Source: Boseongicola sp. SB0665_bin_10
GTDB lineage: Bacteria > Pseudomonadota > Alphaproteobacteria > Rhodobacterales > Rhodobacteraceae
Assembly (NCBI GenBank): GCA_009838075.1
Contig: VXSG01000121.1
Coordinates: 1 to 64,000 of the forward strand
Direction: 5' to 3'
Length of the DNA: 64,000 nt
In this document: in pieces, positions 1 through 64,000 of the stretch
Layout: every line of letters starts with the position of its first letter
Position numbering within the stretch: position 1 is the stretch's first letter
The notes under the pieces: generated by a model
Told to the model about the DNA's origin: nothing
What the model saw: only the letters and a program-made list of their open reading frames with translations
Databases searched by the model: none
Program-made: the position numbers and the translations under genes

Positions 1-726
1 GCGTGGCCTCGAAGCGGCAACGGAAGAGGGCTTGACAATGGACGGCTCATAAGAGCCCCCATGCAAGTGAAACGCCCGTTCCCCGGATGACATCACGCCC
101 GGACCCGGCAGGTCGCTGCCTGCCCGGATCATGGCGGCGCAAACCTCGGCCGCAATTTCACGTTCGCTGACGCCGATTCCAGCGCTGTCGATCGCCGCCT
201 GCATGCCAGCTTCGGCCGCCTTTCCCGCATGCCTTTGCAAGGCAATCTCGGCGGCCGACTTCTTCAGGCGCATCTTGCCCACGAGCCCGCTTTCGTCCGT
301 GAACCGATAACCGGGAAGGCAGTCGTTCAATTGCTGGTAGCGTGCAACCGACAAGGGCCATGCGGCGGTTTCCGCCCCGACCTTGGCCGTCGCGCCCAGG
401 CTTGCCTGGATCGCCCTGGCGGCGACGGCCACGGGCGTGTCGCTGTCAGTCCACATCGCCCGATCCGGGAACACGGAGGTTGCGTCGAGGTAGTACTCCT
501 CGACATCGCGGCAGACCAATGTCGGCTGGCCCTCGACCGGAACGACGGCAAGTTGAAAGGAGCCGTATCCCCGGGTAAAGAATCCGGTCAACCAAGTCAC
601 CGTCTCGGGCTGGAAGGCAAGCAGCCCGTCAAGCCCGCGCGTCTGCAGTTCCGCCTGCACGCGCGCCAGGCGCGCGTCATATTCGGAACGCGCGAACCAC
701 GGCTCGTAAATCAGCGGTGGGTTCAT
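1..726 (-). CDS. M24/creatinase-fold family protein, C-terminus cut by window edge
   Basis: Minus-strand frame open from ATG at 726 to the window edge: MNPPLIYEPWFARSEYDARLARVQAELQTRGLDGLLAFQPETVTWLTGFFTRGYGSFQLAVVPVEG...KKSAAEIALQRHAGKAAEAGMQAAIDSAGIGVSEREIAAEV...GERAFHLHGG; typical M24/Xaa-Pro dipeptidase-like layout. Absent from the ORF track because it has no stop in the window. Confidence 0.85.
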   Translation of the reverse strand, partial: MNPPLIYEPWFARSEYDARLARVQAELQTRGLDGLLAFQPETVTWLTGFFTRGYGSFQLAVVPVEGQPTLVCRDVEEYYLDATSVFPDRAMWTDSDTPVAVAARAIQASLGATAKVGAETAAWPLSVARYQQLNDCLPGYRFTDESGLVGKMRLKKSAAEIALQRHAGKAAEAGMQAAIDSAGIGVSEREIAAEVCAAMIRAGSDLPGPGVMSSGERAFHLHGGSYEPSIVKPSSVAASRPR

Positions 727-1430
727 GCACGCGCCTTCACGACATCGACGAACCGTGTCAGCATCGTCTTGGCTTCGGTGGCTTCATCTGCGGAATCCTT
801 GAGAACGTCCACGTCGGCGCCATCCTTCTCCATGCGGTCCCGGTTTTCTTCGAACCAGACATGGGCCTGTTGCCGGGTGATCTCGGGATGGCCCTGAATT
901 CCCCAGACCTGAGCGTCTCGCCAGCGCCAGATCTGGTTCTCACACAGGTCGGAGCTTGCGAGGACCGTCATGTCAGGGTGGTCGCCGCGCACTTCGTCGT
1001 TGTGCCAGACGAACATGTGGACGCTCTTGCCCAACGCGCCGGCGATCGGGTCGTCCCTTGCAGCCTCCGTTGCCGGAAGGTCCTTGTAGCCTATTTCGCA
1101 GAATTCACGGCGGAAAACCTGATCGCGCCCGCAAAGGGCCGAGGCCAGGATCTGGCTGCCAAAGCAGATGCCAAGCATCGGGATTTCCCGCTCCGCTGCA
1201 GCCATGATCAGATCATGCTCCCGGTGAATGAACGGGATGTCCTCATAGGCGCCGTGGGGGCTGCCAGACAAAAAGATCCCGTCATATCCGTCGAGGCTGC
1301 CCGGAAACTCGTCCTTGAACGCCCAGCATCGGCTGACAGCAAGCCCCCAGCCTTCGAAGCGATCGTCCAGCCTTGCCACGGATCGGAATTTCGGGCCGTT
1401 GCCAAGATAGAGCAGATGACCGCCCGACAT
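723..1430 (-). CDS. Class I glutamine amidotransferase (GMP synthase-like GATase1)
   Basis: Start re-set to MSGGHLLYLGNG (GGAGG just upstream); contains LSGSPHGAYED, MLGICFGSQILA (nucleophile-elbow Cys) and GIQGHPEI. Overlaps the M24 start by 4 nt. Confidence 0.85.
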   Translation of the reverse strand: MSGGHLLYLGNGPKFRSVARLDDRFEGWGLAVSRCWAFKDEFPGSLDGYDGIFLSGSPHGAYEDIPFIHREHDLIMAAAEREIPMLGICFGSQILASALCGRDQVFRREFCEIGYKDLPATEAARDDPIAGALGKSVHMFVWHNDEVRGDHPDMTVLASSDLCENQIWRWRDAQVWGIQGHPEITRQQAHVWFEENRDRMEKDGADVDVLKDSADEATEAKTMLTRFVDVVKARA

Positions 1431-1545
1431 GAAGACCTCCTCTTTCCGGCGCTTCCGGTATACCAATGGCGTGCCGTCATGCAAAGATTTCGGACGCACC
1501 GGTCGTAGTGGCGCGCCACGGCTGGAAGAAAGGACTGGGAGACCA

Positions 1546-2310
1546 ATGCAGATCGATCTCAATGCGGATCTCGGGGAGGGGTTCGGACCGTGGACGATGG
1601 GTGACGATGCGACAATGCTGGATATCGTCACGACGGCCAACATCGCTTGTGGATTTCACGCCGGTGACCCCGAAACGATGCGACACACGATCGGCCTCGC
1701 CCGCGAGCGGCGGGTCGCGGTCGGGGCGCATCCAGGGTACCGCGACCTGATCGGATTCGGGCGACGTGCGCAATTTGGTGTCACGGCGCGCGAGATCGAG
1801 GTCCTCGTCGCCTATCAGGTGGGCGCTTTCCAGGCGATGGCGTCGCTGGCAGGGCATCCTGGCACGCATGTCAAGACCCATGGTGCACTTGGAAACGCCT
1901 GTGCCGACGACGACGGACTTGCCGATGCAGTTGCCCGAGGCATACGGGCGGCCGATCCCGGACTGGCGTTCATGGTGATGCCGGGAACGGCGACCGAGCG
2001 CGCCTGCGATCGCGCAGGCTTGCGTCCAATACGCGAGATCTATGCCGACAGGACCTATGACGACAGCTTCAACCTCACCAGCCGCAAGGTCGACGGCGCC
2101 GTCATACACGATGTTGAAACCGCGCTGACCCGCGTCACGGAAATGGTGACCGAGGGACGGCTGGAATCGGTGACGGGCAAGCGCCTGCCGGTCGAGATCG
2201 ATTCAGTGTGCGTGCACGGGGACAACGAGGCGGCCGTCGACATGGCAAGAGCGCTGCGTGACGGTCTCGAAAAGGAAGGCTGGACGGTTTCGTCAACGCC
2301 GGCGCGCTAG
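1546..2310 (+). CDS. pxpA: LamB/YcsF family, 5-oxoprolinase subunit A
   Basis: MQIDLNADLGEGFGPWTMGDDATMLDIVTTANIACGFHAGDP...GAHPGYRDLIGFGRR...VKTHGALGN; characteristic YcsF motifs. Confidence 0.93.
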   Translation: MQIDLNADLGEGFGPWTMGDDATMLDIVTTANIACGFHAGDPETMRHTIGLARERRVAVGAHPGYRDLIGFGRRAQFGVTAREIEVLVAYQVGAFQAMASLAGHPGTHVKTHGALGNACADDDGLADAVARGIRAADPGLAFMVMPGTATERACDRAGLRPIREIYADRTYDDSFNLTSRKVDGAVIHDVETALTRVTEMVTEGRLESVTGKRLPVEIDSVCVHGDNEAAVDMARALRDGLEKEGWTVSSTPAR

Positions 2311-3305
2311 AGTTCGTCGCCTTTCGTCATCCCCCCGATCAGGTTGTGCGAAAGCAGGTCGGGCAATGAGCCGCTGACAGGCTTTGCCGCCAACTCCAGG
2401 GAATTGCACCAAAGTGCCGAACGGCGCGCGGCATCAATCGCATCCCCTGCCGAAACGATCCGAAAGCGCACGTCTCGTCCCATGGGTACCTGCGCCAGCC
2501 GGTCGAGGTCGGCCGAAATCACCGTTGCGATCTTCGGGTAGCCGCCGGTCGTCTGGCAATCGCGGCCCAGCACGACGGGATGCCCGTGGCCGGGCACCTG
2601 AACGCTGCCGGGAACCACCCCCTCGGACACGATATCGTGCCCCATCGAAGACCGCAGAACGGGGCCTTCAAGACGAATGCCCATCCTGTCGGACCGCGGA
2701 CTGATCCGATAGCTCGACGACAGGAGCCGTAACCATGCCTCTTCCTCAAAACGGTCAGCCTGCGGGCCCGGAACGATCCTGATTGCATCACTGCCGTCGT
2801 GCCCTTTGCCTTCGGGAAGGGACAAAGGCACATTGTCGGAACCGCCATCGCAAGGAAGCCGGTCGCCCGGCGACAGCATGTCCCCTCCGATCCCGGAACG
2901 GCGATGGCAGGAGCGGCTGCCGAGAACGGGCCTCGTCCGAATCCCCCCTGCGACCGCAACGTAGCTGTAGACGCCCTCCCGCGGCGCGCCGATCTTGACG
3001 GTGTCGCCGTCGACCAACAGCACCGATGATCGTTCCGACGAGGGCCGACCGGACACGGCAAGCGTCGTTCCGGGGCCATGGGCCGCCACAAGAACCGGTC
3101 CGCCGACGACGCGGAACGCCGCGCCCGCGAGCGGCAGTTCCACTGCCGCCGTGTCCGGAGGGTTGCCTGCAAGCGCGTTGGCCAGCGCCAGTGCCCGCCG
3201 ATCCATCGCTCCCGCGGTCGACACGCCGAACCTTCGAAAGCCGAGGCGTCCTGCATCCTGAACCGACGCACCCGGACCACATATGACGATCTCGAGCGCG
3301 GTCAT
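2307..3305 (-). CDS. pxpC: Biotin-dependent carboxyltransferase family / 5-oxoprolinase subunit C
   Basis: MTALEIVICGPGASVQDAGRLGFRRFGVSTAGAMDRRALALANALAGN; KipA/PxpC N-terminal signature. Confidence 0.92.
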   Translation of the reverse strand: MTALEIVICGPGASVQDAGRLGFRRFGVSTAGAMDRRALALANALAGNPPDTAAVELPLAGAAFRVVGGPVLVAAHGPGTTLAVSGRPSSERSSVLLVDGDTVKIGAPREGVYSYVAVAGGIRTRPVLGSRSCHRRSGIGGDMLSPGDRLPCDGGSDNVPLSLPEGKGHDGSDAIRIVPGPQADRFEEEAWLRLLSSSYRISPRSDRMGIRLEGPVLRSSMGHDIVSEGVVPGSVQVPGHGHPVVLGRDCQTTGGYPKIATVISADLDRLAQVPMGRDVRFRIVSAGDAIDAARRSALWCNSLELAAKPVSGSLPDLLSHNLIGGMTKGDEL

Positions 3306-4039
3306 CCGTCTACTCTCTCCGCAACCAGTGCACCGCGTGCCGCGCCCCGGTCGAGTTCAGACCACTCGCGCGCGGAAATTGGCCGGAACCTGATGCGATC
3401 GCCAGGTTCGAAGAGAAACTCGGGCATTCTGCCGGGATGAAACGGGCGGGCCGGCGTGCGGCCGATGACGTGCCATCCGCTGGGCCCTTCGAGGCTGCCG
3501 ATGGCCGTCTGCTGCCCGCCGATCGAAATTGAGGATGCAGGAATCCTGGCACGCGGCTCGGATCGGCGCGGAGTCGAAAGGCGCGGGTCAAGCCCGAGAA
3601 GATAGCTGAAACCGGGCAGGAATCCCACCATCGCGACCGAGTATTCCGGGCCGGCATGTGCCTCGATGAGGTCACCTGGCGACATGCCAGCATGCGCCGC
3701 CACATCCACGAGATCGATCCCGAAGTCCTGGCCATAGGCCACAGGAACCTCCCAGAGCTGCCCGGCCGGCCTGACGTCCATCTTGGTTGATGCAAGTCGC
3801 AGAACGGCAGCTTCGATTTCGCGGACGTCAGCGGTGAGAGGATCGAAAATGACGGTGGTTGCCCGGTAGGTCGGCACGGTCTCCATAACGCCGGCGAGGC
3901 AAAGCTGATTCAAGGCAGCGTCGAACGCGTGGACACGGGACACCAATTCGGCATCGATACGGTTGCCAAACTCGACGGACAAGGCCGTGTCACCCAGATG
4001 GCGGATCACCGGACCATTGACCTCGCAATCTTCCTGCAT
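3302..4039 (-). CDS. pxpB: 5-oxoprolinase subunit B (KipI family)
   Basis: Start taken at MQEDCEVNGPVIRHLGDTALSVEFGNRID; contains GFLPGFSYLLGLDPRLSTPRR and GPSGWHVIGRTP typical of KipI/PxpB. Overlaps the pxpC start by 4 nt. Confidence 0.92.
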   Translation of the reverse strand: MQEDCEVNGPVIRHLGDTALSVEFGNRIDAELVSRVHAFDAALNQLCLAGVMETVPTYRATTVIFDPLTADVREIEAAVLRLASTKMDVRPAGQLWEVPVAYGQDFGIDLVDVAAHAGMSPGDLIEAHAGPEYSVAMVGFLPGFSYLLGLDPRLSTPRRSEPRARIPASSISIGGQQTAIGSLEGPSGWHVIGRTPARPFHPGRMPEFLFEPGDRIRFRPISAREWSELDRGAARGALVAERVDG

Positions 4040-4050
4040 GCCGCGGTTCC

Positions 4051-4977
4051 TCAATCGGGCGAGGCCATCCCAAGGGCCTCGACGACCCTGCGGGCCACCT
4101 CGAGCGCCGTCCGTTCGCGCGCCTCGACGGCGGAGCCACCGACATGCGGGGTCAGGACGACGTTGGGACAATCCAGGATCGGGCTGTCGCCGGGCAATGG
4201 CTCGCGGGAGAAGACGTCCAGCCCGGCCGCCGCGATGCGGCCCCCGCGCAGGGCTGCGGCCAGTGCCGCCTCGTCGATCAAGACGCCGCGGGCGGTGTTG
4301 ATCAGGATGGCGTCCGCGCGCAGCTTCGAAAGCAGCGCCTCGTCCAGGACACGCGTGCGGCCGGGCAGCCCGTGCAGCGAAACGACCTGCGCGGTTGCAA
4401 GCAGGTCCTCGAGATTCGAGGCGCGCAGAACCCCGTCGGCGGCGAGGTCTGCGTCGCTGGCATGTTTCGAGTGCACGGTCACGGTCATGCCCAGCCCCTT
4501 TGCCAGTGTCGCCAGCCTTCGTGCCACATGACCGTATCCGACGAGACCGAGGCGGCACCCGTGGATCTCTCGCTGCCGGGTGCATTCGCGGAATGACCAG
4601 TCGCCGGCACGCACCGCATGATCGGCGGCAGGAACGCGTCGGGCACAGGCAAACATCAGCGCGAGCGCATGTTCAGCAACCGATTGCGCATTCGTTCCGG
4701 GTGTGCTGACGACCCTGATGCCGCGCCGTTCGGCTGCAACCTTGTCGATGCGGTCCGTCCCCGTTCCATGGCTTGCGATGATTGCCAGGTTTGGAGCCGC
4801 CTTGATGGCCTCGGCGGAGAGTCCGCTGTTGCGCGTGATCACCGCCCTGGCTGTCGACAGGTGGGGCTTGAGGACCTTCAGTTCCGGCGCAGGGGCCACA
4901 AAGACCGACAGACCGGCGTCCTGCAGCAGTTCCACGCCACAACGGGCAATGGGCTGCACGATGACGCAGTCGGTCAT
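4051..4977 (-). CDS. D-isomer-specific 2-hydroxyacid dehydrogenase
   Basis: LGLVGYGHVARRLATLAKGLGM Rossmann motif, NTARGVLIDEAALAAALRGGRIAAAGLDVFSREPLP and NVVLTPHVGG. Confidence 0.92.
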   Translation of the reverse strand: MTDCVIVQPIARCGVELLQDAGLSVFVAPAPELKVLKPHLSTARAVITRNSGLSAEAIKAAPNLAIIASHGTGTDRIDKVAAERRGIRVVSTPGTNAQSVAEHALALMFACARRVPAADHAVRAGDWSFRECTRQREIHGCRLGLVGYGHVARRLATLAKGLGMTVTVHSKHASDADLAADGVLRASNLEDLLATAQVVSLHGLPGRTRVLDEALLSKLRADAILINTARGVLIDEAALAAALRGGRIAAAGLDVFSREPLPGDSPILDCPNVVLTPHVGGSAVEARERTALEVARRVVEALGMASPD

Positions 4978-6272
4978 CTCGGGATGTCCGGCGGGGACAG
5001 GCAGAACCGCATGAGTACCTCCGCGCCGACGCTGAAGTCGCCGATGTCCATGTGCTCGTAAGGGTTATGGCTACCGTTCTCGTTGCGAAGAAGCAGCATT
5101 CCGGCGGGAACGCCGAGACCTGCAAAGGTGGCGGCGTCATGGCCCGCGCCGCAGGGCATGTCGAGCACAGGCTGCCGCGCCGCATCGGCGGCTTGTCTCA
5201 GCCCGGCGATCACGGCCGGGTGCATTCTTGCCGGGGTCGTGGACGTACGCGGGCCGAAATCGAAACTGACGTTTCGGTCACTCTCGATGGCGGCTGCCAT
5301 CGCCTTCAGCTCGACCGCGAATTCATCCAGCGAGGCGATGGAATTGCTGCGAACATCAAGCGAGAACCGCACAAGGCCCGCGACCTTGGAGAAAGACGCC
5401 TCCTCGGGGTCCGTCGCGATCTCCCCGACAGTGACGGTGAGGTCGTTGCCTTGCGCCTGGAACCGGCGCCACAGCCTGTCAAGCTCCGTGACCAGTTCGG
5501 AAACGGCGAGCACCGCGTCGCGGCGCACCTCGCGCGGCGTCGTTCCCGAATGTGCATAGGTCCCACGGCAGACCGCACGACGGAAACGCAAGCTGCCCCT
5601 TATGTTCGTCACGATCCCGAGCGGCATGTCCTTCAGCGCCAGAACCGGCCCCTGTTCGATATGCGGCTCCAGGAACACCGCCACGTCTTCCGGGGCCAAG
5701 TGACCGCCGCCCAGGGCGATATCGTCAACATGCCCGCCCGCCGCCGCGATTGCCTGCCGGAGCGTCACGCCGTCGCCCGCACGCACCACCGTGTCCAGCT
5801 CTTGCGCCGTCAGCCTGCCGAAAGCCGCGCGGCTTCCGATGTAAGAGGCCGAAAACCAGGCGCTCTCTTCGGCACGGATCGCCATCACGGTGATCGGCCA
5901 GGGCGGCACCCGACCTGCGGCCACCAGCCCTGAAATCACTGACAGCCCCATCAGCACGCCCGCGGCACCGTCGAAATTGCCGCCCTTGGGCACGGAGTCG
6001 AGATGCGAGCCGATGACGATCCCCGGCGCAACCGTCTGGCCCGGCAGGGTCATGTACTGGTTGCAGGCCGCGTCGGTTTCGGTCCCGAGCCCCAGCGCCT
6101 CGGCCTCCCTGCGGACAATGGCGTGGGCGATCTCCTCGCCTGGCCCGTAGGACATGCGGGTGATCCCGCGCGTGTCCGACGTCTGACGGCGCAATTCGGC
6201 GAACAGCCGCTCGGCCAGGGCGATGTCCGGCCGAATGTCCGTGCATTCGAGGGCCAGCGAAGGATCGTTCAT
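4974..6272 (-). CDS. Zn-dependent M20-family amidohydrolase (allantoate amidohydrolase / N-carbamoyl-L-amino acid hydrolase type)
   Basis: IGSHLDSVPKGGNFDGAAGVLMGL, RAEESAWF, EPHIEQGPVL, SGAGHDA-like CGAGHDAATFA; hallmark of the HyuC/AllC group. Confidence 0.92.
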   Translation of the reverse strand: MNDPSLALECTDIRPDIALAERLFAELRRQTSDTRGITRMSYGPGEEIAHAIVRREAEALGLGTETDAACNQYMTLPGQTVAPGIVIGSHLDSVPKGGNFDGAAGVLMGLSVISGLVAAGRVPPWPITVMAIRAEESAWFSASYIGSRAAFGRLTAQELDTVVRAGDGVTLRQAIAAAGGHVDDIALGGGHLAPEDVAVFLEPHIEQGPVLALKDMPLGIVTNIRGSLRFRRAVCRGTYAHSGTTPREVRRDAVLAVSELVTELDRLWRRFQAQGNDLTVTVGEIATDPEEASFSKVAGLVRFSLDVRSNSIASLDEFAVELKAMAAAIESDRNVSFDFGPRTSTTPARMHPAVIAGLRQAADAARQPVLDMPCGAGHDAATFAGLGVPAGMLLLRNENGSHNPYEHMDIGDFSVGAEVLMRFCLSPPDIPR

Positions 6273-6982
6273 CGCCGGCTTAGCCGGGCAATGATGCTGG
6301 CCCGAACCTGTTCGAGGTGCAGTGCCATTGCATCGGCAGTCTTCTCGCCATCGCCAAGGCGAAGTGCGGCTATGATGTCCAGGTGCTCACGGCAGGTCAC
6401 GACCGCACGTTCCGGGAGGGTCTTCAGGTCGAAGATCTGCGTCTTTCGGCGCAGGTTTCGCACGATGGCCGACAGTTGCGCGTTGCCCGCGGAATCCGAG
6501 ATCAGGTTGTGCAGCGTGTCGTCGATCCAGCGAGTCTGGGACCGGTCCATGCCGCGACCGGTTGCATCCGCCATTTCGATCGCGCCGTGCAGCGAACGCG
6601 CCAGTTCATCGAGCGCCGCGTGGTCGACCTTGCCCGCCGCCATGCGGGAGACCGCCGGCTCCAGCAGGGCGCGAACCTCCAGCGCATCGAGAAACTCGTC
6701 GACGTCCATCTGCTTGATCTGGACGCCCATCCGCCCCTGACGAACCAGCAGCCCCTCGGCCTCCAGCATCAACAAGGCGTCCCGCACCGGGGTGCGGGAC
6801 ATTCCCAGCATGTCCGCCAGCTGACGTTCGTTCAATTGCTCGCCGGGCCGTGTCCTGCCCGACAAGATCAAGTCGAGGATCTGTTGATACGCCCTAGGGG
6901 CAAGCCTCTGGTCTTGCACGTTCAACTCCGTGGACCTTCTGCCTGTCCAGTCCGGGAAGGACTTATCTGGTGGAAAGCTCAA
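6269..6982 (-). CDS. GntR-family transcriptional regulator (FCD-type)
   Basis: RTRPGEQLNERQLADMLGMSRTPVRDALLMLEAEGLLVRQGRMGVQI winged-helix signature, helical C-terminal domain. Confidence 0.93.
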   Translation of the reverse strand: MSFPPDKSFPDWTGRRSTELNVQDQRLAPRAYQQILDLILSGRTRPGEQLNERQLADMLGMSRTPVRDALLMLEAEGLLVRQGRMGVQIKQMDVDEFLDALEVRALLEPAVSRMAAGKVDHAALDELARSLHGAIEMADATGRGMDRSQTRWIDDTLHNLISDSAGNAQLSAIVRNLRRKTQIFDLKTLPERAVVTCREHLDIIAALRLGDGEKTADAMALHLEQVRASIIARLSRR

Positions 6983-7117
6983 ATCTCAAGCCCCTTTGTG
7001 GCAGGACGGATCCGTTCCAGGAGAGTTCCTTTCTCGACACCGCGGTGACCCGCCGGAACATGGCACAGGGTCGGAACAGAATTGCCGCATCCTTCATCCG
7101 CGTTGGTATTCACATGG

Positions 7118-7146
7118 TTGACGGATGGTATACCATCCCATAGGCT
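7118..7146. promoter_or_regulatory. 16-bp perfect palindrome GGATGGTATACCATCC at 7123-7138, just after a TTGACG hexamer; candidate GntR operator
   Basis: Read directly; lies between the divergent GntR gene (start 6982) and M24 gene (start 7193). Confidence 0.7.
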
Positions 7147-7192
7147 TTTTTGGAAGGCACGGACGGCGAACAGGGGGGAGCGGACGCAAGAC

Positions 7193-8371
7193 ATGTCGAC
7201 TGAACCGTGCGCAGCCACGCCGTTCCCGCGGGAGGAGCACCTGTCAAGACAGGCGCGCCTGAGATCCGAACTCGGGCGCCGAGGCCTGGACGCCATGCTT
7301 GTATTCGCCCAGGAAAGCCTTTTCTGGCTGACCGGCTACGACACCGGAGGCTACGTCTTTTTCCAGTGCGCGGTCATGACTGCGGATGACCGCCCGATCA
7401 TCCTGCTGACCCGCCGCCCGGACCTCGTTCAGGCGCGTCGAACCAGCACGATCGAGGACATTCGACTCTGGTGGGATGCCGACGACGCCAATCCGGCAAT
7501 GGACCTGAAGTCCATCCTGGAGGAACTGCACCTGAAGGACGGGCGCATCGGAATCGAGCTGAACACCCACGGCCTGACCGGCTGGAACCTCTGGCGGGTG
7601 CAGCATGCCTTGGATGGCTGGTGCACGTTGGTCGATGACGACCACCTGATCCGCCGGCTGCGGCTGATCAAGTCGCCGACGGAAATCGCCTATGCCCGCA
7701 AGGCGGCGGAAATCCTCGACCGGTCATTGGAGGCGGTCATCGCGGCCTCTCGCCCGGGAATCCTGGACAGCGAAATCAAGGCGGCCTACCTGACCTCGAT
7801 CCTGCAGGACGGCGCCGACATGCCGCCCAATCCACCGCTGTTCAATTCGGGGCCGCGTGCCGTTTACGGACGCGGCGTGTCAGGGCCCCGGCGGATCGAG
7901 GCGCAGGACCAGATCCTCGTGGAATACCCGGTCGCCTACCGCCGTTACAACGTCAAGACGGAATGGACCATCCTGTTCGGCGACGTGCCGGCGGCGCATC
8001 GCAGGATGTACGATGTCGCCCGCGAGACGCTGCACCGGATGACGGAAATCGCGCGCCCCGGAACGACCCTGGGCGAGATATTCGACGTTCATGCCCAAGG
8101 GCTCGACGACGGCGGCTACAAGAGGCACCGTTACGGGGCAACAGGCTATTCGGTCGGTTGCACGTTCTCTCCAACCAGCATGGACGTGCCGCCGATGATC
8201 TATTCGGGCAATGCAACCGTCTGCGAACCCGGGATGACGCTGTTCTACCACGTAATGATCGGAGACAGCGACACGGGCTACGGGATGGGCGTCGGCCATA
8301 CCCTCCTGGTGACCGAAGGGGTGCCGGAAGTGCTGACCGGGCTGCCCGACGACCTGACGGTAGTACACTGA
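7193..8371 (+). CDS. M24/creatinase-fold hydrolase
   Basis: Start re-set to MSTEPCAATPFPREEHLSRQARLRSELGRRGLDAMLVFAQESLFWLTGYDTGGYVFFQ; C-terminal pita-bread domain with GYSVGCTFSPTSMDVPPMIYSG...CEPGMTLFYHVMIGD. Confidence 0.87.
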   Translation: MSTEPCAATPFPREEHLSRQARLRSELGRRGLDAMLVFAQESLFWLTGYDTGGYVFFQCAVMTADDRPIILLTRRPDLVQARRTSTIEDIRLWWDADDANPAMDLKSILEELHLKDGRIGIELNTHGLTGWNLWRVQHALDGWCTLVDDDHLIRRLRLIKSPTEIAYARKAAEILDRSLEAVIAASRPGILDSEIKAAYLTSILQDGADMPPNPPLFNSGPRAVYGRGVSGPRRIEAQDQILVEYPVAYRRYNVKTEWTILFGDVPAAHRRMYDVARETLHRMTEIARPGTTLGEIFDVHAQGLDDGGYKRHRYGATGYSVGCTFSPTSMDVPPMIYSGNATVCEPGMTLFYHVMIGDSDTGYGMGVGHTLLVTEGVPEVLTGLPDDLTVVH

Positions 8372-8427
8372 CGCGACGACAATCGAACCGTCCGGTCCAT
8401 TGCCGGACAACAACAAGGAGAACGCAA

Positions 8428-9963
8428 ATGTCATTCTACAACGTCCCACGTCGAAGCGCGCTTCTGGTCATGGCGCTGGCGCTCGCGGTGCCGAACCTGG
8501 GCGCAGCCCAGGGCGATCCGAAAATGGGGGGCACGCTCAAGATCAGCCATTCCACCCGGATCGCGACGCTGAACGTGCTGTCACTGTCGGGGCCGGCGGA
8601 ATACCCGGTGATCGACATGGCCTATTCCGGCCTGACGCGGATCGGCCCTGACAGCCAGCCGATGCCCGACCTGGCCGAGAGCTGGGAGGGCAGTGCCGAC
8701 GCAACCGAGTTCACCTTCCACCTTCGCGAGGGCGTGACCTTTCACGACGGAACGCCGGCGACGGCCTCCGACGTGGTCGCCACCTTCGAGGCGATCCTGG
8801 ATCCCGACATCCCGGCCTCGGCCGCATCGGTGCTGAACATGATCGACACCGTCGAAGCGGTCGACGACCTGACCGTGAAGTTCAGCCTCAAGACGCCGTT
8901 TGCCGACTTCCCGACATCAACCGCGCACGCCAACGCGCGAATCATGTCGGAAGAGGCGCTGGCCGGCGATCATGCGATGCTCGACACCGTCGTGAACGGC
9001 ACCGGACCCTTCAAGATGGAAAGCTATGACAGCGCCCGGATTACCCGGCTGGTGCGAAACGACGACTACTTCATCGAGGGCAAGCCCTACCTCGACGCCG
9101 TCGAGATGCACCTGTTCCCGGACCTGGCTGCGGAAACCACGAACTTCCTGTCTGGCGACATCGACGTGATGCTGCTGGTCCAGCAAGCCGACTACGAACG
9201 CATTTCCGGCGCGCCCGGGGTGAATGCGCTGCGGGTGCCCTCGGGTCGCTACGTGAACGTGGTCATGCGCTTCGACCAGGCGCCTTTCGACGATCTCCGC
9301 GTGCGCGAGGCACTGGCCTACGCGATTGACCGCCAGCTCCTTGTCGACCTCGTGCTCGAGGGGCTCGGCCGGCCTGCGCATGACAACATCCTGTCACCGG
9401 AATTCAAGTTCCGCATCGACACGCCGGAGAAGAGCTACGATCCGGAAAGGGCGAAGGCGCTCCTGGCCGAGGCCGGACATCCCGACGGCCTCAAGCTCGA
9501 TCTCGTGGCCTCGAACCGTCCGGCGATCCGGGCGCAGGTGGCAATCGCGATCAAGCAGATGGCATTGCCGGCCGGCTTCGACATCAATGTCGAGACCATG
9601 CCGCACGACACATACCTCGCCAATGTCTGGCGCAAGGGTGGCTTCTACATGGCCTACTGGGGCATGCAGCCGACCGAAGACGCGACCTTCAACCTGCTCC
9701 TCACCTCGAATGCCTCCTACGAGGACACCGGCTGGATGAACGACGAGTTCGACGCGCTGGTGCAGGCGGGTCGCTCGACCACGATCGAGTCGGAGCGGGC
9801 GGATGCCTACACGAAAGCCCAGGAACTGATGCTCGCGGAACTGCCGTACATCATCGCGTTCTACGAAGACGTCCTGACGGCCAGCAAGGAGCATGTGCAA
9901 GGCTACACGTTGAACCCGATCAACCGGTACTTCTACCTGGAAAGCGTCTGGCTGGACGAGTGA
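8428..9963 (+). CDS. ABC transporter substrate-binding protein, family 5 (peptide/nickel type)
   Basis: Signal peptide, GGTLKIS, FTFHLREGVTFHDGTPATASDVVATFEAI, GTGPFKM, VREALAYAIDRQLL; starts an SBP-permease-permease-ATPase set. Confidence 0.93.
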   Translation: MSFYNVPRRSALLVMALALAVPNLGAAQGDPKMGGTLKISHSTRIATLNVLSLSGPAEYPVIDMAYSGLTRIGPDSQPMPDLAESWEGSADATEFTFHLREGVTFHDGTPATASDVVATFEAILDPDIPASAASVLNMIDTVEAVDDLTVKFSLKTPFADFPTSTAHANARIMSEEALAGDHAMLDTVVNGTGPFKMESYDSARITRLVRNDDYFIEGKPYLDAVEMHLFPDLAAETTNFLSGDIDVMLLVQQADYERISGAPGVNALRVPSGRYVNVVMRFDQAPFDDLRVREALAYAIDRQLLVDLVLEGLGRPAHDNILSPEFKFRIDTPEKSYDPERAKALLAEAGHPDGLKLDLVASNRPAIRAQVAIAIKQMALPAGFDINVETMPHDTYLANVWRKGGFYMAYWGMQPTEDATFNLLLTSNASYEDTGWMNDEFDALVQAGRSTTIESERADAYTKAQELMLAELPYIIAFYEDVLTASKEHVQGYTLNPINRYFYLESVWLDE

Positions 9964-9967
9964 CCAC

Positions 9968-10918
9968 GTGACACTAGGTTACCTTGTCCGGCGTCTTCTG
10001 GCGGTAATCCTGGTCCTGTTCGTCGTGACGTTCGCGGTCTTCGCGATCACGATGATTCTGCCGGGAAACGCGGCCGTGATGATCCTGGGCGAGTACGGAA
10101 CGGAAGAGGCCGTGGCTGCGATGGAGCGCAGGCTCGGCCTCGACCGGCCCTGGTACATTCAATATCTCGACTGGATCGGCGGCATCTTGCGCGGCGATCT
10201 GGGCCAGTCGCTGCGCCTGTCATTGCCGGTGGCCGACGTGGTTGGCGATGCGTTCTGGAATTCCGCCTCGCTGGCCGTGACGTCCCTGGTGTCGGTCACG
10301 GTCATCGCGATCCCGCTGGGCGTGCTGGCGGCCATCAAGCGCGGCACCGTGGCCGATCTCGTCATCGGCATCTTTTCCTACATCGGCGCGTCAATGCCGG
10401 AATTCGTGACCGCAACGCTGCTTCTGATCTTCCTTGCGGGACCGGCACTGGGGCTGTTCCCCGCGGGCGGATTCGTCTCCCCGGGCGAGAGCCTGGGAGG
10501 CTTCTCGTCGCACGTGGTCCTTCCGGCGGCCACGCTCGGCCTGATACTGACAGCGCATATCTCCCGCCAGGTGCGGTCGGAGATGTCCGAGGTCCTGTCC
10601 AGCGACTACATCCGCGCGGCGCGGCTGAAAGGGTTGCGCGAACGCCGCGTGATCCGCCGCCATGCGCTGCCGAACTCGCTGGCCCCCGCCGTGGCGGTGA
10701 TCTCGCTCGACATCGGGTATCTTCTGGGCGGAATCATCGTGGTTGAGGAGATCTTTGCCTGGCCCGGGCTCGGGCGCCTCCTGATCTACGCGTTGGAGAA
10801 CCGGGACCTTCCCGTCATCCAGGCCATCACCCTGGTTCTCGCGACGGTCTATGCGCTGTCGAACCTTCTCTCCGACATCGTGATCGCCATCCTCGACCCG
10901 CGGGTGCGCTATGCCTAA
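9968..10918 (+). CDS. ABC transporter permease (DppB/OppB-like)
   Basis: MTLGYLVRRLLAVILVLFVVTFAVFAITMILPGNAA; BPD permease loop EYIRAARLKGLRERRVIRRHALPNSLAP-like. Confidence 0.93.
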   Translation: MTLGYLVRRLLAVILVLFVVTFAVFAITMILPGNAAVMILGEYGTEEAVAAMERRLGLDRPWYIQYLDWIGGILRGDLGQSLRLSLPVADVVGDAFWNSASLAVTSLVSVTVIAIPLGVLAAIKRGTVADLVIGIFSYIGASMPEFVTATLLLIFLAGPALGLFPAGGFVSPGESLGGFSSHVVLPAATLGLILTAHISRQVRSEMSEVLSSDYIRAARLKGLRERRVIRRHALPNSLAPAVAVISLDIGYLLGGIIVVEEIFAWPGLGRLLIYALENRDLPVIQAITLVLATVYALSNLLSDIVIAILDPRVRYA

Positions 10919-11729
10919 GGCGTTCCGGACGGCGACCGGCATGACCGGGCTCGGCCTGCTGCTGCTCGTCATGGGGGCGGCAACCCTCGGGCCGTTGCTG
11001 GCGCCCTACGACCCGCAGGCCTTCCACCCCGCCACGCGCCTGCAGGGACCGTCGGCAGCACATTGGCTGGGCACCGACCAGTTCGGTCGCGACCTGCTGT
11101 CCCGGCTGTTGAACGGCGCGCCGTCGACGGTCTACTTTGGCCTTGGCGCCACGCTCCTGGGGGTGGGCGCGGGCAGCATGATCGGGGTGATCGCGGGCAC
11201 CGCGGGCGGATGGCTCGACAGCGTCATCATGCGCATCCTGGACGGGTTGCTTGCCGTGCCCGAACTGCTCTTCACGCTGCTCATCGTCACCTTTCTCGGC
11301 GGCGGCATGGGACAGGCCATGCTGGCGGTCGCCATCGCCTTCACACCGGGGATGGCGCGAATCGCGCGCAGTTCGGTTCTGTCGATACGGACCCGGGAAT
11401 ACGTGCTCGCCGCAGTCGCGCGCGGCGAGCGCGCGCACTACATCGTCCTGCGCGAGGTCCTGCCCAACGCGGTCGGGCCGATCATCGTCGAGGCAACCAT
11501 CCGCGTGGCCTTCGCGATCATGATCGGCGCCACGCTGGGCTTTCTCGGTCTGGGCGCTCAGCCGCCCTCGACGGAATGGGGCCTGATGGTCGCCGAAGCG
11601 CGGCAGTTCATGTTCCGGAACGCCTGGACCGTGGCCGTGCCCGGCGTCGCGATCGCCATGGCGGCAATGGGGTTCAACCTCTTCGGCGACGCGCTGCGCG
11701 ACAGCCTCGACCCAAGGCGGAGCCGCTGA
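10911..11729 (+). CDS. ABC transporter permease (DppC/OppC-like)
   Basis: [35 protein letters not shown]...LGFLGLGAQPPSTEWGLM. Confidence 0.93.
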   Translation: MPKAFRTATGMTGLGLLLLVMGAATLGPLLAPYDPQAFHPATRLQGPSAAHWLGTDQFGRDLLSRLLNGAPSTVYFGLGATLLGVGAGSMIGVIAGTAGGWLDSVIMRILDGLLAVPELLFTLLIVTFLGGGMGQAMLAVAIAFTPGMARIARSSVLSIRTREYVLAAVARGERAHYIVLREVLPNAVGPIIVEATIRVAFAIMIGATLGFLGLGAQPPSTEWGLMVAEARQFMFRNAWTVAVPGVAIAMAAMGFNLFGDALRDSLDPRRSR

Positions 11730-11730
11730 G

Positions 11731-13383
11731 GTGGCGGGCGGCAACGCACGGGGCGCCGACTCGGTCACGCCGGTTCTGGAAGTTTCCGGGTATTCGCTCA
11801 GCTACGCGACGCCGTCCGGCCCGGTCCACGCCCTGAAGAACGTCGATCTCCGCGTGACGCACGGCCAGACGCACGGCCTCGTTGGAGAGTCGGGTTCCGG
11901 AAAGTCCTCGCTGGCCTGGGCGATCCTGCGATACCTTCCCGAAAACGCGATCGAGAACGACGGGAGGCTGCTTCTGTCGGGGGAAAACCTTCGCGACCGG
12001 ACGCATCCGCAAATCCTGGAAATCAGGGGGCGGCGGATCAGCATGGTCTTTCAGGACCCCTCCACCTCGCTCAACCCCGCGATGCGCCTGGGGGAGCAGC
12101 TCTCGGAAGTCCTGATCCGCCATCGGGGACTGTCGTTGCAGGAAGCCCTGGAGGAAAGCGAGGCCGCGCTGGCCCGGACCGGCATTGCGAAACCCGGGGA
12201 CATGCTGCGCCGCTATCCGCACGAGGCGTCGGGCGGCGAAAAGCAAAGGGTGGTGATCGCCACCGCCTTTGCCTGCAACCCGGAACTGATCGTGTTCGAC
12301 GAACCGACCACGGCTCTCGACATCATCACGGCGCAGCAGATACTGGAGCTGTTCAATCAACTGCAGGACGAGACGTCGATTTCGGCGCTCTACATCTCGC
12401 ATGACCTTGGCCTCGTGTCCCGGGTGGCCGACGTCGTCTCGGTCATCAACTCTGGCGAGATCGTCGAGAGCGGACCGTGCGCCGAGGTCTTCCGAACCCC
12501 CCGCAACGACTACACGAAGGCGCTGCTTGACGCCGTCCCCAACCCGAAGCAGTGGCTGGGCGTCAAGGAGCCGCCGTCCGAGGCGCCCGCGTTGATGTCT
12601 GCAAAAGGCGTGACCGTCGAATACGGCCGCCAGTCGCTTCTCGGGCAGCTGCTGGCCCCAAAGCCCACGCATCTCGGGGCGCAGGAGGTCAGCATCGAGG
12701 TCCGGAAGGGGGAGCTTGTCGGATTGGTCGGGGAATCCGGCTCGGGCAAGTCCACCATGGGCAAGGTCCTGTCCGGCTTGCAGGACTTTGACGGCGTCGT
12801 CCGCTTCGGCGACCGGGACTTTGCAAGACTGGCCCAGATCGACCGCGCGTACCGCCGCGCCGTGCAGATCGTCTTCCAGCACCCCGATGCGTCGCTCAAT
12901 CCGCGGCAGCGCGTGCGGGAAATCCTCTCGCGCCCCCTGAAGCTCTACGACATCGTGCCGCGGGAACAACGTGCGGAGCGCATCGCACGGCTCCTGGAAC
13001 AGGTGCGCCTGCCGCCCGAGTTCGCAGACCGGCTGCCGCACCAGCTGTCAGGCGGAGAAAAGCAGCGCGTCGCGATCGCCCGGGCATTCGCCGCGGAGCC
13101 CGAACTCGTGATCTGTGACGAGATCACCGCCTCCCTGGACGTGTCGGTGCAGGCCTCCGTCGCCGAACTCCTCGTGAGCCTGCAGCGGCAGACCGGCACC
13201 GCGTGCCTGTTCATCACCCACGACCTGAACCTCGTCCGGCAGCTTGCGCACCGGATCTGCGTCATGCAGCACGGCAGGCTGATGGACGCGTTCCACCGGG
13301 ACGACGCCGAAGGGCCGGACCGGAACCCCTATACCCGTGCCTTGCTGAAGGCGGTTCCGCCGCCCGCCAGCCAGGCCGCCTGA
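11731..13383 (+). CDS. Fused double ABC ATP-binding protein (DppD-DppF type)
   Basis: Two Walker A motifs ([24 protein letters not shown]), two signature motifs (ASGGEKQR, LSGGEKQR); GTG start. Confidence 0.92.
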   Translation: MAGGNARGADSVTPVLEVSGYSLSYATPSGPVHALKNVDLRVTHGQTHGLVGESGSGKSSLAWAILRYLPENAIENDGRLLLSGENLRDRTHPQILEIRGRRISMVFQDPSTSLNPAMRLGEQLSEVLIRHRGLSLQEALEESEAALARTGIAKPGDMLRRYPHEASGGEKQRVVIATAFACNPELIVFDEPTTALDIITAQQILELFNQLQDETSISALYISHDLGLVSRVADVVSVINSGEIVESGPCAEVFRTPRNDYTKALLDAVPNPKQWLGVKEPPSEAPALMSAKGVTVEYGRQSLLGQLLAPKPTHLGAQEVSIEVRKGELVGLVGESGSGKSTMGKVLSGLQDFDGVVRFGDRDFARLAQIDRAYRRAVQIVFQHPDASLNPRQRVREILSRPLKLYDIVPREQRAERIARLLEQVRLPPEFADRLPHQLSGGEKQRVAIARAFAAEPELVICDEITASLDVSVQASVAELLVSLQRQTGTACLFITHDLNLVRQLAHRICVMQHGRLMDAFHRDDAEGPDRNPYTRALLKAVPPPASQAA

Positions 13384-13398
13384 CAGGGAGGCCGCAAC

Positions 13399-14619
13399 AT
13401 GACGGACGCTCTTTCGCTTGCCCGCGCCATTGACGAGCAGGCCTGTCTCGACACGCTTTCCGAAATGGTCCGCTACAAGAGCCACTCCGGCACCGACGGC
13501 GAGCGCGCACTGGCCGAGCGCATGGTCGAGATCATGTCCGGGATGGGGCTCGATGCCCATTTGCAACCCGTCGAGGGCGACCGTGTCAATGCCATCGGCG
13601 TCTGGCGTGGCACGGGTGGCGGCAGGAGCCTCCTGTTCAACGGCCATCTCGACACCAACCCCGTAAGCGAGGGCTGGACAGTCGATCCGTGGGGCGGGCT
13701 CGTCGACGACAGGTTCGTCTATGGAATCGGCGTTTCGAACATGAAGGCGGGCGACGCCGCATCGCTCTGCGCGGTGCGTACGCTGATGGAGGGCGGCAAG
13801 CGGCTGAAGGGCGACGTCGTCCTCACCTACGTCGTTGGCGAGTTGCAGGGCGGAATCGGTACCTACGCGGCCGTGAAGGCGGGCACGCGCGCGGACCATT
13901 TCATCAATTCCGAGCCGACGGACCTGCAGGCGCTGACCATGCATGCCGAAGCGTTCATGTTCACGATCGAGCTGACCGGCGTCACCCGCCACATGTCCAA
14001 GCGGGAAGAGGCGGTCGACGCGATCCGCGCCGCCTGCGACCTGCTTCCGCGCCTGACCGAACTGACGTTCTCCGATGCGCCGAGCGACGAGCACCGCGGC
14101 ATCAACCGGGTGCACGTGGGCACGATCCGCGGCGCACTGGGCCAGGACTTCGAAGAATGGCGACCGCCGCAGGTGGCGGATTTCGTGCGGATGACCGGAT
14201 CGGGGCGGATCGGGCCCGGGCAGACGCAGGAGAACGCTCTCGGTGACTTCCGCGCGGTTCTGGACGCGCTGAAAAGGGACTGGCCGGGGCTGAAAGCGGA
14301 GATTCGGATCGAATCTCCGAGCGGAAACGCCCACATGCCGGCGTTCGAGGTGGCAAGGGACGCCCGGATCGTGACGGCGCTGAACGTCGCCTACGAAGCG
14401 ATCCGGGGCGAACCGCAGCCGACGGGCGCGATCACGCCGCCGGGATACTACGGGACGGATGCCGGACACCTGTTTGCGCATGGCGGCATGGAAGGCGTCG
14501 TCTGCGGACCGGGCGGACGCTACAACACCATGCCGGACGAACGGGTCGACATCCCCGACTACCTCGACATGGTGCGCATCTACCTGATCACCATGTGTGA
14601 CATCTGCGAGCTGCAGTGA
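13399..14619 (+). CDS. M20-family peptidase/deacylase (ArgE/DapE-like)
   Basis: LLFNGHLDTNPVSEGWTVDPWGGLVDDRFVYGIGVSNMKAGDAAS; M20 metal-site motifs. Confidence 0.9.
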   Translation: MTDALSLARAIDEQACLDTLSEMVRYKSHSGTDGERALAERMVEIMSGMGLDAHLQPVEGDRVNAIGVWRGTGGGRSLLFNGHLDTNPVSEGWTVDPWGGLVDDRFVYGIGVSNMKAGDAASLCAVRTLMEGGKRLKGDVVLTYVVGELQGGIGTYAAVKAGTRADHFINSEPTDLQALTMHAEAFMFTIELTGVTRHMSKREEAVDAIRAACDLLPRLTELTFSDAPSDEHRGINRVHVGTIRGALGQDFEEWRPPQVADFVRMTGSGRIGPGQTQENALGDFRAVLDALKRDWPGLKAEIRIESPSGNAHMPAFEVARDARIVTALNVAYEAIRGEPQPTGAITPPGYYGTDAGHLFAHGGMEGVVCGPGGRYNTMPDERVDIPDYLDMVRIYLITMCDICELQ

Positions 14620-15827
14620 CCGGCGGGGCCTTTCGGGAAATCGAGGCGACCACCGCAGGCGGCCGTGCCGTGTCGCTGCGCTTTCCTCAGGAAGAGCATG
14701 CCGCCCGCCTGGCGGCCACACGTGCGGCATTGAACGACAGGGGGCTCGATGCGCTTCTCGTCTTCTCGCAGGAGAGCCACTACTACCTCACCGGCTACGA
14801 CTCGTCCGGCTACGTCTTCTTCCAGGCCGGCGTTATCACTGCCGACGAGCGGCCCACCGTCCTGCTGACCCGGCGCCCGGACCTGCGCCAGGCCGAAACC
14901 GCGTCGCTCTACGATGACATTCGCATCTGGCTCAATGCCGAGGAGGCCAACCCGGCGGAGGACTTGCGGGCGATCCTGCAAGAGCTTGGCCTGCGCGGCG
15001 CACGTGTCGGCGTCGAGCTTGCGACCTACGGACTGACGGCCGCCAATGGCAGGCTCGTCGAGGCAGCGCTGGGCGGCTACTGCAAACTGGAGGATGCGTC
15101 AGGCATCGTGCGCCGCCAACGGCTGGTCAAGTCCGAGGCCGAGCTTGCCATGATGCGCGAGGCCGGACGTCTGGCCGACGCGGCGGTTCTCGCAGCGGTC
15201 GAGGCCACAGTGCCGGGCGCCACCGAAAGCGAGCTGAGCGCCGCGGCGCTCGCCGCGATGCTGCGCGGAGGCGACGTTCCCTCGGGCGGCCCGCTGGTCA
15301 ACACGGGACCGCGCGCGCTCTTCGGGCGCGGCATCAGCGGGCCGCGCCGGATCGATGAAAGCGATCAGGTCTTGATCGAACTGGCCGCATCCTATTGCCG
15401 CTATCATGTCTGCGTCGAATCCACCGTGGCGGTGGGAAGACCCGATCCGCGGCAAGCCGGGATGATGACCGTGGCTGCGGATGCGCTCGAGCAGATCAGG
15501 GACTCCGCCCGACCCGGCACGGCGCTCGGCATTCTGGACGACATTCACCGCAAGGTGCTGGACGCGGCCGGATTCGCCACTGAACGCTTTGCTGCATGCG
15601 GCTACGCGTTGGGCTGCACCTTCAGGCCCACCTGGATGGACGTGCCACCAATGATCTACAGCGGAAATCCGTTGGTCATGGAGCCCGGCATGGTGTTCTT
15701 CGTGCACGTCATGATTCCGGACACGCGAACAGGCGTCATGGCGGGGATTGGCCAGACATTCGCGATTCGCGAGGACGGCCCGGTAGAGCCGTTCAGCAAC
15801 CTGCCCACCGAATTGTTCCGACGGTAA
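14616..15827 (+). CDS. M24/creatinase-fold hydrolase, paralogue of 7193-8371
   Basis: YYLTGYDSSGYVFFQAGVITADERPTVLLTRRPDLRQAETASLYDDIRIW...GYALGCTFRPTWMDVPPMIYSGNPLVMEPGM aligns along its length with the 7193-8371 product. GTG start overlapping the preceding stop. Confidence 0.87.
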   Translation: MTGGAFREIEATTAGGRAVSLRFPQEEHAARLAATRAALNDRGLDALLVFSQESHYYLTGYDSSGYVFFQAGVITADERPTVLLTRRPDLRQAETASLYDDIRIWLNAEEANPAEDLRAILQELGLRGARVGVELATYGLTAANGRLVEAALGGYCKLEDASGIVRRQRLVKSEAELAMMREAGRLADAAVLAAVEATVPGATESELSAAALAAMLRGGDVPSGGPLVNTGPRALFGRGISGPRRIDESDQVLIELAASYCRYHVCVESTVAVGRPDPRQAGMMTVAADALEQIRDSARPGTALGILDDIHRKVLDAAGFATERFAACGYALGCTFRPTWMDVPPMIYSGNPLVMEPGMVFFVHVMIPDTRTGVMAGIGQTFAIREDGPVEPFSNLPTELFRR

Positions 15828-15850
15828 ACGCGACTTGGAGAGGGACCGCA

Positions 15851-16792
15851 ATGCCACTGCTTGAATCCGACGCCAAGGGAGTTTTCGTCATTTCGGTGAC
15901 GCCCTTCGCCGATGACGGCGCGATCGACTTCGAAAGCCTCGACCGCGCCATCGACTTCTACTTCGACAAGGGCGCGGACGGGATCACCATCCTGGGGATG
16001 ATGGGCGAAGCGCCCAAGCTCACGTTACCCGAATCCCATGAGGTTGCGGCACGCGCGATCTCCCGGGCCGGAGGCAGGCCCGTGATCGTGGGGTGCTCGG
16101 CGCCCGGGCTGGCAGCCATCGGCGAGCTTGGAAAGGCCTCGATGGACCTGGGCGCCGCAGCGATCATGGTTGCGCCGCCTGGAACGCTCAGGACGGACAG
16201 CCAGATTGTCGGGTACTATCACGACGTCGCGCGGGTCCTGGGCGACGGCGTGCCGATCGTGTTGCAGGACTTCCCGTTGGCCACCAACGTCCATGTCGCG
16301 CCAGAGGTCATCGGAAGGATCGTTGCGGAAATACCCGAACTGGTGATGCTCAAGCACGAAGACTGGCCGGGCCTGGCGAAAATCTCCGCAATCCGAATGG
16401 CGGAGAGCCGTGGGCAGCGCCGGATTTCCATCTTGTGCGGCAATGGCGGGGTCTTCCTGCCCGAGGAACTGGCGCGCGGCGCCGATGGCGCGATGACCGG
16501 ATTCGGCTATCCCGAGATGATGGTGACAGTCACCGCGCTGGTGGCACGGGGCGAACTTGACCGGGCCCAGGACCTCTTTGACGCCTATCTGCCGCTGGTT
16601 CGCTACGAACAGCAACCCGGGGTCGGACTCGCGGTGCGGAAGCATGTGCTCGCCAAGCGGGGCGTAATCGCGGCGCCGGCAATCCGCCCCCCGGGCAGGG
16701 GGCTTTCCGCCGAGGCGATGGCCGAAGTCGACCGACTGGTGTCACGGCAGGCGCGGCGGCTCGACGCCATCGGCAAGTCGGAACTTCACTGA
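15851..16792 (+). CDS. Dihydrodipicolinate synthase family protein
   Basis: MPLLESDAKGVFVISVTPFADDGAIDFESLDRAIDFYFDKGADGITILGMMGEAPKLT; DapA/NAL-type (beta-alpha)8 aldolase motifs, LKHEDWPG around the Schiff-base Lys. Confidence 0.92.
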   Translation: MPLLESDAKGVFVISVTPFADDGAIDFESLDRAIDFYFDKGADGITILGMMGEAPKLTLPESHEVAARAISRAGGRPVIVGCSAPGLAAIGELGKASMDLGAAAIMVAPPGTLRTDSQIVGYYHDVARVLGDGVPIVLQDFPLATNVHVAPEVIGRIVAEIPELVMLKHEDWPGLAKISAIRMAESRGQRRISILCGNGGVFLPEELARGADGAMTGFGYPEMMVTVTALVARGELDRAQDLFDAYLPLVRYEQQPGVGLAVRKHVLAKRGVIAAPAIRPPGRGLSAEAMAEVDRLVSRQARRLDAIGKSELH

Positions 16793-16799
16793 CCTGAAA

Positions 16800-17690
16800 G
16801 ACGGTTTTGGCCAAGCGTGACTGGGGTTTCGGCCGGATACAGGCTGTCACGCTTATGTAAGCATCCGGGTCCACGCCGAGCAGCCCGAACGCCCTCGCCT
16901 GCAGTTCGGTCGGCTCCGTGGCGATCCGGAACAGGCTGTCGGGCCGTCCCGGAAGGGAGGCGTCGTTCAGCGTCAGCGTGCCGAGGTCGTCGAGCAGGGT
17001 GCGGAAGCCGTGGACCGGCAGCCCGCCGGGGGTCCGCTTCGTGCCGGCCTTTGCCTTCGCGCTCTCCGAGACCTCGGCCTTCTCGACCGGCGAGCTGCGC
17101 CGCGCCCGGGCGCCCTCGCGGTCGTCGTCCTCGAACAGCATCGGCGCGAGGCGCCGGCGCATGTGCCATTCCACGTGGAGCGCGAGCATGCACATGAACA
17201 CGTGCGCCTTCACGTGGTCGGCCGAGCAGCCGTAGACAGGACGGATGCGCAGGTCGGTCTTCGCGTTCCGGAACGCGCGCTCCACGCCCGCGAGCGACTT
17301 GTACGCATCGACCGCGGCCTCCGTCCCCATGGCCTCCGGTCCCAGGCTGGTGCGGATCACGTAGACGCCGTCGAGCCTGGCCTCGGCGGCGATCCGGTCC
17401 TCGCGGCGGCGCCAGGCGATGCCGTCGTCGGCGACGTCGACCTCGAGATGCTTGCCCACCTTGCGGCGGTTCACGCCCCGGCCCACACGGCGGTCGATCG
17501 CCGCCCGGCCCTTGAGCCGGCCCGAGCGCACCGACGCCGCGATCCTGTGCAGCGCCGCCTCCGTGGCCCTGAGCAGGTCCTCGCGCTTGCTGGCCCGCTC
17601 CTCCCGCAGCCTCGGGTTCAGGCAGACCATCAGCCGCTCGCCGGGGAAGTCCGGGCCCGTGACCTCCGCCACGGCGTCGGGCAACTTGTG
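16800..17690 (-). pseudogene. IS1634/IS4-like transposase remnant, 5'-truncated
   Basis: Open frame with GVNRRKVGKHLEVDVADDGIAWRRREDRIAAEARLDGVYVIRTSL...VDAYKSLAGVERAFRNAKTDLRIRPVYGCSADHVKAHVFMCMLALHVEWHMRRRL; no N-terminal domain, no sensible stop (frame runs on into the DapA gene), no terminal inverted repeats found by eye. Confidence 0.78.
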
Positions 17691-17852
17691 AGCACGGCGC
17701 AAATTTGGACAAGGATGCCATCGTGACATAGGATCTGGCCTTGGCTGCATACGATCGGTGTCCTACGGCAAGATACCCTTCAGACTTGGCGGCGAAAGCT
17801 GTGGGAAGACGAAACATGACAAATTCTGGAACGAGGGCGGCATGATTGGTAC

Positions 17853-18372
17853 ATGGGGATGATCTTCGGGAGTACTGTAGTCGTCCGGGCTGTACTGTGG
17901 TGGCTCTGCCTAACATGCGCTGCGGTGCTTCTTGGAGGGCTCGTTGAAGTGTTGCCCTTTTGGGGGCAGGCGGCGCTTGTCGTTGTTCTGGGTGCTGCCA
18001 AAATTTTTTGTATTCTTGCGAAGGGTCAAGAGCTGGAGGACGACGCTCAACGCGAATTCTTCCGCGCGAGGTCTAATTTCCGAGGCACGCCAAGATCTTG
18101 GAGCGGGATTTCACACTGCTAAACTGCTCATGAGGGTGAATGGCCTGAAAATGGCAGATGAAATTTGGGACATTTCCAAGGATGCGCCTACTCAGACGAA
18201 CAAGGGATCGGCCTACGCCGCCTATGCTCGTGCACTTACAAAGTTTGACTGCAGTTTGGATGCCGGCGAGATCCTGAACGAAGCACGTCAAGCCGGGGTG
18301 CCGCAAGCGGAGATGAAGGAAGCGATGAACCGCTTCTGTTGTCCCGACGAGGACGATCGCGAACGGCGCTGA
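17853..18372 (+). other. Small orphan membrane-protein locus, possibly frameshifted (17853-18122 frame, then 17932-18372 frame)
   Basis: First frame: MGMIFGSTVVVRAVLWWLCLTCAAVLLGGLVEVLPFWGQAALVVVLGAAKIFCILAKGQELEDDAQREFFRARSN (two hydrophobic segments, then charged tail). Other frame continues ARGLISEARQDLGAGFHTAKLLMRVNGLKMADEIWDISKDAPTQTNKGSAYAAYARALTKFD. Confidence 0.45.
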
Positions 18373-18834
18373 CGTTTGACTGAAGCCGAGCAAAACTATG
18401 CCTGCTTTCCAAAAATCGAGGGTTAAGCTCATTTTCCTTGCTGGATACGTTTTCGGAGATTGCAGCGATGTCTTTTGAAGTTCGCCTACTTGCGCAAGGA
18501 CGGACGCGTTGCCTATTGGAGTTCTATTCTGCGAACGCGCTTGCCGGGCAACGCATGCCGCCACGTCATGCAACGCGAACGGATGACGGCAAGACATGCG
18601 AAGGCCGCGCAAGTCCGGCACGCTGTGCAGGAACATGTTACCCATGACCGGGGCGGAATTACGAACTCCTGCGCACTAAGGGCAGTTTCCGGTCTCGGTG
18701 CGGGATTGCGGGCGCGCGAGACAGTCCGTTGGGAACGGCCGCGAGGCTGGCAGCCTGGCCCGATCGGCGAAGAAGGCAAGGAAACGAACGAGACCTGTCC
18801 TGCACGACCTCCAATCGCCTGACCCGACGTCGGG

Positions 18835-19038
18835 CTAGAATCTCTTGCCCAGCCCGGCGGACTTCAGTATCGCGTTTGCGGTGTGCCTGCTCTTGATCTT
18901 CACGGGCACGGAGACACTTCTTCGCGTCCCGCTCACCTTGCCCTGCCAAATCTCGTGACTGGCCTTGCTTCCCGATCTGGCCCGCGACCACCCCGCTGAC
19001 TTCGGGAGTCTCCTGACTTCGCGCCCGTATTCCTTCAA
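18835..19038 (-). CDS. HicA/YcfA-like toxin
   Basis: MKEYGREVRRLPKSAGW...SHEIWQGK...RRSVSVPVKIKSRHTANAILKSAGLGKRF (TTG start), HicA-like RNA-binding fold signature; 11 nt downstream of the antitoxin stop. Confidence 0.7.
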   Translation of the reverse strand: MKEYGREVRRLPKSAGWSRARSGSKASHEIWQGKVSGTRRSVSVPVKIKSRHTANAILKSAGLGKRF

Positions 19039-19049
19039 GACCAGCGCGC

Positions 19050-19316
19050 CTATGCCACCAGCGGAATTTCAACGCTCATTGACCGTGACACCGCAGGCGT
19101 CGCTGCCGAAACATATCCCACGTTGATCGCGTACCCGTCATCGGACTCCAGGCCGAGATTGTCCTCGATCAGGTGCGGCGCACATTCCTTGATCGCGTCC
19201 ATGACGCCGCCAACCGTCTCCGCCTCGACCACCAGGCCCGGGATGTCCGGGCTTGTTGCCACGAAGACGTTCGTTTCCTCACACCTGCGAAGTTCAACGT
19301 GAAACGTGCGTGGCAT
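19050..19316 (-). CDS. HicB-like/DUF1902 antitoxin
   Basis: MPRTFHVELRRCEETNVFVATSPDIPGLVVEAETVGGVMDAIKECAPHLIEDNLG; HicB/DUF1902 pattern, immediately upstream of the HicA-like ORF. Confidence 0.75.
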   Translation of the reverse strand: MPRTFHVELRRCEETNVFVATSPDIPGLVVEAETVGGVMDAIKECAPHLIEDNLGLESDDGYAINVGYVSAATPAVSRSMSVEIPLVA

Positions 19317-19798
19317 GATTTTTCCTCCCACATTGGGCATGAAGTGACCGTAATTCGCCGCGCAGCCTTCCGCAATGCCTGAACGTTGATGCATTGCTTG
19401 CGCGACAGCGTCGACGTACCTGGCCTGCGCAGGTGCAGAGGTCGCGCTGAACGTCCACCGCATCGGCCTGCTGCTGCGCCGTGCGGAACGCCTGAAGAGG
19501 AAGCGCCGCCGCGCTGCCTGACGGCGGCCGCTCAAGACCCCGAAGGTCCGGAACCCGCACGGCGCGGGAACGGCGGCCCGTGCGCCGACGCCGGCGAAGG
19601 ACGCGGAATCCGGCCTCGAAGGCGCGGTCCTCTTGCTAGTTGGCGCTATCAGGGCAAGGTCCGCCTGCGAGACCAGGCGACCGACGTTCAGGCGCGAGCG
19701 AAGTCCGCGCTTGAAATCGCCGGGCGAAGGGGTTTTCTGGCGGCCACTATATGTCCGAACGACAGAAAAACCTGTCCGAATGCCATTGCCCCGCGATC

Positions 19799-19823
19799 GG
19801 GGCCGCGCCGCGGACGCGGCCCC
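19799..19823 (-). terminator. Strong GC hairpin downstream of the PotD-like gene, possible terminator without a clear U tract
   Basis: GGGGCCGCG-CCGCGGA-CGCGGCCCC, perfect 9-bp stem, 7 nt past the stop of the minus-strand gene ending at 19831. Confidence 0.5.
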
Positions 19824-19830
19824 GGATTGT

Positions 19831-20868
19831 TCACTTCTTCACGTTGGTCCAGATCTGGTCATAGACGGCCTGGGTGGCCTCGTCGCAGACCTCGATGAAC
19901 ACCGCTGGCCCTGCCGATGCCGGAGGGTTGGATTCCGGCAGGCTCGCGAGTTCGGGGTCGAGGTACTCGCCCACGCCCGAAAGCCCCGAGCCGTAGCGGG
20001 CATAGTTCGACACTGCCGCGATGTTCTCGGGCATCAAGAGGAAGTCCATGAAGGCGATCGCGCTGTCCCGGTTCGGTGCATCCTTCAAGAGCACGACGTT
20101 GTCCATCCAGGCCACGTAGCCCTGGGTCGGGAAGGCGTATTTCAGGCTGCCCCTTTCGGCCCGGGCCTTGGCGCCGAAGCCGTCGTAGATCTGGCCCACG
20201 GCGGCGTCGCCTGAGACCAGGACCTCCTTCGCGGTGTCCGAATTGAACGACGCCCAGTGAGTCTTGGCGTTCTGCAGCATGTCGTTCATCGCCTTCAACT
20301 GCTCGCGGTCGGAACTGCATTGCGGGATGCCCAGGTGCAGCGCCGCCATGGCCAGGACCTCGCCCTGACTGTCGAGCATGTTGATCTTGCCCGAAAGCGC
20401 CGCCGGCGGATCGAACAGTATGTCAGTGGTGTCGATGTCACCGTCGTAGACCGCGGTATCCACCATGAAGCTGGTCGAGCCCCACTGGTACGGAATCGAG
20501 TGCTTCCAGCCCGGATCAAAGCTGGGATCGGCCCATTCCGGCGCAATGTTGCCCTTGTTCTTCAGTTCGCCATCGCCGACCTCGTCAAGCATCCCCTCGC
20601 CGATCATGATCGCGACCATGTAGTCGCCCGGGACCGCCACGTCGTAGGTTCCCATGCCGCCCGCCTTCAGCGAGGCCAGCATCGCCTCGTTGGAATCGTA
20701 GGTGTCCATGGTCACCTCGATGCCCGTCTCGGCCGTGAACTTGTCCAGAAGCTCCTGCGGGATGTACTCGAACCAGTGGTAGATGACGAGCTTGCCCTCG
20801 GCGCTGGCCGAAGCGGCCCCGAGGGTGAGTGCAACTGCCGTTGCGGCTGTCTTTGCAAAGATGTGCAT
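19831..20868 (-). CDS. ABC transporter substrate-binding protein, polyamine type (PotD/PotF-like)
   Basis: Signal peptide then KLVIYHWFEYIPQELLDKFTAETGIEVTMDTYDSNEAMLASLKAGGMGTYDVAVPGDYMVAIM; PotD signature. Confidence 0.92.
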   Translation of the reverse strand: MHIFAKTAATAVALTLGAASASAEGKLVIYHWFEYIPQELLDKFTAETGIEVTMDTYDSNEAMLASLKAGGMGTYDVAVPGDYMVAIMIGEGMLDEVGDGELKNKGNIAPEWADPSFDPGWKHSIPYQWGSTSFMVDTAVYDGDIDTTDILFDPPAALSGKINMLDSQGEVLAMAALHLGIPQCSSDREQLKAMNDMLQNAKTHWASFNSDTAKEVLVSGDAAVGQIYDGFGAKARAERGSLKYAFPTQGYVAWMDNVVLLKDAPNRDSAIAFMDFLLMPENIAAVSNYARYGSGLSGVGEYLDPELASLPESNPPASAGPAVFIEVCDEATQAVYDQIWTNVKK

Positions 20869-20878
20869 GTCTTTCTCC

Positions 20879-21685
20879 TTATGTTGAACTGTCTTTCTTG
20901 CTTACGACGTAGCTGATGGTGACCATTGCAATGGACACGACCAGCAGCATCGTCGAGATCGCCATGATGTTCGGCTTGATCCCTTGTTTCACCGACCCGA
21001 AAATCGCCGTGGGCAGCGTCTCGACGCCCGCGCCCTTGACGAAATTGGTGATGATGAAATCGTCGAGGCTGACGATGAAGGCCAGAAGAAAGCCGGCGAT
21101 GATGCCGGGCATCATCATTGGCAGCAGGACTCGCCGGAATGCCTGGGCCTTGGTCGCATAGAGATCCTGTGCGGCCTGTTCAAAGGTGTCCTCGATCCCC
21201 TGCATCCGCGCCTGGATCGGAAGATAGGCGAAGGGGATGCAGAACGCGATGTGGGCCACCAGGATGGTCAGGTATCCGCGCGTGAACCCGATGAAGTTGA
21301 AGAAGATCAACGTGGCAACCGCCGTCACGATCTCCGGCACCATCAGCGGCAGCGAAATCAGTCCGAGCGACGCCGTGCGCAGGCGAAACCGGCCGCCGCG
21401 CACGATTCCCGTTGCCGCGGACGTGGCAATGGCCGTCGACATGGTGGCGGCGATCAGGGCGATCGAGAAGGAATTGACGGCCGCCTGCTTGAACTTGCCC
21501 GACTCGGGCCCCCAGAACACGTCCGCGTACCATTGCAGCGAGAGCCCTTCCCAGACGGTGATCGAGCGCGATGCGTTGAACGAGTAGATCGTCACGATGA
21601 TCAACGGGGAATAGAGCACGACGAGGCAGAGCAGCGTCATGGCCCTGAACCCCGAATAGGTTCGGACATCGCCGCGGGCACTCAT
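20879..21685 (-). CDS. ABC transporter permease (PotC-like)
   Basis: Start re-set to [53 protein letters not shown]; classic PotC N-terminus. Confidence 0.92.
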
Positions 21686-22614
21686 GGCGCCGCCTCCCGT
21701 TCGGCCCTTGCCTGCTGGCGGGCAAGGAAGACGAGGATGATCAGGACCAGCGTCAGGAGGATCATCGAGGCGGCGGCCCCGAACGGCCAGTTGCCGGCAT
21801 TGCCCTTGAACTGTTCCTCGATCAGCGAGCCGATCATGAAGTTCCTTGCCCCGCCGAGCAGGTCGGGCGCCAGGAACGCGCCAAGCGACGGCACGAAAAC
21901 CAGGATGCAGCCCGCGACGATGCCCGGGCGCACGCTGGGGATCACGATCCGTCGCAAGGTCGTCCACTTGTCGGCGTAAAGGTCGGCGGCCGCTTCGCTC
22001 AGGGCAAAGTTGTATCGCTCGACGCTGGCGTAGATCGGCAGGACCATGAAGGGCAGGTAGCTGTAGAAGAGGCCGATCTGGACGGCGGCGTTGGTGTTGA
22101 TGATGCGGACCGGGTCGTCGATGAGCCCGGTCCAGAGCAGGAAGTCGTTCAGCGGACCCTGATCGCGAAGCAGGAACTTCATCGAGACCGTGCGTATCAG
22201 CAAGTTCACCCAATAGGGGATCGTGATCAGGAACACCCAGACAGTGCGCGTGTGGGCGGGTCGCGTGGCAATGAAATATGCCGTCGGGAAGCCGATCAGC
22301 AGGGCCAGCAAGGTGGCAAGCCCTGCCTGCCAGATCGAGCGCCAGAAGATCAGGATGTAGGTCCATTCGATCTTGGCCGGTTCGTCGCCAAAGAGCCCGC
22401 GATCGAAAAAGAACTGGTCATAGGCCGCGAGCGTGAACTCCCAGATGACGCCGCCACGGAACTCCTTTGTCAGGAAGGAATAGACCAGCATCATCGCAAC
22501 GGGTGCCAGGACGAAGATGGCGAGCCCCGCCCAGGAGGGCAGCAGGAGCCAGTTGCGCACGCTGGCATAGGTGTCGCTGCGGACCGAACCGCCGGCTGCG
22601 GCAGCGCCTGCCAT
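21682..22614 (-). CDS. ABC transporter permease (PotB-like)
   Basis: [31 protein letters not shown]...[28 protein letters not shown]. Confidence 0.92.
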
Positions 22615-23696
22615 CAGTCTTCCAGCATCCTGGCGGCGCCGGCTTCCACGCCGACCGCGACTTCGGTTCCGGGGTCAAAGATCGTGGCGACTCCCGCGGC
22701 GGAGTTCTGGGTGCGCACGGTCAGCTCGATGCCGCCCTGAAGCTGGACAACGGTCTGCACGTCGGTGCCGATGAAGACGTTCTCCTTGACGGTGCCCTGC
22801 CAGGGGTCGCCGCTTGCCCCGACGAGCGTCACGCGCTCAGGACGGATGGAGAGGTGGACGTCCGCGCCAGGCCGGGCGTTGCCGATGGCATCGCATTCCA
22901 GCGTCAGGCCATTGGCAAGGCGGCATGTCGCGACAGTGGAATCAACCTCTTCAACATTGGCTTCAAGAAGATTGGTCTCGCCGATGAAGTCGGCGACAAA
23001 TCGGTTCACGGGCCGCTCGTAGATGTCGCGCGCCTCCCCGAGCTGTTGAAGGCGTCCCGCCGACATGACCGCGATGCGGTCCGACATGGTCAGGGCCTCT
23101 TCCTGGTCATGGGTCACGAACGTGAAGGTGATCCCGGTCTCGCGCTGGATCGACTTCAATTCGGACCGCATGGCCTGCCGCAGCTTCAGGTCCAGCGCGG
23201 AAAGCGGCTCGTCCAGCAACAGGACTTTCGGTTCGGGCGCCAGCGCGCGGGCAAGGGCGACGCGCTGTTGCTGGCCGCCGGAGAGCTGCGACGGCTTGCG
23301 CGCCGAGAATTGGGCAAGTTGCACCAGCTCCAGCATTTCGCCCGCCTTCCTGCGGGCGGCTTCCTTCGAGCTGCCCCTCATTTCCAGTCCGAACATGACG
23401 TTTTGCTCAATTGTCATGTGCGGGAACAGCGCGTAGTTCTGGAACACGGTGTTCACCGGCCTCTGATGCGGCGGCAAGTTCTCGATCTCGTCGCCGAACA
23501 GGAAAATCTCGCCCTCCGTCACCTCCTCGAACCCTGCGATCATCCTCAGCAATGTGGTCTTGCCGCAACCCGACGGGCCCAGCAGCGTAAAGAACTCGTT
23601 GTCCCGAATCGAGAGCGTGATGGACTGAAGCGCGGTGAAGCTTCCGTAACGCTTCACGGCATTGCGCACATCGATTGCGTTCCGCGATTCCGGCAT
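22614..23696 (-). CDS. ABC transporter ATP-binding protein (PotA-like, TOBE domain)
   Basis: LGPSGCGKTTLLRMIAGFE, QLSGGQQQRVALARAL, LLLDEPLSALD; C-terminal TOBE-like region. Confidence 0.94.
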   Translation of the reverse strand: MPESRNAIDVRNAVKRYGSFTALQSITLSIRDNEFFTLLGPSGCGKTTLLRMIAGFEEVTEGEIFLFGDEIENLPPHQRPVNTVFQNYALFPHMTIEQNVMFGLEMRGSSKEAARRKAGEMLELVQLAQFSARKPSQLSGGQQQRVALARALAPEPKVLLLDEPLSALDLKLRQAMRSELKSIQRETGITFTFVTHDQEEALTMSDRIAVMSAGRLQQLGEARDIYERPVNRFVADFIGETNLLEANVEEVDSTVATCRLANGLTLECDAIGNARPGADVHLSIRPERVTLVGASGDPWQGTVKENVFIGTDVQTVVQLQGGIELTVRTQNSAAGVATIFDPGTEVAVGVEAGAARMLED

Positions 23697-23787
23697 TCCT
23701 CGTCCCTTTGCCCAGCAACACTCGAAGTCTGCCGTTACAGGGAAAACCTAGCAATGGCCAATTCAACGTTGCAGTCCCCCGAAAGGG

Positions 23788-24933
23788 TCAGGCCATCGAT
23801 CCGTCACCTCCCGTCAATTTCATGAGAATCCGGTCCATCATCGCGTGGCAGGCAACCATCTGGTCGACGGTCACGAATTCGTCAGGCTTGTGCCCCTGCC
23901 CTTCCATCGAGCCCGGGCCGCAAACCACGGTCGGGATGCCCGAGCCATCGAAGAACCCCGCCTCGGTGCCGAAATCGACCTTGATCGTCGTGTTCGTGGC
24001 GGCAAGGGAACAGGCCATCCGGGTGACTCTTGCGGTCGGGGACGTTTGCAGGCCCGGATAGGCGACGGTCTGCTCGAGGTCGATTCCCCTCCCGGCCATT
24101 GCGCTGATCTTGCCGAGAATGACCTCCGGGTCGTCATCGGGAAGATACCGGACCTCGAATTGCATCTCCGCCCTGTCCGGAACGATGTTCAGCGCCGTGC
24201 CGCCCGCCATCTTTCCGACATGAATGGTGGTGTGGGAGATCTCGTAGCCCGAATCGCGCGCACCGAATTCGGCATGCCAGTTCTGAAGCTCGCGCAACCG
24301 GCCCATGAAATCGGCGGCAACGTAGAGGGCGTTCTCGAGCTTCGGCGCGAGGGAAGAGTGCCCTGCCTCGCCTCGGGCGATGGCCCTCAACCCGACCTTG
24401 CCCTTGTGGCCAATGGCCACCGTCATTTCGGTGGGCTCGCCCACAATGGCCGCGCGCGGCGTGCCCAGGAATTCGGGAAGGGCCCCAATCATGCGCGCGA
24501 TCCCAAGGCAGCCGACTTCCTCGTCATAGGAGACGGCGAGCTTGAGGGGTTCCTTCAGGTCAGCCTTGCCTGCGCGGTCCGCCAGCGCCAGCATGGAGGC
24601 AAGAAAGCCCTTCATGTCCGTCGTGCCGCGGCCATGGAGCCGGTCGTCTTCGCGAGTCAGGCGGAAGGGGTCGCGCGACCAGCCTTGAGCCTCCGTCGGC
24701 ACGACGTCGGAATGGGCGGACAGCAGGAGGCCGTCACCTGCAGGTCCAAGGCGTGCGTAGAGTCCGGCCTTTTGCCCGGTCGGGTCAGGCAGGCGGCGCA
24801 GTGCAAATCCACGGTCCCGCAAATGGGATTCGACATAGTCGATCAGAGCCAGGTTCGAGCTTGCGCTGACAGTGTCGAACGCGATCAGACGATCCAGGAT
24901 CGCCAGGGTTTCGGCGAGTTCGTCCGCGCGCAT
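23788..24933 (-). CDS. argE: Acetylornithine deacetylase (ArgE family)
   Basis: LLLSAHSDVVPTEAQGWSRDPFRLTREDDRLHGRGTTDMKGFLASMLAL; ArgE-type M20 signature. Confidence 0.88.
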   Translation of the reverse strand: MRADELAETLAILDRLIAFDTVSASSNLALIDYVESHLRDRGFALRRLPDPTGQKAGLYARLGPAGDGLLLSAHSDVVPTEAQGWSRDPFRLTREDDRLHGRGTTDMKGFLASMLALADRAGKADLKEPLKLAVSYDEEVGCLGIARMIGALPEFLGTPRAAIVGEPTEMTVAIGHKGKVGLRAIARGEAGHSSLAPKLENALYVAADFMGRLRELQNWHAEFGARDSGYEISHTTIHVGKMAGGTALNIVPDRAEMQFEVRYLPDDDPEVILGKISAMAGRGIDLEQTVAYPGLQTSPTARVTRMACSLAATNTTIKVDFGTEAGFFDGSGIPTVVCGPGSMEGQGHKPDEFVTVDQMVACHAMMDRILMKLTGGDGSMA

Positions 24934-27003
24934 CTAGTCCCCGGCCAGCTGTGCAATCTCGCGCCGGAACGGCAGGGCGTCACCGGTGTCCGCGCCGTCC
25001 AGCTCCCGGGCATAACGGTGACCTGCATAAGTCGCCCACGCAATGGGCCCGGGCGCTTCGGCATCTCCTATGATCTTGACGGACTTGATGCCTGCATCGG
25101 ACCAGTCCGCCTCACGCGCCTTCAGGGCGGCGTAGACTTCGTTCCGTTCGATCCGGGACGAGACCATGACCACTGCATCGCACGCAAGGTTGCAGGTCTC
25201 GCCCGTGAAGGCGCAATCCGAGATGACGTGTGATCCGGTTATCTGGACGACGCCCCGGTTCAGCACGATCTCCACGCCCATTTCCGCGAGGCGGCGGTGG
25301 ATCTCGTGCTGTTCCAGCGTGTTCCGGGTCCAGTCCGACAATGCCGCCGATGGCGTGACGATCGTGACCCCGCAGCCTTGGCCCTGCAGGAGTTCGGCCA
25401 GGACGCCGCCCATGTAGTAGTGGTCGTCGTCATAGATCACGACCCGTCCCTCAGGCAGCTTGCCGTCCATCAGGTCGTCAGGCGTGTAGATCGGCATGGT
25501 GTCATCGGTTGGAAAGGGCACGACGTGCTGCCGTGCGACACCGTCCCGGCGCCAGCGGGACCCCGTCGCGACGCAGACGTGCTCGAATTCGAATTCCAGG
25601 ATGTTGTCAGCATCCAGCGCACTGTCGAAATAGATCTCGACATTGGGCTTCTGCCCGATCTGGTGCTCGCGGTAGTCGGCCACGCGGCCCCATGCCGAAA
25701 GCCCGGGCAGCTTCCGTTCCCTGGCCACGCGCCCGCCCAGTGTGGTTCCCGCCTCGGCCAGGGCCACGTCGTAGCCGCGTTCGGCCAGGGCGCGCGTCGC
25801 TTCCAGCCCGGCGGGCCCGGCGCCCACGACCAGCACGTTCGCGCTTGGACCCTTCGCATTCATGATCTCGGGATGCCAGCCCTTGCGCCATTCCTCCATG
25901 AACGTGGGGTTCTGGGTGCAGCGGCTCAGCGCCATTGTCATGTCGCCCGTGATGCAGATGTTGCAACCGATGCATTCGCGGATGTCCTCGATCCGACCCT
26001 CGTCGATCTTTCGGGGAATGAAGGGGTCGGCAATGGAGGGGCGGGCGCAGCCGATGAAATCAAGCGTCCCGGACTTGACCATGCGCACCATGACGTCGGG
26101 CGAGGTGAAGCGCCCGACGCCGACGATGGGCTTCTCGGTCAGCTCGTGGATGCCCCTGACCAGTTCCTCCTGCGCGGCCTCCTCCTTGAACCGGCTGGGA
26201 CCCGAGCAGTCGTCCCAGGTGCCATGGGCCAGGTCCCAGAGATCCGGCAGGTTCCGGTTCATGTCGACGAACTCGCGGACCTCGGCGTTGGAAAAGCCCA
26301 GATCACCGATGGTTTCATCCAGCGAGACGCGCAGCGTGATTCCCATGGTGTCCCCGACCGCATCGCGAATGTCGGCGACGACCTCGTTCACGAAGCGCGA
26401 GCGGTTCTCCAGGCTGCCACCGTATTCGTCGCTGCGATGGTTGGTCGCCCGGCTGAGAAAATGCTGGAAGATGCCGAAGCCGTGCGCACCATAAAGGCAG
26501 ATCAGGTCGAAGCCGGCGCGCCTGGACCTGCTGGCCGCGTTCACGAACCAGCGGCGCAGGTCCTTGATCTCCGACTTGTCCAGCGCGCGCGCCTGCAGCG
26601 GGTCGTTGGTAAAGGTCCGGACCGGCTGCGCCGAGACCGCCAAGGGAACCTCGCGAGTATAGAAATTGGGTCCGTTCACGCCGGAATAGGCCAGCTGAAT
26701 GCCAGCCAGCGCACCGTGTTCCTTCATCTTGCCCGCCATCCTGGCGAGCATGGGCACGTCCTTTTCGTCCCAGAGGCGCAGCTCGATGAAAGGCGTGATC
26801 TCGCTCGTGTGATGCATTTCGCATTGCTCGGTGAAGATCACGCCCCAGCCGCCCTCGGCCTTGATCCCGCGCATGGCGGCCGCGGCGGACGGGTCCCGGT
26901 ATCCGCCGCCGTTGCAATGGGGGACCTGGTAGAACCTGTTCGGAGCGGTGACCGGGCCAATGGCCAAGGGATCGAACAGGATGTCGTATCTGGTGTCGCG
27001 CAT
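24934..27003 (-). CDS. NADH:flavin oxidoreductase, trimethylamine/dimethylamine dehydrogenase type
   Basis: Start at MRDTRYDILFDPLAIGPVTAPNRFYQVPHCNGGGYRD; GCARPSIADPFIPRKIDEGRIEDIRECIGCNICI (FMN/4Fe-4S region) and VLVVGAGPAGLEATRALAERGYDV (dinucleotide fold), C-terminal IGDAEAPGPIAWATYAGHRYARE. Confidence 0.9.
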   Translation of the reverse strand: MRDTRYDILFDPLAIGPVTAPNRFYQVPHCNGGGYRDPSAAAAMRGIKAEGGWGVIFTEQCEMHHTSEITPFIELRLWDEKDVPMLARMAGKMKEHGALAGIQLAYSGVNGPNFYTREVPLAVSAQPVRTFTNDPLQARALDKSEIKDLRRWFVNAASRSRRAGFDLICLYGAHGFGIFQHFLSRATNHRSDEYGGSLENRSRFVNEVVADIRDAVGDTMGITLRVSLDETIGDLGFSNAEVREFVDMNRNLPDLWDLAHGTWDDCSGPSRFKEEAAQEELVRGIHELTEKPIVGVGRFTSPDVMVRMVKSGTLDFIGCARPSIADPFIPRKIDEGRIEDIRECIGCNICITGDMTMALSRCTQNPTFMEEWRKGWHPEIMNAKGPSANVLVVGAGPAGLEATRALAERGYDVALAEAGTTLGGRVARERKLPGLSAWGRVADYREHQIGQKPNVEIYFDSALDADNILEFEFEHVCVATGSRWRRDGVARQHVVPFPTDDTMPIYTPDDLMDGKLPEGRVVIYDDDHYYMGGVLAELLQGQGCGVTIVTPSAALSDWTRNTLEQHEIHRRLAEMGVEIVLNRGVVQITGSHVISDCAFTGETCNLACDAVVMVSSRIERNEVYAALKAREADWSDAGIKSVKIIGDAEAPGPIAWATYAGHRYARELDGADTGDALPFRREIAQLAGD

Positions 27004-27071
27004 CGCTCGCCTCTGTTCGCGGAACTGAGGGCGAGTGTCGCGCGGAATTTCCTCAGTTGGCAAGGGCCGGG

Positions 27072-27746
27072 TCATTCGTCGCCCGGCACTCCGTAGGAAG
27101 GGGCATCACGCGGGTCGAGCGCACGGATGACATAGGCTTCCAGTTGAGGCCTGTAGACATCCCATGCGTGAGCGACGGCCTCGACCGGGCAATCCTCTGT
27201 CCAGTCGCAGCGAAGGTCCGCCACGGGCCAGGGGACCTGATCGCAGATCTGAAGACCCGCCGAATGCACCGGCCCCGCCTCGCCGCCAGCCTTCAGTCCG
27301 GCCCGCAGGGCCGCGATCAACCTGTCGCCGAGGTGGCCCGAACTTCTCTCGAACCCCTCGACGATGGCTGCCGGCACGCCGTCGTTGGCCAGGAGGTTCC
27401 CCGCCGACATGACATCCGTCCCCGCGGCCTCGGTCCAGGTGCCAAGGGACCTTGGCCCGGAGTGGATGGCTGTCTGTCCGGCCCTGTCGATTGCCAACAC
27501 CTGTCGGAACTCGATGAAATCAGCCTTGATGCGGACGTTCACGATGGCCTCGGCCGCACTCATCCCGCCATCCATGAGGTCGAGCGCCAGGACCCCCAGC
27601 CGCGGGTCCGTGACGTTCTGGCTGGCGACCGCTCCCACGCCCGCGCGCGTGTAGGAACACCGGGCGGCAACGGCAGGGGACGATGAACAGATCGCCACGC
27701 CGAACATTCCGGTTTCCGCGCAGCGGGCGACGAGGGAAAAGGTCAT
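27072..27746 (-). CDS. DUF1028 domain-containing protein (Ntn-hydrolase-like)
   Basis: MTFSLVARCAETGMFGVAICSSSPAVAARC...GAVASQNVTDPRLG...SAGNLLA; DUF1028 hallmark. Confidence 0.88.
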   Translation of the reverse strand: MTFSLVARCAETGMFGVAICSSSPAVAARCSYTRAGVGAVASQNVTDPRLGVLALDLMDGGMSAAEAIVNVRIKADFIEFRQVLAIDRAGQTAIHSGPRSLGTWTEAAGTDVMSAGNLLANDGVPAAIVEGFERSSGHLGDRLIAALRAGLKAGGEAGPVHSAGLQICDQVPWPVADLRCDWTEDCPVEAVAHAWDVYRPQLEAYVIRALDPRDAPSYGVPGDE

Positions 27747-27750
27747 GGGC

Positions 27751-28167
27751 TCAATCCGGTATGACGGCGGTTGCGTCGATCTCGACAAGCCATTCGGGTC
27801 GCGCAAGGGCCTGGACGACCAGACCGGTCGAGACCGGATGAACGCCCTTGATGTGTTCGCCCATGGCCCGATAGACCGCCTCGCGATGGCGCACGTCGGT
27901 GATGTAGACGACGACCTTCACGAGGTGCTCCATGCGGCCGCCCGCTTCCTCGATGAGCTGGCGGATGTTCTGCATGACCTTGTGGGTCTGCTCGGCGGGA
28001 TCGTGGCTCTCGACGCTCTTCGCGTCGTCCAGGTTCTGCGGACATTGGCCACGCATCCAAAGGGTCGTGCCGCCGCGCGTCGCAACCGCCTGGCAAAGGT
28101 CGTTGTCAAGGTTCTGTTCCGGGTAGGTGTCGCCCGTGTTGAACTTGCGAATGCGGGTATGGGTCAT
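27751..28167 (-). CDS. RidA family protein
   Basis: MTHTRIRKFNTGDTYPEQNLDNDLCQAV...RGQCPQNLDD...VKVVVYITDVRHREAVYRAMGEHIKGVHPVSTGLVVQALARPEWLVEIDATA. Confidence 0.9.
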   Translation of the reverse strand: MTHTRIRKFNTGDTYPEQNLDNDLCQAVATRGGTTLWMRGQCPQNLDDAKSVESHDPAEQTHKVMQNIRQLIEEAGGRMEHLVKVVVYITDVRHREAVYRAMGEHIKGVHPVSTGLVVQALARPEWLVEIDATAVIPD

Positions 28168-28226
28168 TCCCGAGTTCCTGTCTTGCGCTTCACGTGTTCC
28201 GGAGTCTCGCTGTCTCCGGCCCAACG

Positions 28227-29501
28227 TCAATCATCGTTGTGGACAATCTTCGCCGTTCCGACGTAGTCGCCGTATTTCCGCTGGATGAAAATGTGGTCCG
28301 CGATGTGCTTCGCGTCATGCCAGACGCCGTAGATGAACGACGAGCCACGGCGAGTCAGCCATGGCAGGCCCAGAAAGTAGACGCCGGGTTCCGGCGCCAC
28401 GCCCCGAACGTGCCTGGGCCTTCCGTCCTCGTCGAAGACGTCCAGCTTCAACCAGCTGAAATCAGGCCTGTAGCCCGTCGCCCATATGATCGTTGAGACG
28501 TCGGCTTCGGCCAGGTTCAGCCGCTCTGCGGGATTGGCCACGCATTCCGGATCATCCAACAGGTCACGCGCGGACGGCTCTTCCGGAAATTCGAGCCCGT
28601 TCGCCGCGAGATAGGCGTCGCACTGGTCAAGAAACGACAGGTAGTACTCGTCCCCGGCCGCAATGTTCCTCGCAAGGTCTCCGGCAAAGTGCATGGTGCC
28701 ATCCGAGAATCCCTCGGTTCTTCCAACCAGCGTCATGCCGCCGCGCGCGAGGTCGCGGAAATCGATCGTGCGGCCTCCGTATGCGCCGCTCACCGATATC
28801 GAGATATGTTCCTTTCCGGGCGGAACGCGCTCGTCATCCCACATGCCAAGGACGCCCATCCACCAGACATAGTCCCTGTTTCGGTACCGCCGCGGCAGCC
28901 GGTCGTGGGGTCCGATGGAAAGAAACACGTCTCGCCCGGCCCGCAGCAATTCGTCCGCAATCTGCACGCCAGACGACCCGGCGCCAACAACCAGGACGGC
29001 ACCATCAGCAACCTGATCCGGGTTCCTGTAATCCAGGGAGTGCATTTGGGCGACCGGCGCATCCTCCGGCACAAACTGCGGGCGGACTGGCTCCTGGAAT
29101 GGGCCCGTCGCGGCGACAATCGCGTGGGCGTCGTATGCGCCGTCCGAAGTCTCGACGCGGAATCCCGATTGGCCCGGCAAGCGTTCAACCAACGTCACCT
29201 CGACGCCGCATCGCACGGGCGCATTTATCCTTGTCGCATAGTCAACAAAGTAGTCGGCGACCTGCTCCTTTGGAACGAAGGCGTCTTGATCAATGCCCGA
29301 GAACTCGTGACCGGGAAACCGGTCGTGCCATGCGGGTCCGTTTGCGACCAGCGAATCCCATCGGCCCGTTCGCCAGCGTTCCGCGATCCGGTGCCGCTCG
29401 AACACGATGTGAGGAATGTCACACTTCGCGAGATGCTCGCTCATCGCGATGCCGGCCTGCCCACCGCCGATCACGGCGACATCAACGCCTTGACTCGTCA
29501 C
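28227..29501 (-). CDS. Flavin-dependent monooxygenase / NAD(P)-binding oxidoreductase
   Basis: GTG start VTSQGVDVAVIGGGQAGIAMSEHLAKCDIPHIVFERHRIAERWRTGRWDSL; second Rossmann VLVVGAGSSGVQIADELLRAGRDV; WATGYRPDFSWL. Confidence 0.88.
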   Translation of the reverse strand: MTSQGVDVAVIGGGQAGIAMSEHLAKCDIPHIVFERHRIAERWRTGRWDSLVANGPAWHDRFPGHEFSGIDQDAFVPKEQVADYFVDYATRINAPVRCGVEVTLVERLPGQSGFRVETSDGAYDAHAIVAATGPFQEPVRPQFVPEDAPVAQMHSLDYRNPDQVADGAVLVVGAGSSGVQIADELLRAGRDVFLSIGPHDRLPRRYRNRDYVWWMGVLGMWDDERVPPGKEHISISVSGAYGGRTIDFRDLARGGMTLVGRTEGFSDGTMHFAGDLARNIAAGDEYYLSFLDQCDAYLAANGLEFPEEPSARDLLDDPECVANPAERLNLAEADVSTIIWATGYRPDFSWLKLDVFDEDGRPRHVRGVAPEPGVYFLGLPWLTRRGSSFIYGVWHDAKHIADHIFIQRKYGDYVGTAKIVHNDD

Positions 29502-29750
29502 CTGCCTGACCTCCCGTCCGCATTGCAGTCCGAATGCTCCTCTCCGGAATACCTGTTGATGCAACGCTCTTCCACCGAATTGCCCGACTTTCGCTGTCCT
29601 GGGTGTCGAGGATTTCGCCATGCCGCCAAAGTTGTGCCCATCCTGGCTCGCGCCATGCCGTGGCCGGCACCCTCGCAAGCCCGGATCACCCTGTTCCATG
29701 CGAAACGCCATGGCGCCTCGGACCGCCTCGTCCACCAGGTGCCGCACCAG

Positions 29751-30416
29751 TCAATCGAGCACCCGCTCCCTGTCCGTCGATACCGGCACCTGCCGCGCCA
29801 TCCTGGCATAGTCGCCGGTCGTGGCCTTCCGATGCAGTTGCTTCAATGCACCTACCGGGTCGTCGGCGTGGTGGTCGATTCGCAATGTGAGGGGCGGCCG
29901 GTCAGCATGCAGCACGAGCAGGGCGGCCGACAACAGGCCGCGGTAGTCCCCTCCTGCATCACGGGCCGCAAGGAGAGATGCCAGCAATCGATCCCCGAAC
30001 GCGAGATCCGACCGGACGAACCCGTCCACCAAGGCCGGCAAAACGTCATTCCCCTTCAGCATGTTGCCGGAAGCAATGCCACCGGTGAACTCAATGCTCC
30101 CCTTCGCGTCCCTGTTTTCGGAACCTGTGAAGGCGGCGGCATCGCCATTTGCGTCGAGCGCCGAGAGCTGCCTGTGTTCGCGTCCCCGGTCTCTTGACGT
30201 CACGATCCCTACTGCACGACTGGCATCCGATCCGTCGCGCATGCAACGCAGCACGTCCTCACCCCAAAAGGTCGAGGGCGCCGCTCCCTGGCTGGCCGAC
30301 ATTCCCGCCGCGAGATCGCCGCGCAACACCCAGCCGCCAACGCAAAGACTGCCGGTCGCCGCTGCGCCACCAATTGCCCCTGTTTCAGGATCACGCGCGA
30401 GAATCGAAAAGGTCAT
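29751..30416 (-). CDS. DUF1028 domain-containing protein, second copy
   Basis: MTFSILARDPETGAIGGAAATGSLCVGGWVLRGDLAAGMSASQGAAPSTFWGEDVL...TGGIASGNMLKG; DUF1028 features. Confidence 0.85.
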   Translation of the reverse strand: MTFSILARDPETGAIGGAAATGSLCVGGWVLRGDLAAGMSASQGAAPSTFWGEDVLRCMRDGSDASRAVGIVTSRDRGREHRQLSALDANGDAAAFTGSENRDAKGSIEFTGGIASGNMLKGNDVLPALVDGFVRSDLAFGDRLLASLLAARDAGGDYRGLLSAALLVLHADRPPLTLRIDHHADDPVGALKQLHRKATTGDYARMARQVPVSTDRERVLD

Positions 30417-30440
30417 GCCTCACCAAAGCAATTTTCCGGA

Positions 30441-30483
30441 AATTATCATGATAAATTGACATTTGCAATTTATCATGATAATT
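30441..30483. promoter_or_regulatory. Perfect inverted repeat with two identical 12-bp palindromes; candidate double operator
   Basis: AATTATCATGATAAATT-GACATTTGC-AATTTATCATGATAATT; TTATCATGATAA at 30443-30454 and 30470-30481, between divergent genes starting at 30416 (-) and 30516 (+). Confidence 0.85.
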
Positions 30484-30515
30484 ATCGCGGCGGAAACCCA
30501 ACAGGGAGAACTCAG

Positions 30516-32096
30516 ATGAAGTTCAAGTCTTGGACCCGCAGGGGTCTGTTCCTCGCCGCCGCAGGCGCGGTTGCCCTAATCCCCGGACTGTCGGACCGTG
30601 CCATGGCTCAAACGCCTCCGGGCGTGCTGATTGTCGGCCAGGTCGCCGAGCCGAAATCGCTTGATCCGGCTGCGGTCACGGCAGTCAACGACTTCCGGAT
30701 CCTCGTGAACATCTACGAAGGCCTGACCCGTTACAAGTCCGGCACGCTCGAGGTCGAGCCGGCGCTGGCGACCGGATGGGACATCAGCGAAGACGGCACC
30801 GAATACACCTTCACCCTGCGGGACGGCGTAAGCTTCCACGATGGCACACCCTTCAACGCCGCGGCGGTGAAATTCAATTTCGACCGGATGCTGGACGAGA
30901 ATCATCCCCACCACGACACCGGCCCGTTCCCCTTGAGCTTCTTCTTTGGAGCCGTGGAGGCAACCGAGGTCGTCGACGAAATGACCGTCAAGTTCACGCT
31001 GAACGCGCCATATGCACCGTTCCTGTCGAACCTGGCCTATCCGACCGGACTGATTGTCTCGCCGGCCGCGGTTGAGGTGCATCGCATGGACTATGGCCGC
31101 AATCCCGTTGGCACCGGGCCGTTCCGGTTTGCCGAATGGCGCTCGAACGAGGCAGTGGTGGTCGAGCGAAATGATGCCTACTGGGCGGAGGCAGCCGGCA
31201 CACAGGCCGTCGTCTTCCGCCCGATCACCGACTCCAACACCCGTGTGGCCGAGATGCTGGCCGGCGGCATCGACTTGATGGTTGAAGTGCCGCCCACCTC
31301 CCTGGAGCAGTTCTCTGGCGAAGGATTCTCGATTGTTGAGCAGGCCGGACCGCATGTCTGGTTCCTGATCCTGAACGCCAAGGAAGGCCCGTTTGCCGAC
31401 AAGCGCGTGCGTCAGGCGGCCAACTACGCGATCAACAAGGAAGCGATCGTGAACGATGTGCTGGAAGGCACCGCGACCGTGGCCGCGGGCCCGACCCCGC
31501 CCGCGTTTGCCTGGGCCTACAACGCGGAACTCGAACCGTATCCCTACGATCCCGGGAAAGCGAGGGCGTTGATTGCCGAAGCGGGCGCCGACGGGGCGGA
31601 ATTGACCTTCTATGTCACCGAAGGCGGTTCAGGCATGCTGGATCCGGTTCCGATGGGGACCGCCATCCAGGCCGACCTGCAAGCCGTGGGCTTTGATGTC
31701 AAGATCGAGACCTACGAGTGGAACACGTTTCTGGGCGAAGTGAATCCGGGACTGGAAGGCAAGGCCGACATGGCCGAAATGGCCTGGATGACGAACGACC
31801 CGGACACGCTGCCATACCTGGCGTTGCGCTCCGAAGCATGGCCTGACAAGGGCGGCTTCAATTCGGGATACTATGCCAACGCCAAGGTCGACGAATTGCT
31901 TGAGGCCGCCCGCACGGCGACCGACCAGGACGAACGCGCACGGCTCTACCGCGAAATGCAGGCCGTCGTGCAGGAAGACGCGCCCTGGGTCTTTGTCGCC
32001 AACTGGAAGCAGAACGCGGTGACCAGCGATCGGGTCGAGAATTTCGGACTTGAGCCGTCGTTCCTGTTGCACCTCCAGGGCGTCGTCAAGAACTGA
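30516..32096 (+). CDS. ABC transporter substrate-binding protein, family 5
   Basis: MKFKSWTRRGLFLAAAGAVALIPGLSDRAMAQ leader, LIVGQVAEPKSLDPAAVT, YTFTLRDGVSFHDGTPFNAAAVKFNFDRML, VRQAANYAINKEAIV. Confidence 0.93.
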   Translation: MKFKSWTRRGLFLAAAGAVALIPGLSDRAMAQTPPGVLIVGQVAEPKSLDPAAVTAVNDFRILVNIYEGLTRYKSGTLEVEPALATGWDISEDGTEYTFTLRDGVSFHDGTPFNAAAVKFNFDRMLDENHPHHDTGPFPLSFFFGAVEATEVVDEMTVKFTLNAPYAPFLSNLAYPTGLIVSPAAVEVHRMDYGRNPVGTGPFRFAEWRSNEAVVVERNDAYWAEAAGTQAVVFRPITDSNTRVAEMLAGGIDLMVEVPPTSLEQFSGEGFSIVEQAGPHVWFLILNAKEGPFADKRVRQAANYAINKEAIVNDVLEGTATVAAGPTPPAFAWAYNAELEPYPYDPGKARALIAEAGADGAELTFYVTEGGSGMLDPVPMGTAIQADLQAVGFDVKIETYEWNTFLGEVNPGLEGKADMAEMAWMTNDPDTLPYLALRSEAWPDKGGFNSGYYANAKVDELLEAARTATDQDERARLYREMQAVVQEDAPWVFVANWKQNAVTSDRVENFGLEPSFLLHLQGVVKN

Positions 32097-32106
32097 CACG
32101 ATCATG

Positions 32107-32137
32107 GCGCCCGGCGGGGAGTCGCTCCGCCGGGCGC
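32107..32137 (+). terminator. Intra-operon hairpin downstream of the SBP gene, possible attenuator or mRNA-stability element
   Basis: GCGCCCGGCGG-GGAGTCGCT-CCGCCGGGCGC: perfect 11-bp stem, followed by GGAATTTTC, between SBP and permease genes. Confidence 0.65.
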
Positions 32138-32198
32138 GGAATTTTCAAGACTTGCCGGCGCGTCTATCCTGAAGAAACTTGTCCCAGGGGAGCTTCAG

Positions 32199-33146
32199 AT
32201 GGGCAGCTACATCCTGAAACGGCTGGTCTCGGCGATTCCGGTGCTGTTCGGCATCACCGTCATCGTCTTCCTGATCATGTCGCTGGTCCCCGGCGATCCC
32301 GCGACAGCGATCCTCGGCTCCTACGCCACGCCCGAGAATGTCGAGAAACTGAACCGGGACCTCGGCCTGGACAAGCCCATGGTCCAGCGGTACTTCATCT
32401 GGCTCGGGAACATGCTGACCGGAGATTTCGGGCGATCCTTCTCGCTCAACCGTCCCGTCATCGACGAGGTGCTGGAACGGTTCAACGCGACGATGATCCT
32501 TGCCGGGACAAGTTTCGTGCTTTGCTCGGCCCTGGGCATTCTTGCCGGGGTCGCCTCGGCCGCCCGCCAATTCGGCCTGGCCGACAAGGCCATCACCTTC
32601 GTGGTGCTGATCGGCATCTCGGTGCCATCCTTCTTCTTGGGCATGATGATGATCCTTCTCTTCGCGGTGAACCTGCGGTGGCTTCCGGTCAGCGGCATGT
32701 ACGCGATCTATGGCGGCGGGGACCTGCCCGACCTGATCCGCCACCTGATCATGCCGGCCCTGGCGCTCGCCGCCGTTGCGACCGGCGTGATCGCGCGGCT
32801 CAGCCGCTCCGCCATGCTTGAGGTGCTGCGACAGGACTACATTCGCACCGCGCGTGCCAACGGCGTGGAAGAAAGACGTGTGATCATGGGTCATGCCCTG
32901 CGGGTCGCAATGGTGTCGATCTTGCCCGTGCTGGGCATTCAGGCAGGCTTTGTCGTCTCCGGCGCAGTCTATATCGAGATCGTCTTTCAATGGCCCGGCG
33001 TGGGGCGCATGCTGGTCGATGCAATCCTGACCCGCGACCTTCTTGTGGTTCAGGGAGGCGTTGTCTTCGTTGCCGCCTGCTACGTGCTGTTCAACATCGC
33101 GGTGGACGTGGCCCAGTGCCTGCTGGACCCGAGGATCAAGACGTGA
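32199..33146 (+). CDS. ABC transporter permease (DppB-like)
   Basis: MGSYILKRLVSAIPVLFGITVIVFLIMSLVPGDPATAILGSYATPENVEKLNRDLGLDKP. Confidence 0.93.
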   Translation: MGSYILKRLVSAIPVLFGITVIVFLIMSLVPGDPATAILGSYATPENVEKLNRDLGLDKPMVQRYFIWLGNMLTGDFGRSFSLNRPVIDEVLERFNATMILAGTSFVLCSALGILAGVASAARQFGLADKAITFVVLIGISVPSFFLGMMMILLFAVNLRWLPVSGMYAIYGGGDLPDLIRHLIMPALALAAVATGVIARLSRSAMLEVLRQDYIRTARANGVEERRVIMGHALRVAMVSILPVLGIQAGFVVSGAVYIEIVFQWPGVGRMLVDAILTRDLLVVQGGVVFVAACYVLFNIAVDVAQCLLDPRIKT

Positions 33147-35008
33147 GCGCCTTTCTCACGCTGTTGTTCCGCAACCGGCTGGCCGCCATGGGCGCAGGTG
33201 TCATCGCGGCGATCCTGCTGCTGGTCCTGACCACGCCCTTCCTGCCCCTGCACGATCCGGACGTGACCGCCACCGCCGACCGGTTCATGCGGCCGTTTGC
33301 CGAAGGCCATCCGCTGGGGACCGACCATCTTGGCCGCGACCTTCTGAGCCGTCTTCTGCACGGCACACGCCTGTCCCTTGCCGTTGGCGTCGCTGCCGCG
33401 CTGATCGCGGCCGTCATCGGCTCGTCCATCGGGATGGTTGCCGGGTATTTCGGCGGGCGCACCGACAATGTAGTCATGCGCGGCGTCGACATGTTGATGG
33501 CCTTTCCGTACATCCTGCTTGCGCTGGCCATTGTCGCCGCCCTCGGTCCTGGCCTGATGAACGCGCTGATCGCCGTGGCCGCCGTCAACGTTCCCTTCTT
33601 TGCCCGCAACATCCGCGGCGTCACGGTCGGGCTGGCCGGTCGCGAATTCATTGACGCAGCACGGCTTGCGGGCATGGGCCATGCCCGCATCATCCTGACC
33701 GAGCTGTTGCCGAACGTCCTGCCCGTCATCGTCATCGCCATGTCCACCACCGTCGGCTGGATGATCCTTGAAACCGCCGGCCTTTCGTTCCTCGGTCTCG
33801 GCAGCCAGCCGCCGCAGGCCGATCTCGGCTCCATGCTGGGCGAGGCGCGGTCGGCGATGATCTCGCATCCCCATACTTCGGTTGTGCCGGGGCTCATGAT
33901 TTTCCTGATTGTCATGTCGATCAACCTTCTGGGCGACGGCGTGCGCGATGCGCTTGATCCGCGCCTGCGCTCGGGTGCGCTGTCCCGCCCGCGCGCCACG
34001 ACGCTGGTCAGGCGGCAAGGCGACATTCCGCCGGCCACCGACGACCTCTTGGCGATTCAGGACCTGCGTACAGAGTTCCACATCGGCAAGCGCAACTATC
34101 GCGCCGTGGGCGGCGTGTCGCTTGCGGTCAGGCCCGGCGAGTGCCTGGGCATCATTGGCGAGTCCGGGTCGGGCAAATCGGTCACCGCGCTGTCGGTGAT
34201 GGGGCTGGTTGCGTCTCCTCCCGGCGTGATCAGCGGCGGCGCGGTGCGCTTTCTTGGGGAGGACCTGATCGGCGCGCCCTATGAGACGCTCCGCCAGAAA
34301 CGTGGCGACCGGGTCGCCTATGTCTTCCAGGATCCGCTTTCCACCCTGCACCCTCTCTATCGCGTGGGGCGGCAACTGGCCGAGACGATCCGGTCGCATC
34401 ACGTCCTGTCGAAAGCGGAAGCGCGCGCGCGGGCCATCCAGCTGTTGAATGACGTGCGAATCCCGAACGCGGAGCGCCGCGTCGACGACTACCCCCATGA
34501 AATGTCCGGCGGCATGCGCCAGCGCGTTGGCATCGCCATGGCGCTCGCCAACGAACCGGACGTCATCATCGCGGATGAACCAACCACGGCGCTGGACGTG
34601 ACGGTGCAGGCACAGATCCTGTGCCTCCTGGACGACCTGCGCCGCGAACGGGGACTGGCGATAATCTTCATCACCCATGACTTCGGTGTCGTCGCACAAC
34701 TATGCGACCGGGTCGCGGTCATGTATGCGGGTGGAATCGTGGAAGAAGGGCCGACGCAGGTCGTGCTGGACACGCCTGCACATCCCTACACCAAGCGCCT
34801 GATCGCCTGCGTGCCCGAACCGGGCGGCGGCCGCCGCGAACTGGCCGCGATCCCGGGCTTGCCGCCGGTGCTGGACGACCTGCCGCCCGGCTGCGCCTTC
34901 GCGCCCCGCTGCTACAAGGCCGAAGAGAGCTGCCGGAAAGGCGAGGTTCCGCTGCAGGGTCCGGCCCTCCACGCCGTCAGGTGCCTCTTCCCCGAGAGGG
35001 CGCATTGA
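33143..35008 (+). CDS. Fused ABC permease (DppC-like) + ATP-binding (DppD-like) protein
   Basis: GTG start [19 protein letters not shown]...[27 protein letters not shown]...[14 protein letters not shown], continuing in one frame into [52 protein letters not shown]...[15 protein letters not shown]. Confidence 0.92.
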
Positions 35009-35964
35009 TGCCTGCGCTCAAGGTTGAGCATCTGGCCAAGACCTTCCCGCTGAAAAGGCCGCTTTTCGGCGCAGCCCCGCCCGGCGCACGCGCGGTGCGG
35101 CCCATGTCGTTTCAGGTGGAAGCCGGCGAAACCCTTGGCGTCGTGGGCGAGTCCGGCTGCGGCAAGTCAACCCTCGCGCGAATGCTGGTCGGGTTGCTCG
35201 AGCCGACCGAGGGCACGATCGAAATCGAGGGCGAGGCGCTCGGCAGCGCCGGCCCGGCAGAATTCGGCAAGCTGATCCAGTACGTCTTCCAGGATCCGCA
35301 AGGCAGCCTGAACCCGCGCAAGACGATCCGGCAGGTGATGGAAGCGCCCCTCAGGCTGCTTCACGGCATGGCGAAACCCGATCGCGACAGGCGCATCGCC
35401 GAGATCTTCGCATCCGTGAACCTTCGCGAAGAGTATCTTGACCGCTACCCCCATGAATTCTCGGGCGGGCAAGCGCAGAGAATCGCCATTGCCCGGGCGC
35501 TGGCCGCGAGCCCCCGGATCATCGTGTTGGACGAACCGGTTTCGGCCCTGGATGTCTCCGTTCAGGCGCAGGTCCTGAATCTGTTGGCGGATCTCAAGAC
35601 AAGGCTTGGCCTCACCTATCTGTTCATAACACACGATCTGGCGGTGGTCGAAGCCGTCAGCGACCGGGTCGTCGTCCTGTATTTCGGGGCAGTGGTCGAG
35701 ATCGGCAGGGCCGAGCGCGTCTTTGCAAGTCCCCGCCATCCCTATACAAGCCTGCTGGCCAAGAGTGCGCCGGTCGTGGGCCGGTCGCTGGCAGCACCCG
35801 AGCAGAAGGGAACCGAACTTCCCGATCCGCTGAACCCGCCGCCAGGCTGTGCATTTGCCGGGCGATGTCCACGCGCGACTGACCTTTGCCGAGCAAGGGA
35901 ACCGGAGCTGAAACAGATGGGAGAAGACCAGCTTGCCGCCTGTCACCACCCGCTCGAACACTGA
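35008..35964 (+). CDS. ABC transporter ATP-binding protein (DppF-like)
   Basis: [18 protein letters not shown]...GVVGESGCGKSTLARMLVGLLEPTEG...FSGGQAQRIAIARAL; oligo_HPY C-terminus with Cys cluster. Confidence 0.93.
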   Translation: MPALKVEHLAKTFPLKRPLFGAAPPGARAVRPMSFQVEAGETLGVVGESGCGKSTLARMLVGLLEPTEGTIEIEGEALGSAGPAEFGKLIQYVFQDPQGSLNPRKTIRQVMEAPLRLLHGMAKPDRDRRIAEIFASVNLREEYLDRYPHEFSGGQAQRIAIARALAASPRIIVLDEPVSALDVSVQAQVLNLLADLKTRLGLTYLFITHDLAVVEAVSDRVVVLYFGAVVEIGRAERVFASPRHPYTSLLAKSAPVVGRSLAAPEQKGTELPDPLNPPPGCAFAGRCPRATDLCRAREPELKQMGEDQLAACHHPLEH

Positions 35965-36697
35965 ACCCAGGCTGAGCCGCCCGGTCCAGGTCGCCGAGTC
36001 GATCAAGGACTGGGTGGTCGCCGAGGGCCTGAAGGCCGGTGACCGCCTGCCTGGCGAGGCGGACTTGATCGTGCGCTTCGGCATGGCCAAGGGCACTATT
36101 CGCGAGGCGATGCGCATCCTGGAAGCCCAGGGCCTGATCAAGACGCGGACCGGCCCCGGCGGCGGCAGCTTCGTCCATGAAGTCAGCCGCGAGCGGGCCA
36201 AGGCGCTTCTCGGGAACTACTTCTTTTTCAAGAACCTGACCATCGGCGACATCTATCAGCTCCGGCTGACGCTGGAGCCGGAACTGGCCGCCTCGCTGGC
36301 GGGCAACCTGCCCGAGGATGTGCTGCAATTGCTTGAGAGGAACATTGCGCAATATTCCCGCCCAGCTCGCGATCTTGAAGAGGAGCGCGCCCAGCACGTG
36401 GCCTCGCTCAGGTTCCATGCCATCCTCGCGGAACAGGCCAGGAATCCGCTGCTTGGGTTTGTCATTGACTTCATGGTGAAGCTTCTCTCCGACCTGACCG
36501 TCTATCGCCGCCTCTATTCGCCGCCGAACATCGAACTTTGGCAGCAAGGCCACGACCACCAGAAAGCGCTTGTCAAGGCCCTGCGCGACGGCGATGCAGA
36601 CTGTGCCCGCGCGATCATGACCGATCATATGGAAACGGCATGGAAGCTCATGCGCCAGCAGGAAGTCGAAGTGCAAAACCGCTTCATTTCGGAGTGA
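35933..36697 (+). CDS. GntR-family transcriptional regulator (FCD-type)
   Basis: VAESIKDWVVAEGLKAGDRLPGEADLIVRFGMAKGTIREAMRILEAQGLIKTRTGPGGGSFV; FadR/FCD architecture. Confidence 0.92.
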   Translation: MPPVTTRSNTEPRLSRPVQVAESIKDWVVAEGLKAGDRLPGEADLIVRFGMAKGTIREAMRILEAQGLIKTRTGPGGGSFVHEVSRERAKALLGNYFFFKNLTIGDIYQLRLTLEPELAASLAGNLPEDVLQLLERNIAQYSRPARDLEEERAQHVASLRFHAILAEQARNPLLGFVIDFMVKLLSDLTVYRRLYSPPNIELWQQGHDHQKALVKALRDGDADCARAIMTDHMETAWKLMRQQEVEVQNRFISE

Positions 36698-36902
36698 ACA
36701 ACAAGGCGGGGCCGCATCGCACCTCTGCCTCGCCAGCCCGAAACCGGTTTCCGGGAAACCTGCACCGCAGGCCCGCGCCCTGAAAGCGGGCTTGTCGAGG
36801 CTGAACCGATGCTCACCGCCCTCCGGAGAGGAATGACCGCCGGGCCCTTCGTCCTTGCGGTGCTGGCGGCAGTTCAGGGCGTGCAGGGCTTCTTGGCCGG
36901 GA

Positions 36903-37053
36903 CTGATCCATGCCGCCTTGATGGGGGCAGAGGCACCGGCCTTCGTGCTCGCCATAACCCAGACATGCGTGGCCAACGTGGTCTTCATCCTTGCCTCGTC
37001 GCCAGTCTTCGCCGCCGTCTTCAGCCGCATCTTCCTCGATGTGAAGCATCCGT
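36903..37053 (+). pseudogene. Fragment of an EamA/DMT-family transporter
   Basis: LIHAALMGAEAPAFVLAITQTCVANVVFILASSPVFAAVFSRIFLDVKHP resembles the conserved DMT/EamA segment (TSVANVVFILA..PVFAAIFSRIFL); no full-length ORF around it. Confidence 0.55.
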
Positions 37054-37436
37054 GCGGATCCTTCGGTCAGGGCCATGTCACGACAGCACCTGGCATGGCG
37101 CCCGGATTGCCCGAAGTCGCCCGGAGCGACCTCGCCTGGCGAGACGACGTCGGATCATGCAGGTGCAGCGAACGGCAATCGTGTTCGCACGCCACATGTT
37201 GACCAGGCCGATTGCTGCGCCGCAGACGAATGGCGCCGCACAGTCGCGTGAACGATCCTGGTCATGTCTTGCCAGGATCGAATCGTGACCATAGCGTGTC
37301 AGTCAGGGGACCGAGGAGAATTCCGGGCGACAAGAACGCCGTTGCCGGGGAAACTTCAGTTCGCACCTTGTTTCGCTCCGCGCCGCAAGGGCGTGGTCCA
37401 CTGTGGACGGCAACCTCCAAAGGGAAAGAACTCTTC

Positions 37437-39065
37437 ATGAAGCCCAAGCCAAAGTTCTTCGCGGTCATGCTTCTGGGCATGACCGTCACTGCTGGTTCGG
37501 CCCATGCTGCCGGAACTCACCCTGTCACCGGCGAAGCGCTGGCCGAGCACCAGGTTTTCACGTACCGCGTCCTTGATGAACACAGCTCGGTCGATCCCCA
37601 GATCGTCGAGGATGTCTCTGGCTCCGACATTGTCCGCGACCTGTTCGAGGGGTTGATGAACCAGGATGCGCAAGGCCGCCTCGTTCCTGGCGTCGCCACT
37701 GGCTACTCCGTCAGCGACGACAGGCTCACCTACACCTTCACCCTTCGCGACGATGCCAAATGGTCGAATGGCGACCCGGTCGTGGCGGGCGATTTCGTCT
37801 ATGCCTGGAGACGGGCCGTGAACCCGGAACTGGCCTCGCCGTATTCCTGGTTCATGGAACTGATGTCGATCGTTAACGCCGCCCGGATCATCGCGGGCGA
37901 CGTGCCCGTGGACGAGCTTGGTGTGTCCGCCCAAGACGACGGGACGCTCGTCGTCAGCCTCGCGCAGCCGCTTCCCTACTTTCCGCAGATGGTCACGCAT
38001 GCCACCACGTTCCCGGTCAACCCTGCCGTTGTCGAGGCTCATGGCGCAGATTGGACAAATCCGGAAAACATCGTCTCGAACGGCGCCTACGTGTTGACCG
38101 AGCACATCCCGAACGAACGCTCGGTCCGCGAGAGGAATCCGATGTACTGGGATGCCGAAAACGTCATCCTCGAGAAGACCGTGGCCCTTGTCATCAACGA
38201 CGAGAACACCGCCCTGACACGCTGGCTCGCGGGCGAACTCGACCGGACAGAGGTGCCCGCCGGCCAGTTTCCGCGGCTGCGCAAGGAACATCCGGACGAG
38301 GCGATCAGCTTCCCGCGACTCTGCAATTACTACTATACGTTCAACCTTTCCGAGTCGGGGCCGGAAGCATTCAAGGACGTGCGCGTGCGCAAGGCGCTGG
38401 GGCTGGCGGTGGACCGCAGGATCATCACGGAGAACATCCTCGCCGGCGGTCAGATCGAGGCCTTCACCTTCACGCCGGCCGCCACCGCGAACTTCGAGGT
38501 GCCAGATGTCGAGATCGCATCGATGAGCCAGTCCGAGCGCGACGCAAGAGCAAGATCGCTGCTGGCGGAAGCAGGATACGGCCCGGACAATCCACTGAAG
38601 TTCGAAATGATTTACAACACCTCCGAGTCACACAAGAGAATCGCCGTGGCGATGAGCCAGATGTGGAAACAGAAACTCGGGGTCGAGACGACACTGGCGA
38701 ACAAGGAATGGAAAACATTCCTCGAAGTCCGAGCCAACCAGGACTTCGAGCTCGCCCGCGGTGCATGGTGCGGGGATTACAACGAAGCGTCGACCTTCCT
38801 CGATCTTCTGACCTCGCCCTCGGGCTACAACGACGGGAAGTACTCCAACGCCATGGTCGACGACCTGATGACCTCGGCCAAAACCGCCAACGACACCCAG
38901 GCAATCTACGCCAAGGTCGAGCAGGTGATTGCCGACGAGGTTCCCATCATCCCGATCTATCACTACGCCGGGGTCTACATGCTGGACAGCGACGTGGGCG
39001 GCTGGCCGATCAACAACATCGAACAGAACTGGTACTCGAAAGATCTGTACAAGATCGCGGATTGA
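37437..39065 (+). CDS. oppA: Oligopeptide ABC transporter substrate-binding protein (OppA-like)
   Basis: MKPKPKFFAVMLLGMTVTAGSAHAAGTHPVTGEALAEHQVFTYRVLDEHSSVDPQIVEDVSGSDIVRDLFEGLMNQDAQGRLVPGVA...AKWSNGDPVVAGDFVYAWRRAVNPELASPYSW. Confidence 0.9.
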   Translation: MKPKPKFFAVMLLGMTVTAGSAHAAGTHPVTGEALAEHQVFTYRVLDEHSSVDPQIVEDVSGSDIVRDLFEGLMNQDAQGRLVPGVATGYSVSDDRLTYTFTLRDDAKWSNGDPVVAGDFVYAWRRAVNPELASPYSWFMELMSIVNAARIIAGDVPVDELGVSAQDDGTLVVSLAQPLPYFPQMVTHATTFPVNPAVVEAHGADWTNPENIVSNGAYVLTEHIPNERSVRERNPMYWDAENVILEKTVALVINDENTALTRWLAGELDRTEVPAGQFPRLRKEHPDEAISFPRLCNYYYTFNLSESGPEAFKDVRVRKALGLAVDRRIITENILAGGQIEAFTFTPAATANFEVPDVEIASMSQSERDARARSLLAEAGYGPDNPLKFEMIYNTSESHKRIAVAMSQMWKQKLGVETTLANKEWKTFLEVRANQDFELARGAWCGDYNEASTFLDLLTSPSGYNDGKYSNAMVDDLMTSAKTANDTQAIYAKVEQVIADEVPIIPIYHYAGVYMLDSDVGGWPINNIEQNWYSKDLYKIAD

Positions 39066-39125
39066 CCGGATGCCATCCGGCCTGCGCCCATTCAGCGAGC
39101 GCCGGATAACGACCAGGGTTCAGGC

Positions 39126-40049
39126 ATGACCGCCTATATCGTCCGACGCGTGCTCGTGGCGGTGCCGACGCTGGTCATCCTGATCTTCGCGTGCTTTTTC
39201 CTCATGCAGGTTGCCCCCGGCGGCCCCTTCACCTCGGAAAGGCCCCTGCCGCCGCAGGTCCTGGCGAACATCGAGGCGCGCTACGGGCTTGACCAGCCGC
39301 TCTGGAAGCAAATGTGGGACTATCTCGTCGGCATAGTCACGCGCTTCGATTTCGGGCCGTCGTTCGCCTACAGGGACCGGGACGTGAATGACATCATCGC
39401 CCAGGGGTTTCCGGTGACCCTGACCTACGGGCTGATCTCGTTCGCCGTCGCAACGTTCGCGGGAATGGGCATCGGCGTTGCCGCAGCGGTCCGGCACAAC
39501 ACCTGGCTCGACTACATCGCGGTCGGGGCGACGTTCTCGGCCCAGGCGCTGCCGAACTTCGTGATGGCCCCGATCCTCGTCATCGTCTTCACCTGGCAAC
39601 TCGGCTGGCTGCCGGGCGGCGGCTGGAACGGCGGTCAGTGGCAATACTTGGTCATGCCGGTAATCGCGCTGTCGACGTCTTACGTGGCGTCGATCACACG
39701 GATCACGCGGTCGTCGATGCTTGAAACGCTCAATTCGGACTTCATCCGCACCGCCCGCGCGAAGGGGTTGCCGGAGCACAGGGTGATCTGGCGTCACGCG
39801 ATGAAACCGGCGATGCTGCCGGTGGTCAGCTACCTCGGGCCGACATTTGTTGCGATGATCACCGGTTCGGTCGTGATCGACGTCTATTTTTCCACCGGCG
39901 GGATTGGGCGGGCCTATGTCGACTCGGCATTGAACCGCGACTACGCGGTGATGCTCGGTGTCACGATCCTCTATGGCGGGCTGACCGTGCTTTTCAACCT
40001 TCTGGTGGACGTCGCCTATGCCTGGCTCGATCCGAAGATACGGTACTGA
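39126..40049 (+). CDS. oppB: Oligopeptide ABC transporter permease (OppB-like)
   Basis: MTAYIVRRVLVAVPTLVILIFACFFLMQVAPGGPFTSERPLPPQVLANIEARYGLDQPLWKQ. Confidence 0.92.
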   Translation: MTAYIVRRVLVAVPTLVILIFACFFLMQVAPGGPFTSERPLPPQVLANIEARYGLDQPLWKQMWDYLVGIVTRFDFGPSFAYRDRDVNDIIAQGFPVTLTYGLISFAVATFAGMGIGVAAAVRHNTWLDYIAVGATFSAQALPNFVMAPILVIVFTWQLGWLPGGGWNGGQWQYLVMPVIALSTSYVASITRITRSSMLETLNSDFIRTARAKGLPEHRVIWRHAMKPAMLPVVSYLGPTFVAMITGSVVIDVYFSTGGIGRAYVDSALNRDYAVMLGVTILYGGLTVLFNLLVDVAYAWLDPKIRY

Positions 40050-40050
40050 G

Positions 40051-40983
40051 ATGGTCCATCGCACCGAGCAGTCCGAACGGATCATCGAAGCGCTCGCCGA
40101 AGGCGAGGCGATCCGCGGCCGGTCGTTGTGGGAAGACGCCAGGCGGCGGTTCTTCCGGAACAATGCTGCGGTCGGGGCGCTCATCTGCCTCGGCCTCGTG
40201 TTGCTCTTCACCGTCGTCGGTCCGCTCTTCTCCCAGTGGTCGATCGAGGAGATCGACTGGGCGCGCATGGGCGACATCGCGACCGAAGGCCATCCGTCCG
40301 TCGAAAGCGGGCATTACTTCGGTCTCGACGGGCTTGGCCGCGACCTTTACGCCCGGACGATCCAGGCGACCCGCACGTCGCTGATCGTCGGCGTGATCGG
40401 GGCCTTTGTCGCGGTGGTGATAGGTACGCTCTATGGCGCATTCGCGGGCTTTGTCGGCGGCTGGGTGGACAACGTCATGATGCGCGCGGTCGATGTCCTC
40501 ATCTCGATTCCATACATGTTCATCATCATCCTTCTGATGGTGATGTTCGAGCGATCCTTCTTCATGCTATTTGTAGGGATAGGGATTGTCTCTTGGCTCG
40601 ACATGTCCCGGATCGTGCGGGGCCAGACGCTCAGCCTGAAAAACCGCGAATTCGTCGAGGCCGCGACCACCGCCGGAGTCGGTCGGTTCACCATCATCCT
40701 GCGGCACATCATACCGAACCTCCTGGGCATCGTCGTGGTCTACGCAACGCTGCTGGTTCCGTTGATGATTCTCGTGGAATCCTTCATCTCGTTCCTCGGA
40801 CTCGGCGTGCAGGAACCCAACACGTCGCTTGGCGCATTGATCTCCGAAGGGGCCGGGACGGTGCTCTACGGCACGCCCTGGCAGATCGCATGTCCGATAT
40901 TCTTCTTCCTCGTCACGATCATCTCGCTCTTCTTCGTGGGCGACGGGCTTCGTGACGCCCTTGACCCCAAGGACCGCGGATGA
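40051..40983 (+). CDS. oppC: Oligopeptide ABC transporter permease (OppC-like)
   Basis: [42 protein letters not shown]...[28 protein letters not shown]. Confidence 0.92.
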
Positions 40984-42815
40984 GTGTCATCGAAGTCACG
41001 AACCTTTCGGTCTCCTTCGACACGCAGGACGGTGCCGTGGAGGCGGTCAAGGATGTCAGCTTTCACATTGATCGCGGCGAATGCCTCGGGATCGTCGGCG
41101 AGTCGGGGGCTGGGAAGAGCCAGACTTTCCTCGCCGCCATGGGGCTTCTGGCCAACAACGGACGCACGAGCGGGTCGGTCCGGTTTGGCGGGCGTGAGCT
41201 TCTGGGCCTCACGCCAAAGGAGGCGAACCGGGTGCGCGGCGCCGAACTGGCGATGATCTTCCAGGATCCGCTGACCGCCCTGACCCCGCATCTGACGGTT
41301 GCGCAGCAAATGGCCGAAGTGTTGTCGACGCACCGCGGAACAAGGGGGGCGGACGCCGAGCGCATCTGCCTCGAATGGCTCGAACGGGTGCAGATCGCGG
41401 AGGCAAAGCGACGGCTTCGGCAGTATCCGCATGAGCTGTCTGGCGGGATGCGTCAGCGGGTAATGATCGCGATGGCGATGCTCTGCTCGCCAAAACTCCT
41501 CATCGCTGACGAACCGACCACCGCCCTCGACGCAACTGTGCAGGCGGAAATCCTCGACCTCATGGCAAGGCTCCAGGCGGAAGAGAATACCGCAATCGCG
41601 CTCATAACCCATGACATGGGTGTGGTGGCGCGGATGTGCGACCGCGTGGAAGTGATGCGGCTGGGGGCCTTTGTCGAATCCGGGAATGTCGAGGACATCT
41701 TCCACGCACCGCAACACGACCACACCAAGATGCTTCTCGATTCGATGCCCAGACTTGATCAGGCAAAGCCGCAAGCTTCGCCGGAGGTCATGTCGACGGG
41801 CGCGATCCTGAAGGTCCGCGACTTGAAGGTGAACTTTCCCATCAAGCTCGACCGCGGGCTGTTCGGACGCGCAGCAATTCTCCGCGCCGTGGATGGGGTC
41901 AGCTTCGATCTTGCCCCGGGCGAGACACTCGGCATCGTCGGTGAATCGGGGGGCGGCAAATCGACACTGGCTCGCGCAGTACTGCGACTCCTGCCGGAAA
42001 CCCACGGGTCGGTCACTTGGCTCGGCAAGGAGCTTACTATGCTGGAGGGGAAAGCTCTCACCAAGGAACGGCGAAACCTTCAGATTGTCTTCCAGGACCC
42101 TTTGGCAAGCCTCAATCCCCGAATGACGATCTCCGCGTCCATCGCAGAACCCCTGCGGACGTTCCAACCCACGCTGACGTCCCGTGAGCGCAAGATCAAG
42201 GTTGCCGAAATGATGGAACGTGTGGGACTCGACCAACGGATGATCAACCGCTACCCACACGAACTGTCGGGTGGTCAAAACCAGCGAGTCGGGATCGCGC
42301 GGGCAATGATCAATCGCCCAAAGCTCGTGATCTGCGATGAGGCGGTCTCCGCCCTCGATGTCTCGATCCAGTCCCAGATCATCGAGCTGCTGAAAGAGCT
42401 TCAGGCCGACATGGGCCTTTCCATGCTCTTCATCAGTCACGATCTCTCGGTGGTGCGCGACATCTCCCATCGGATCATGGTGCTCTACCTCGGTCAGGTC
42501 GTCGAACTCGCCGGACGCGACGCGCTATACTCGGCGCCCGAGCACCCTTATACACGTATGCTCATCTCCGCTGCGCCGATTCCGGACCCCCGGGTTGAGA
42601 GGACACGGAACCGAATCCGGATTCCCGGAGAGCTGTCCTCGCCGCTCGAACCGGCAGCCGCCCTCCGGTTTCTGCCATCCAGACGCGGGCAGCCTGACTA
42701 CAGACCAAGGCTTCAGGAAGTCAGGCCGGGCCACTGGGTGGCAGAGCACGATACGCTGGAGGCGATCCTCGCTGCCAGGGCAAGCTCTGGAATGCCCCGC
42801 GCAGCAGTGGACTGA
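40980..42815 (+). CDS. Fused double ABC ATP-binding protein (OppD-OppF type)
   Basis: Walker [13 protein letters not shown] and [12 protein letters not shown]; signatures LSGGMRQR and LSGGQNQR. Confidence 0.92.
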
Positions 42816-42917
42816 GGCACTTGCCGAACGGACCTCCGTGGCGCCATCCAAAATGCAAACGCTGCGGACCGCACGCTTCCGGGCCGAAGTGCCGGATTCC
42901 GGTCTCGGACACCATTT

Positions 42918-43440
42918 ATGGCCAAACTGGGAACCAACCGCGGCGGCGCCCGGTTTCTCGACTTTCCCGACGGGCAGACGCGCCTCAACGAGGCAAGGGT
43001 GGCCGAGGCGACTCGCTGGGACGGGCTTCGGGGGATCGTAACATGGGGCTGCGACCAGGACCATCCGCGCGTCCCGGCCATCCAGGGATGCAGGCCGCCG
43101 GAGATCGTGGCCTGCTTCCACGCGAACAGGCGCGACCTGAGGATCCGACCGGTCTCTCGCTGGAAGGAGCGCCGGGTTCAGGCGCACATTGCCTTCCGCT
43201 TCATGGCACTTTGCTGCCTTCAGCACATGCGCCACCATTTGGCAGTCCAAGAGCACCGGATGAGCCCGGACCGGATCCCGCAGATGCAGGGCGGGCTGCA
43301 AGTCTGGGCTGGACATGCGACTGCGGGCACGCCCGGCACTGGATCAGGAGCGGCCGCTGCCGGCACGGCTGAAGGCCGTTTCTGCGGAGTTCGGTCCGCA
43401 GCGTCCGAAGCTGGAGATCGGCGCAGCAAGAGGCCCAGAA
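42918..43440 (+). pseudogene. IS4/IS1634-type transposase C-terminal remnant
   Basis: FLDFPDGQTRLNEARVAEATRWDGLRGIVTWGCDQDHPRVPAIQGCRPPEIVACFHANRRDLRIRPVSRWKERRVQAHIAFRFMALCCLQHMRHHLAVQEHRMSPDRI; DDE transposase C-terminal signature, no N-terminus, apparent frame change near 43320. Confidence 0.7.
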
Positions 43441-43517
43441 TCGATCAAGAGTCCCTTTGGCATTCCTTGCCATGCACAAACTTGCAAGCTTGCCCGGGAC
43501 GACAAATTACCAGCCGG

Positions 43518-45089
43518 TCAATTCACGTCCTTCTTGCAATCCCGTGGGAACTGCGGAGGCGTAACAGGGACATAAGGAAATCGCCCGCGTTGCTTTGTCG
43601 CGGTCGTGCTTGGGTCGGTGCCGCCGCGGACATAGACCTTCCCGGGGTCATAGTCGGGGCCGAAGTCCCAGCTCGGAAACCGCCCGTGCTTCATGGCGTC
43701 TTGGACATAGAGACGTTTGCGTTGCGACGCACGGATGCGGTCTTGAAGGTCCGCCTCGTCCCAGCGGTCCATCATGGCCACGAACATGCGGTCGATCTGA
43801 TCCTGATGTTCCGGGACCTTGGCCAGGTTGGTCAGTTCGAGGGGATCCTCCGCCACGTCGAAGAACATCTTGGGATCGGTGGACGTGTAGACCAGCTTCT
43901 TTGTCCCCTCGATCATGATGAACGCCGGGCCATGGAGGCTCTCGCCAGTGGATTCGACAAGGACCTGGTCGTCGGGTCCGCATCGCTCGGGCCGGTCAAA
44001 CAGGCTTTGGCCATCGCGCGGTGCGACGAAATCGTCGAAGGTTCCGCCGCTGGCAATGTCGGTAAGGGTGGGCAGCAGGTCGACCAGCGATGCCAGAGCC
44101 TCTTCCCGGTGACCCGCCTTGACGCCGGGGCCGTGCATGATCATCGGCACACGCAGCGAAGCCTCGTAGGGGTTGAACTTGAACCACATGCCGCGCTCGC
44201 CCAGCATCTCGCCGTGGTCCGAGGTCAGGAAGACGTAGGTGTTATGAAGCTGCCCGATACCTTCCAGCGTTTCGATCAACCCGCCGACCAATTCGTCGAT
44301 GTGCGTGACCATCGCGAAGTAGGCGCGGCGCGCGTTGTAAAGCTGTTCGGGGGTGATCTCGAATTCGTCCTGACGGATCGTCATGAAATAGCGCTGCGAC
44401 CAGGGATCCCTATCCTCGTAGGGAATGTAGGGCACTTCGGGTTCCGGTATGTCGCGGCCTTCGTACATGTCCCAGTACTTTCGGCCTGCGACGAAGGGGT
44501 TGTGCGGTTGGGTGAACGAGACGTGCAGCATGAACGGTCGATCGTCCGTTGACCTTGCGTGGTCATACAGCTCTTGCCGCGCAGCGATGAACACCTCTTC
44601 GTCGTAATCGAGTTGCAGGTTCCGCTGGCAATGGCCTGCCTCGACAACGCTCAGAAGGCTCATCACCGAGGGCGCATAGGCCTCATCCGTCCTGTCCCAA
44701 TCCATGGTCCAGGCGAAGTCCGACGGGTAGATGTCGGTGGTCAGGCGTTCCTCGAACCCGTGCAGCTGGTCCGGTCCGACAAAGTGCATCTTGCCCGACA
44801 GCGTGGTCTTGTAACCAAGGGTTCGCAGGTAGTGGGCATAGGTCGGCTCGGACGGCAAGAACTCGGCCCCGTTGTCAAAGACTCCAATGTCCGACGGCAG
44901 GCGCCCGGTCATCATCGAGGCGCGCGAGGGCCCGCAGACCGGGTTGTTGCAGTAGCTGTTGGCAAAGGTCGTCCCGTCTTCGGCCATCTTGTCGATGTTC
45001 GGCGTGATCGCGTAGGGCTTGCCATAGGCAGACAGGCAAAGCGCGGTCATCTGGTCCGCCTGGATGACGAGGATGTTGGGGCGTGTCAT
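43518..45089 (-). CDS. Sulfatase, choline-sulfatase (BetC)-like
   Basis: MTRPNILVIQADQMTALCLSAYGKPYAITPNIDKMAEDGTTFANSYCNNPVCGPSRASMMTGRLPSDIG; CxPSR formylglycine motif (CGPSR), SDHGEMLGERGMWFKFNPYE. Confidence 0.9.
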   Translation of the reverse strand: MTRPNILVIQADQMTALCLSAYGKPYAITPNIDKMAEDGTTFANSYCNNPVCGPSRASMMTGRLPSDIGVFDNGAEFLPSEPTYAHYLRTLGYKTTLSGKMHFVGPDQLHGFEERLTTDIYPSDFAWTMDWDRTDEAYAPSVMSLLSVVEAGHCQRNLQLDYDEEVFIAARQELYDHARSTDDRPFMLHVSFTQPHNPFVAGRKYWDMYEGRDIPEPEVPYIPYEDRDPWSQRYFMTIRQDEFEITPEQLYNARRAYFAMVTHIDELVGGLIETLEGIGQLHNTYVFLTSDHGEMLGERGMWFKFNPYEASLRVPMIMHGPGVKAGHREEALASLVDLLPTLTDIASGGTFDDFVAPRDGQSLFDRPERCGPDDQVLVESTGESLHGPAFIMIEGTKKLVYTSTDPKMFFDVAEDPLELTNLAKVPEHQDQIDRMFVAMMDRWDEADLQDRIRASQRKRLYVQDAMKHGRFPSWDFGPDYDPGKVYVRGGTDPSTTATKQRGRFPYVPVTPPQFPRDCKKDVN

Positions 45090-45151
45090 GGGTTTCCCTG
45101 CACATGGATATCCGCCCGGACGCCGGCCCGGGCGGACTTGTGAGTGATGAA

Positions 45152-46126
45152 CTATCCGCCGGTGCGGGCAACGAACTCCTCGATGCCGGGCACGCCGATC
45201 TCGCGGTAGTACTTCAGCGCACCGGGATGCAACGGGGCACCAAAGCCGTTCAGCACGGTGTCCTTGGAGACGCGGCCAAAGGCCGGGTGCACGCCAGCAA
45301 GATCGTCGAGACTCTCGAAGATCGCCTTGGTCATCTCGTAGACGCGCTCCTCGGATACATCGGCCAGGACGACCAGCCCGTTTGCAAGGCCGTAGGTAGG
45401 CGTGTCAGCCGCCACGTCCTCGTAGGTGCCGCCCGGGATCGAGAGGCGGAAGTAGGGCGGGTACCTGGCGTTGAGGTCGGCGAAGAATTCGTCCGAAATC
45501 GAGATCAGCTTCACGTCACGCTGCGCGGCCAGCTTGATGACCGGCGGCAGCGGAAACGACCCGTTCCAGAGGGCGGCGTCGATGTTGCCGTCGCCAAGCA
45601 TGTCGACCATGTCGGCAAGACGAACCCGAAAGGCCTCGAAATCCTCGCCCGCGACCATGCCCATCAACGCGTTTGCGTCCAGCATCGACACGCCGCCCGG
45701 CTGGCCCATGCCGACCCGCTTGCCCTTCAGGTCCTCGACCGAATTGATGGGGCCACCTTCCAGCGTGATGATATGCATGCCGACCGGTGCGATCGACATC
45801 CAGGACAGGATCCTGCCGGGTTCGCTGCCCTCGTAGGGGCCGGTTGCCGCCCATGCTTCGTAGGACGACAGCGACGTTGCCATCGAGGCTTCCAGCTCGC
45901 CGGCCTGCAACAGGTTGATGTTGGCCACGTAGCCCTTGGTTTCTTCCGCCGTGACCTCGATGCCTTCGACGTTCTTGTTGATCACGTCGGCGATGCCCGC
46001 GGACCATGTGTAGGCCGTGCACCCGACCGGGCAGGATCCGATTGAGAAGAAGTCGGCGGCCTGAGCCGCGACCGGGGCGACGAGTGTCGCCGCCGCAATC
46101 AGCGTGGTTCTAAGCGTGAGTTTCAT
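45152..46126 (-). CDS. TAXI-family TRAP transporter solute-binding protein
   Basis: Signal peptide, FFSIGSCPVGCTAYTWSAGIADVINKNVEGIEVTAEETKGYVANINLLQAGELEASMA...LKGKRVGMGQPGGVSMLDANALMG. Confidence 0.88.
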   Translation of the reverse strand: MKLTLRTTLIAAATLVAPVAAQAADFFSIGSCPVGCTAYTWSAGIADVINKNVEGIEVTAEETKGYVANINLLQAGELEASMATSLSSYEAWAATGPYEGSEPGRILSWMSIAPVGMHIITLEGGPINSVEDLKGKRVGMGQPGGVSMLDANALMGMVAGEDFEAFRVRLADMVDMLGDGNIDAALWNGSFPLPPVIKLAAQRDVKLISISDEFFADLNARYPPYFRLSIPGGTYEDVAADTPTYGLANGLVVLADVSEERVYEMTKAIFESLDDLAGVHPAFGRVSKDTVLNGFGAPLHPGALKYYREIGVPGIEEFVARTGG

Positions 46127-48071
46127 TGGAGATCTCCCTCTTGGTTGATGTGATCGGTTCCGAACCGGTTTCCGTTGCGGTCGTTTCGTGTGGTGTGCCC
46201 CTGCGCAGGTTCCAGGTGATCAGTGCCGCCGCCATCAGCACCGCCAGGGCGTCAAACCGCCAGTCCGAGCTCAGGAAGAGCGCTGCTGCCAGCGCGAATC
46301 CGAGTCGCTCGATGACACTCAGGCGGTAGGCAAAAAAGCCCATCATCGCCACGCTGGCCGCGACGCCTCCGGCGATGGCGGTGGCGGTGACGAAGGACAG
46401 GACGACCCTTGCCCAGGTGACGTCGATCGCCAGAAGGGCTGGGTCGTAGACAAAGAAGTACGGAACCACGAAGGCGGCCATGCCGAACTGGCAGGCCAGG
46501 ACCGCGATCTTCAGGGGGTTGCCGTGCGAGATCGAGGCCGCCGCGTAGGCCGCAAGCGCAACTGGCGGCGTTATCGAGGACAGCATCGCCGAATAGAGCA
46601 CAAACAGATGCGCCGCCAGAAGCCCGACTCCCAGGTCGACGAGGGCTGGCGCGACCAGCGTGGCCACCAGGATGTAGGCCGCCGCAGTCGGCAGGCCCAT
46701 CCCGAGAATCAGGCACGTGAGCATGGTCAGCACCAGTGCGACGTGCAATTGACCGCCTGACAGGAGCACGACGAGGGTCGAGAACTTCAGCCCGATGCCC
46801 GTCAACGTGATGATCCCGATGATCACCCCTGCCGCGGCACAAGCCAAGGCAACAGGGATGACCGCATTGGCCGCCGCAATCGCGGTCTCGACCATCCGGC
46901 GTGGTGTCTGAGCCGAGGCGCGGCTGAAGAAGCTGACGATCACCGAAGTGGCCACCGCCCAGAACGACGACAGCATGATCGAATAGCCGTTCAGCAGCAT
47001 GCCGACGAACACCGGCAGGGGCGCCAAAAGATAGGACCGTTTCGCGATGGATCCCCAGTCCACTACGGAATCGGCGTCACGCAGGAGGGCGATGTTTCGT
47101 TTCACCGCCTCGAAATGCACCATCGCCAACAGCACGGCATAGAAGATCACTGCAGGCAGGAAGGCTGCCTTGGCAATTGTCAGGTAGGACGTTGAAGTGA
47201 ACTCCGCCATGATGAAGGCCGCGGCGCCCATCACCGGAGGCATCAACTGCCCGCCGGTCGAGGCGACCGCCTCGATGGCCCCGGCGGCTTCCTTGCGATA
47301 GCCGCTCTTGCGCATGAGCGGAATCGAGATCGGACCCGTGGTCAGCACATTCGCGACGGCGGTGCCGGAAATCATGCCCATCAGGCTGGAACCAACGACG
47401 GCCGCCTTCGCAGGTCCACCACGCAGGCGGCCCGTCAGCCCTGTGGCGAAGTCCATCAGCACCTGCCCGGCACCAGTCTTCTCGAGGAGAGCACCCAAGA
47501 CCACGACGCCGGTGACGAAGGTGGCACTGACGCCGAGTGGCGTCCCGAAGATGCCACCACCGCCAAGATAAAGCTGCGCGGTGACCCGTTTCAGGGAATA
47601 GCCCCGATGCGCCAAGCCATCGGGCAAAAAGGCGCCGAACAGGCCGTAGCCAAGGAAAATCGACGCCAGGATCACGATGGGCCAGCCGACCGTCCGGCGG
47701 CACGCATCGAACAGGACCGCCATCAGAATGACGGCAAAGAGAATCTCGAGGTCGGTGATCTCGCCCCATCGGTCATTGATGGCGTCAAAGTTCACAATGT
47801 GATGCCCGGTCACGATGACGCCTGCAGCGAGGACAACAAGAATCCAGAGCCTCTGCAGGGTCAGCGAGAAGCCCACCGGCCCTTCCTTTTCCATGGAGGC
47901 CCGAAACGCGACAACATAGACCAGCGCAATGACAAGTAGCAGGTGACCGCTGCGCTGCAAGCCATCGGGGAAAACGCCGAAATAGGCGGTGTAGAGCGTC
48001 AGGCTGACCAGCAACACGGACAGAATGCCGATGATCCAGCCAAATACCCGGTCTGGCAGGACGTTATGCAT
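46110..48071 (-). CDS. TRAP transporter fused permease (DctQM-type, 4TM/12TM)
   Basis: MHNVLPDRVFGWIIGILSVLLVSLTLYTAYFG...LEKTGAGQVLMDFATGLTGRLRGGPAKAAVVGSSLMGMISGTAVANVLTTGPISIPLMRKSGYRKEAAGAIEAVASTGGQLMPPVMGAAAF. Confidence 0.93.
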   Translation of the reverse strand: MHNVLPDRVFGWIIGILSVLLVSLTLYTAYFGVFPDGLQRSGHLLLVIALVYVVAFRASMEKEGPVGFSLTLQRLWILVVLAAGVIVTGHHIVNFDAINDRWGEITDLEILFAVILMAVLFDACRRTVGWPIVILASIFLGYGLFGAFLPDGLAHRGYSLKRVTAQLYLGGGGIFGTPLGVSATFVTGVVVLGALLEKTGAGQVLMDFATGLTGRLRGGPAKAAVVGSSLMGMISGTAVANVLTTGPISIPLMRKSGYRKEAAGAIEAVASTGGQLMPPVMGAAAFIMAEFTSTSYLTIAKAAFLPAVIFYAVLLAMVHFEAVKRNIALLRDADSVVDWGSIAKRSYLLAPLPVFVGMLLNGYSIMLSSFWAVATSVIVSFFSRASAQTPRRMVETAIAAANAVIPVALACAAAGVIIGIITLTGIGLKFSTLVVLLSGGQLHVALVLTMLTCLILGMGLPTAAAYILVATLVAPALVDLGVGLLAAHLFVLYSAMLSSITPPVALAAYAAASISHGNPLKIAVLACQFGMAAFVVPYFFVYDPALLAIDVTWARVVLSFVTATAIAGGVAASVAMMGFFAYRLSVIERLGFALAAALFLSSDWRFDALAVLMAAALITWNLRRGTPHETTATETGSEPITSTKREISNETHA

Positions 48072-49326
48072 TGGCCGCCACCTTGACATTGCCGGAAGCG
48101 CTGTTGTTCAGGCGCTCGTAGTCAAGCCGATCAGAGTAGCAGAACGTGTGCAATGCCAGCAGAGACGCTGCGTCGGCAGGTGAAACCACGCCCTTCACCA
48201 GTCGAAACCCGCTGTCGGGCCCATAGCCGAAGGAGGCGGTCAGCCCTTGCTCGGCACCTTTGAAATAGGCGTCTTTCGACCCCAGCGTGCCGCTGAGGAT
48301 GATCAACTCGGGCGCGAGAATTTTGGCCAGTGGGTCCAGCGCTTCGGCCAGATGCAGCCCGGCTTCGTGAAGGTGGTCGGCGTTCGAATCGTCATCGACC
48401 GCTGCCAGAAGCGACCTGGCATAGACTGGCAGTTGCGAGCAATCGAACGTGTCGTGATCCAGCATTCCCAGCTTGGCGAGCAGGCCGAAACCCGTGGCGG
48501 ACAGATTGAGGCAATCGTTCCGCCCGCAGGTGCAGCGAAGCGACCGCTTCTTCAAGCGGAAATGGCCAATGCGACCTGCATCACCGGACGCGCCGCGCAC
48601 CACCCGACCGTCGGAGACGGCACCGACGCCCGCAAAGGTCGCGACATGAGCCAGTGCGAATTCAGAGACATCGCGCGCCGCGCCGAACCGCATCTCCGAC
48701 AGGGCAAGCGCGTTGGCGATGTTCTCGATTTCCACCGGCAGGCCGGTGTTCCCGCGCACCTCCTCCCAGAACTGGCCACCGTCGTTTCCCCACCCGAAGT
48801 ATTCAGACCGGACGATCTCGTTCCGGTCGGGTGACGTATTGGCTGACAGGGCCACGCCAACGCCGGCGATGCGGTCAATGTCGATTCCGGTCTCCCTGAT
48901 CAGGGCGCACAGCGCGCCGGAATAGAGTCTTGCGGTTTCAGCGGCGTCTTCGAAGGACGTGTTGTCGACTTCCTGACGGGCAATTGTCTGGCCGTTTGCG
49001 TCGCAGATCGACACCTCGGAAAAATAGGCCGACACGGTAATGCCTGCTGCAAAGACGCCCTGGGGAATGATCCGCAACCCAATGCGCGGCCGACCAATTC
49101 TGCGTTGCTTGCCGGTGTCCGCCACGGGCGGGTCAAACTCTTCGATGATCTCGGCGACAAGCAAATCCCGCGCGATCCGTGTCAAGGCCATTTCGGAAAA
49201 TCCGAAGCGCCGGACCAAATCGGCACGGGACACGCCCGGTTCTGCCTGGATGCGGCTTAGCATAAGTCCTCGATGCGTGCGGCGAAGGCTGGCCGGGGTC
49301 GCGCTTGAGGAACTTTTACTAACCAT
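48064..49326 (-). CDS. ROK-family transcriptional regulator
   Basis: N-terminal wHTH (GVSRADLVRRFGFSEMALTRIARDLL) plus ROK domain with GDAGRIGHFRL and the zinc motif CTCGRNDCLNLSATG. Confidence 0.9.
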   Translation of the reverse strand: MVSKSSSSATPASLRRTHRGLMLSRIQAEPGVSRADLVRRFGFSEMALTRIARDLLVAEIIEEFDPPVADTGKQRRIGRPRIGLRIIPQGVFAAGITVSAYFSEVSICDANGQTIARQEVDNTSFEDAAETARLYSGALCALIRETGIDIDRIAGVGVALSANTSPDRNEIVRSEYFGWGNDGGQFWEEVRGNTGLPVEIENIANALALSEMRFGAARDVSEFALAHVATFAGVGAVSDGRVVRGASGDAGRIGHFRLKKRSLRCTCGRNDCLNLSATGFGLLAKLGMLDHDTFDCSQLPVYARSLLAAVDDDSNADHLHEAGLHLAEALDPLAKILAPELIILSGTLGSKDAYFKGAEQGLTASFGYGPDSGFRLVKGVVSPADAASLLALHTFCYSDRLDYERLNNSASGNVKVAANA

Positions 49327-49334
49327 CTGTTAGT
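49318..49334. promoter_or_regulatory. Inverted repeat ACTAAC-CATCT-GTTAGT over the ROK start codon; candidate autoregulatory operator
   Basis: Read directly; loop overlaps the ATG at 49326-49324 (minus strand). Confidence 0.5.
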
Positions 49335-49413
49335 TTGTAATGGCATTGCCTCGATTCTGTCAAACGCTACCCGCTCAACAGGAATCCTCATGTTTCCGGA
49401 AGAGGGCCAGAGT

Positions 49414-51036
49414 TCAGGACCTGCCCGCATTGCGTTCACTCTCGGAAAGATATGCAGGCAGCGGCAAGGATCCGTCGATGATCGAGGCCACGTCCCCTTG
49501 AGAAATGGCAGGAAAATGTGGTGGGATCGGATCGATCCTGGGCAACCGACGGTCCGCCTTGGTTCCGTCCACGCCACCGGATCCGCGTCGCACATAGCGC
49601 GTCTCGTCGCCCTTGCGCGCCACGTAGTCCCAATCACCGGGATCGCCGGGCGTTGCCTTCAGGAACAGCCGTTCGGCCTGGCTGGCGCGGACCTGCCGGT
49701 CGATCTCTTGCGGGTCCCACCCGTCCAAGAGAATGGACTTGAGTCGCGCGAGCGTGTCCTCGCAGGTCGGATCGCCCGCAAGGTTCCGCAATTCGTCGCG
49801 GTCTGCCTCAAGATCGAACAACAGGTCGGGGTGACCGTGAGTATAGATCAGCTTGAACCGACCCTGCCGGACCATGCGGTGCGGAACGCATGGCCCGATG
49901 CCATAGTAGTCGGAAATCACCAGATCGCGGGTCGTGCCTCCCGTCAGCGCAGGCTCAAGGCTCTCACCGTCGCAAGGCAGCACCACCTCGCCACCCCCGA
50001 TGCCGACCAGCGTCGGCAGCAGGTCGACCAACGAGACGCACTCCTTCACGCGTCGCGGCGCATATCGCTGCGGTGCCGAAATCATCAACGGAACCCGCGC
50101 CGACCATTCATAGAAGCTTTGCTTGAACCACATTCCACGCTCGCCCAGCATCTCGCCGTGGTCGGCGCAGAAAATGATGACGGTATTGTCGGTCTGACCG
50201 CTGGCTTCCAGTGCGCCGAGGATTTCGCCCACCTTGTCGTCGATGAATGAGATCATGGCGTAATAGCCGTGCCGCGCACGACGCAGGTCATCCTCGGTCA
50301 CTCGATGCCTGTGCCGCCCATGTGCAAAGAACAGTGCCCGAGACGCATAGTCGAGATCGTCGAAGGGCAAAGCACCGACTCTTGGCATGTTGATCTTGTC
50401 GGGGTCGTAGCGGTCCCAGTACCGTTGATCAGCGACAAACGGTGTGTGCGGGCTGGTGAATGACGCGACTTGAAACCACGGACCCGCGTCAGCGGCACGC
50501 CGCGCGAGATCATATATCGTCTGAACGGTGGAATGGGCGACCTCTTCGTCAAAGTCCTCTTGCAACGTCCGTGCCGCAGGTCCGGCTTCGACGACACCAT
50601 TCAATCCCGTGGCTGAGGGAACGAAGGCCGGGCCCGCATGCCAGTCGGCCACCCATTCAAATCCCGACGGATACACATCCGTCACCGTGCGTTCGTTGAA
50701 TCCGTGCAGTTGATCCGGGCCGATGAAGTGCATCTTTCCCGACAGGACGGTGTGATAGTCAAGGTGGCGTAGATGATGTGCCAGCGTCGGCTGACTGGTG
50801 GCCAGTTCGCAGGCGTTGTCCCAGACCTTGATTGCGGGGGTCAGCCGCCCCGACATCATCGATGCGCGCGACGGCACGCAAACCGGATAGTTGCAGTAGG
50901 CATTGTCAAATGTCACGCTTGCCGCCGCCAACCGGTCGAGGTTCGGCGTCTTGCAATCCGGGTTGCCGTGGCATGACAACGCCTGCGGGGCCAGTTGGTC
51001 GGCCATGATCATCAGGATGTTCGGTTGATCGGTCAT
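49414..51036 (-). CDS. Sulfatase, second choline-sulfatase-like paralogue
   Basis: MTDQPNILMIMADQLAPQALSCHGNPDCKTPNLDRLAAASVTFDNAYCNYPVCVPSRASMMSGRLTPAI; CxPSR motif (CVPSR), CADHGEMLGERGMWFKQSFYEWSARVPLMI. Confidence 0.9.
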   Translation of the reverse strand: MTDQPNILMIMADQLAPQALSCHGNPDCKTPNLDRLAAASVTFDNAYCNYPVCVPSRASMMSGRLTPAIKVWDNACELATSQPTLAHHLRHLDYHTVLSGKMHFIGPDQLHGFNERTVTDVYPSGFEWVADWHAGPAFVPSATGLNGVVEAGPAARTLQEDFDEEVAHSTVQTIYDLARRAADAGPWFQVASFTSPHTPFVADQRYWDRYDPDKINMPRVGALPFDDLDYASRALFFAHGRHRHRVTEDDLRRARHGYYAMISFIDDKVGEILGALEASGQTDNTVIIFCADHGEMLGERGMWFKQSFYEWSARVPLMISAPQRYAPRRVKECVSLVDLLPTLVGIGGGEVVLPCDGESLEPALTGGTTRDLVISDYYGIGPCVPHRMVRQGRFKLIYTHGHPDLLFDLEADRDELRNLAGDPTCEDTLARLKSILLDGWDPQEIDRQVRASQAERLFLKATPGDPGDWDYVARKGDETRYVRRGSGGVDGTKADRRLPRIDPIPPHFPAISQGDVASIIDGSLPLPAYLSESERNAGRS

Positions 51037-51046
51037 CAATGCGCCC

Positions 51047-51451
51047 TCACACGCTGGCCCGGCGTTCTGCCGGGCGCTGGTTGGCATGGAACGGGATGGT
51101 CACGGAACCGTTCGACTCGCCGGCGCCCACTGTGCCGTCCATGATGCCGCAGGCGGCAAGTGGGTCTCCGGGACGTTGCCCGTCTTGAGGCGCAGCAGGC
51201 CGCTTTCGCCTTCGGCAACAAGGCGCCCTGCAAGGCGGGTGCGTTCGGCATGGAGGCAGGACGACGCGCTGAAGGCGATGTCGTCGACGAAACCCGCGGC
51301 CTCCGCCACCGTGTCTTGGGCGACCGCCGACAGGGTCCGGGCCGGAGACCTCTTCGCGCACGACGTGATCATCCAGTGCGCTGCCAGACGTCTCACCGCA
51401 AGTTGCGACGAATTCGTCCGGTGCGGCAACGTTGCGAATTTCAGTTGGCAT
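51047..51451 (-). pseudogene. Unassigned, apparently frameshifted coding remnant between the GMC oxidoreductase and sulfatase genes
   Basis: Protein-like composition appears to move between frames: MPTEIRNVAAPDEFVATCGETSGSALDDHVVREEV (one frame), RTLSAVAQDTVAEAAGFVDDIAFSASSCLHAERTRLAGRLVAEGESGLLRLKTGNVPETHL (other frame), GIMDGTVGAGESNGSVTIPFHANQRPAERRASV (first frame). Confidence 0.35.
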
Positions 51452-53099
51452 GGGTGCTTTCCAAACTGTTCGAATGTCTTGTGGCCGAGACCTCGGCGCG
51501 GATCATTGCGGCTGCCTTTTCGGCGATCATGTAGGTGGGCGCGTTGGTGTTGGCCGAAGTGATCCTTGGCATGACGGAGGCATCGACGACGCGCAGACCG
51601 TCCACGCCGTTCACCCGCAACTCGGGGTCCACGACGGCGCGCGTGTCCGATCCCATGCGGCAGGTGCCAACCAGATGATAGACCGTTCCCGCCATTTGGC
51701 GCACGGCACGAAGCACTTCCGCGTCGCTCTGATGCTCGGCACCCGGAACGATCTCGCGCCGCCACCGCTGGCGGAATTCGGGCCGCCCATAGAGCTCGCG
51801 CACCAGGCGGATGCCCTCGACGACAACCTTCTGGTCCTTCTCGCTTGAAAGATAATTCGTGCGAATGCGCGGATCAGCGAATGGATCGGTCGTCGCGATC
51901 TGGACCGAACCGCGGCTTTCCGGGTGGCACTGCCAGAACGAGGTTGTGAAGCCGGAGTAGCGATGCAAGGGCAATCCCGGCTTGTCGACCGACAGCGGCA
52001 TGACGAACAATTGCAGATCCGGGCGCCCCCTTGAGGCGTATCTTGTGCAGGCAGCCCCGCCAACCTGGCCTGCGCCCACCGTCAGGGGTCCGCGCGCTTG
52101 CAGCAGCCACTCCAGACTCATTTTGGCCAAGGCGAATGGGTTTCGCATGTGATCGTTCAGCGATGCACCACGTTCGCCCATCTCCACGATCGTGCGCATC
52201 TGCAAATGGTCTTGCAGGTTCTCGCCAACCTCTGATGCATCCTGGCGCACAAAAATGCCGTGTTCGCGCAAGAGCCCGGCTGGCCCGATCCCGGACAATT
52301 GCAACAGCTGCGGTGACTGGACAGACCCGCCACAAAGGATCACTTCGCAGTCGGCGTGGACCACGGTTGCGGCACCGTCCTTGACATACCGCACGCCCAC
52401 GGCGCGTGACTTGTCAAAGATGATCGACGTCACATGGGCACTTGTCTCCAGCGCAAGATTCGGCCGCTGCAGGGCCGGGTGGAGAAAGGCGGTTGCCGCA
52501 CTGTCGCGCCATCGCCCGCGCAGGGTCAGTTGGTATGTTCCCACGCCATGAGCACTTTCACCATTGAAGTCGTCGTTGCGTGGCAGCCCATGCGCCAAGG
52601 CCGCCTGCAGCCAGTCGTTGCAGGCTGGATTGTCATTGCGCAGGTCTGAGACCTGCAAGGGGCCGTGCGCACCTCGAAACTGCGACGGCGGCCCGGCATA
52701 GGTCTCTACCGCCCTGAAATGCGGCAACACGTCCTGGAACGACCACCCGTCCGCTCCGAGAGCCTCCCAATCATCGAAGTCCGCGTGCTGTCCCCGGATA
52801 TAGATCAACCCGTTGATCGAGCTTGACCCGCCAACAACCCGCCCGCGCGGACAATCCGCCTGTCGCCCAGCGATTCCAGGATCGGGGTCGCCAAGATACA
52901 GGTGCGAAACACGCTTGTCGTAGATCGACTTGTAATATCCGACAGGAAGCTTCAGCCAGAATCCTCGGTCTGCCCCACCACCTTCAAGGACAAGAATGCG
53001 CGCTGTTTCATCTTCGGACAAACGGGCGGCAAGCGTCGATCCCGCCGTTCCCGATCCGACGATGATGTAATCAAAGCCAGTCACGCAGCCCATCCGCAA
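51441..53099 (-). CDS. GMC family oxidoreductase (choline/alcohol dehydrogenase-like)
   Basis: FDYIIVGSGTAGSTLAARLSEDETARILVLEGGG, PRGRVVGGSSSINGLIYIRG, VILCGGSVQSPQLLQLSGIGP, C-terminal GTCRMG...RVVDASVMPRITSANTNAPTYMIAEKAA. Confidence 0.92.
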   Translation of the reverse strand: MRMGCVTGFDYIIVGSGTAGSTLAARLSEDETARILVLEGGGADRGFWLKLPVGYYKSIYDKRVSHLYLGDPDPGIAGRQADCPRGRVVGGSSSINGLIYIRGQHADFDDWEALGADGWSFQDVLPHFRAVETYAGPPSQFRGAHGPLQVSDLRNDNPACNDWLQAALAHGLPRNDDFNGESAHGVGTYQLTLRGRWRDSAATAFLHPALQRPNLALETSAHVTSIIFDKSRAVGVRYVKDGAATVVHADCEVILCGGSVQSPQLLQLSGIGPAGLLREHGIFVRQDASEVGENLQDHLQMRTIVEMGERGASLNDHMRNPFALAKMSLEWLLQARGPLTVGAGQVGGAACTRYASRGRPDLQLFVMPLSVDKPGLPLHRYSGFTTSFWQCHPESRGSVQIATTDPFADPRIRTNYLSSEKDQKVVVEGIRLVRELYGRPEFRQRWRREIVPGAEHQSDAEVLRAVRQMAGTVYHLVGTCRMGSDTRAVVDPELRVNGVDGLRVVDASVMPRITSANTNAPTYMIAEKAAAMIRAEVSATRHSNSLESTHAN

Positions 53100-53102
53100 A
53101 AG

Positions 53103-53161
53103 TTCTATCTATAGGACTAATCGGATGGCGCTGGTCACGCAAGAAAAATTCTATATATAGG
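53103..53161. promoter_or_regulatory. Repeated near-palindromic motif TTCTAT(C/A)TATAGG, candidate GntR/UTRA operator pair
   Basis: TTCTATCTATAGG at 53103-53115 and TTCTATATATAGG at 53149-53161, in the divergent region between starts at 53099 (-) and 53191 (+). Confidence 0.7.
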
Positions 53162-53190
53162 TTTTTAGAATTTTTCGGACGACCGCGCAC

Positions 53191-53919
53191 ATGACTAATG
53201 CACTTCGGCAAAGCCGATCTCCGCTCTACCTCCAGATCGCCGAGATTCTGCGACAGAACCTCGGCCGGGGCGTCTGGACACCGGGTGAACTTTTGCCAAC
53301 GATTTCCGAGCTTTCGGCGGAGTACTCAGTCGCCAAGATCACGGTGCGGCAAGCTGTGAAAATCCTGGAAGAAGAAGGACTGCTGGTCTCGCGACGTGGA
53401 CGCGGAACGACGGTCTTGCCGCCGCCACCGGCACGGGATCGGTTACATCTGGGCACGCGACTATCCACGCTTGTCGACCTTTATCGCGGGGACAAGCCCG
53501 CGCTTGACCTACTGGAGGATCGCGACGCCGAAGTGCCGGGCGACCCGTTGATTGGCGAGCTATCGGACAACGGCTATCATCTCTTGCGCCGCACCCATAC
53601 GCGCGACGGCGAAACCTATTGCGTCATCTCGATCTACTTCGACAAGGACCTGTTCGCCCGCCACGAAGCCGAATTCAGAACCCAGCTTGCCTTGCCTGTG
53701 CTTGTCGATTCCGACGATATCGACGTGGCGCGGGCCCGCCAGTCACTGACGATTGGAAAGTGCGGCTACGAATTGGCCGTCTTGCTGAAACTTGCTGTTG
53801 GCGACCCGGTGGTCGAGGTCCGGCGTGTCATCTGCGATCGCCATGATCGGGTGCTCTACTTTGCGGACGTCACCTACCGAAGCGACTTTGTCCGCCTTGA
53901 GATGGACCTCCTCGCATGA
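53191..53919 (+). CDS. GntR-family regulator (HutC/UTRA type)
   Basis: SPLYLQIAEILRQNLGRGVWTPGELLPTISELSAEYSVAKITVRQAVKILEEEGLLVSRRGRGTTVLP; UTRA-like C-terminal domain. Confidence 0.92.
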   Translation: MTNALRQSRSPLYLQIAEILRQNLGRGVWTPGELLPTISELSAEYSVAKITVRQAVKILEEEGLLVSRRGRGTTVLPPPPARDRLHLGTRLSTLVDLYRGDKPALDLLEDRDAEVPGDPLIGELSDNGYHLLRRTHTRDGETYCVISIYFDKDLFARHEAEFRTQLALPVLVDSDDIDVARARQSLTIGKCGYELAVLLKLAVGDPVVEVRRVICDRHDRVLYFADVTYRSDFVRLEMDLLA

Positions 53920-55100
53920 TCGACATTGCCCGCATTCAGGCTTGGGCCTTCCGCTGTCCCACAAAGGAACCGGTCGCCACATCCTTCGGCGTAATGCATG
54001 ATCGACCGGCGGTGCTGGTCCGGATCGAAGACCGTGACGGTGCATTCGGCTGGGGAGAGATCTGGGCAAACTGGCCCGCCGCCGGGGCCGAGCATCGCGT
54101 GCGCCTTCTCGAAATGGACTTGGCACATCTGGTCCTTGATACCAGGGCGGCGTCACCAGCGGAGTTCTTCCACAAGCTTGACGCCCGGTCTCGGATTCGT
54201 GCCGTGCAATGCGGTGAAGCGGGACCGTTCGCCCAAGTGATCGCCGGACTCGACATCGCGCTTTGGGACATGGCCGCACGCCGCAGGGACCTTCCGCTCC
54301 GACGCCTGATCCGCGCTGCCGCGCCGGACAGCGTGCCGGCGTATGCGAGCGGCATACAGATTGCGACGGCGCGTGACCTGATGCAGCACGCGCGGACCGA
54401 TGGACACCATAGGTTCAAGCTGAAGGTAGGCTTCGACATGGCGGCCGACATCGCCGCGGTATGCGACATCCAGGCCAGGTCGGCGGAGCACGAGTTGATC
54501 GCTTGCGACGCCAACCAGGCCTGGTCGCTGGAACAGTCCCTGCAATTCGTGACCGGCGTCGCGATCGTCCCGCTGCACTGGTTGGAAGAGCCACTGCCTG
54601 TCTTCGCTGACACCACCCAATGGCAGTCTCTCGCGGACCATTCCACAATTCCGCTGGCGGGAGGAGAAAACATCATCGGGGAGACAGACTTCGACCACGC
54701 AATCAAGTCGGGTCATCTGTCCGTCATTCAACCCGACATGTCGAAATGGGGGGGTGTCTCCGGCTGCCTCGAAGTGGCACGAAACGCGCTGGCCAATGGC
54801 CGTCGCTACTTCCCGCACTTCCTTGGCGCAGGCATCGGCATGGCCGCATCGGCCGAACTTCTTGCCGGCGCGGGCGGGGACGGGCTGCTGGAGGTCGATG
54901 TCAACGACAATCCATTGAGGTCGATGTTCTTTGACGTCGGCGAACCAGTCGCAGACGGCATGTGGAAATGTTCCGACGGGCCAGGTCTCGGGATTGACGT
55001 CATTCCGGACGGGCTGGAGCAGCACCAGACGCTATACGCCGAAATCACTCAGGCATCTGTTGACAATCATGTTGCCGCGATCACGCCGGCGACGAGATGA
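53916..55100 (+). CDS. Mandelate racemase/muconate lactonizing enzyme family protein; C-terminal codons lie in IS-derived sequence
   Basis: RFKLKVGFDMAADIAAVCDIQARSAEHELIACDANQAWSLEQSLQF...LHWLEEPLP...IPLAGGENIIGETDF...VIQPDMSKWGGVSGCLEVA; enolase-superfamily KxK, D/E/E ligands. Confidence 0.9.
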   Translation: MIDIARIQAWAFRCPTKEPVATSFGVMHDRPAVLVRIEDRDGAFGWGEIWANWPAAGAEHRVRLLEMDLAHLVLDTRAASPAEFFHKLDARSRIRAVQCGEAGPFAQVIAGLDIALWDMAARRRDLPLRRLIRAAAPDSVPAYASGIQIATARDLMQHARTDGHHRFKLKVGFDMAADIAAVCDIQARSAEHELIACDANQAWSLEQSLQFVTGVAIVPLHWLEEPLPVFADTTQWQSLADHSTIPLAGGENIIGETDFDHAIKSGHLSVIQPDMSKWGGVSGCLEVARNALANGRRYFPHFLGAGIGMAASAELLAGAGGDGLLEVDVNDNPLRSMFFDVGEPVADGMWKCSDGPGLGIDVIPDGLEQHQTLYAEITQASVDNHVAAITPATR

Positions 55101-55900
55101 ATCCCCGTCGCGAAGCTCTCGTCGGACTTGTCGTTCCGCATCGCCACCGCCCGGAACTCCTTGATTCGCGCGAAGAAGTCCCGACCTGGTTCCGCCACTT
55201 GTACATCTCCTGATCATTGTCCCGGGACGCCGCGCGGCTCCTCTTCGGGGGAATCACGGGCACCGCGCCGCGTCCCTCCACCTCTTCGAGAAGCCAGTCA
55301 GCATCGAACGCCTTGTCCCCTATGAAGGCCCCGAACCGGAGGTCCTCAAGGAGGGCGGGCACCCGCCGCAGAATCGTGCGCCCGGCCGGGAAGGATCACG
55401 TTCCTCACAAGGCAGCCGAGCGCGTCCACGACCGCCACGATCTTGCCCGTCAGGTCGCCCAGAGAGCGCCCGATCCCCCGCCTTCCGGTCCCCCTTGCTC
55501 CCGACGCCTTCCGATGAGCCTGGACGATCATTGCCGTCAGCGAACACGTGCTCGAGGTCGAACTCCTCTGACAGGGCGTCGAAAACATGAACGAAAACGC
55601 CCAGCGGCGGAACCTCCTGAACACACTGTTCCAGTTGCCGAAGCGCTCCGGAAGGTCGCGCCAGGGCGATCCCGTGCGGAACCGCCGGTTGTCCGCCGCT
55701 GTGACGCCGGGATCGGTCGCCTGGCCGGGCAGCACGGGCTCGACCCGCGCCCACATGGCGTCGGTAAGCACCGTCCATTCTGCATTCATCTCGCCACCTG
55801 CCCGTCTTGCCTGTGCCGCCTTTTCGGCGTGCGTTGCGGCGCAGACCGCATCGGCCCTGCCGAAACGCAACTCGATTGTCAGCGGGCGCTTGACAACAGA
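55056..55900 (-). mobile_element. Degenerate IS5-family element with frameshifted transposase (about 55067-55789)
   Basis: Transposase pieces in three minus frames: [22 protein letters not shown]...[87 protein letters not shown]...EMYKWRNQV. Candidate TIRs TCTGTTGACAA (55056-55066) / TTGACAACAGA (55890-55900), 10/11 matching. Confidence 0.82.
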
Positions 55901-55931
55901 ACGCAGGCATTAAGCACTGGCATTGGCTGCG

Positions 55932-56249
55932 TCACGTTGATGGAATCTCGACGAGGACCCTGCCGTCCACAACACGGGCCGGATAAGTGCTCAACGCTTC
56001 GCAGGCAGGCGACCTGATCGCGGTGCCCGAGCGGACATCGAACTGGCCGTTGTGCTTGGGGCATTCGATCGTGTGGTCGATCACCAACCCATCGGCAAGA
56101 TGCACCTTTTCGTGCGTACAAAGGCCATCTGTGCAGTAGACCTCTTCGTCCCATATCCGGTAGATCGCATAGGTTCGTCCATCGTGGTCCAACCGAACCA
56201 AATCTTCTTCCTCGATGTCAACAAGTGCGCAGGCGTCTATCCAAGGCAT
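55932..56249 (-). CDS. Rieske [2Fe-2S] ferredoxin, MocE-like
   Basis: CTHEKVHLADGLVIDHTIECPKHNGQFD: Rieske CxH...CxxH; next to a desaturase-like gene. Confidence 0.9.
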   Translation of the reverse strand: MPWIDACALVDIEEEDLVRLDHDGRTYAIYRIWDEEVYCTDGLCTHEKVHLADGLVIDHTIECPKHNGQFDVRSGTAIRSPACEALSTYPARVVDGRVLVEIPST

Positions 56250-56263
56250 CGCGTTCTCCGGCG

Positions 56264-57346
56264 TCAGGCGGTCAGGTTGGACTGAACGGGTTCCCATTCA
56301 CCCGCCCCTTCGGGCAGTTGAGGCCGAATGAAGTGGCGCGGGTCGCGAAGCTGCCGCAGAACACAGGGGATGATCTCGGACCATGCGTCCCAGAGCGAAG
56401 GATTGGGCGCGGGCAGGTCGTGTTTCACCACCTCGTGCAGCTTGGGCAAGGCGTGATAGGGCACCATCGGATACATGTGATGTTCGATATGGTAGTTCAT
56501 GTTCCAGTAGATGAAGCGCTGAATCGGGTTCATGAGCACCGTGCGTGAATTGATGCGGTAGTCGAGCACGTCTTCCGCCAGTCCGAGGTGCTGGGGAAGC
56601 CCCATCACGAGCAACAGCCAGATCCCGTAGGCCCGGGGCAGCCCGATGATCATGAGTGGCAGGAGCGACCACGACCACATGGAAACCAGAGCCACCAGAA
56701 CGTAGAGCGCGATGTGGATGCGGCCGACACGAATGGCCTTGCGGCGTTCGGTTTCGGGGATGAGGTCCGCCTCGTCCGGCGGAAGGATCCCCGCGGCATT
56801 CCGGGCCAGCGCAACGAGGCCTTGCGGTACGGCAACAATCCCGAACACGTTGAGGCAGAGCACGATCAACTGCGGTGGTCGCATGCCCGAGATTTCCGGG
56901 TCCCTGCCCACGATGATCGTATCGGTGTGATGGCGGGCGTGAGACCAGCGCCAGACCACCGAGTTTCGCATCATCAGAAAGCTTGCTAATTCATAGACGG
57001 CATCGTTCTTCCACCGGGTCTTGAAGGCCGTACCGTGGCCGCATTCGTGCCAGCGGCTATCAGCGGCGGAAGCGTAGAAGACGCCGTAGACGAAAAAGAA
57101 CGGCAGCGCCCACCAGCTTCCCCAAAGAAGAATGCCACCCGCGCCGCTGCCGACCAGCACGGCAACCCAAATCGCTATGTCGCGCGTCGCCGGCCAATCC
57201 GTGCGCTTCATCAGAGATTTCAGCACCTTTCGGTTTACCGGCGTCCGGTACCACTCCGCGCCCGCGAGGCCCTTGTCAAATGCGCTCTGCCGCTCGGGAC
57301 CGGTCAGGGAATAGTCCCGCTCCATCGGAAATGTTATCAATCGCAT
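56264..57346 (-). CDS. Fatty acid desaturase-like membrane di-iron oxygenase, MocD-like
   Basis: Start at MRLITFPMERDYSLTGPERQSAF; histidine boxes HECGH, HARHH, HIEHH; hydrophobic segments. Confidence 0.9.
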   Translation of the reverse strand: MRLITFPMERDYSLTGPERQSAFDKGLAGAEWYRTPVNRKVLKSLMKRTDWPATRDIAIWVAVLVGSGAGGILLWGSWWALPFFFVYGVFYASAADSRWHECGHGTAFKTRWKNDAVYELASFLMMRNSVVWRWSHARHHTDTIIVGRDPEISGMRPPQLIVLCLNVFGIVAVPQGLVALARNAAGILPPDEADLIPETERRKAIRVGRIHIALYVLVALVSMWSWSLLPLMIIGLPRAYGIWLLLVMGLPQHLGLAEDVLDYRINSRTVLMNPIQRFIYWNMNYHIEHHMYPMVPYHALPKLHEVVKHDLPAPNPSLWDAWSEIIPCVLRQLRDPRHFIRPQLPEGAGEWEPVQSNLTA

Positions 57347-57362
57347 CACGTCCAAGGTACGG

Positions 57363-58151
57363 CTAGCTCCAGTTGTCCAGTGCGGTATCGAACTTGTCCA
57401 ACTCTTCGTCGGAGATCTGGACCAACTCGCTCTCGTCCGGGAACGACCCCGAAGCCACATCACGCCTGAACTCGGAAAACGCCGCCACGCGGTCCTGTTG
57501 CAGTCGCGCATATTCTGCCCGGAAGTCCCTGTAGACCCGGGCATGACGGGGCACGTGACCTTCGGTTTCGCCAAGGACATCGACCGAAAACAGGTACTGG
57601 ACATCACAACCTGCGCCCGAACCCATGGAAATCACGACGAGCGACGTCCGCTTGGAAATCGCCGCCGCAACCGCTGGCGGCACGATTTCCATCTCCACCG
57701 CAAAGGCGCCCGCGTCCTGATAGCGTCGGGCGTCGTTCAGAATGGCGAGGGCATCATCTGCCGTTTTGCCGCGTGCCGCGTAGCCGGTCCAGCGGGCCTT
57801 TTGCGGCATGAAGCCGATGTGTCCGACAACAGGAATCGCCTCATTCGCCATGGCTTCGATCACGTCGTAGTGCATCGGACAATAGACACTGTCGACCCCA
57901 GCCTCCAATGCCTCGAAGGCCGCGCGCTTGGCCTCGTCGGCATTGGCGTATTCGCCGTAGGTCAAGCCGAACGTGAAATGCGTGTTCGGGGCGGCGGTGC
58001 GGAAGTCGTCGCGGGCATGCTTGCGGCCTGACACGATGATCTCGATGCCGGCGGCCTCGGCAGCTGCGGCATGCTCAACCGTCGCCACGTTGAGTTCGGC
58101 AAGCTGACCCTTTCCCTTGTGGTCGATCAGGTCCTTGACCGTCATCTTCAT
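57363..58151 (-). CDS. 3-methyl-2-oxobutanoate hydroxymethyltransferase (PanB)-like protein, divergent
   Basis: IPVVGHIGFMPQKARWTGYAARGKTADDALAILNDARRYQDAGAFAVEMEIVPPAVAAAISKRTSLVVISMGSGAGCDVQYLFSVDVLGE matches PanB C-terminal motifs; N-terminal motifs are altered. Confidence 0.82.
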   Translation of the reverse strand: MKMTVKDLIDHKGKGQLAELNVATVEHAAAAEAAGIEIIVSGRKHARDDFRTAAPNTHFTFGLTYGEYANADEAKRAAFEALEAGVDSVYCPMHYDVIEAMANEAIPVVGHIGFMPQKARWTGYAARGKTADDALAILNDARRYQDAGAFAVEMEIVPPAVAAAISKRTSLVVISMGSGAGCDVQYLFSVDVLGETEGHVPRHARVYRDFRAEYARLQQDRVAAFSEFRRDVASGSFPDESELVQISDEELDKFDTALDNWS

Positions 58152-59188
58152 TCTGCACGCCCTCCGGACTGCGGCAGGTCGGTGCCACGCAGGATCAATT
58201 CCGCGTCGATCAGTTGCTGATGAGGTCCGGCGTCGCCGCCAAGCTTCGCGACCATCATGCGTCCCAGCAGCATCCCAAGCGCGTCGAGATCCTGGCGAAA
58301 CGTCGTAAGACCCATTCCGACATGGGCTGCCACGGGAATGTCATCGCAGCCGATCAACGCCATGTCCGGGCCAGGCCGGATCCCGAACTGCCGCATGGCC
58401 TCCATCGCCGAAAGGGCAATCACGTCGTTGCCGCAGAAGATCGCGGTCGGATCGACACCCCGGGTAATCAGTTCGGTCACGGCATCCGCGCCGGTCTTTC
58501 GCGACAGGTAACATTCAATCTCGAGCGCAGGATCGTGCCCTATGCCATGCGCGTCCAGCGCATCACGGTAGCCGCGCAGGGCATGGTTTGAATAGGTGTA
58601 CCTGAGCGGCGTCGCCAGATGTGCGACGCGGGCATGGCCAAGCCGGATCAGCCGTTCGGTCGCCATGTGCCCGATCCTGTAGTGGTCCACGTCGACCCAG
58701 TCGTGGTCGGACTTGTCCGTTCGTCCGACGGTGACGAATGGAAACCCGCGTGCCTTCAGCCATTCGACCCGCTCGTCCTCGGGACGGGTTCGGCCAAACA
58801 GGAGCCCGTCGCACCGGCCTCGTTCGACAGAATTGCGAATGATCTCGAACTCGGTCTCATGCTCCCGCGCCATGATGATCTGAAGCGCATAACCCTGGGC
58901 CTGCAGTGCAAGTTCAACGCCGTCGAGAAGGCTCAGGAAGAACGGGTCAACAAACTTGGTCCAAGGCTTCGAGACCATGAATGTCACAATGTTGGTCTGC
59001 TTCGATCGCAGGCTCGACGCCGCGAAATTCGCACGGTAGCCAAGGTGCTCTGCAGCGGCTTCCACCTTGCGGCGGGTCTCGAGCTTGACGTCAGAGTATC
59101 CGTTGAGCGCACGGCTGACGGTCGAGACCGAAAGACCGGTCTGTTCGGCCACGTCCCTGATCCCCAATCTTCTGGCGGGTTCGCCCAT
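58148..59188 (-). CDS. LacI-family transcriptional regulator
   Basis: LGIRDVAEQTGLSVSTVSRALNGYSDVKLETRRKVEAAAEHLGYRAN HTH; periplasmic-binding-like C-terminal domain. Confidence 0.95.
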   Translation of the reverse strand: MGEPARRLGIRDVAEQTGLSVSTVSRALNGYSDVKLETRRKVEAAAEHLGYRANFAASSLRSKQTNIVTFMVSKPWTKFVDPFFLSLLDGVELALQAQGYALQIIMAREHETEFEIIRNSVERGRCDGLLFGRTRPEDERVEWLKARGFPFVTVGRTDKSDHDWVDVDHYRIGHMATERLIRLGHARVAHLATPLRYTYSNHALRGYRDALDAHGIGHDPALEIECYLSRKTGADAVTELITRGVDPTAIFCGNDVIALSAMEAMRQFGIRPGPDMALIGCDDIPVAAHVGMGLTTFRQDLDALGMLLGRMMVAKLGGDAGPHQQLIDAELILRGTDLPQSGGRAE

Positions 59189-60759
59189 CAGTTTTCCTCT
59201 GCGATCACATAGCCATGCGCAGGCAGCGCGGCCCCACTATGTTCGCCCGAAAGCACGGTCACACGGTCGTGCCACGCAACGCTCCGGGGAGAATCCGAGA
59301 AATTGAACGCGCACATGAGCCTTTGTTCGTCGTGAATGCGGCAAAAGACAAGCCAGTCCTTCTCGTGCTCCATCGGTTCGAACATTCCGTATCGCAGGGC
59401 CGCGTTCGCGCGGCGCAACGCAATCAGGGCGCGGCAATTTTCCAGGATCGACCCGCTCAACCCGTCCTGCCGAGCGACCGCGAGCGCCGCATGGGACGGT
59501 TCGCAGGGCAGCCAAGTGCACGCATTCTTCGAGAACCCGAGTTGATCCGTGTCGTCCCAGGGAAAGGGCGTGCGCGCACCATCGCGTCCTCGATCATGCG
59601 GCCAGAAACGTATGCCTTCGGGGTCCTTGATCGCTTCACGCGGCACGCGTGAGTGCGACAGCCCCAGTTCCTCTCCCTGGTAGAGGATGACAGTGCCGCG
59701 AAGGCTAAGCAGAAGTGCATGCAGCATCGTCACCCTTGCCGGATTGTCCTCGGCGCCCCACCGGCTGGCAACGCGGCAGACATCGTGGTTTGAAAACGCC
59801 CACGTCGGCCAGCCGTGACCTTCGCCTGCCTCCAGAACCGTGTCCGCGATGACCGATCCGTTCAATTCGGGGGCAAGCAGGGAGAAGCTGTACGCCGTGT
59901 GCAGCCTGTCAGGTGCAGTGTACTCGGACATGCGCTCAACTTGCCAGTCACAGGAAATCTCGGCCAGCAGCATCCGGTCCCCGGCAACATTGCGCATACG
60001 CTCGAGAAATGGCAGGTTTTCCGGCCGCGAACGGTCGTAGAGCCGTTGCTGCATGTAATACGGATTGGCGGGCACCTCGTCGATTTCGGCCGCAGGATTA
60101 TCCCTAAGCGCAGGGTCGTGCATGAAAAAGTTGGCGACGTCCAACCGCAGTCCGTCGACACCCAGGTCGAACCAGAATGTCATGATATCGAGCACTTCGT
60201 CCTGCACGTCCATGTTGTGCAGGTTCAGGTCGGGTTGCTCGACCAGGAAATTGTGCAGATAGTACTGACGCCGTTCGGGCACCCATGCCCACGCAACGCC
60301 ACCAAACCGCGCGAGCCAGTTGTTGGGCGGTCCGCCGTCGGCTTTCGCATCGGCCCAGACGTACCAGTCCGCCCTTGCGCCATCCTTGCCCGAGCGGCTT
60401 TCGACAAACCACGGATGCCGGTGCGAACTGTGGGAATAGACTTGGTCGATGACGACCTTCAGCCCCAGGCCATGCGCCGCCTGCACGACCTCGCGGAAGT
60501 CTTCCAGCGTTCCGAATCGCGGATCGACCTGTCGGTAGTCGGAGACATCGTAGCCCGAATCGTGCATCGGAGAGGGAAAGAACGGCGTGATCCAGATCGC
60601 GTCGATCCCGAGCCCCGCGAGATAGTCCATCCGGCTCAGAAGCCCCCTCAGATCGCCCTCGCCGTCGCCATCGGAATCCATGAAGCTGCGCAGGTAGACT
60701 TCGTATATGCAGGCCCCCCGCCACCATTCTGCGTGCCCTTCACTGCGTTCAGTCGTCAC
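59188..60759 (-). CDS. GH13 family alpha-glucosidase
   Basis: GTG start VTTERSEGHAEWWRGACIYEVYLRSFMDSDGDGEGDLRGLLSRMDYLAGLGIDAIWITPFFPSPMHDSGYDVSDY; GLRLDVANF, AEIS, SNHDVCR catalytic regions. Confidence 0.93.
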   Translation of the reverse strand: MTTERSEGHAEWWRGACIYEVYLRSFMDSDGDGEGDLRGLLSRMDYLAGLGIDAIWITPFFPSPMHDSGYDVSDYRQVDPRFGTLEDFREVVQAAHGLGLKVVIDQVYSHSSHRHPWFVESRSGKDGARADWYVWADAKADGGPPNNWLARFGGVAWAWVPERRQYYLHNFLVEQPDLNLHNMDVQDEVLDIMTFWFDLGVDGLRLDVANFFMHDPALRDNPAAEIDEVPANPYYMQQRLYDRSRPENLPFLERMRNVAGDRMLLAEISCDWQVERMSEYTAPDRLHTAYSFSLLAPELNGSVIADTVLEAGEGHGWPTWAFSNHDVCRVASRWGAEDNPARVTMLHALLLSLRGTVILYQGEELGLSHSRVPREAIKDPEGIRFWPHDRGRDGARTPFPWDDTDQLGFSKNACTWLPCEPSHAALAVARQDGLSGSILENCRALIALRRANAALRYGMFEPMEHEKDWLVFCRIHDEQRLMCAFNFSDSPRSVAWHDRVTVLSGEHSGAALPAHGYVIAEEN

Positions 60760-60786
60760 GGCCTTCTCCGACAATGCCGCAATATT

Positions 60787-60800
60787 CAAAAACGTTTTTG
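60787..60800. promoter_or_regulatory. Palindrome CAAAAACGTTTTTG, candidate LacI-family operator 1
   Basis: Perfect 14-bp palindrome with central CG, upstream of the GH13 gene. Confidence 0.85.
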
Positions 60801-60901
60801 GAGATCGGTCAAGAATTCCGAAGGCATTTGGCCATTTCCGGGGCAAATTTCGCGAAAATCCTTGACCAAACGGCTCAAGTTCGCAACTCTGTCGGGTGAA
60901 G

Positions 60902-60919
60902 CCCAAAAACGTTTTTGGG
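60902..60919. promoter_or_regulatory. Palindrome CCCAAAAACGTTTTTGGG, candidate LacI-family operator 2
   Basis: Perfect 18-bp palindrome containing the same 14-mer, upstream of the SBP gene starting at 60951. Confidence 0.88.
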
Positions 60920-60950
60920 TTTTGGCGCAACGAGCTTCAGGGAGGGAAAC

Positions 60951-61934
60951 ATGCGCAAGTTCCGCAATTCAGTACTTCTGGCAGTATCTGGCCTTGCGAT
61001 GAGTGTCGGGACAGCCTGGGCAGGTGACTGGTGTTCAGGACAAACGATCCGGCTGTTCTCGGGCGGTCCGGCCGGCGGTGCATTCAACTCGATCATTGAT
61101 CGCGGCGCGATGCAGGCGGCGGATGACACCGGAGCAAATGTCCAAATCATCTATTCGGATTGGGACTTCGACAAGATGGTCACCCAGCTGCGCGAGGCGA
61201 TCAGCCAGGCGCCTGACGGCATTGCGATGATGGGGCACCCGGGAGATGACGCGATCATGCCGTTGGCGGCAGAAGCCGCTGCCGCGGGAATCCCGATGAT
61301 GTACATGAACGTGGACGTGCCGGAAGTGCGTGCGGCCTTCGGGTCGGGCTACGTTGGGGCCACACTTTACCAGCAGGGACGGAACCTTGGCGCCGAGACC
61401 CTACGTCTTGCGGGCGACAGGCTGCAGCCTGGCGACACGGCAATCGTCATGAGCCGGTGGGAAAGCGAAAACCGCGCCCAGCGCGAACTCGGCCTCGTGG
61501 ACGCGCTGGAGGAATTCGGCATGAAGGTCATCAAGCTGCAAGAGGCCGAAGGCGCTTCTGCCGACCAGATGCTGCAGATCCCGGTCCTGACCTCGACCCT
61601 GATCGCCAACCCCGACACCAAGCTCATCGGCTATCCCGGTGGCCCGTGGCTGGCCGCGGCACCGGTGTTCATGGATGCAGTTGGCAAGGGTCCCGGCGAC
61701 ATCATGGCGGTTGGCTTCGACCTTGGACAGGGCGTCATGACCGCGTTCGACGGCGGGTACGTGACGGTGACGGCGGACCAGCAGCCCTACCAGCAGGGAT
61801 ACCTTCCGGTTCTGTCGCTCTGTCAGCAGCTGGTCTACAAGCTTGGGCCGCTCAATGTGGACACCGGTGCCGGCTTCGTGACGGCCGACAACTACAAGGA
61901 TGTGGTTGCCCTCGCCGAGCAGGGCGTCCGCTAG
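60951..61934 (+). CDS. Sugar ABC transporter substrate-binding protein (RbsB-type)
   Basis: MRKFRNSVLLAVSGLAMSVGTAWA signal; VQIIYSDWDFDKMVTQLREAISQAPDGIAMMGHPGDDAIMPLAAEAAAAGIPMMYMNVD; QQPYQQGYLPVLSL. Confidence 0.92.
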   Translation: MRKFRNSVLLAVSGLAMSVGTAWAGDWCSGQTIRLFSGGPAGGAFNSIIDRGAMQAADDTGANVQIIYSDWDFDKMVTQLREAISQAPDGIAMMGHPGDDAIMPLAAEAAAAGIPMMYMNVDVPEVRAAFGSGYVGATLYQQGRNLGAETLRLAGDRLQPGDTAIVMSRWESENRAQRELGLVDALEEFGMKVIKLQEAEGASADQMLQIPVLTSTLIANPDTKLIGYPGGPWLAAAPVFMDAVGKGPGDIMAVGFDLGQGVMTAFDGGYVTVTADQQPYQQGYLPVLSLCQQLVYKLGPLNVDTGAGFVTADNYKDVVALAEQGVR

Positions 61935-62009
61935 AGTCCAGGATGTCACCCGGGTCGGCGAATTCCTGAAGCCGGCCCGGGGCCGGACCTTCCAAACCGG
62001 AGCACGCTC

Positions 62010-62801
62010 ATGTCCGCGGCATCAGAGCCGGTCGTTGAACTGCGCAATATCGTCAAGCGATTTGGATCGGTCGAAGCCTTGTCAGGTGTCACGATGACCG
62101 TCCGCAACGGCGAGGTTCTGGGGCTGCTTGGAGACAATGGCGCGGGCAAGTCAACGCTGATCAAGACCCTAGCCGGCGTGCACGATCCCGACGAAGGCGA
62201 GATCATCGTGAAAGGCGAGGTTCGCAAGCCCTGGACACCCGCGGCCGCGCGCGACGCAGGCATAGAAACGGTTTTCCAGGATCGTGCGCTGGCACCGCAG
62301 CATTCCATAGTGACCAATGTCTTCATGGGGCGCGAGATTACGAACTCCCTGGGTCTTCTGCGGGTGCAAGTGCAGATCGACGAGGCCAACAGGCTGATGC
62401 GCGAGATCGGTTTCACCTCGAAGGTATTCAACCCTGAAAGCACGGTTGGGACGCTTTCGGGGGGTGAGCGGCAGGGGGTGGCGATTGCCCGAGCGCTCTA
62501 CAACCAGGCGGACGTGATCGTGCTGGATGAGCCGACGACAGCACTGTCGCTGACCGAGACCCAAAAGGTGTTCCGTTTCGTGGAGGCGGTCAAGTCCTCG
62601 GGCCGGACCGTGGTTTTCATCGGGCACAACATCTATCACGTCTGGGACATTGCCGACCGGTTCTTCGTCATTGACCGCGGGAAAGAAGCCTTCGAAGGTG
62701 CCAAGTCCTCTTTCACCGGCGCCGATCACCTGATCGAGATGATGCACCAACTCGCGGAAACCGGCAGCGCGGACACGAGTTCGCTATTGGAGCCGGCGTG
62801 A
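62010..62801 (+). CDS. Sugar ABC transporter ATP-binding protein (RbsA-type, single ATPase domain)
   Basis: VVELRNIVKRFGSVEALSGVTMTVRNGEVLGLLGDNGAGKSTLIKTLAGVHDPDEGEI...LSGGERQGVAIARAL...DEPTTALS. Confidence 0.93.
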   Translation: MSAASEPVVELRNIVKRFGSVEALSGVTMTVRNGEVLGLLGDNGAGKSTLIKTLAGVHDPDEGEIIVKGEVRKPWTPAAARDAGIETVFQDRALAPQHSIVTNVFMGREITNSLGLLRVQVQIDEANRLMREIGFTSKVFNPESTVGTLSGGERQGVAIARALYNQADVIVLDEPTTALSLTETQKVFRFVEAVKSSGRTVVFIGHNIYHVWDIADRFFVIDRGKEAFEGAKSSFTGADHLIEMMHQLAETGSADTSSLLEPA

Positions 62802-63844
62802 GGACAAACACCGTGAATGACGCGAAAACCAATGCCAATTCAGGGGACCACCGCACTGAGCAATCCAGATGGACGCCCTTTTACCGCAAGAACGGCCGGG
62901 CTCTGAACGCATTCCTGGCCCTTGTCCTGGTTTGGATCTTTTTTGCGGTGAACAACCCGACGCTCTTTCTGAACCCGCTGTTCTACAATGCATTCCTGTT
63001 TTCGGTTCCGGCAACGATCTTTCTGACCACCTCCTTGGTCTTTGTCATCGTTTCGGGCGAGCTTGACCTGGCATTTCCGTCGGTCGTCGGTGCCGCCGGC
63101 GGAGTGTTCATGTACTCCGTCGTGCTCGGAGTGCCCGTGATACCAGCGTTCTTTCTGACCATGGGCTTCGGAGCGATGATCGGTCTTGGCATCGGGTTGA
63201 TCGTTGTCTACGGGCGCATTTCGTCTCTGGTCGCGACGCTCGGCCTCAACTTCTTCATCCTCGGCATCGTCAACCTGCTCGCTCAAGGTCGGACCATTTC
63301 TGCGCCTGAGGCGATGAACAGCTTCGGATACAAGCTTTTTGTTGGAAAATGGCACTTGTTTGACACGACGCTGAGAGTGCCGAACCACTTCATTTGGTCG
63401 CTGGTCTGGGTGGTCTTCTGCTACGTGCTCTTCAAGTATCATCGGTTCGGCAACCGCGTGCAGCTCGTCGGAGACAATACCGACAGCGCTCGTGAAATGG
63501 GCATCAACATCGAGCGCATTCGCGTCAGCGTCTTTGTCGTGTCTGGTGTTGCGGCGGCGATTACAGGTGCATTGCTTGTGCAGATGGCCAACATGGTCTG
63601 GTTCCCGACCAGCGGGAAGGCGTATCTGCTGATCGCGCTTGCGGCGCTTTTCGTCGGCGGCACACCGACCTGGGGCGGTGTGGGCACGATCTTTGGCGCG
63701 TTCTTTGGAGCGATGACCGTCACGCTGATCCCGTCAGGCGCGGTTGGCGCAGGTTTTGCCGGCTATTGGACAGACTTCATATTCGGCCTCGTCATCATCC
63801 TGACCATGATCGCGCACCGCTTTTCTGGCGCGCGGGTCCGATGA
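62798..63844 (+). CDS. Sugar ABC transporter permease (RbsC-type)
   Basis: FVIVSGELDLAFPSVVGAAGG...VGDNTDSAREMGINIERIRVSVFVVSGVAAAITGALLVQMANM...LLIALAALFVGGTPTWGGVGTIFGAFFGA; GTG start overlapping the upstream stop. Confidence 0.93.
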   Translation: MRTNTVNDAKTNANSGDHRTEQSRWTPFYRKNGRALNAFLALVLVWIFFAVNNPTLFLNPLFYNAFLFSVPATIFLTTSLVFVIVSGELDLAFPSVVGAAGGVFMYSVVLGVPVIPAFFLTMGFGAMIGLGIGLIVVYGRISSLVATLGLNFFILGIVNLLAQGRTISAPEAMNSFGYKLFVGKWHLFDTTLRVPNHFIWSLVWVVFCYVLFKYHRFGNRVQLVGDNTDSAREMGINIERIRVSVFVVSGVAAAITGALLVQMANMVWFPTSGKAYLLIALAALFVGGTPTWGGVGTIFGAFFGAMTVTLIPSGAVGAGFAGYWTDFIFGLVIILTMIAHRFSGARVR

Positions 63845-63845
63845 C

Positions 63846-64000
63846 ATGCGCGTGGTGGCGATCACCGGAGCGGCGGGCAGCATCCGGGGGAACGCCGTCG
63901 GCCTGGGCTGTGTGGACACCGCCGTCACCGGTCGCGCGGTGGCCGAACTGCCGGATGCCGAAGCCAACGGGGCGAAGGTGGACGGCGCGTGCATCTTCGG
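63846..64000 (+). pseudogene. Possible internally deleted SDR-family oxidoreductase, runs off the window
   Basis: MRVVAITGAAGSIRG (SDR N-terminal Gly-rich motif) followed directly by NAVGLGCVDTAVTGRAVAELPDAEANGAKVDGACIF (looks like the SDR C-terminal VNAVxPGxVDTxM region). Confidence 0.4.

Follow-up and report, generated by a model that had tools for sequence, protein, structure and literature searches.

Which compound does a marine bacterium's divergent operon process when it combines a glycosidase gene with homologues of mocD and mocE from rhizopine catabolism, and what does a panB-like gene contribute there? We addressed this in a stretch of 64,000 nucleotides from Boseongicola sp. SB0665_bin_10 (the window).

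A divergent GH13 and sugar-importer locus

The initial annotation described five consecutive minus-strand genes with overlapping or near-overlapping junctions opposite a sugar ABC importer, and both the profile matches and the junctions confirm this (Table 1). GH13 and LacI overlap in TGATG and LacI and the PanB-like gene in ATGA; gaps of ~17 bp and 14 bp separate the PanB-like gene from MocD and MocD from MocE. Two starts were corrected, that of MocD to 57346 rather than the upstream frame and that of MocE to 56249. The transcription unit runs on past the window into a PhyH dioxygenase and a GH31 glycosidase. In the GH13 translation the nucleophile, the acid and the third Asp are present (GLRLDVANF, LLAEI, FSNHD).

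Table 1. Features of the operon, the importer and the region between them.
Feature	Position	Strand	Basis
MocE-type Rieske [2Fe-2S] ferredoxin, the hydroxylase's electron donor	55932..56249	-	TIGR02377, CTH-x16-CPKH
MocD-like membrane di-iron hydroxylase, FA_desaturase family, proposed O-demethylase	56264..57346	-	PF00487 (E 2e-36), His boxes
PanB-like protein, proposed to accept the methyl-derived C1 unit	57363..58151	-	PF02548 (E 8.5e-40)
LacI-family regulator	58148..59188	-	PF00356 + PF13377
GH13 alpha-glucosidase, GTG start	59188..60759	-	PF00128 (E 9.5e-110)
Palindromic operator CAAAAACGTTTTTG, copy 1	60787..60800	.	perfect match
Palindromic operator CAAAAACGTTTTTG, copy 2 (117 bp from the first)	60904..60917	.	
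CUT2-type sugar-binding protein	60951..61934	+	PF13407 (E 5e-26)
Single-domain ABC ATPase of the importer	62010..62801	+	PF00005 (E 3e-32); best NCBIfam match RbsA-type
CUT2-type permease	62798..63844	+	PF02653 (E 1e-30)

The palindrome CAAAAACGTTTTTG has two perfect matches in the window against 0.02 expected, and these are the only sites genome-wide with at most one mismatch. Both copies are situated between the minus-strand operon and the importer. The LacI regulator probably acts on both of these predicted operators, which are conserved in sister loci, with the 117-118 bp spacing maintained in L038, L040, L041, L085 and L086. A scan of the divergent region for promoter and terminator consensus sequences found none.

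The MocD/MocE pair in rhizopine loci and sister operons

The initial annotation's assignment of the oxygenase genes to a MocD/MocE-type pair holds. The ferredoxin scores 159 bits against TIGR02377, above the cut-off of 136, and alignment gave the MocD-like protein the same three His boxes (HECGH, HARHH and HIEHH) as the rhizopine-locus MocD. The pair is orthologous to the rhizopine pair in sequence and order, with identities of 59% for MocD and 58% for MocE to the proteins of the R. indicum rhizopine locus, whose MocR equivalog scores 739 bits (cut-off 650). A search for solved relatives of MocD found none, and the genome's own second MocD-like copy lies near a homocysteine S-methyltransferase.

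Rhizopine catabolism by mocDEF is attributed to Sinorhizobium meliloti L5-30 and Rhizobium leguminosarum (Bahar 1998, as cited in PMC10107442 and PMC5789663). In each of the seven rhizopine loci that we examined the order is mocR-mocD-mocE-mocF-PanB-like-purU, which places a PanB-like gene after mocF, and the window protein is 48% identical to the PanB-like protein of a MocR-bearing locus. The combination that the initial annotation had found unfamiliar is thus no isolated case, as MocD, MocE and the PanB-like gene form a widespread module found in these seven loci and in many genera. Rhizopine itself was rejected as the substrate in the window, since its regulator, its binding protein and its auxiliary genes are not those of the rhizopine loci: mocF, MocR (NF052281), mocA and mocC are absent from 55932-63844, as is any ferredoxin reductase gene, and LacI, GH13, GH31 and PhyH stand in their place. 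The binding protein, at 80 bits, falls far under the cut-off of 420 for the rhizopine model NF052284, a weak test because the MocR locus's own binding protein also misses that cut-off.

The neighbourhood analysis proposed in the initial annotation recovered GH13-LacI-PanB-like-MocD opposite a binding protein, ATPase and permease in at least six other loci from several genera. Given that this architecture recurs across genera at 58-98% identity (L038, L039, L040, L041 (=L087), L085, L086 and L088), the gene order is not a product of chance. In a further locus, L212, the LacI, GH13, importer and GH31 genes are retained and a P450 occupies the place of MocDE and the PanB-like gene. The nearest solved relative of this P450 (296 bits, with 125 for the second-best) is 6g5o, which we take to be a 6-O-methyl-galactose demethylase; the P450 is, on this relationship, a probable demethylase as well.

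L212 bears on the sequence of uptake, deglycosylation and O-demethylation that the initial annotation had suggested, and which it expected to be refuted by a GH13/ABC set conserved without the oxygenase and PanB-like genes. Such a set was found this once, with a probable demethylase as the substitute, so the demethylation reading survives and, together with the identity of the pair to rhizopine MocD/MocE, is the best one available; what does not stand is any strict need for these genes, since L212 indicates that neither MocDE nor the PanB-like protein is obligatory for using the glycoside. The P450 system of porphyran-using marine Bacteroidetes is a comparable case, in which an oxygenase and a ferredoxin likewise remove a sugar methyl ether, and formaldehyde is released when such P450s demethylate 6-O-methyl-galactose oxidatively (PMC10033563). 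A P450 related to that 6-O-methyl-D-galactose system (PMC10033563) is the one found in the sister operon context, whereas the window has a di-iron MocD/MocE pair, a PanB-like gene and alpha-glycosidases instead of porphyran enzymes.

The PanB-like family and its neighbours

The PanB-like protein scores 97.7 bits against TIGR00222, the PanB equivalog (cut-off 207.55), while true PanBs of the family exceed 240 bits, and in a tree it belongs to a clade apart from PanB with support of 1.0. We compared residues with E. coli PanB (gene from NC_000913), in which D45, D84, K112 and E114 are the metal and substrate residues, D84 being a metal ligand and K112 and E114 serving the keto acid. In 65 of 65 PanB-like homologues D84 is replaced by G, A or C (G in the window), K112 by Y, and E114 is lost; D45 is not conserved among them (R in the window protein), and the loop that follows is shorter than in PanB. 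H136 and E181 are retained in all 65. The predicted model has the PanB fold (pLDDT 94), its best 28 PDB matches all being PanB with TM 0.64-0.71 by query length, and the polar residues H111, E153, E155, H203, R202 and Y90 of its active site, which are strictly conserved, suggest catalysis. Judged by sequence, the protein is not a ketopantoate hydroxymethyltransferase.

An oxygenase of the MocD, FA_hydroxylase or PhyH type lies within 6 kb of 52 of the 62 non-redundant PanB-like homologues. Across 199 family genomes, MocD-like and PanB-like genes co-occur (Fisher p 1e-16), and a PanB-like gene lies no more than 6.5 kb away from 37 of 71 MocD-like matches, with both genes on one strand in 35 of these cases. 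The other 34 matches have none nearby, so the PanB-like protein is not obligatory for MocD chemistry; in these control loci, several of which are inositol-type clusters, no substitute gene was common to most. PanB-like genes without MocD adjoin other oxygenases (FA_hydroxylase, PhyH or Rieske oxygenase), with a betaine-type importer and genes resembling dimethylarginine hydrolases present at some of these loci. In 15 of ~106 flanked loci, PurU is encoded no more than 350 bp from the PanB-like gene (Sinorhizobium/Ensifer, Rhizobium, Phyllobacterium, a Devosia MAG and a beta-proteobacterial MAG), a neighbourhood limited to Rhizobiales and one beta-proteobacterium.

A proposed C1 route and its competitors

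These data allow us to propose a LacI-controlled divergent regulon for import and cleavage of an O-methylated alpha-glycoside, O-demethylation by MocDE and transfer of the C1 unit to tetrahydrofolate by the PanB-like protein, an account whose chances we consider evenly balanced. From the families involved, the CUT2 importer would take up the glycoside, and GH13, with the GH31 just beyond the window, would hydrolyse its glycosidic bonds, with putative specificity. MocD, using electrons from MocE, would hydroxylate the methyl ether (R-OCH3 to R-OCH2OH), an oxidative O-demethylation suggested by the rhizopine homology and by the P450 substitution. The PanB-like protein would receive the C1 unit, as hydroxymethyl or formaldehyde, and most likely hand it to tetrahydrofolate as methylene-THF; that it binds folate is a guess. 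In rhizobia the adjacent PurU would free formate and recycle the folate. The window organism, in which no PurU scored above the cut-off, would instead dispose of the C1 unit through other folate reactions.

Against this account stand the MocD-like genes with no PanB-like neighbour, the narrow distribution of PurU neighbours, the lack of a PurU above the cut-off in the window genome, and the fact that formaldehyde can react with folate even in the absence of an enzyme. It is often assumed that formaldehyde from demethylation loads onto folate spontaneously. A broader proposal, possible but put forward tentatively, is that PanB-like proteins form an enzyme family, not recognised before, that is dedicated to charging the C1 unit of oxidative demethylation (from O-methyl sugars or inositols, perhaps N-methyl compounds) onto tetrahydrofolate, serving several unrelated oxygenases in several phyla and supplying the link from mocDEF to folate that rhizopine catabolism has lacked. 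If the C1 role is true, a gap in rhizopine catabolism is filled, an enzyme that loads this formaldehyde is identified, and many uncharacterised operons can be read as pathways that demethylate methylated sugars, inositols and, possibly, N-methyl compounds. Such a role seems to have gone unnoticed even in the well-known rhizopine genes: the open-licence literature yielded nothing relevant about PanB-like genes in studies of rhizopine or of demethylation, and the rhizopine literature found names only mocDEF, mocR, mocBA and mocC.

The PanB-like protein could instead be a carbon-carbon lyase, whose retro-aldol cleavage, folate-dependent or not, would follow hydroxylation of the carbon skeleton, or of a C-methyl group, by MocD, PhyH or FA_hydroxylase. 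We regard this as unlikely, yet it deserves the most attention among the alternatives, given that methylisocitrate lyase, dimethylmalate lyase and PEP mutase are the nearest folds after PanB, that H136 and E181 persist, and that the IolG, Gfo/Idh/MocA and SDR dehydrogenases of some PanB-like loci could supply the required ketone. The loss of D84, K112 and E114 argues against it, PurU adjacency and the placement in rhizopine operons favour C1 chemistry over skeleton cleavage, and in the known route the inositol ring is left to iol genes, according to a source that cites Bahar 1998.

A folate-independent helper, whether breaking an unstable hydroxymethyl hemiacetal, retaining formaldehyde or assisting the membrane hydroxylase, would accord with a gene that tracks several unrelated oxygenases and substrates, and its absence near about half of the MocD-like genes fits a helpful but dispensable factor. 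We consider this improbable, since the conserved polar positions suggest catalysis and the purU link would be left unexplained. Still less probable is that MocD is no demethylase and hydroxylates or desaturates the aglycone of a glucoside that carries no methyl group, for example glucosylglycerol. The FA_desaturase family includes hydroxylases acting on other substrates, and ordinary alpha-glucosidases are the relatives of GH13, whose nearest solved chains are 6aav, an alpha-glucosyltransferase, and 3wy1, an alpha-glucosidase, followed by 7voh; against this stand the close match to rhizopine MocD in identity and motifs and the replacement of MocDE by the 6g5o-like P450 in the same operon context.

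That the gene is an ordinary panB making ketopantoate for coenzyme A, as its public annotation (3-methyl-2-oxobutanoate hydroxymethyltransferase) implies, has next to no chance and was rejected on its 98 bits against the curated cut-off, its separate clade, its lost metal ligands and the absence of PanC. PanB and PanC are both absent from this genome, so the gene does not serve pantothenate synthesis, and relatives with the PanB-like gene often carry a true PanB as well. The gene is named as a pantothenate enzyme in hundreds of genomes, a name that its active site and neighbours contradict; a contig scan with one genome per species confirmed at least 565 PanB-like relatives.

Organisation of the divergent cluster

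The initial annotation had described a run of five minus-strand genes with overlapping or near-overlapping ends, and this was borne out. Genes for GH13, a LacI regulator, the PanB-like protein, a MocD-like FA_desaturase and a MocE-type Rieske ferredoxin follow one another with junctions that overlap or leave gaps of no more than about 17 bp. Facing this operon are genes for a CUT2-type binding protein, ATPase and permease, and the plus-strand unit runs beyond the window end, where genes for a PhyH-type dioxygenase and a GH31 glycosidase follow. Among solved structures, the alpha-xylosidase MeXyl31 is the closest to this glycosidase.

The region between the divergent units contains CAAAAACGTTTTTG twice without mismatch, against a chance expectation of 0.02 in the window. 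The copies are 117 bp apart, one lying 28 bp ahead of GH13 and the other 34 bp ahead of the gene for the binding protein. A genome search at up to one mismatch returned only these two sites, and sister loci, the relatives of this cluster, show the pair with its spacing retained. Given that the pair is unique, conserved and placed between the units, the local LacI regulator probably governs both arms, as judged from sequence.

Coordinates of features in the window and in compared loci
Locus	Position	Strand	Feature
Window	60759 to 55932	-	GH13 to mocE operon
Window	57363-58151	-	PanB-like gene
Window	60951-63844	+	CUT2 importer
Window	63844-64000 and on		Frame 3' of the permease; SDR start joined to SDR end, an apparent internal deletion
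Window	55081-55910		Frames directly downstream of mocE, resembling a broken IS5-type transposase (translation, by eye)
Window	49414-55100		Adjacent cluster: sulfatase, GMC oxidoreductase, GntR regulator, mandelate-racemase-type gene
L182 (own genome, contig C5 42000-60000)	6107-11776		Second MocD/MocE pair and its own LacI gene
L074 (own genome, contig C12)	6503-7288		Second, divergent PanB-like paralogue
L177 (R. leguminosarum RCAM2802)	13356-14136		PanB-like frame split in two
L179 (S. meliloti BL225C)	13350-14113		PanB-like frame split in two
L128	7140-9810		Tandem PanB-like genes
L151	8067-14136		Tandem PanB-like genes

At the place of the fused SDR frame, L039, L040, L041 and L212 carry one or two SDR genes. 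L086 keeps the sulfatase cluster next to the operon, at 95% identity; the other sister loci do not.

Probable exchange of demethylases among related loci

The arrangement GH13-LacI-PanB-like-MocD facing the importer also occurs in L038, L039, L040, L041 (=L087), L085, L086 and L088, the named relatives being MAGs labelled Silicimonas, Boseongicola, Rhodobacteraceae HLUCCA08 and Marivivens; the host therefore very probably belongs to the Rhodobacteraceae. A further locus, L212, has LacI, GH13, the importer and GH31 and lacks MocD, MocE and PanB-like; between its permease and GH31 lie two SDR genes and a P450. The best solved match of this P450 is 6g5o (296 bits; next chain 125), which we take to be a P450 demethylating 6-O-methyl-galactose. 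Oxidative demethylation of that sugar yields galactose and formaldehyde (PMC10033563). The slot that holds the P450 in L212 is occupied by PhyH in the window, L038, L085 and L086, and L040 and L041 carry an L212-type P450 together with MocDE and PanB-like. The natural reading is that the regulon handles a methylated glycoside and that demethylases have been exchanged among lineages. We consider it likely that the regulon serves the use of an O-methyl glycoside and that MocDE is its demethylase.

The PanB-like protein and its partners

Annotation of the PanB-like gene as the pantothenate enzyme PanB was rejected. It scores 98 bits against a cut-off of 207.55. Across 199 family genomes true PanB scores above 240 bits and PanB-like proteins below about 130, with a few intermediates near 160. 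In the tree the PanB-like proteins form a clade apart (support 1.0). Every one of the 65 aligned homologues has other residues at the positions of E. coli PanB D84, K112 and E114, and the loop after D45 is shorter; H136 and E181 are retained in 65/65, and the predicted structure has, with high confidence, a PanB-like fold. Judged by sequence, this family is not PanB. Neither PanB nor PanC was found in the organism's genome (98.6% complete assembly), which predicts that it requires an outside supply of pantothenate or a precursor.

In 52 of 62 loci whose PanB-like proteins are <80% identical to each other, a gene of the MocD type, the FA_hydroxylase type or PhyH lies no more than 6 kb away; the PhyH share of this count may partly reflect how common PhyH is in marine bacteria. 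The MocD-type gene is co-stranded with PanB-like in 38/38 loci of the clustering. Conversely, of 71 MocD-like genes in the 199 genomes, 37 are accompanied by PanB-like at a distance of up to 6.5 kb and 34 have none nearby; the binomial on this proximity ignores relatedness and means only "far from chance". In 15 loci a purU gene is found no more than 350 bp from PanB-like, all of them in Rhizobiales or a single beta-proteobacterial MAG; the window genome yielded no PurU above cut-off. Where the neighbours are FA_hydroxylase or TauD genes, the loci contain an importer of the glycine-betaine type and genes resembling dimethylarginine hydrolase, a hint that the substrates may be N-methyl compounds.

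A Rhizobium indicum plasmid (pPR13E04) carries a moc (rhizopine catabolism) locus, identified because its PLP-type regulator scores 739 bits against the curated MocR cut-off of 650. Its gene order, mocR, mocD, mocE, mocF, PanB-like, purU, holds in all seven MocR loci examined (Rhizobium, Phyllobacterium, Sinorhizobium), and the window proteins are 59% (MocD), 58% (MocE) and 48% (PanB-like) identical to those of R. indicum. In the literature retrieved, the moc units are given as mocDEF, mocR, mocBA and mocC, with PanB-like and purU not among them (PMC10107442). The split frames of L177 and L179 reflect either natural frameshift or sequencing error.

The position of PanB-like beside several unrelated oxygenases and a folate enzyme suggests that it handles a product common to those oxygenases; the C1 unit formed from the methyl group would be the obvious choice. 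A folate-linked C1 role is a tentative assignment, slightly more apt to fail than to hold; the whole statement, a methylated-glycoside regulon with a MocDE demethylase and a folate-linked PanB-like protein, we regard as evenly balanced.

The MocD/MocE pair of L182 adjoins a homocysteine S-methyltransferase-family gene and an ADI/amidinotransferase-like gene, with no PanB-like gene nearby, and may belong to a separate demethylation route in which some other molecule accepts the methyl or C1 unit.

Spread and paralogues of the family

At least 565 PanB-like loci were confirmed, those listed including Rhizobiaceae, Rhodobacteraceae, Acidimicrobiia, Trueperaceae, Chloroflexi and others; in a phylum sample, 15/299 genomes carried the gene. 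The L074 paralogue (38% identical) has no MocD, FA_hydroxylase or PhyH match nearby and lies close to a binding-protein-dependent transport permease-like frame. In L128 and L151, MAG or single-cell contigs labelled Pelagibacter and Alphaproteobacteria, two or three consecutive PanB-like genes accompany MocD- and FA_hydroxylase-type genes, an arrangement suggesting that different paralogues serve different oxygenases.
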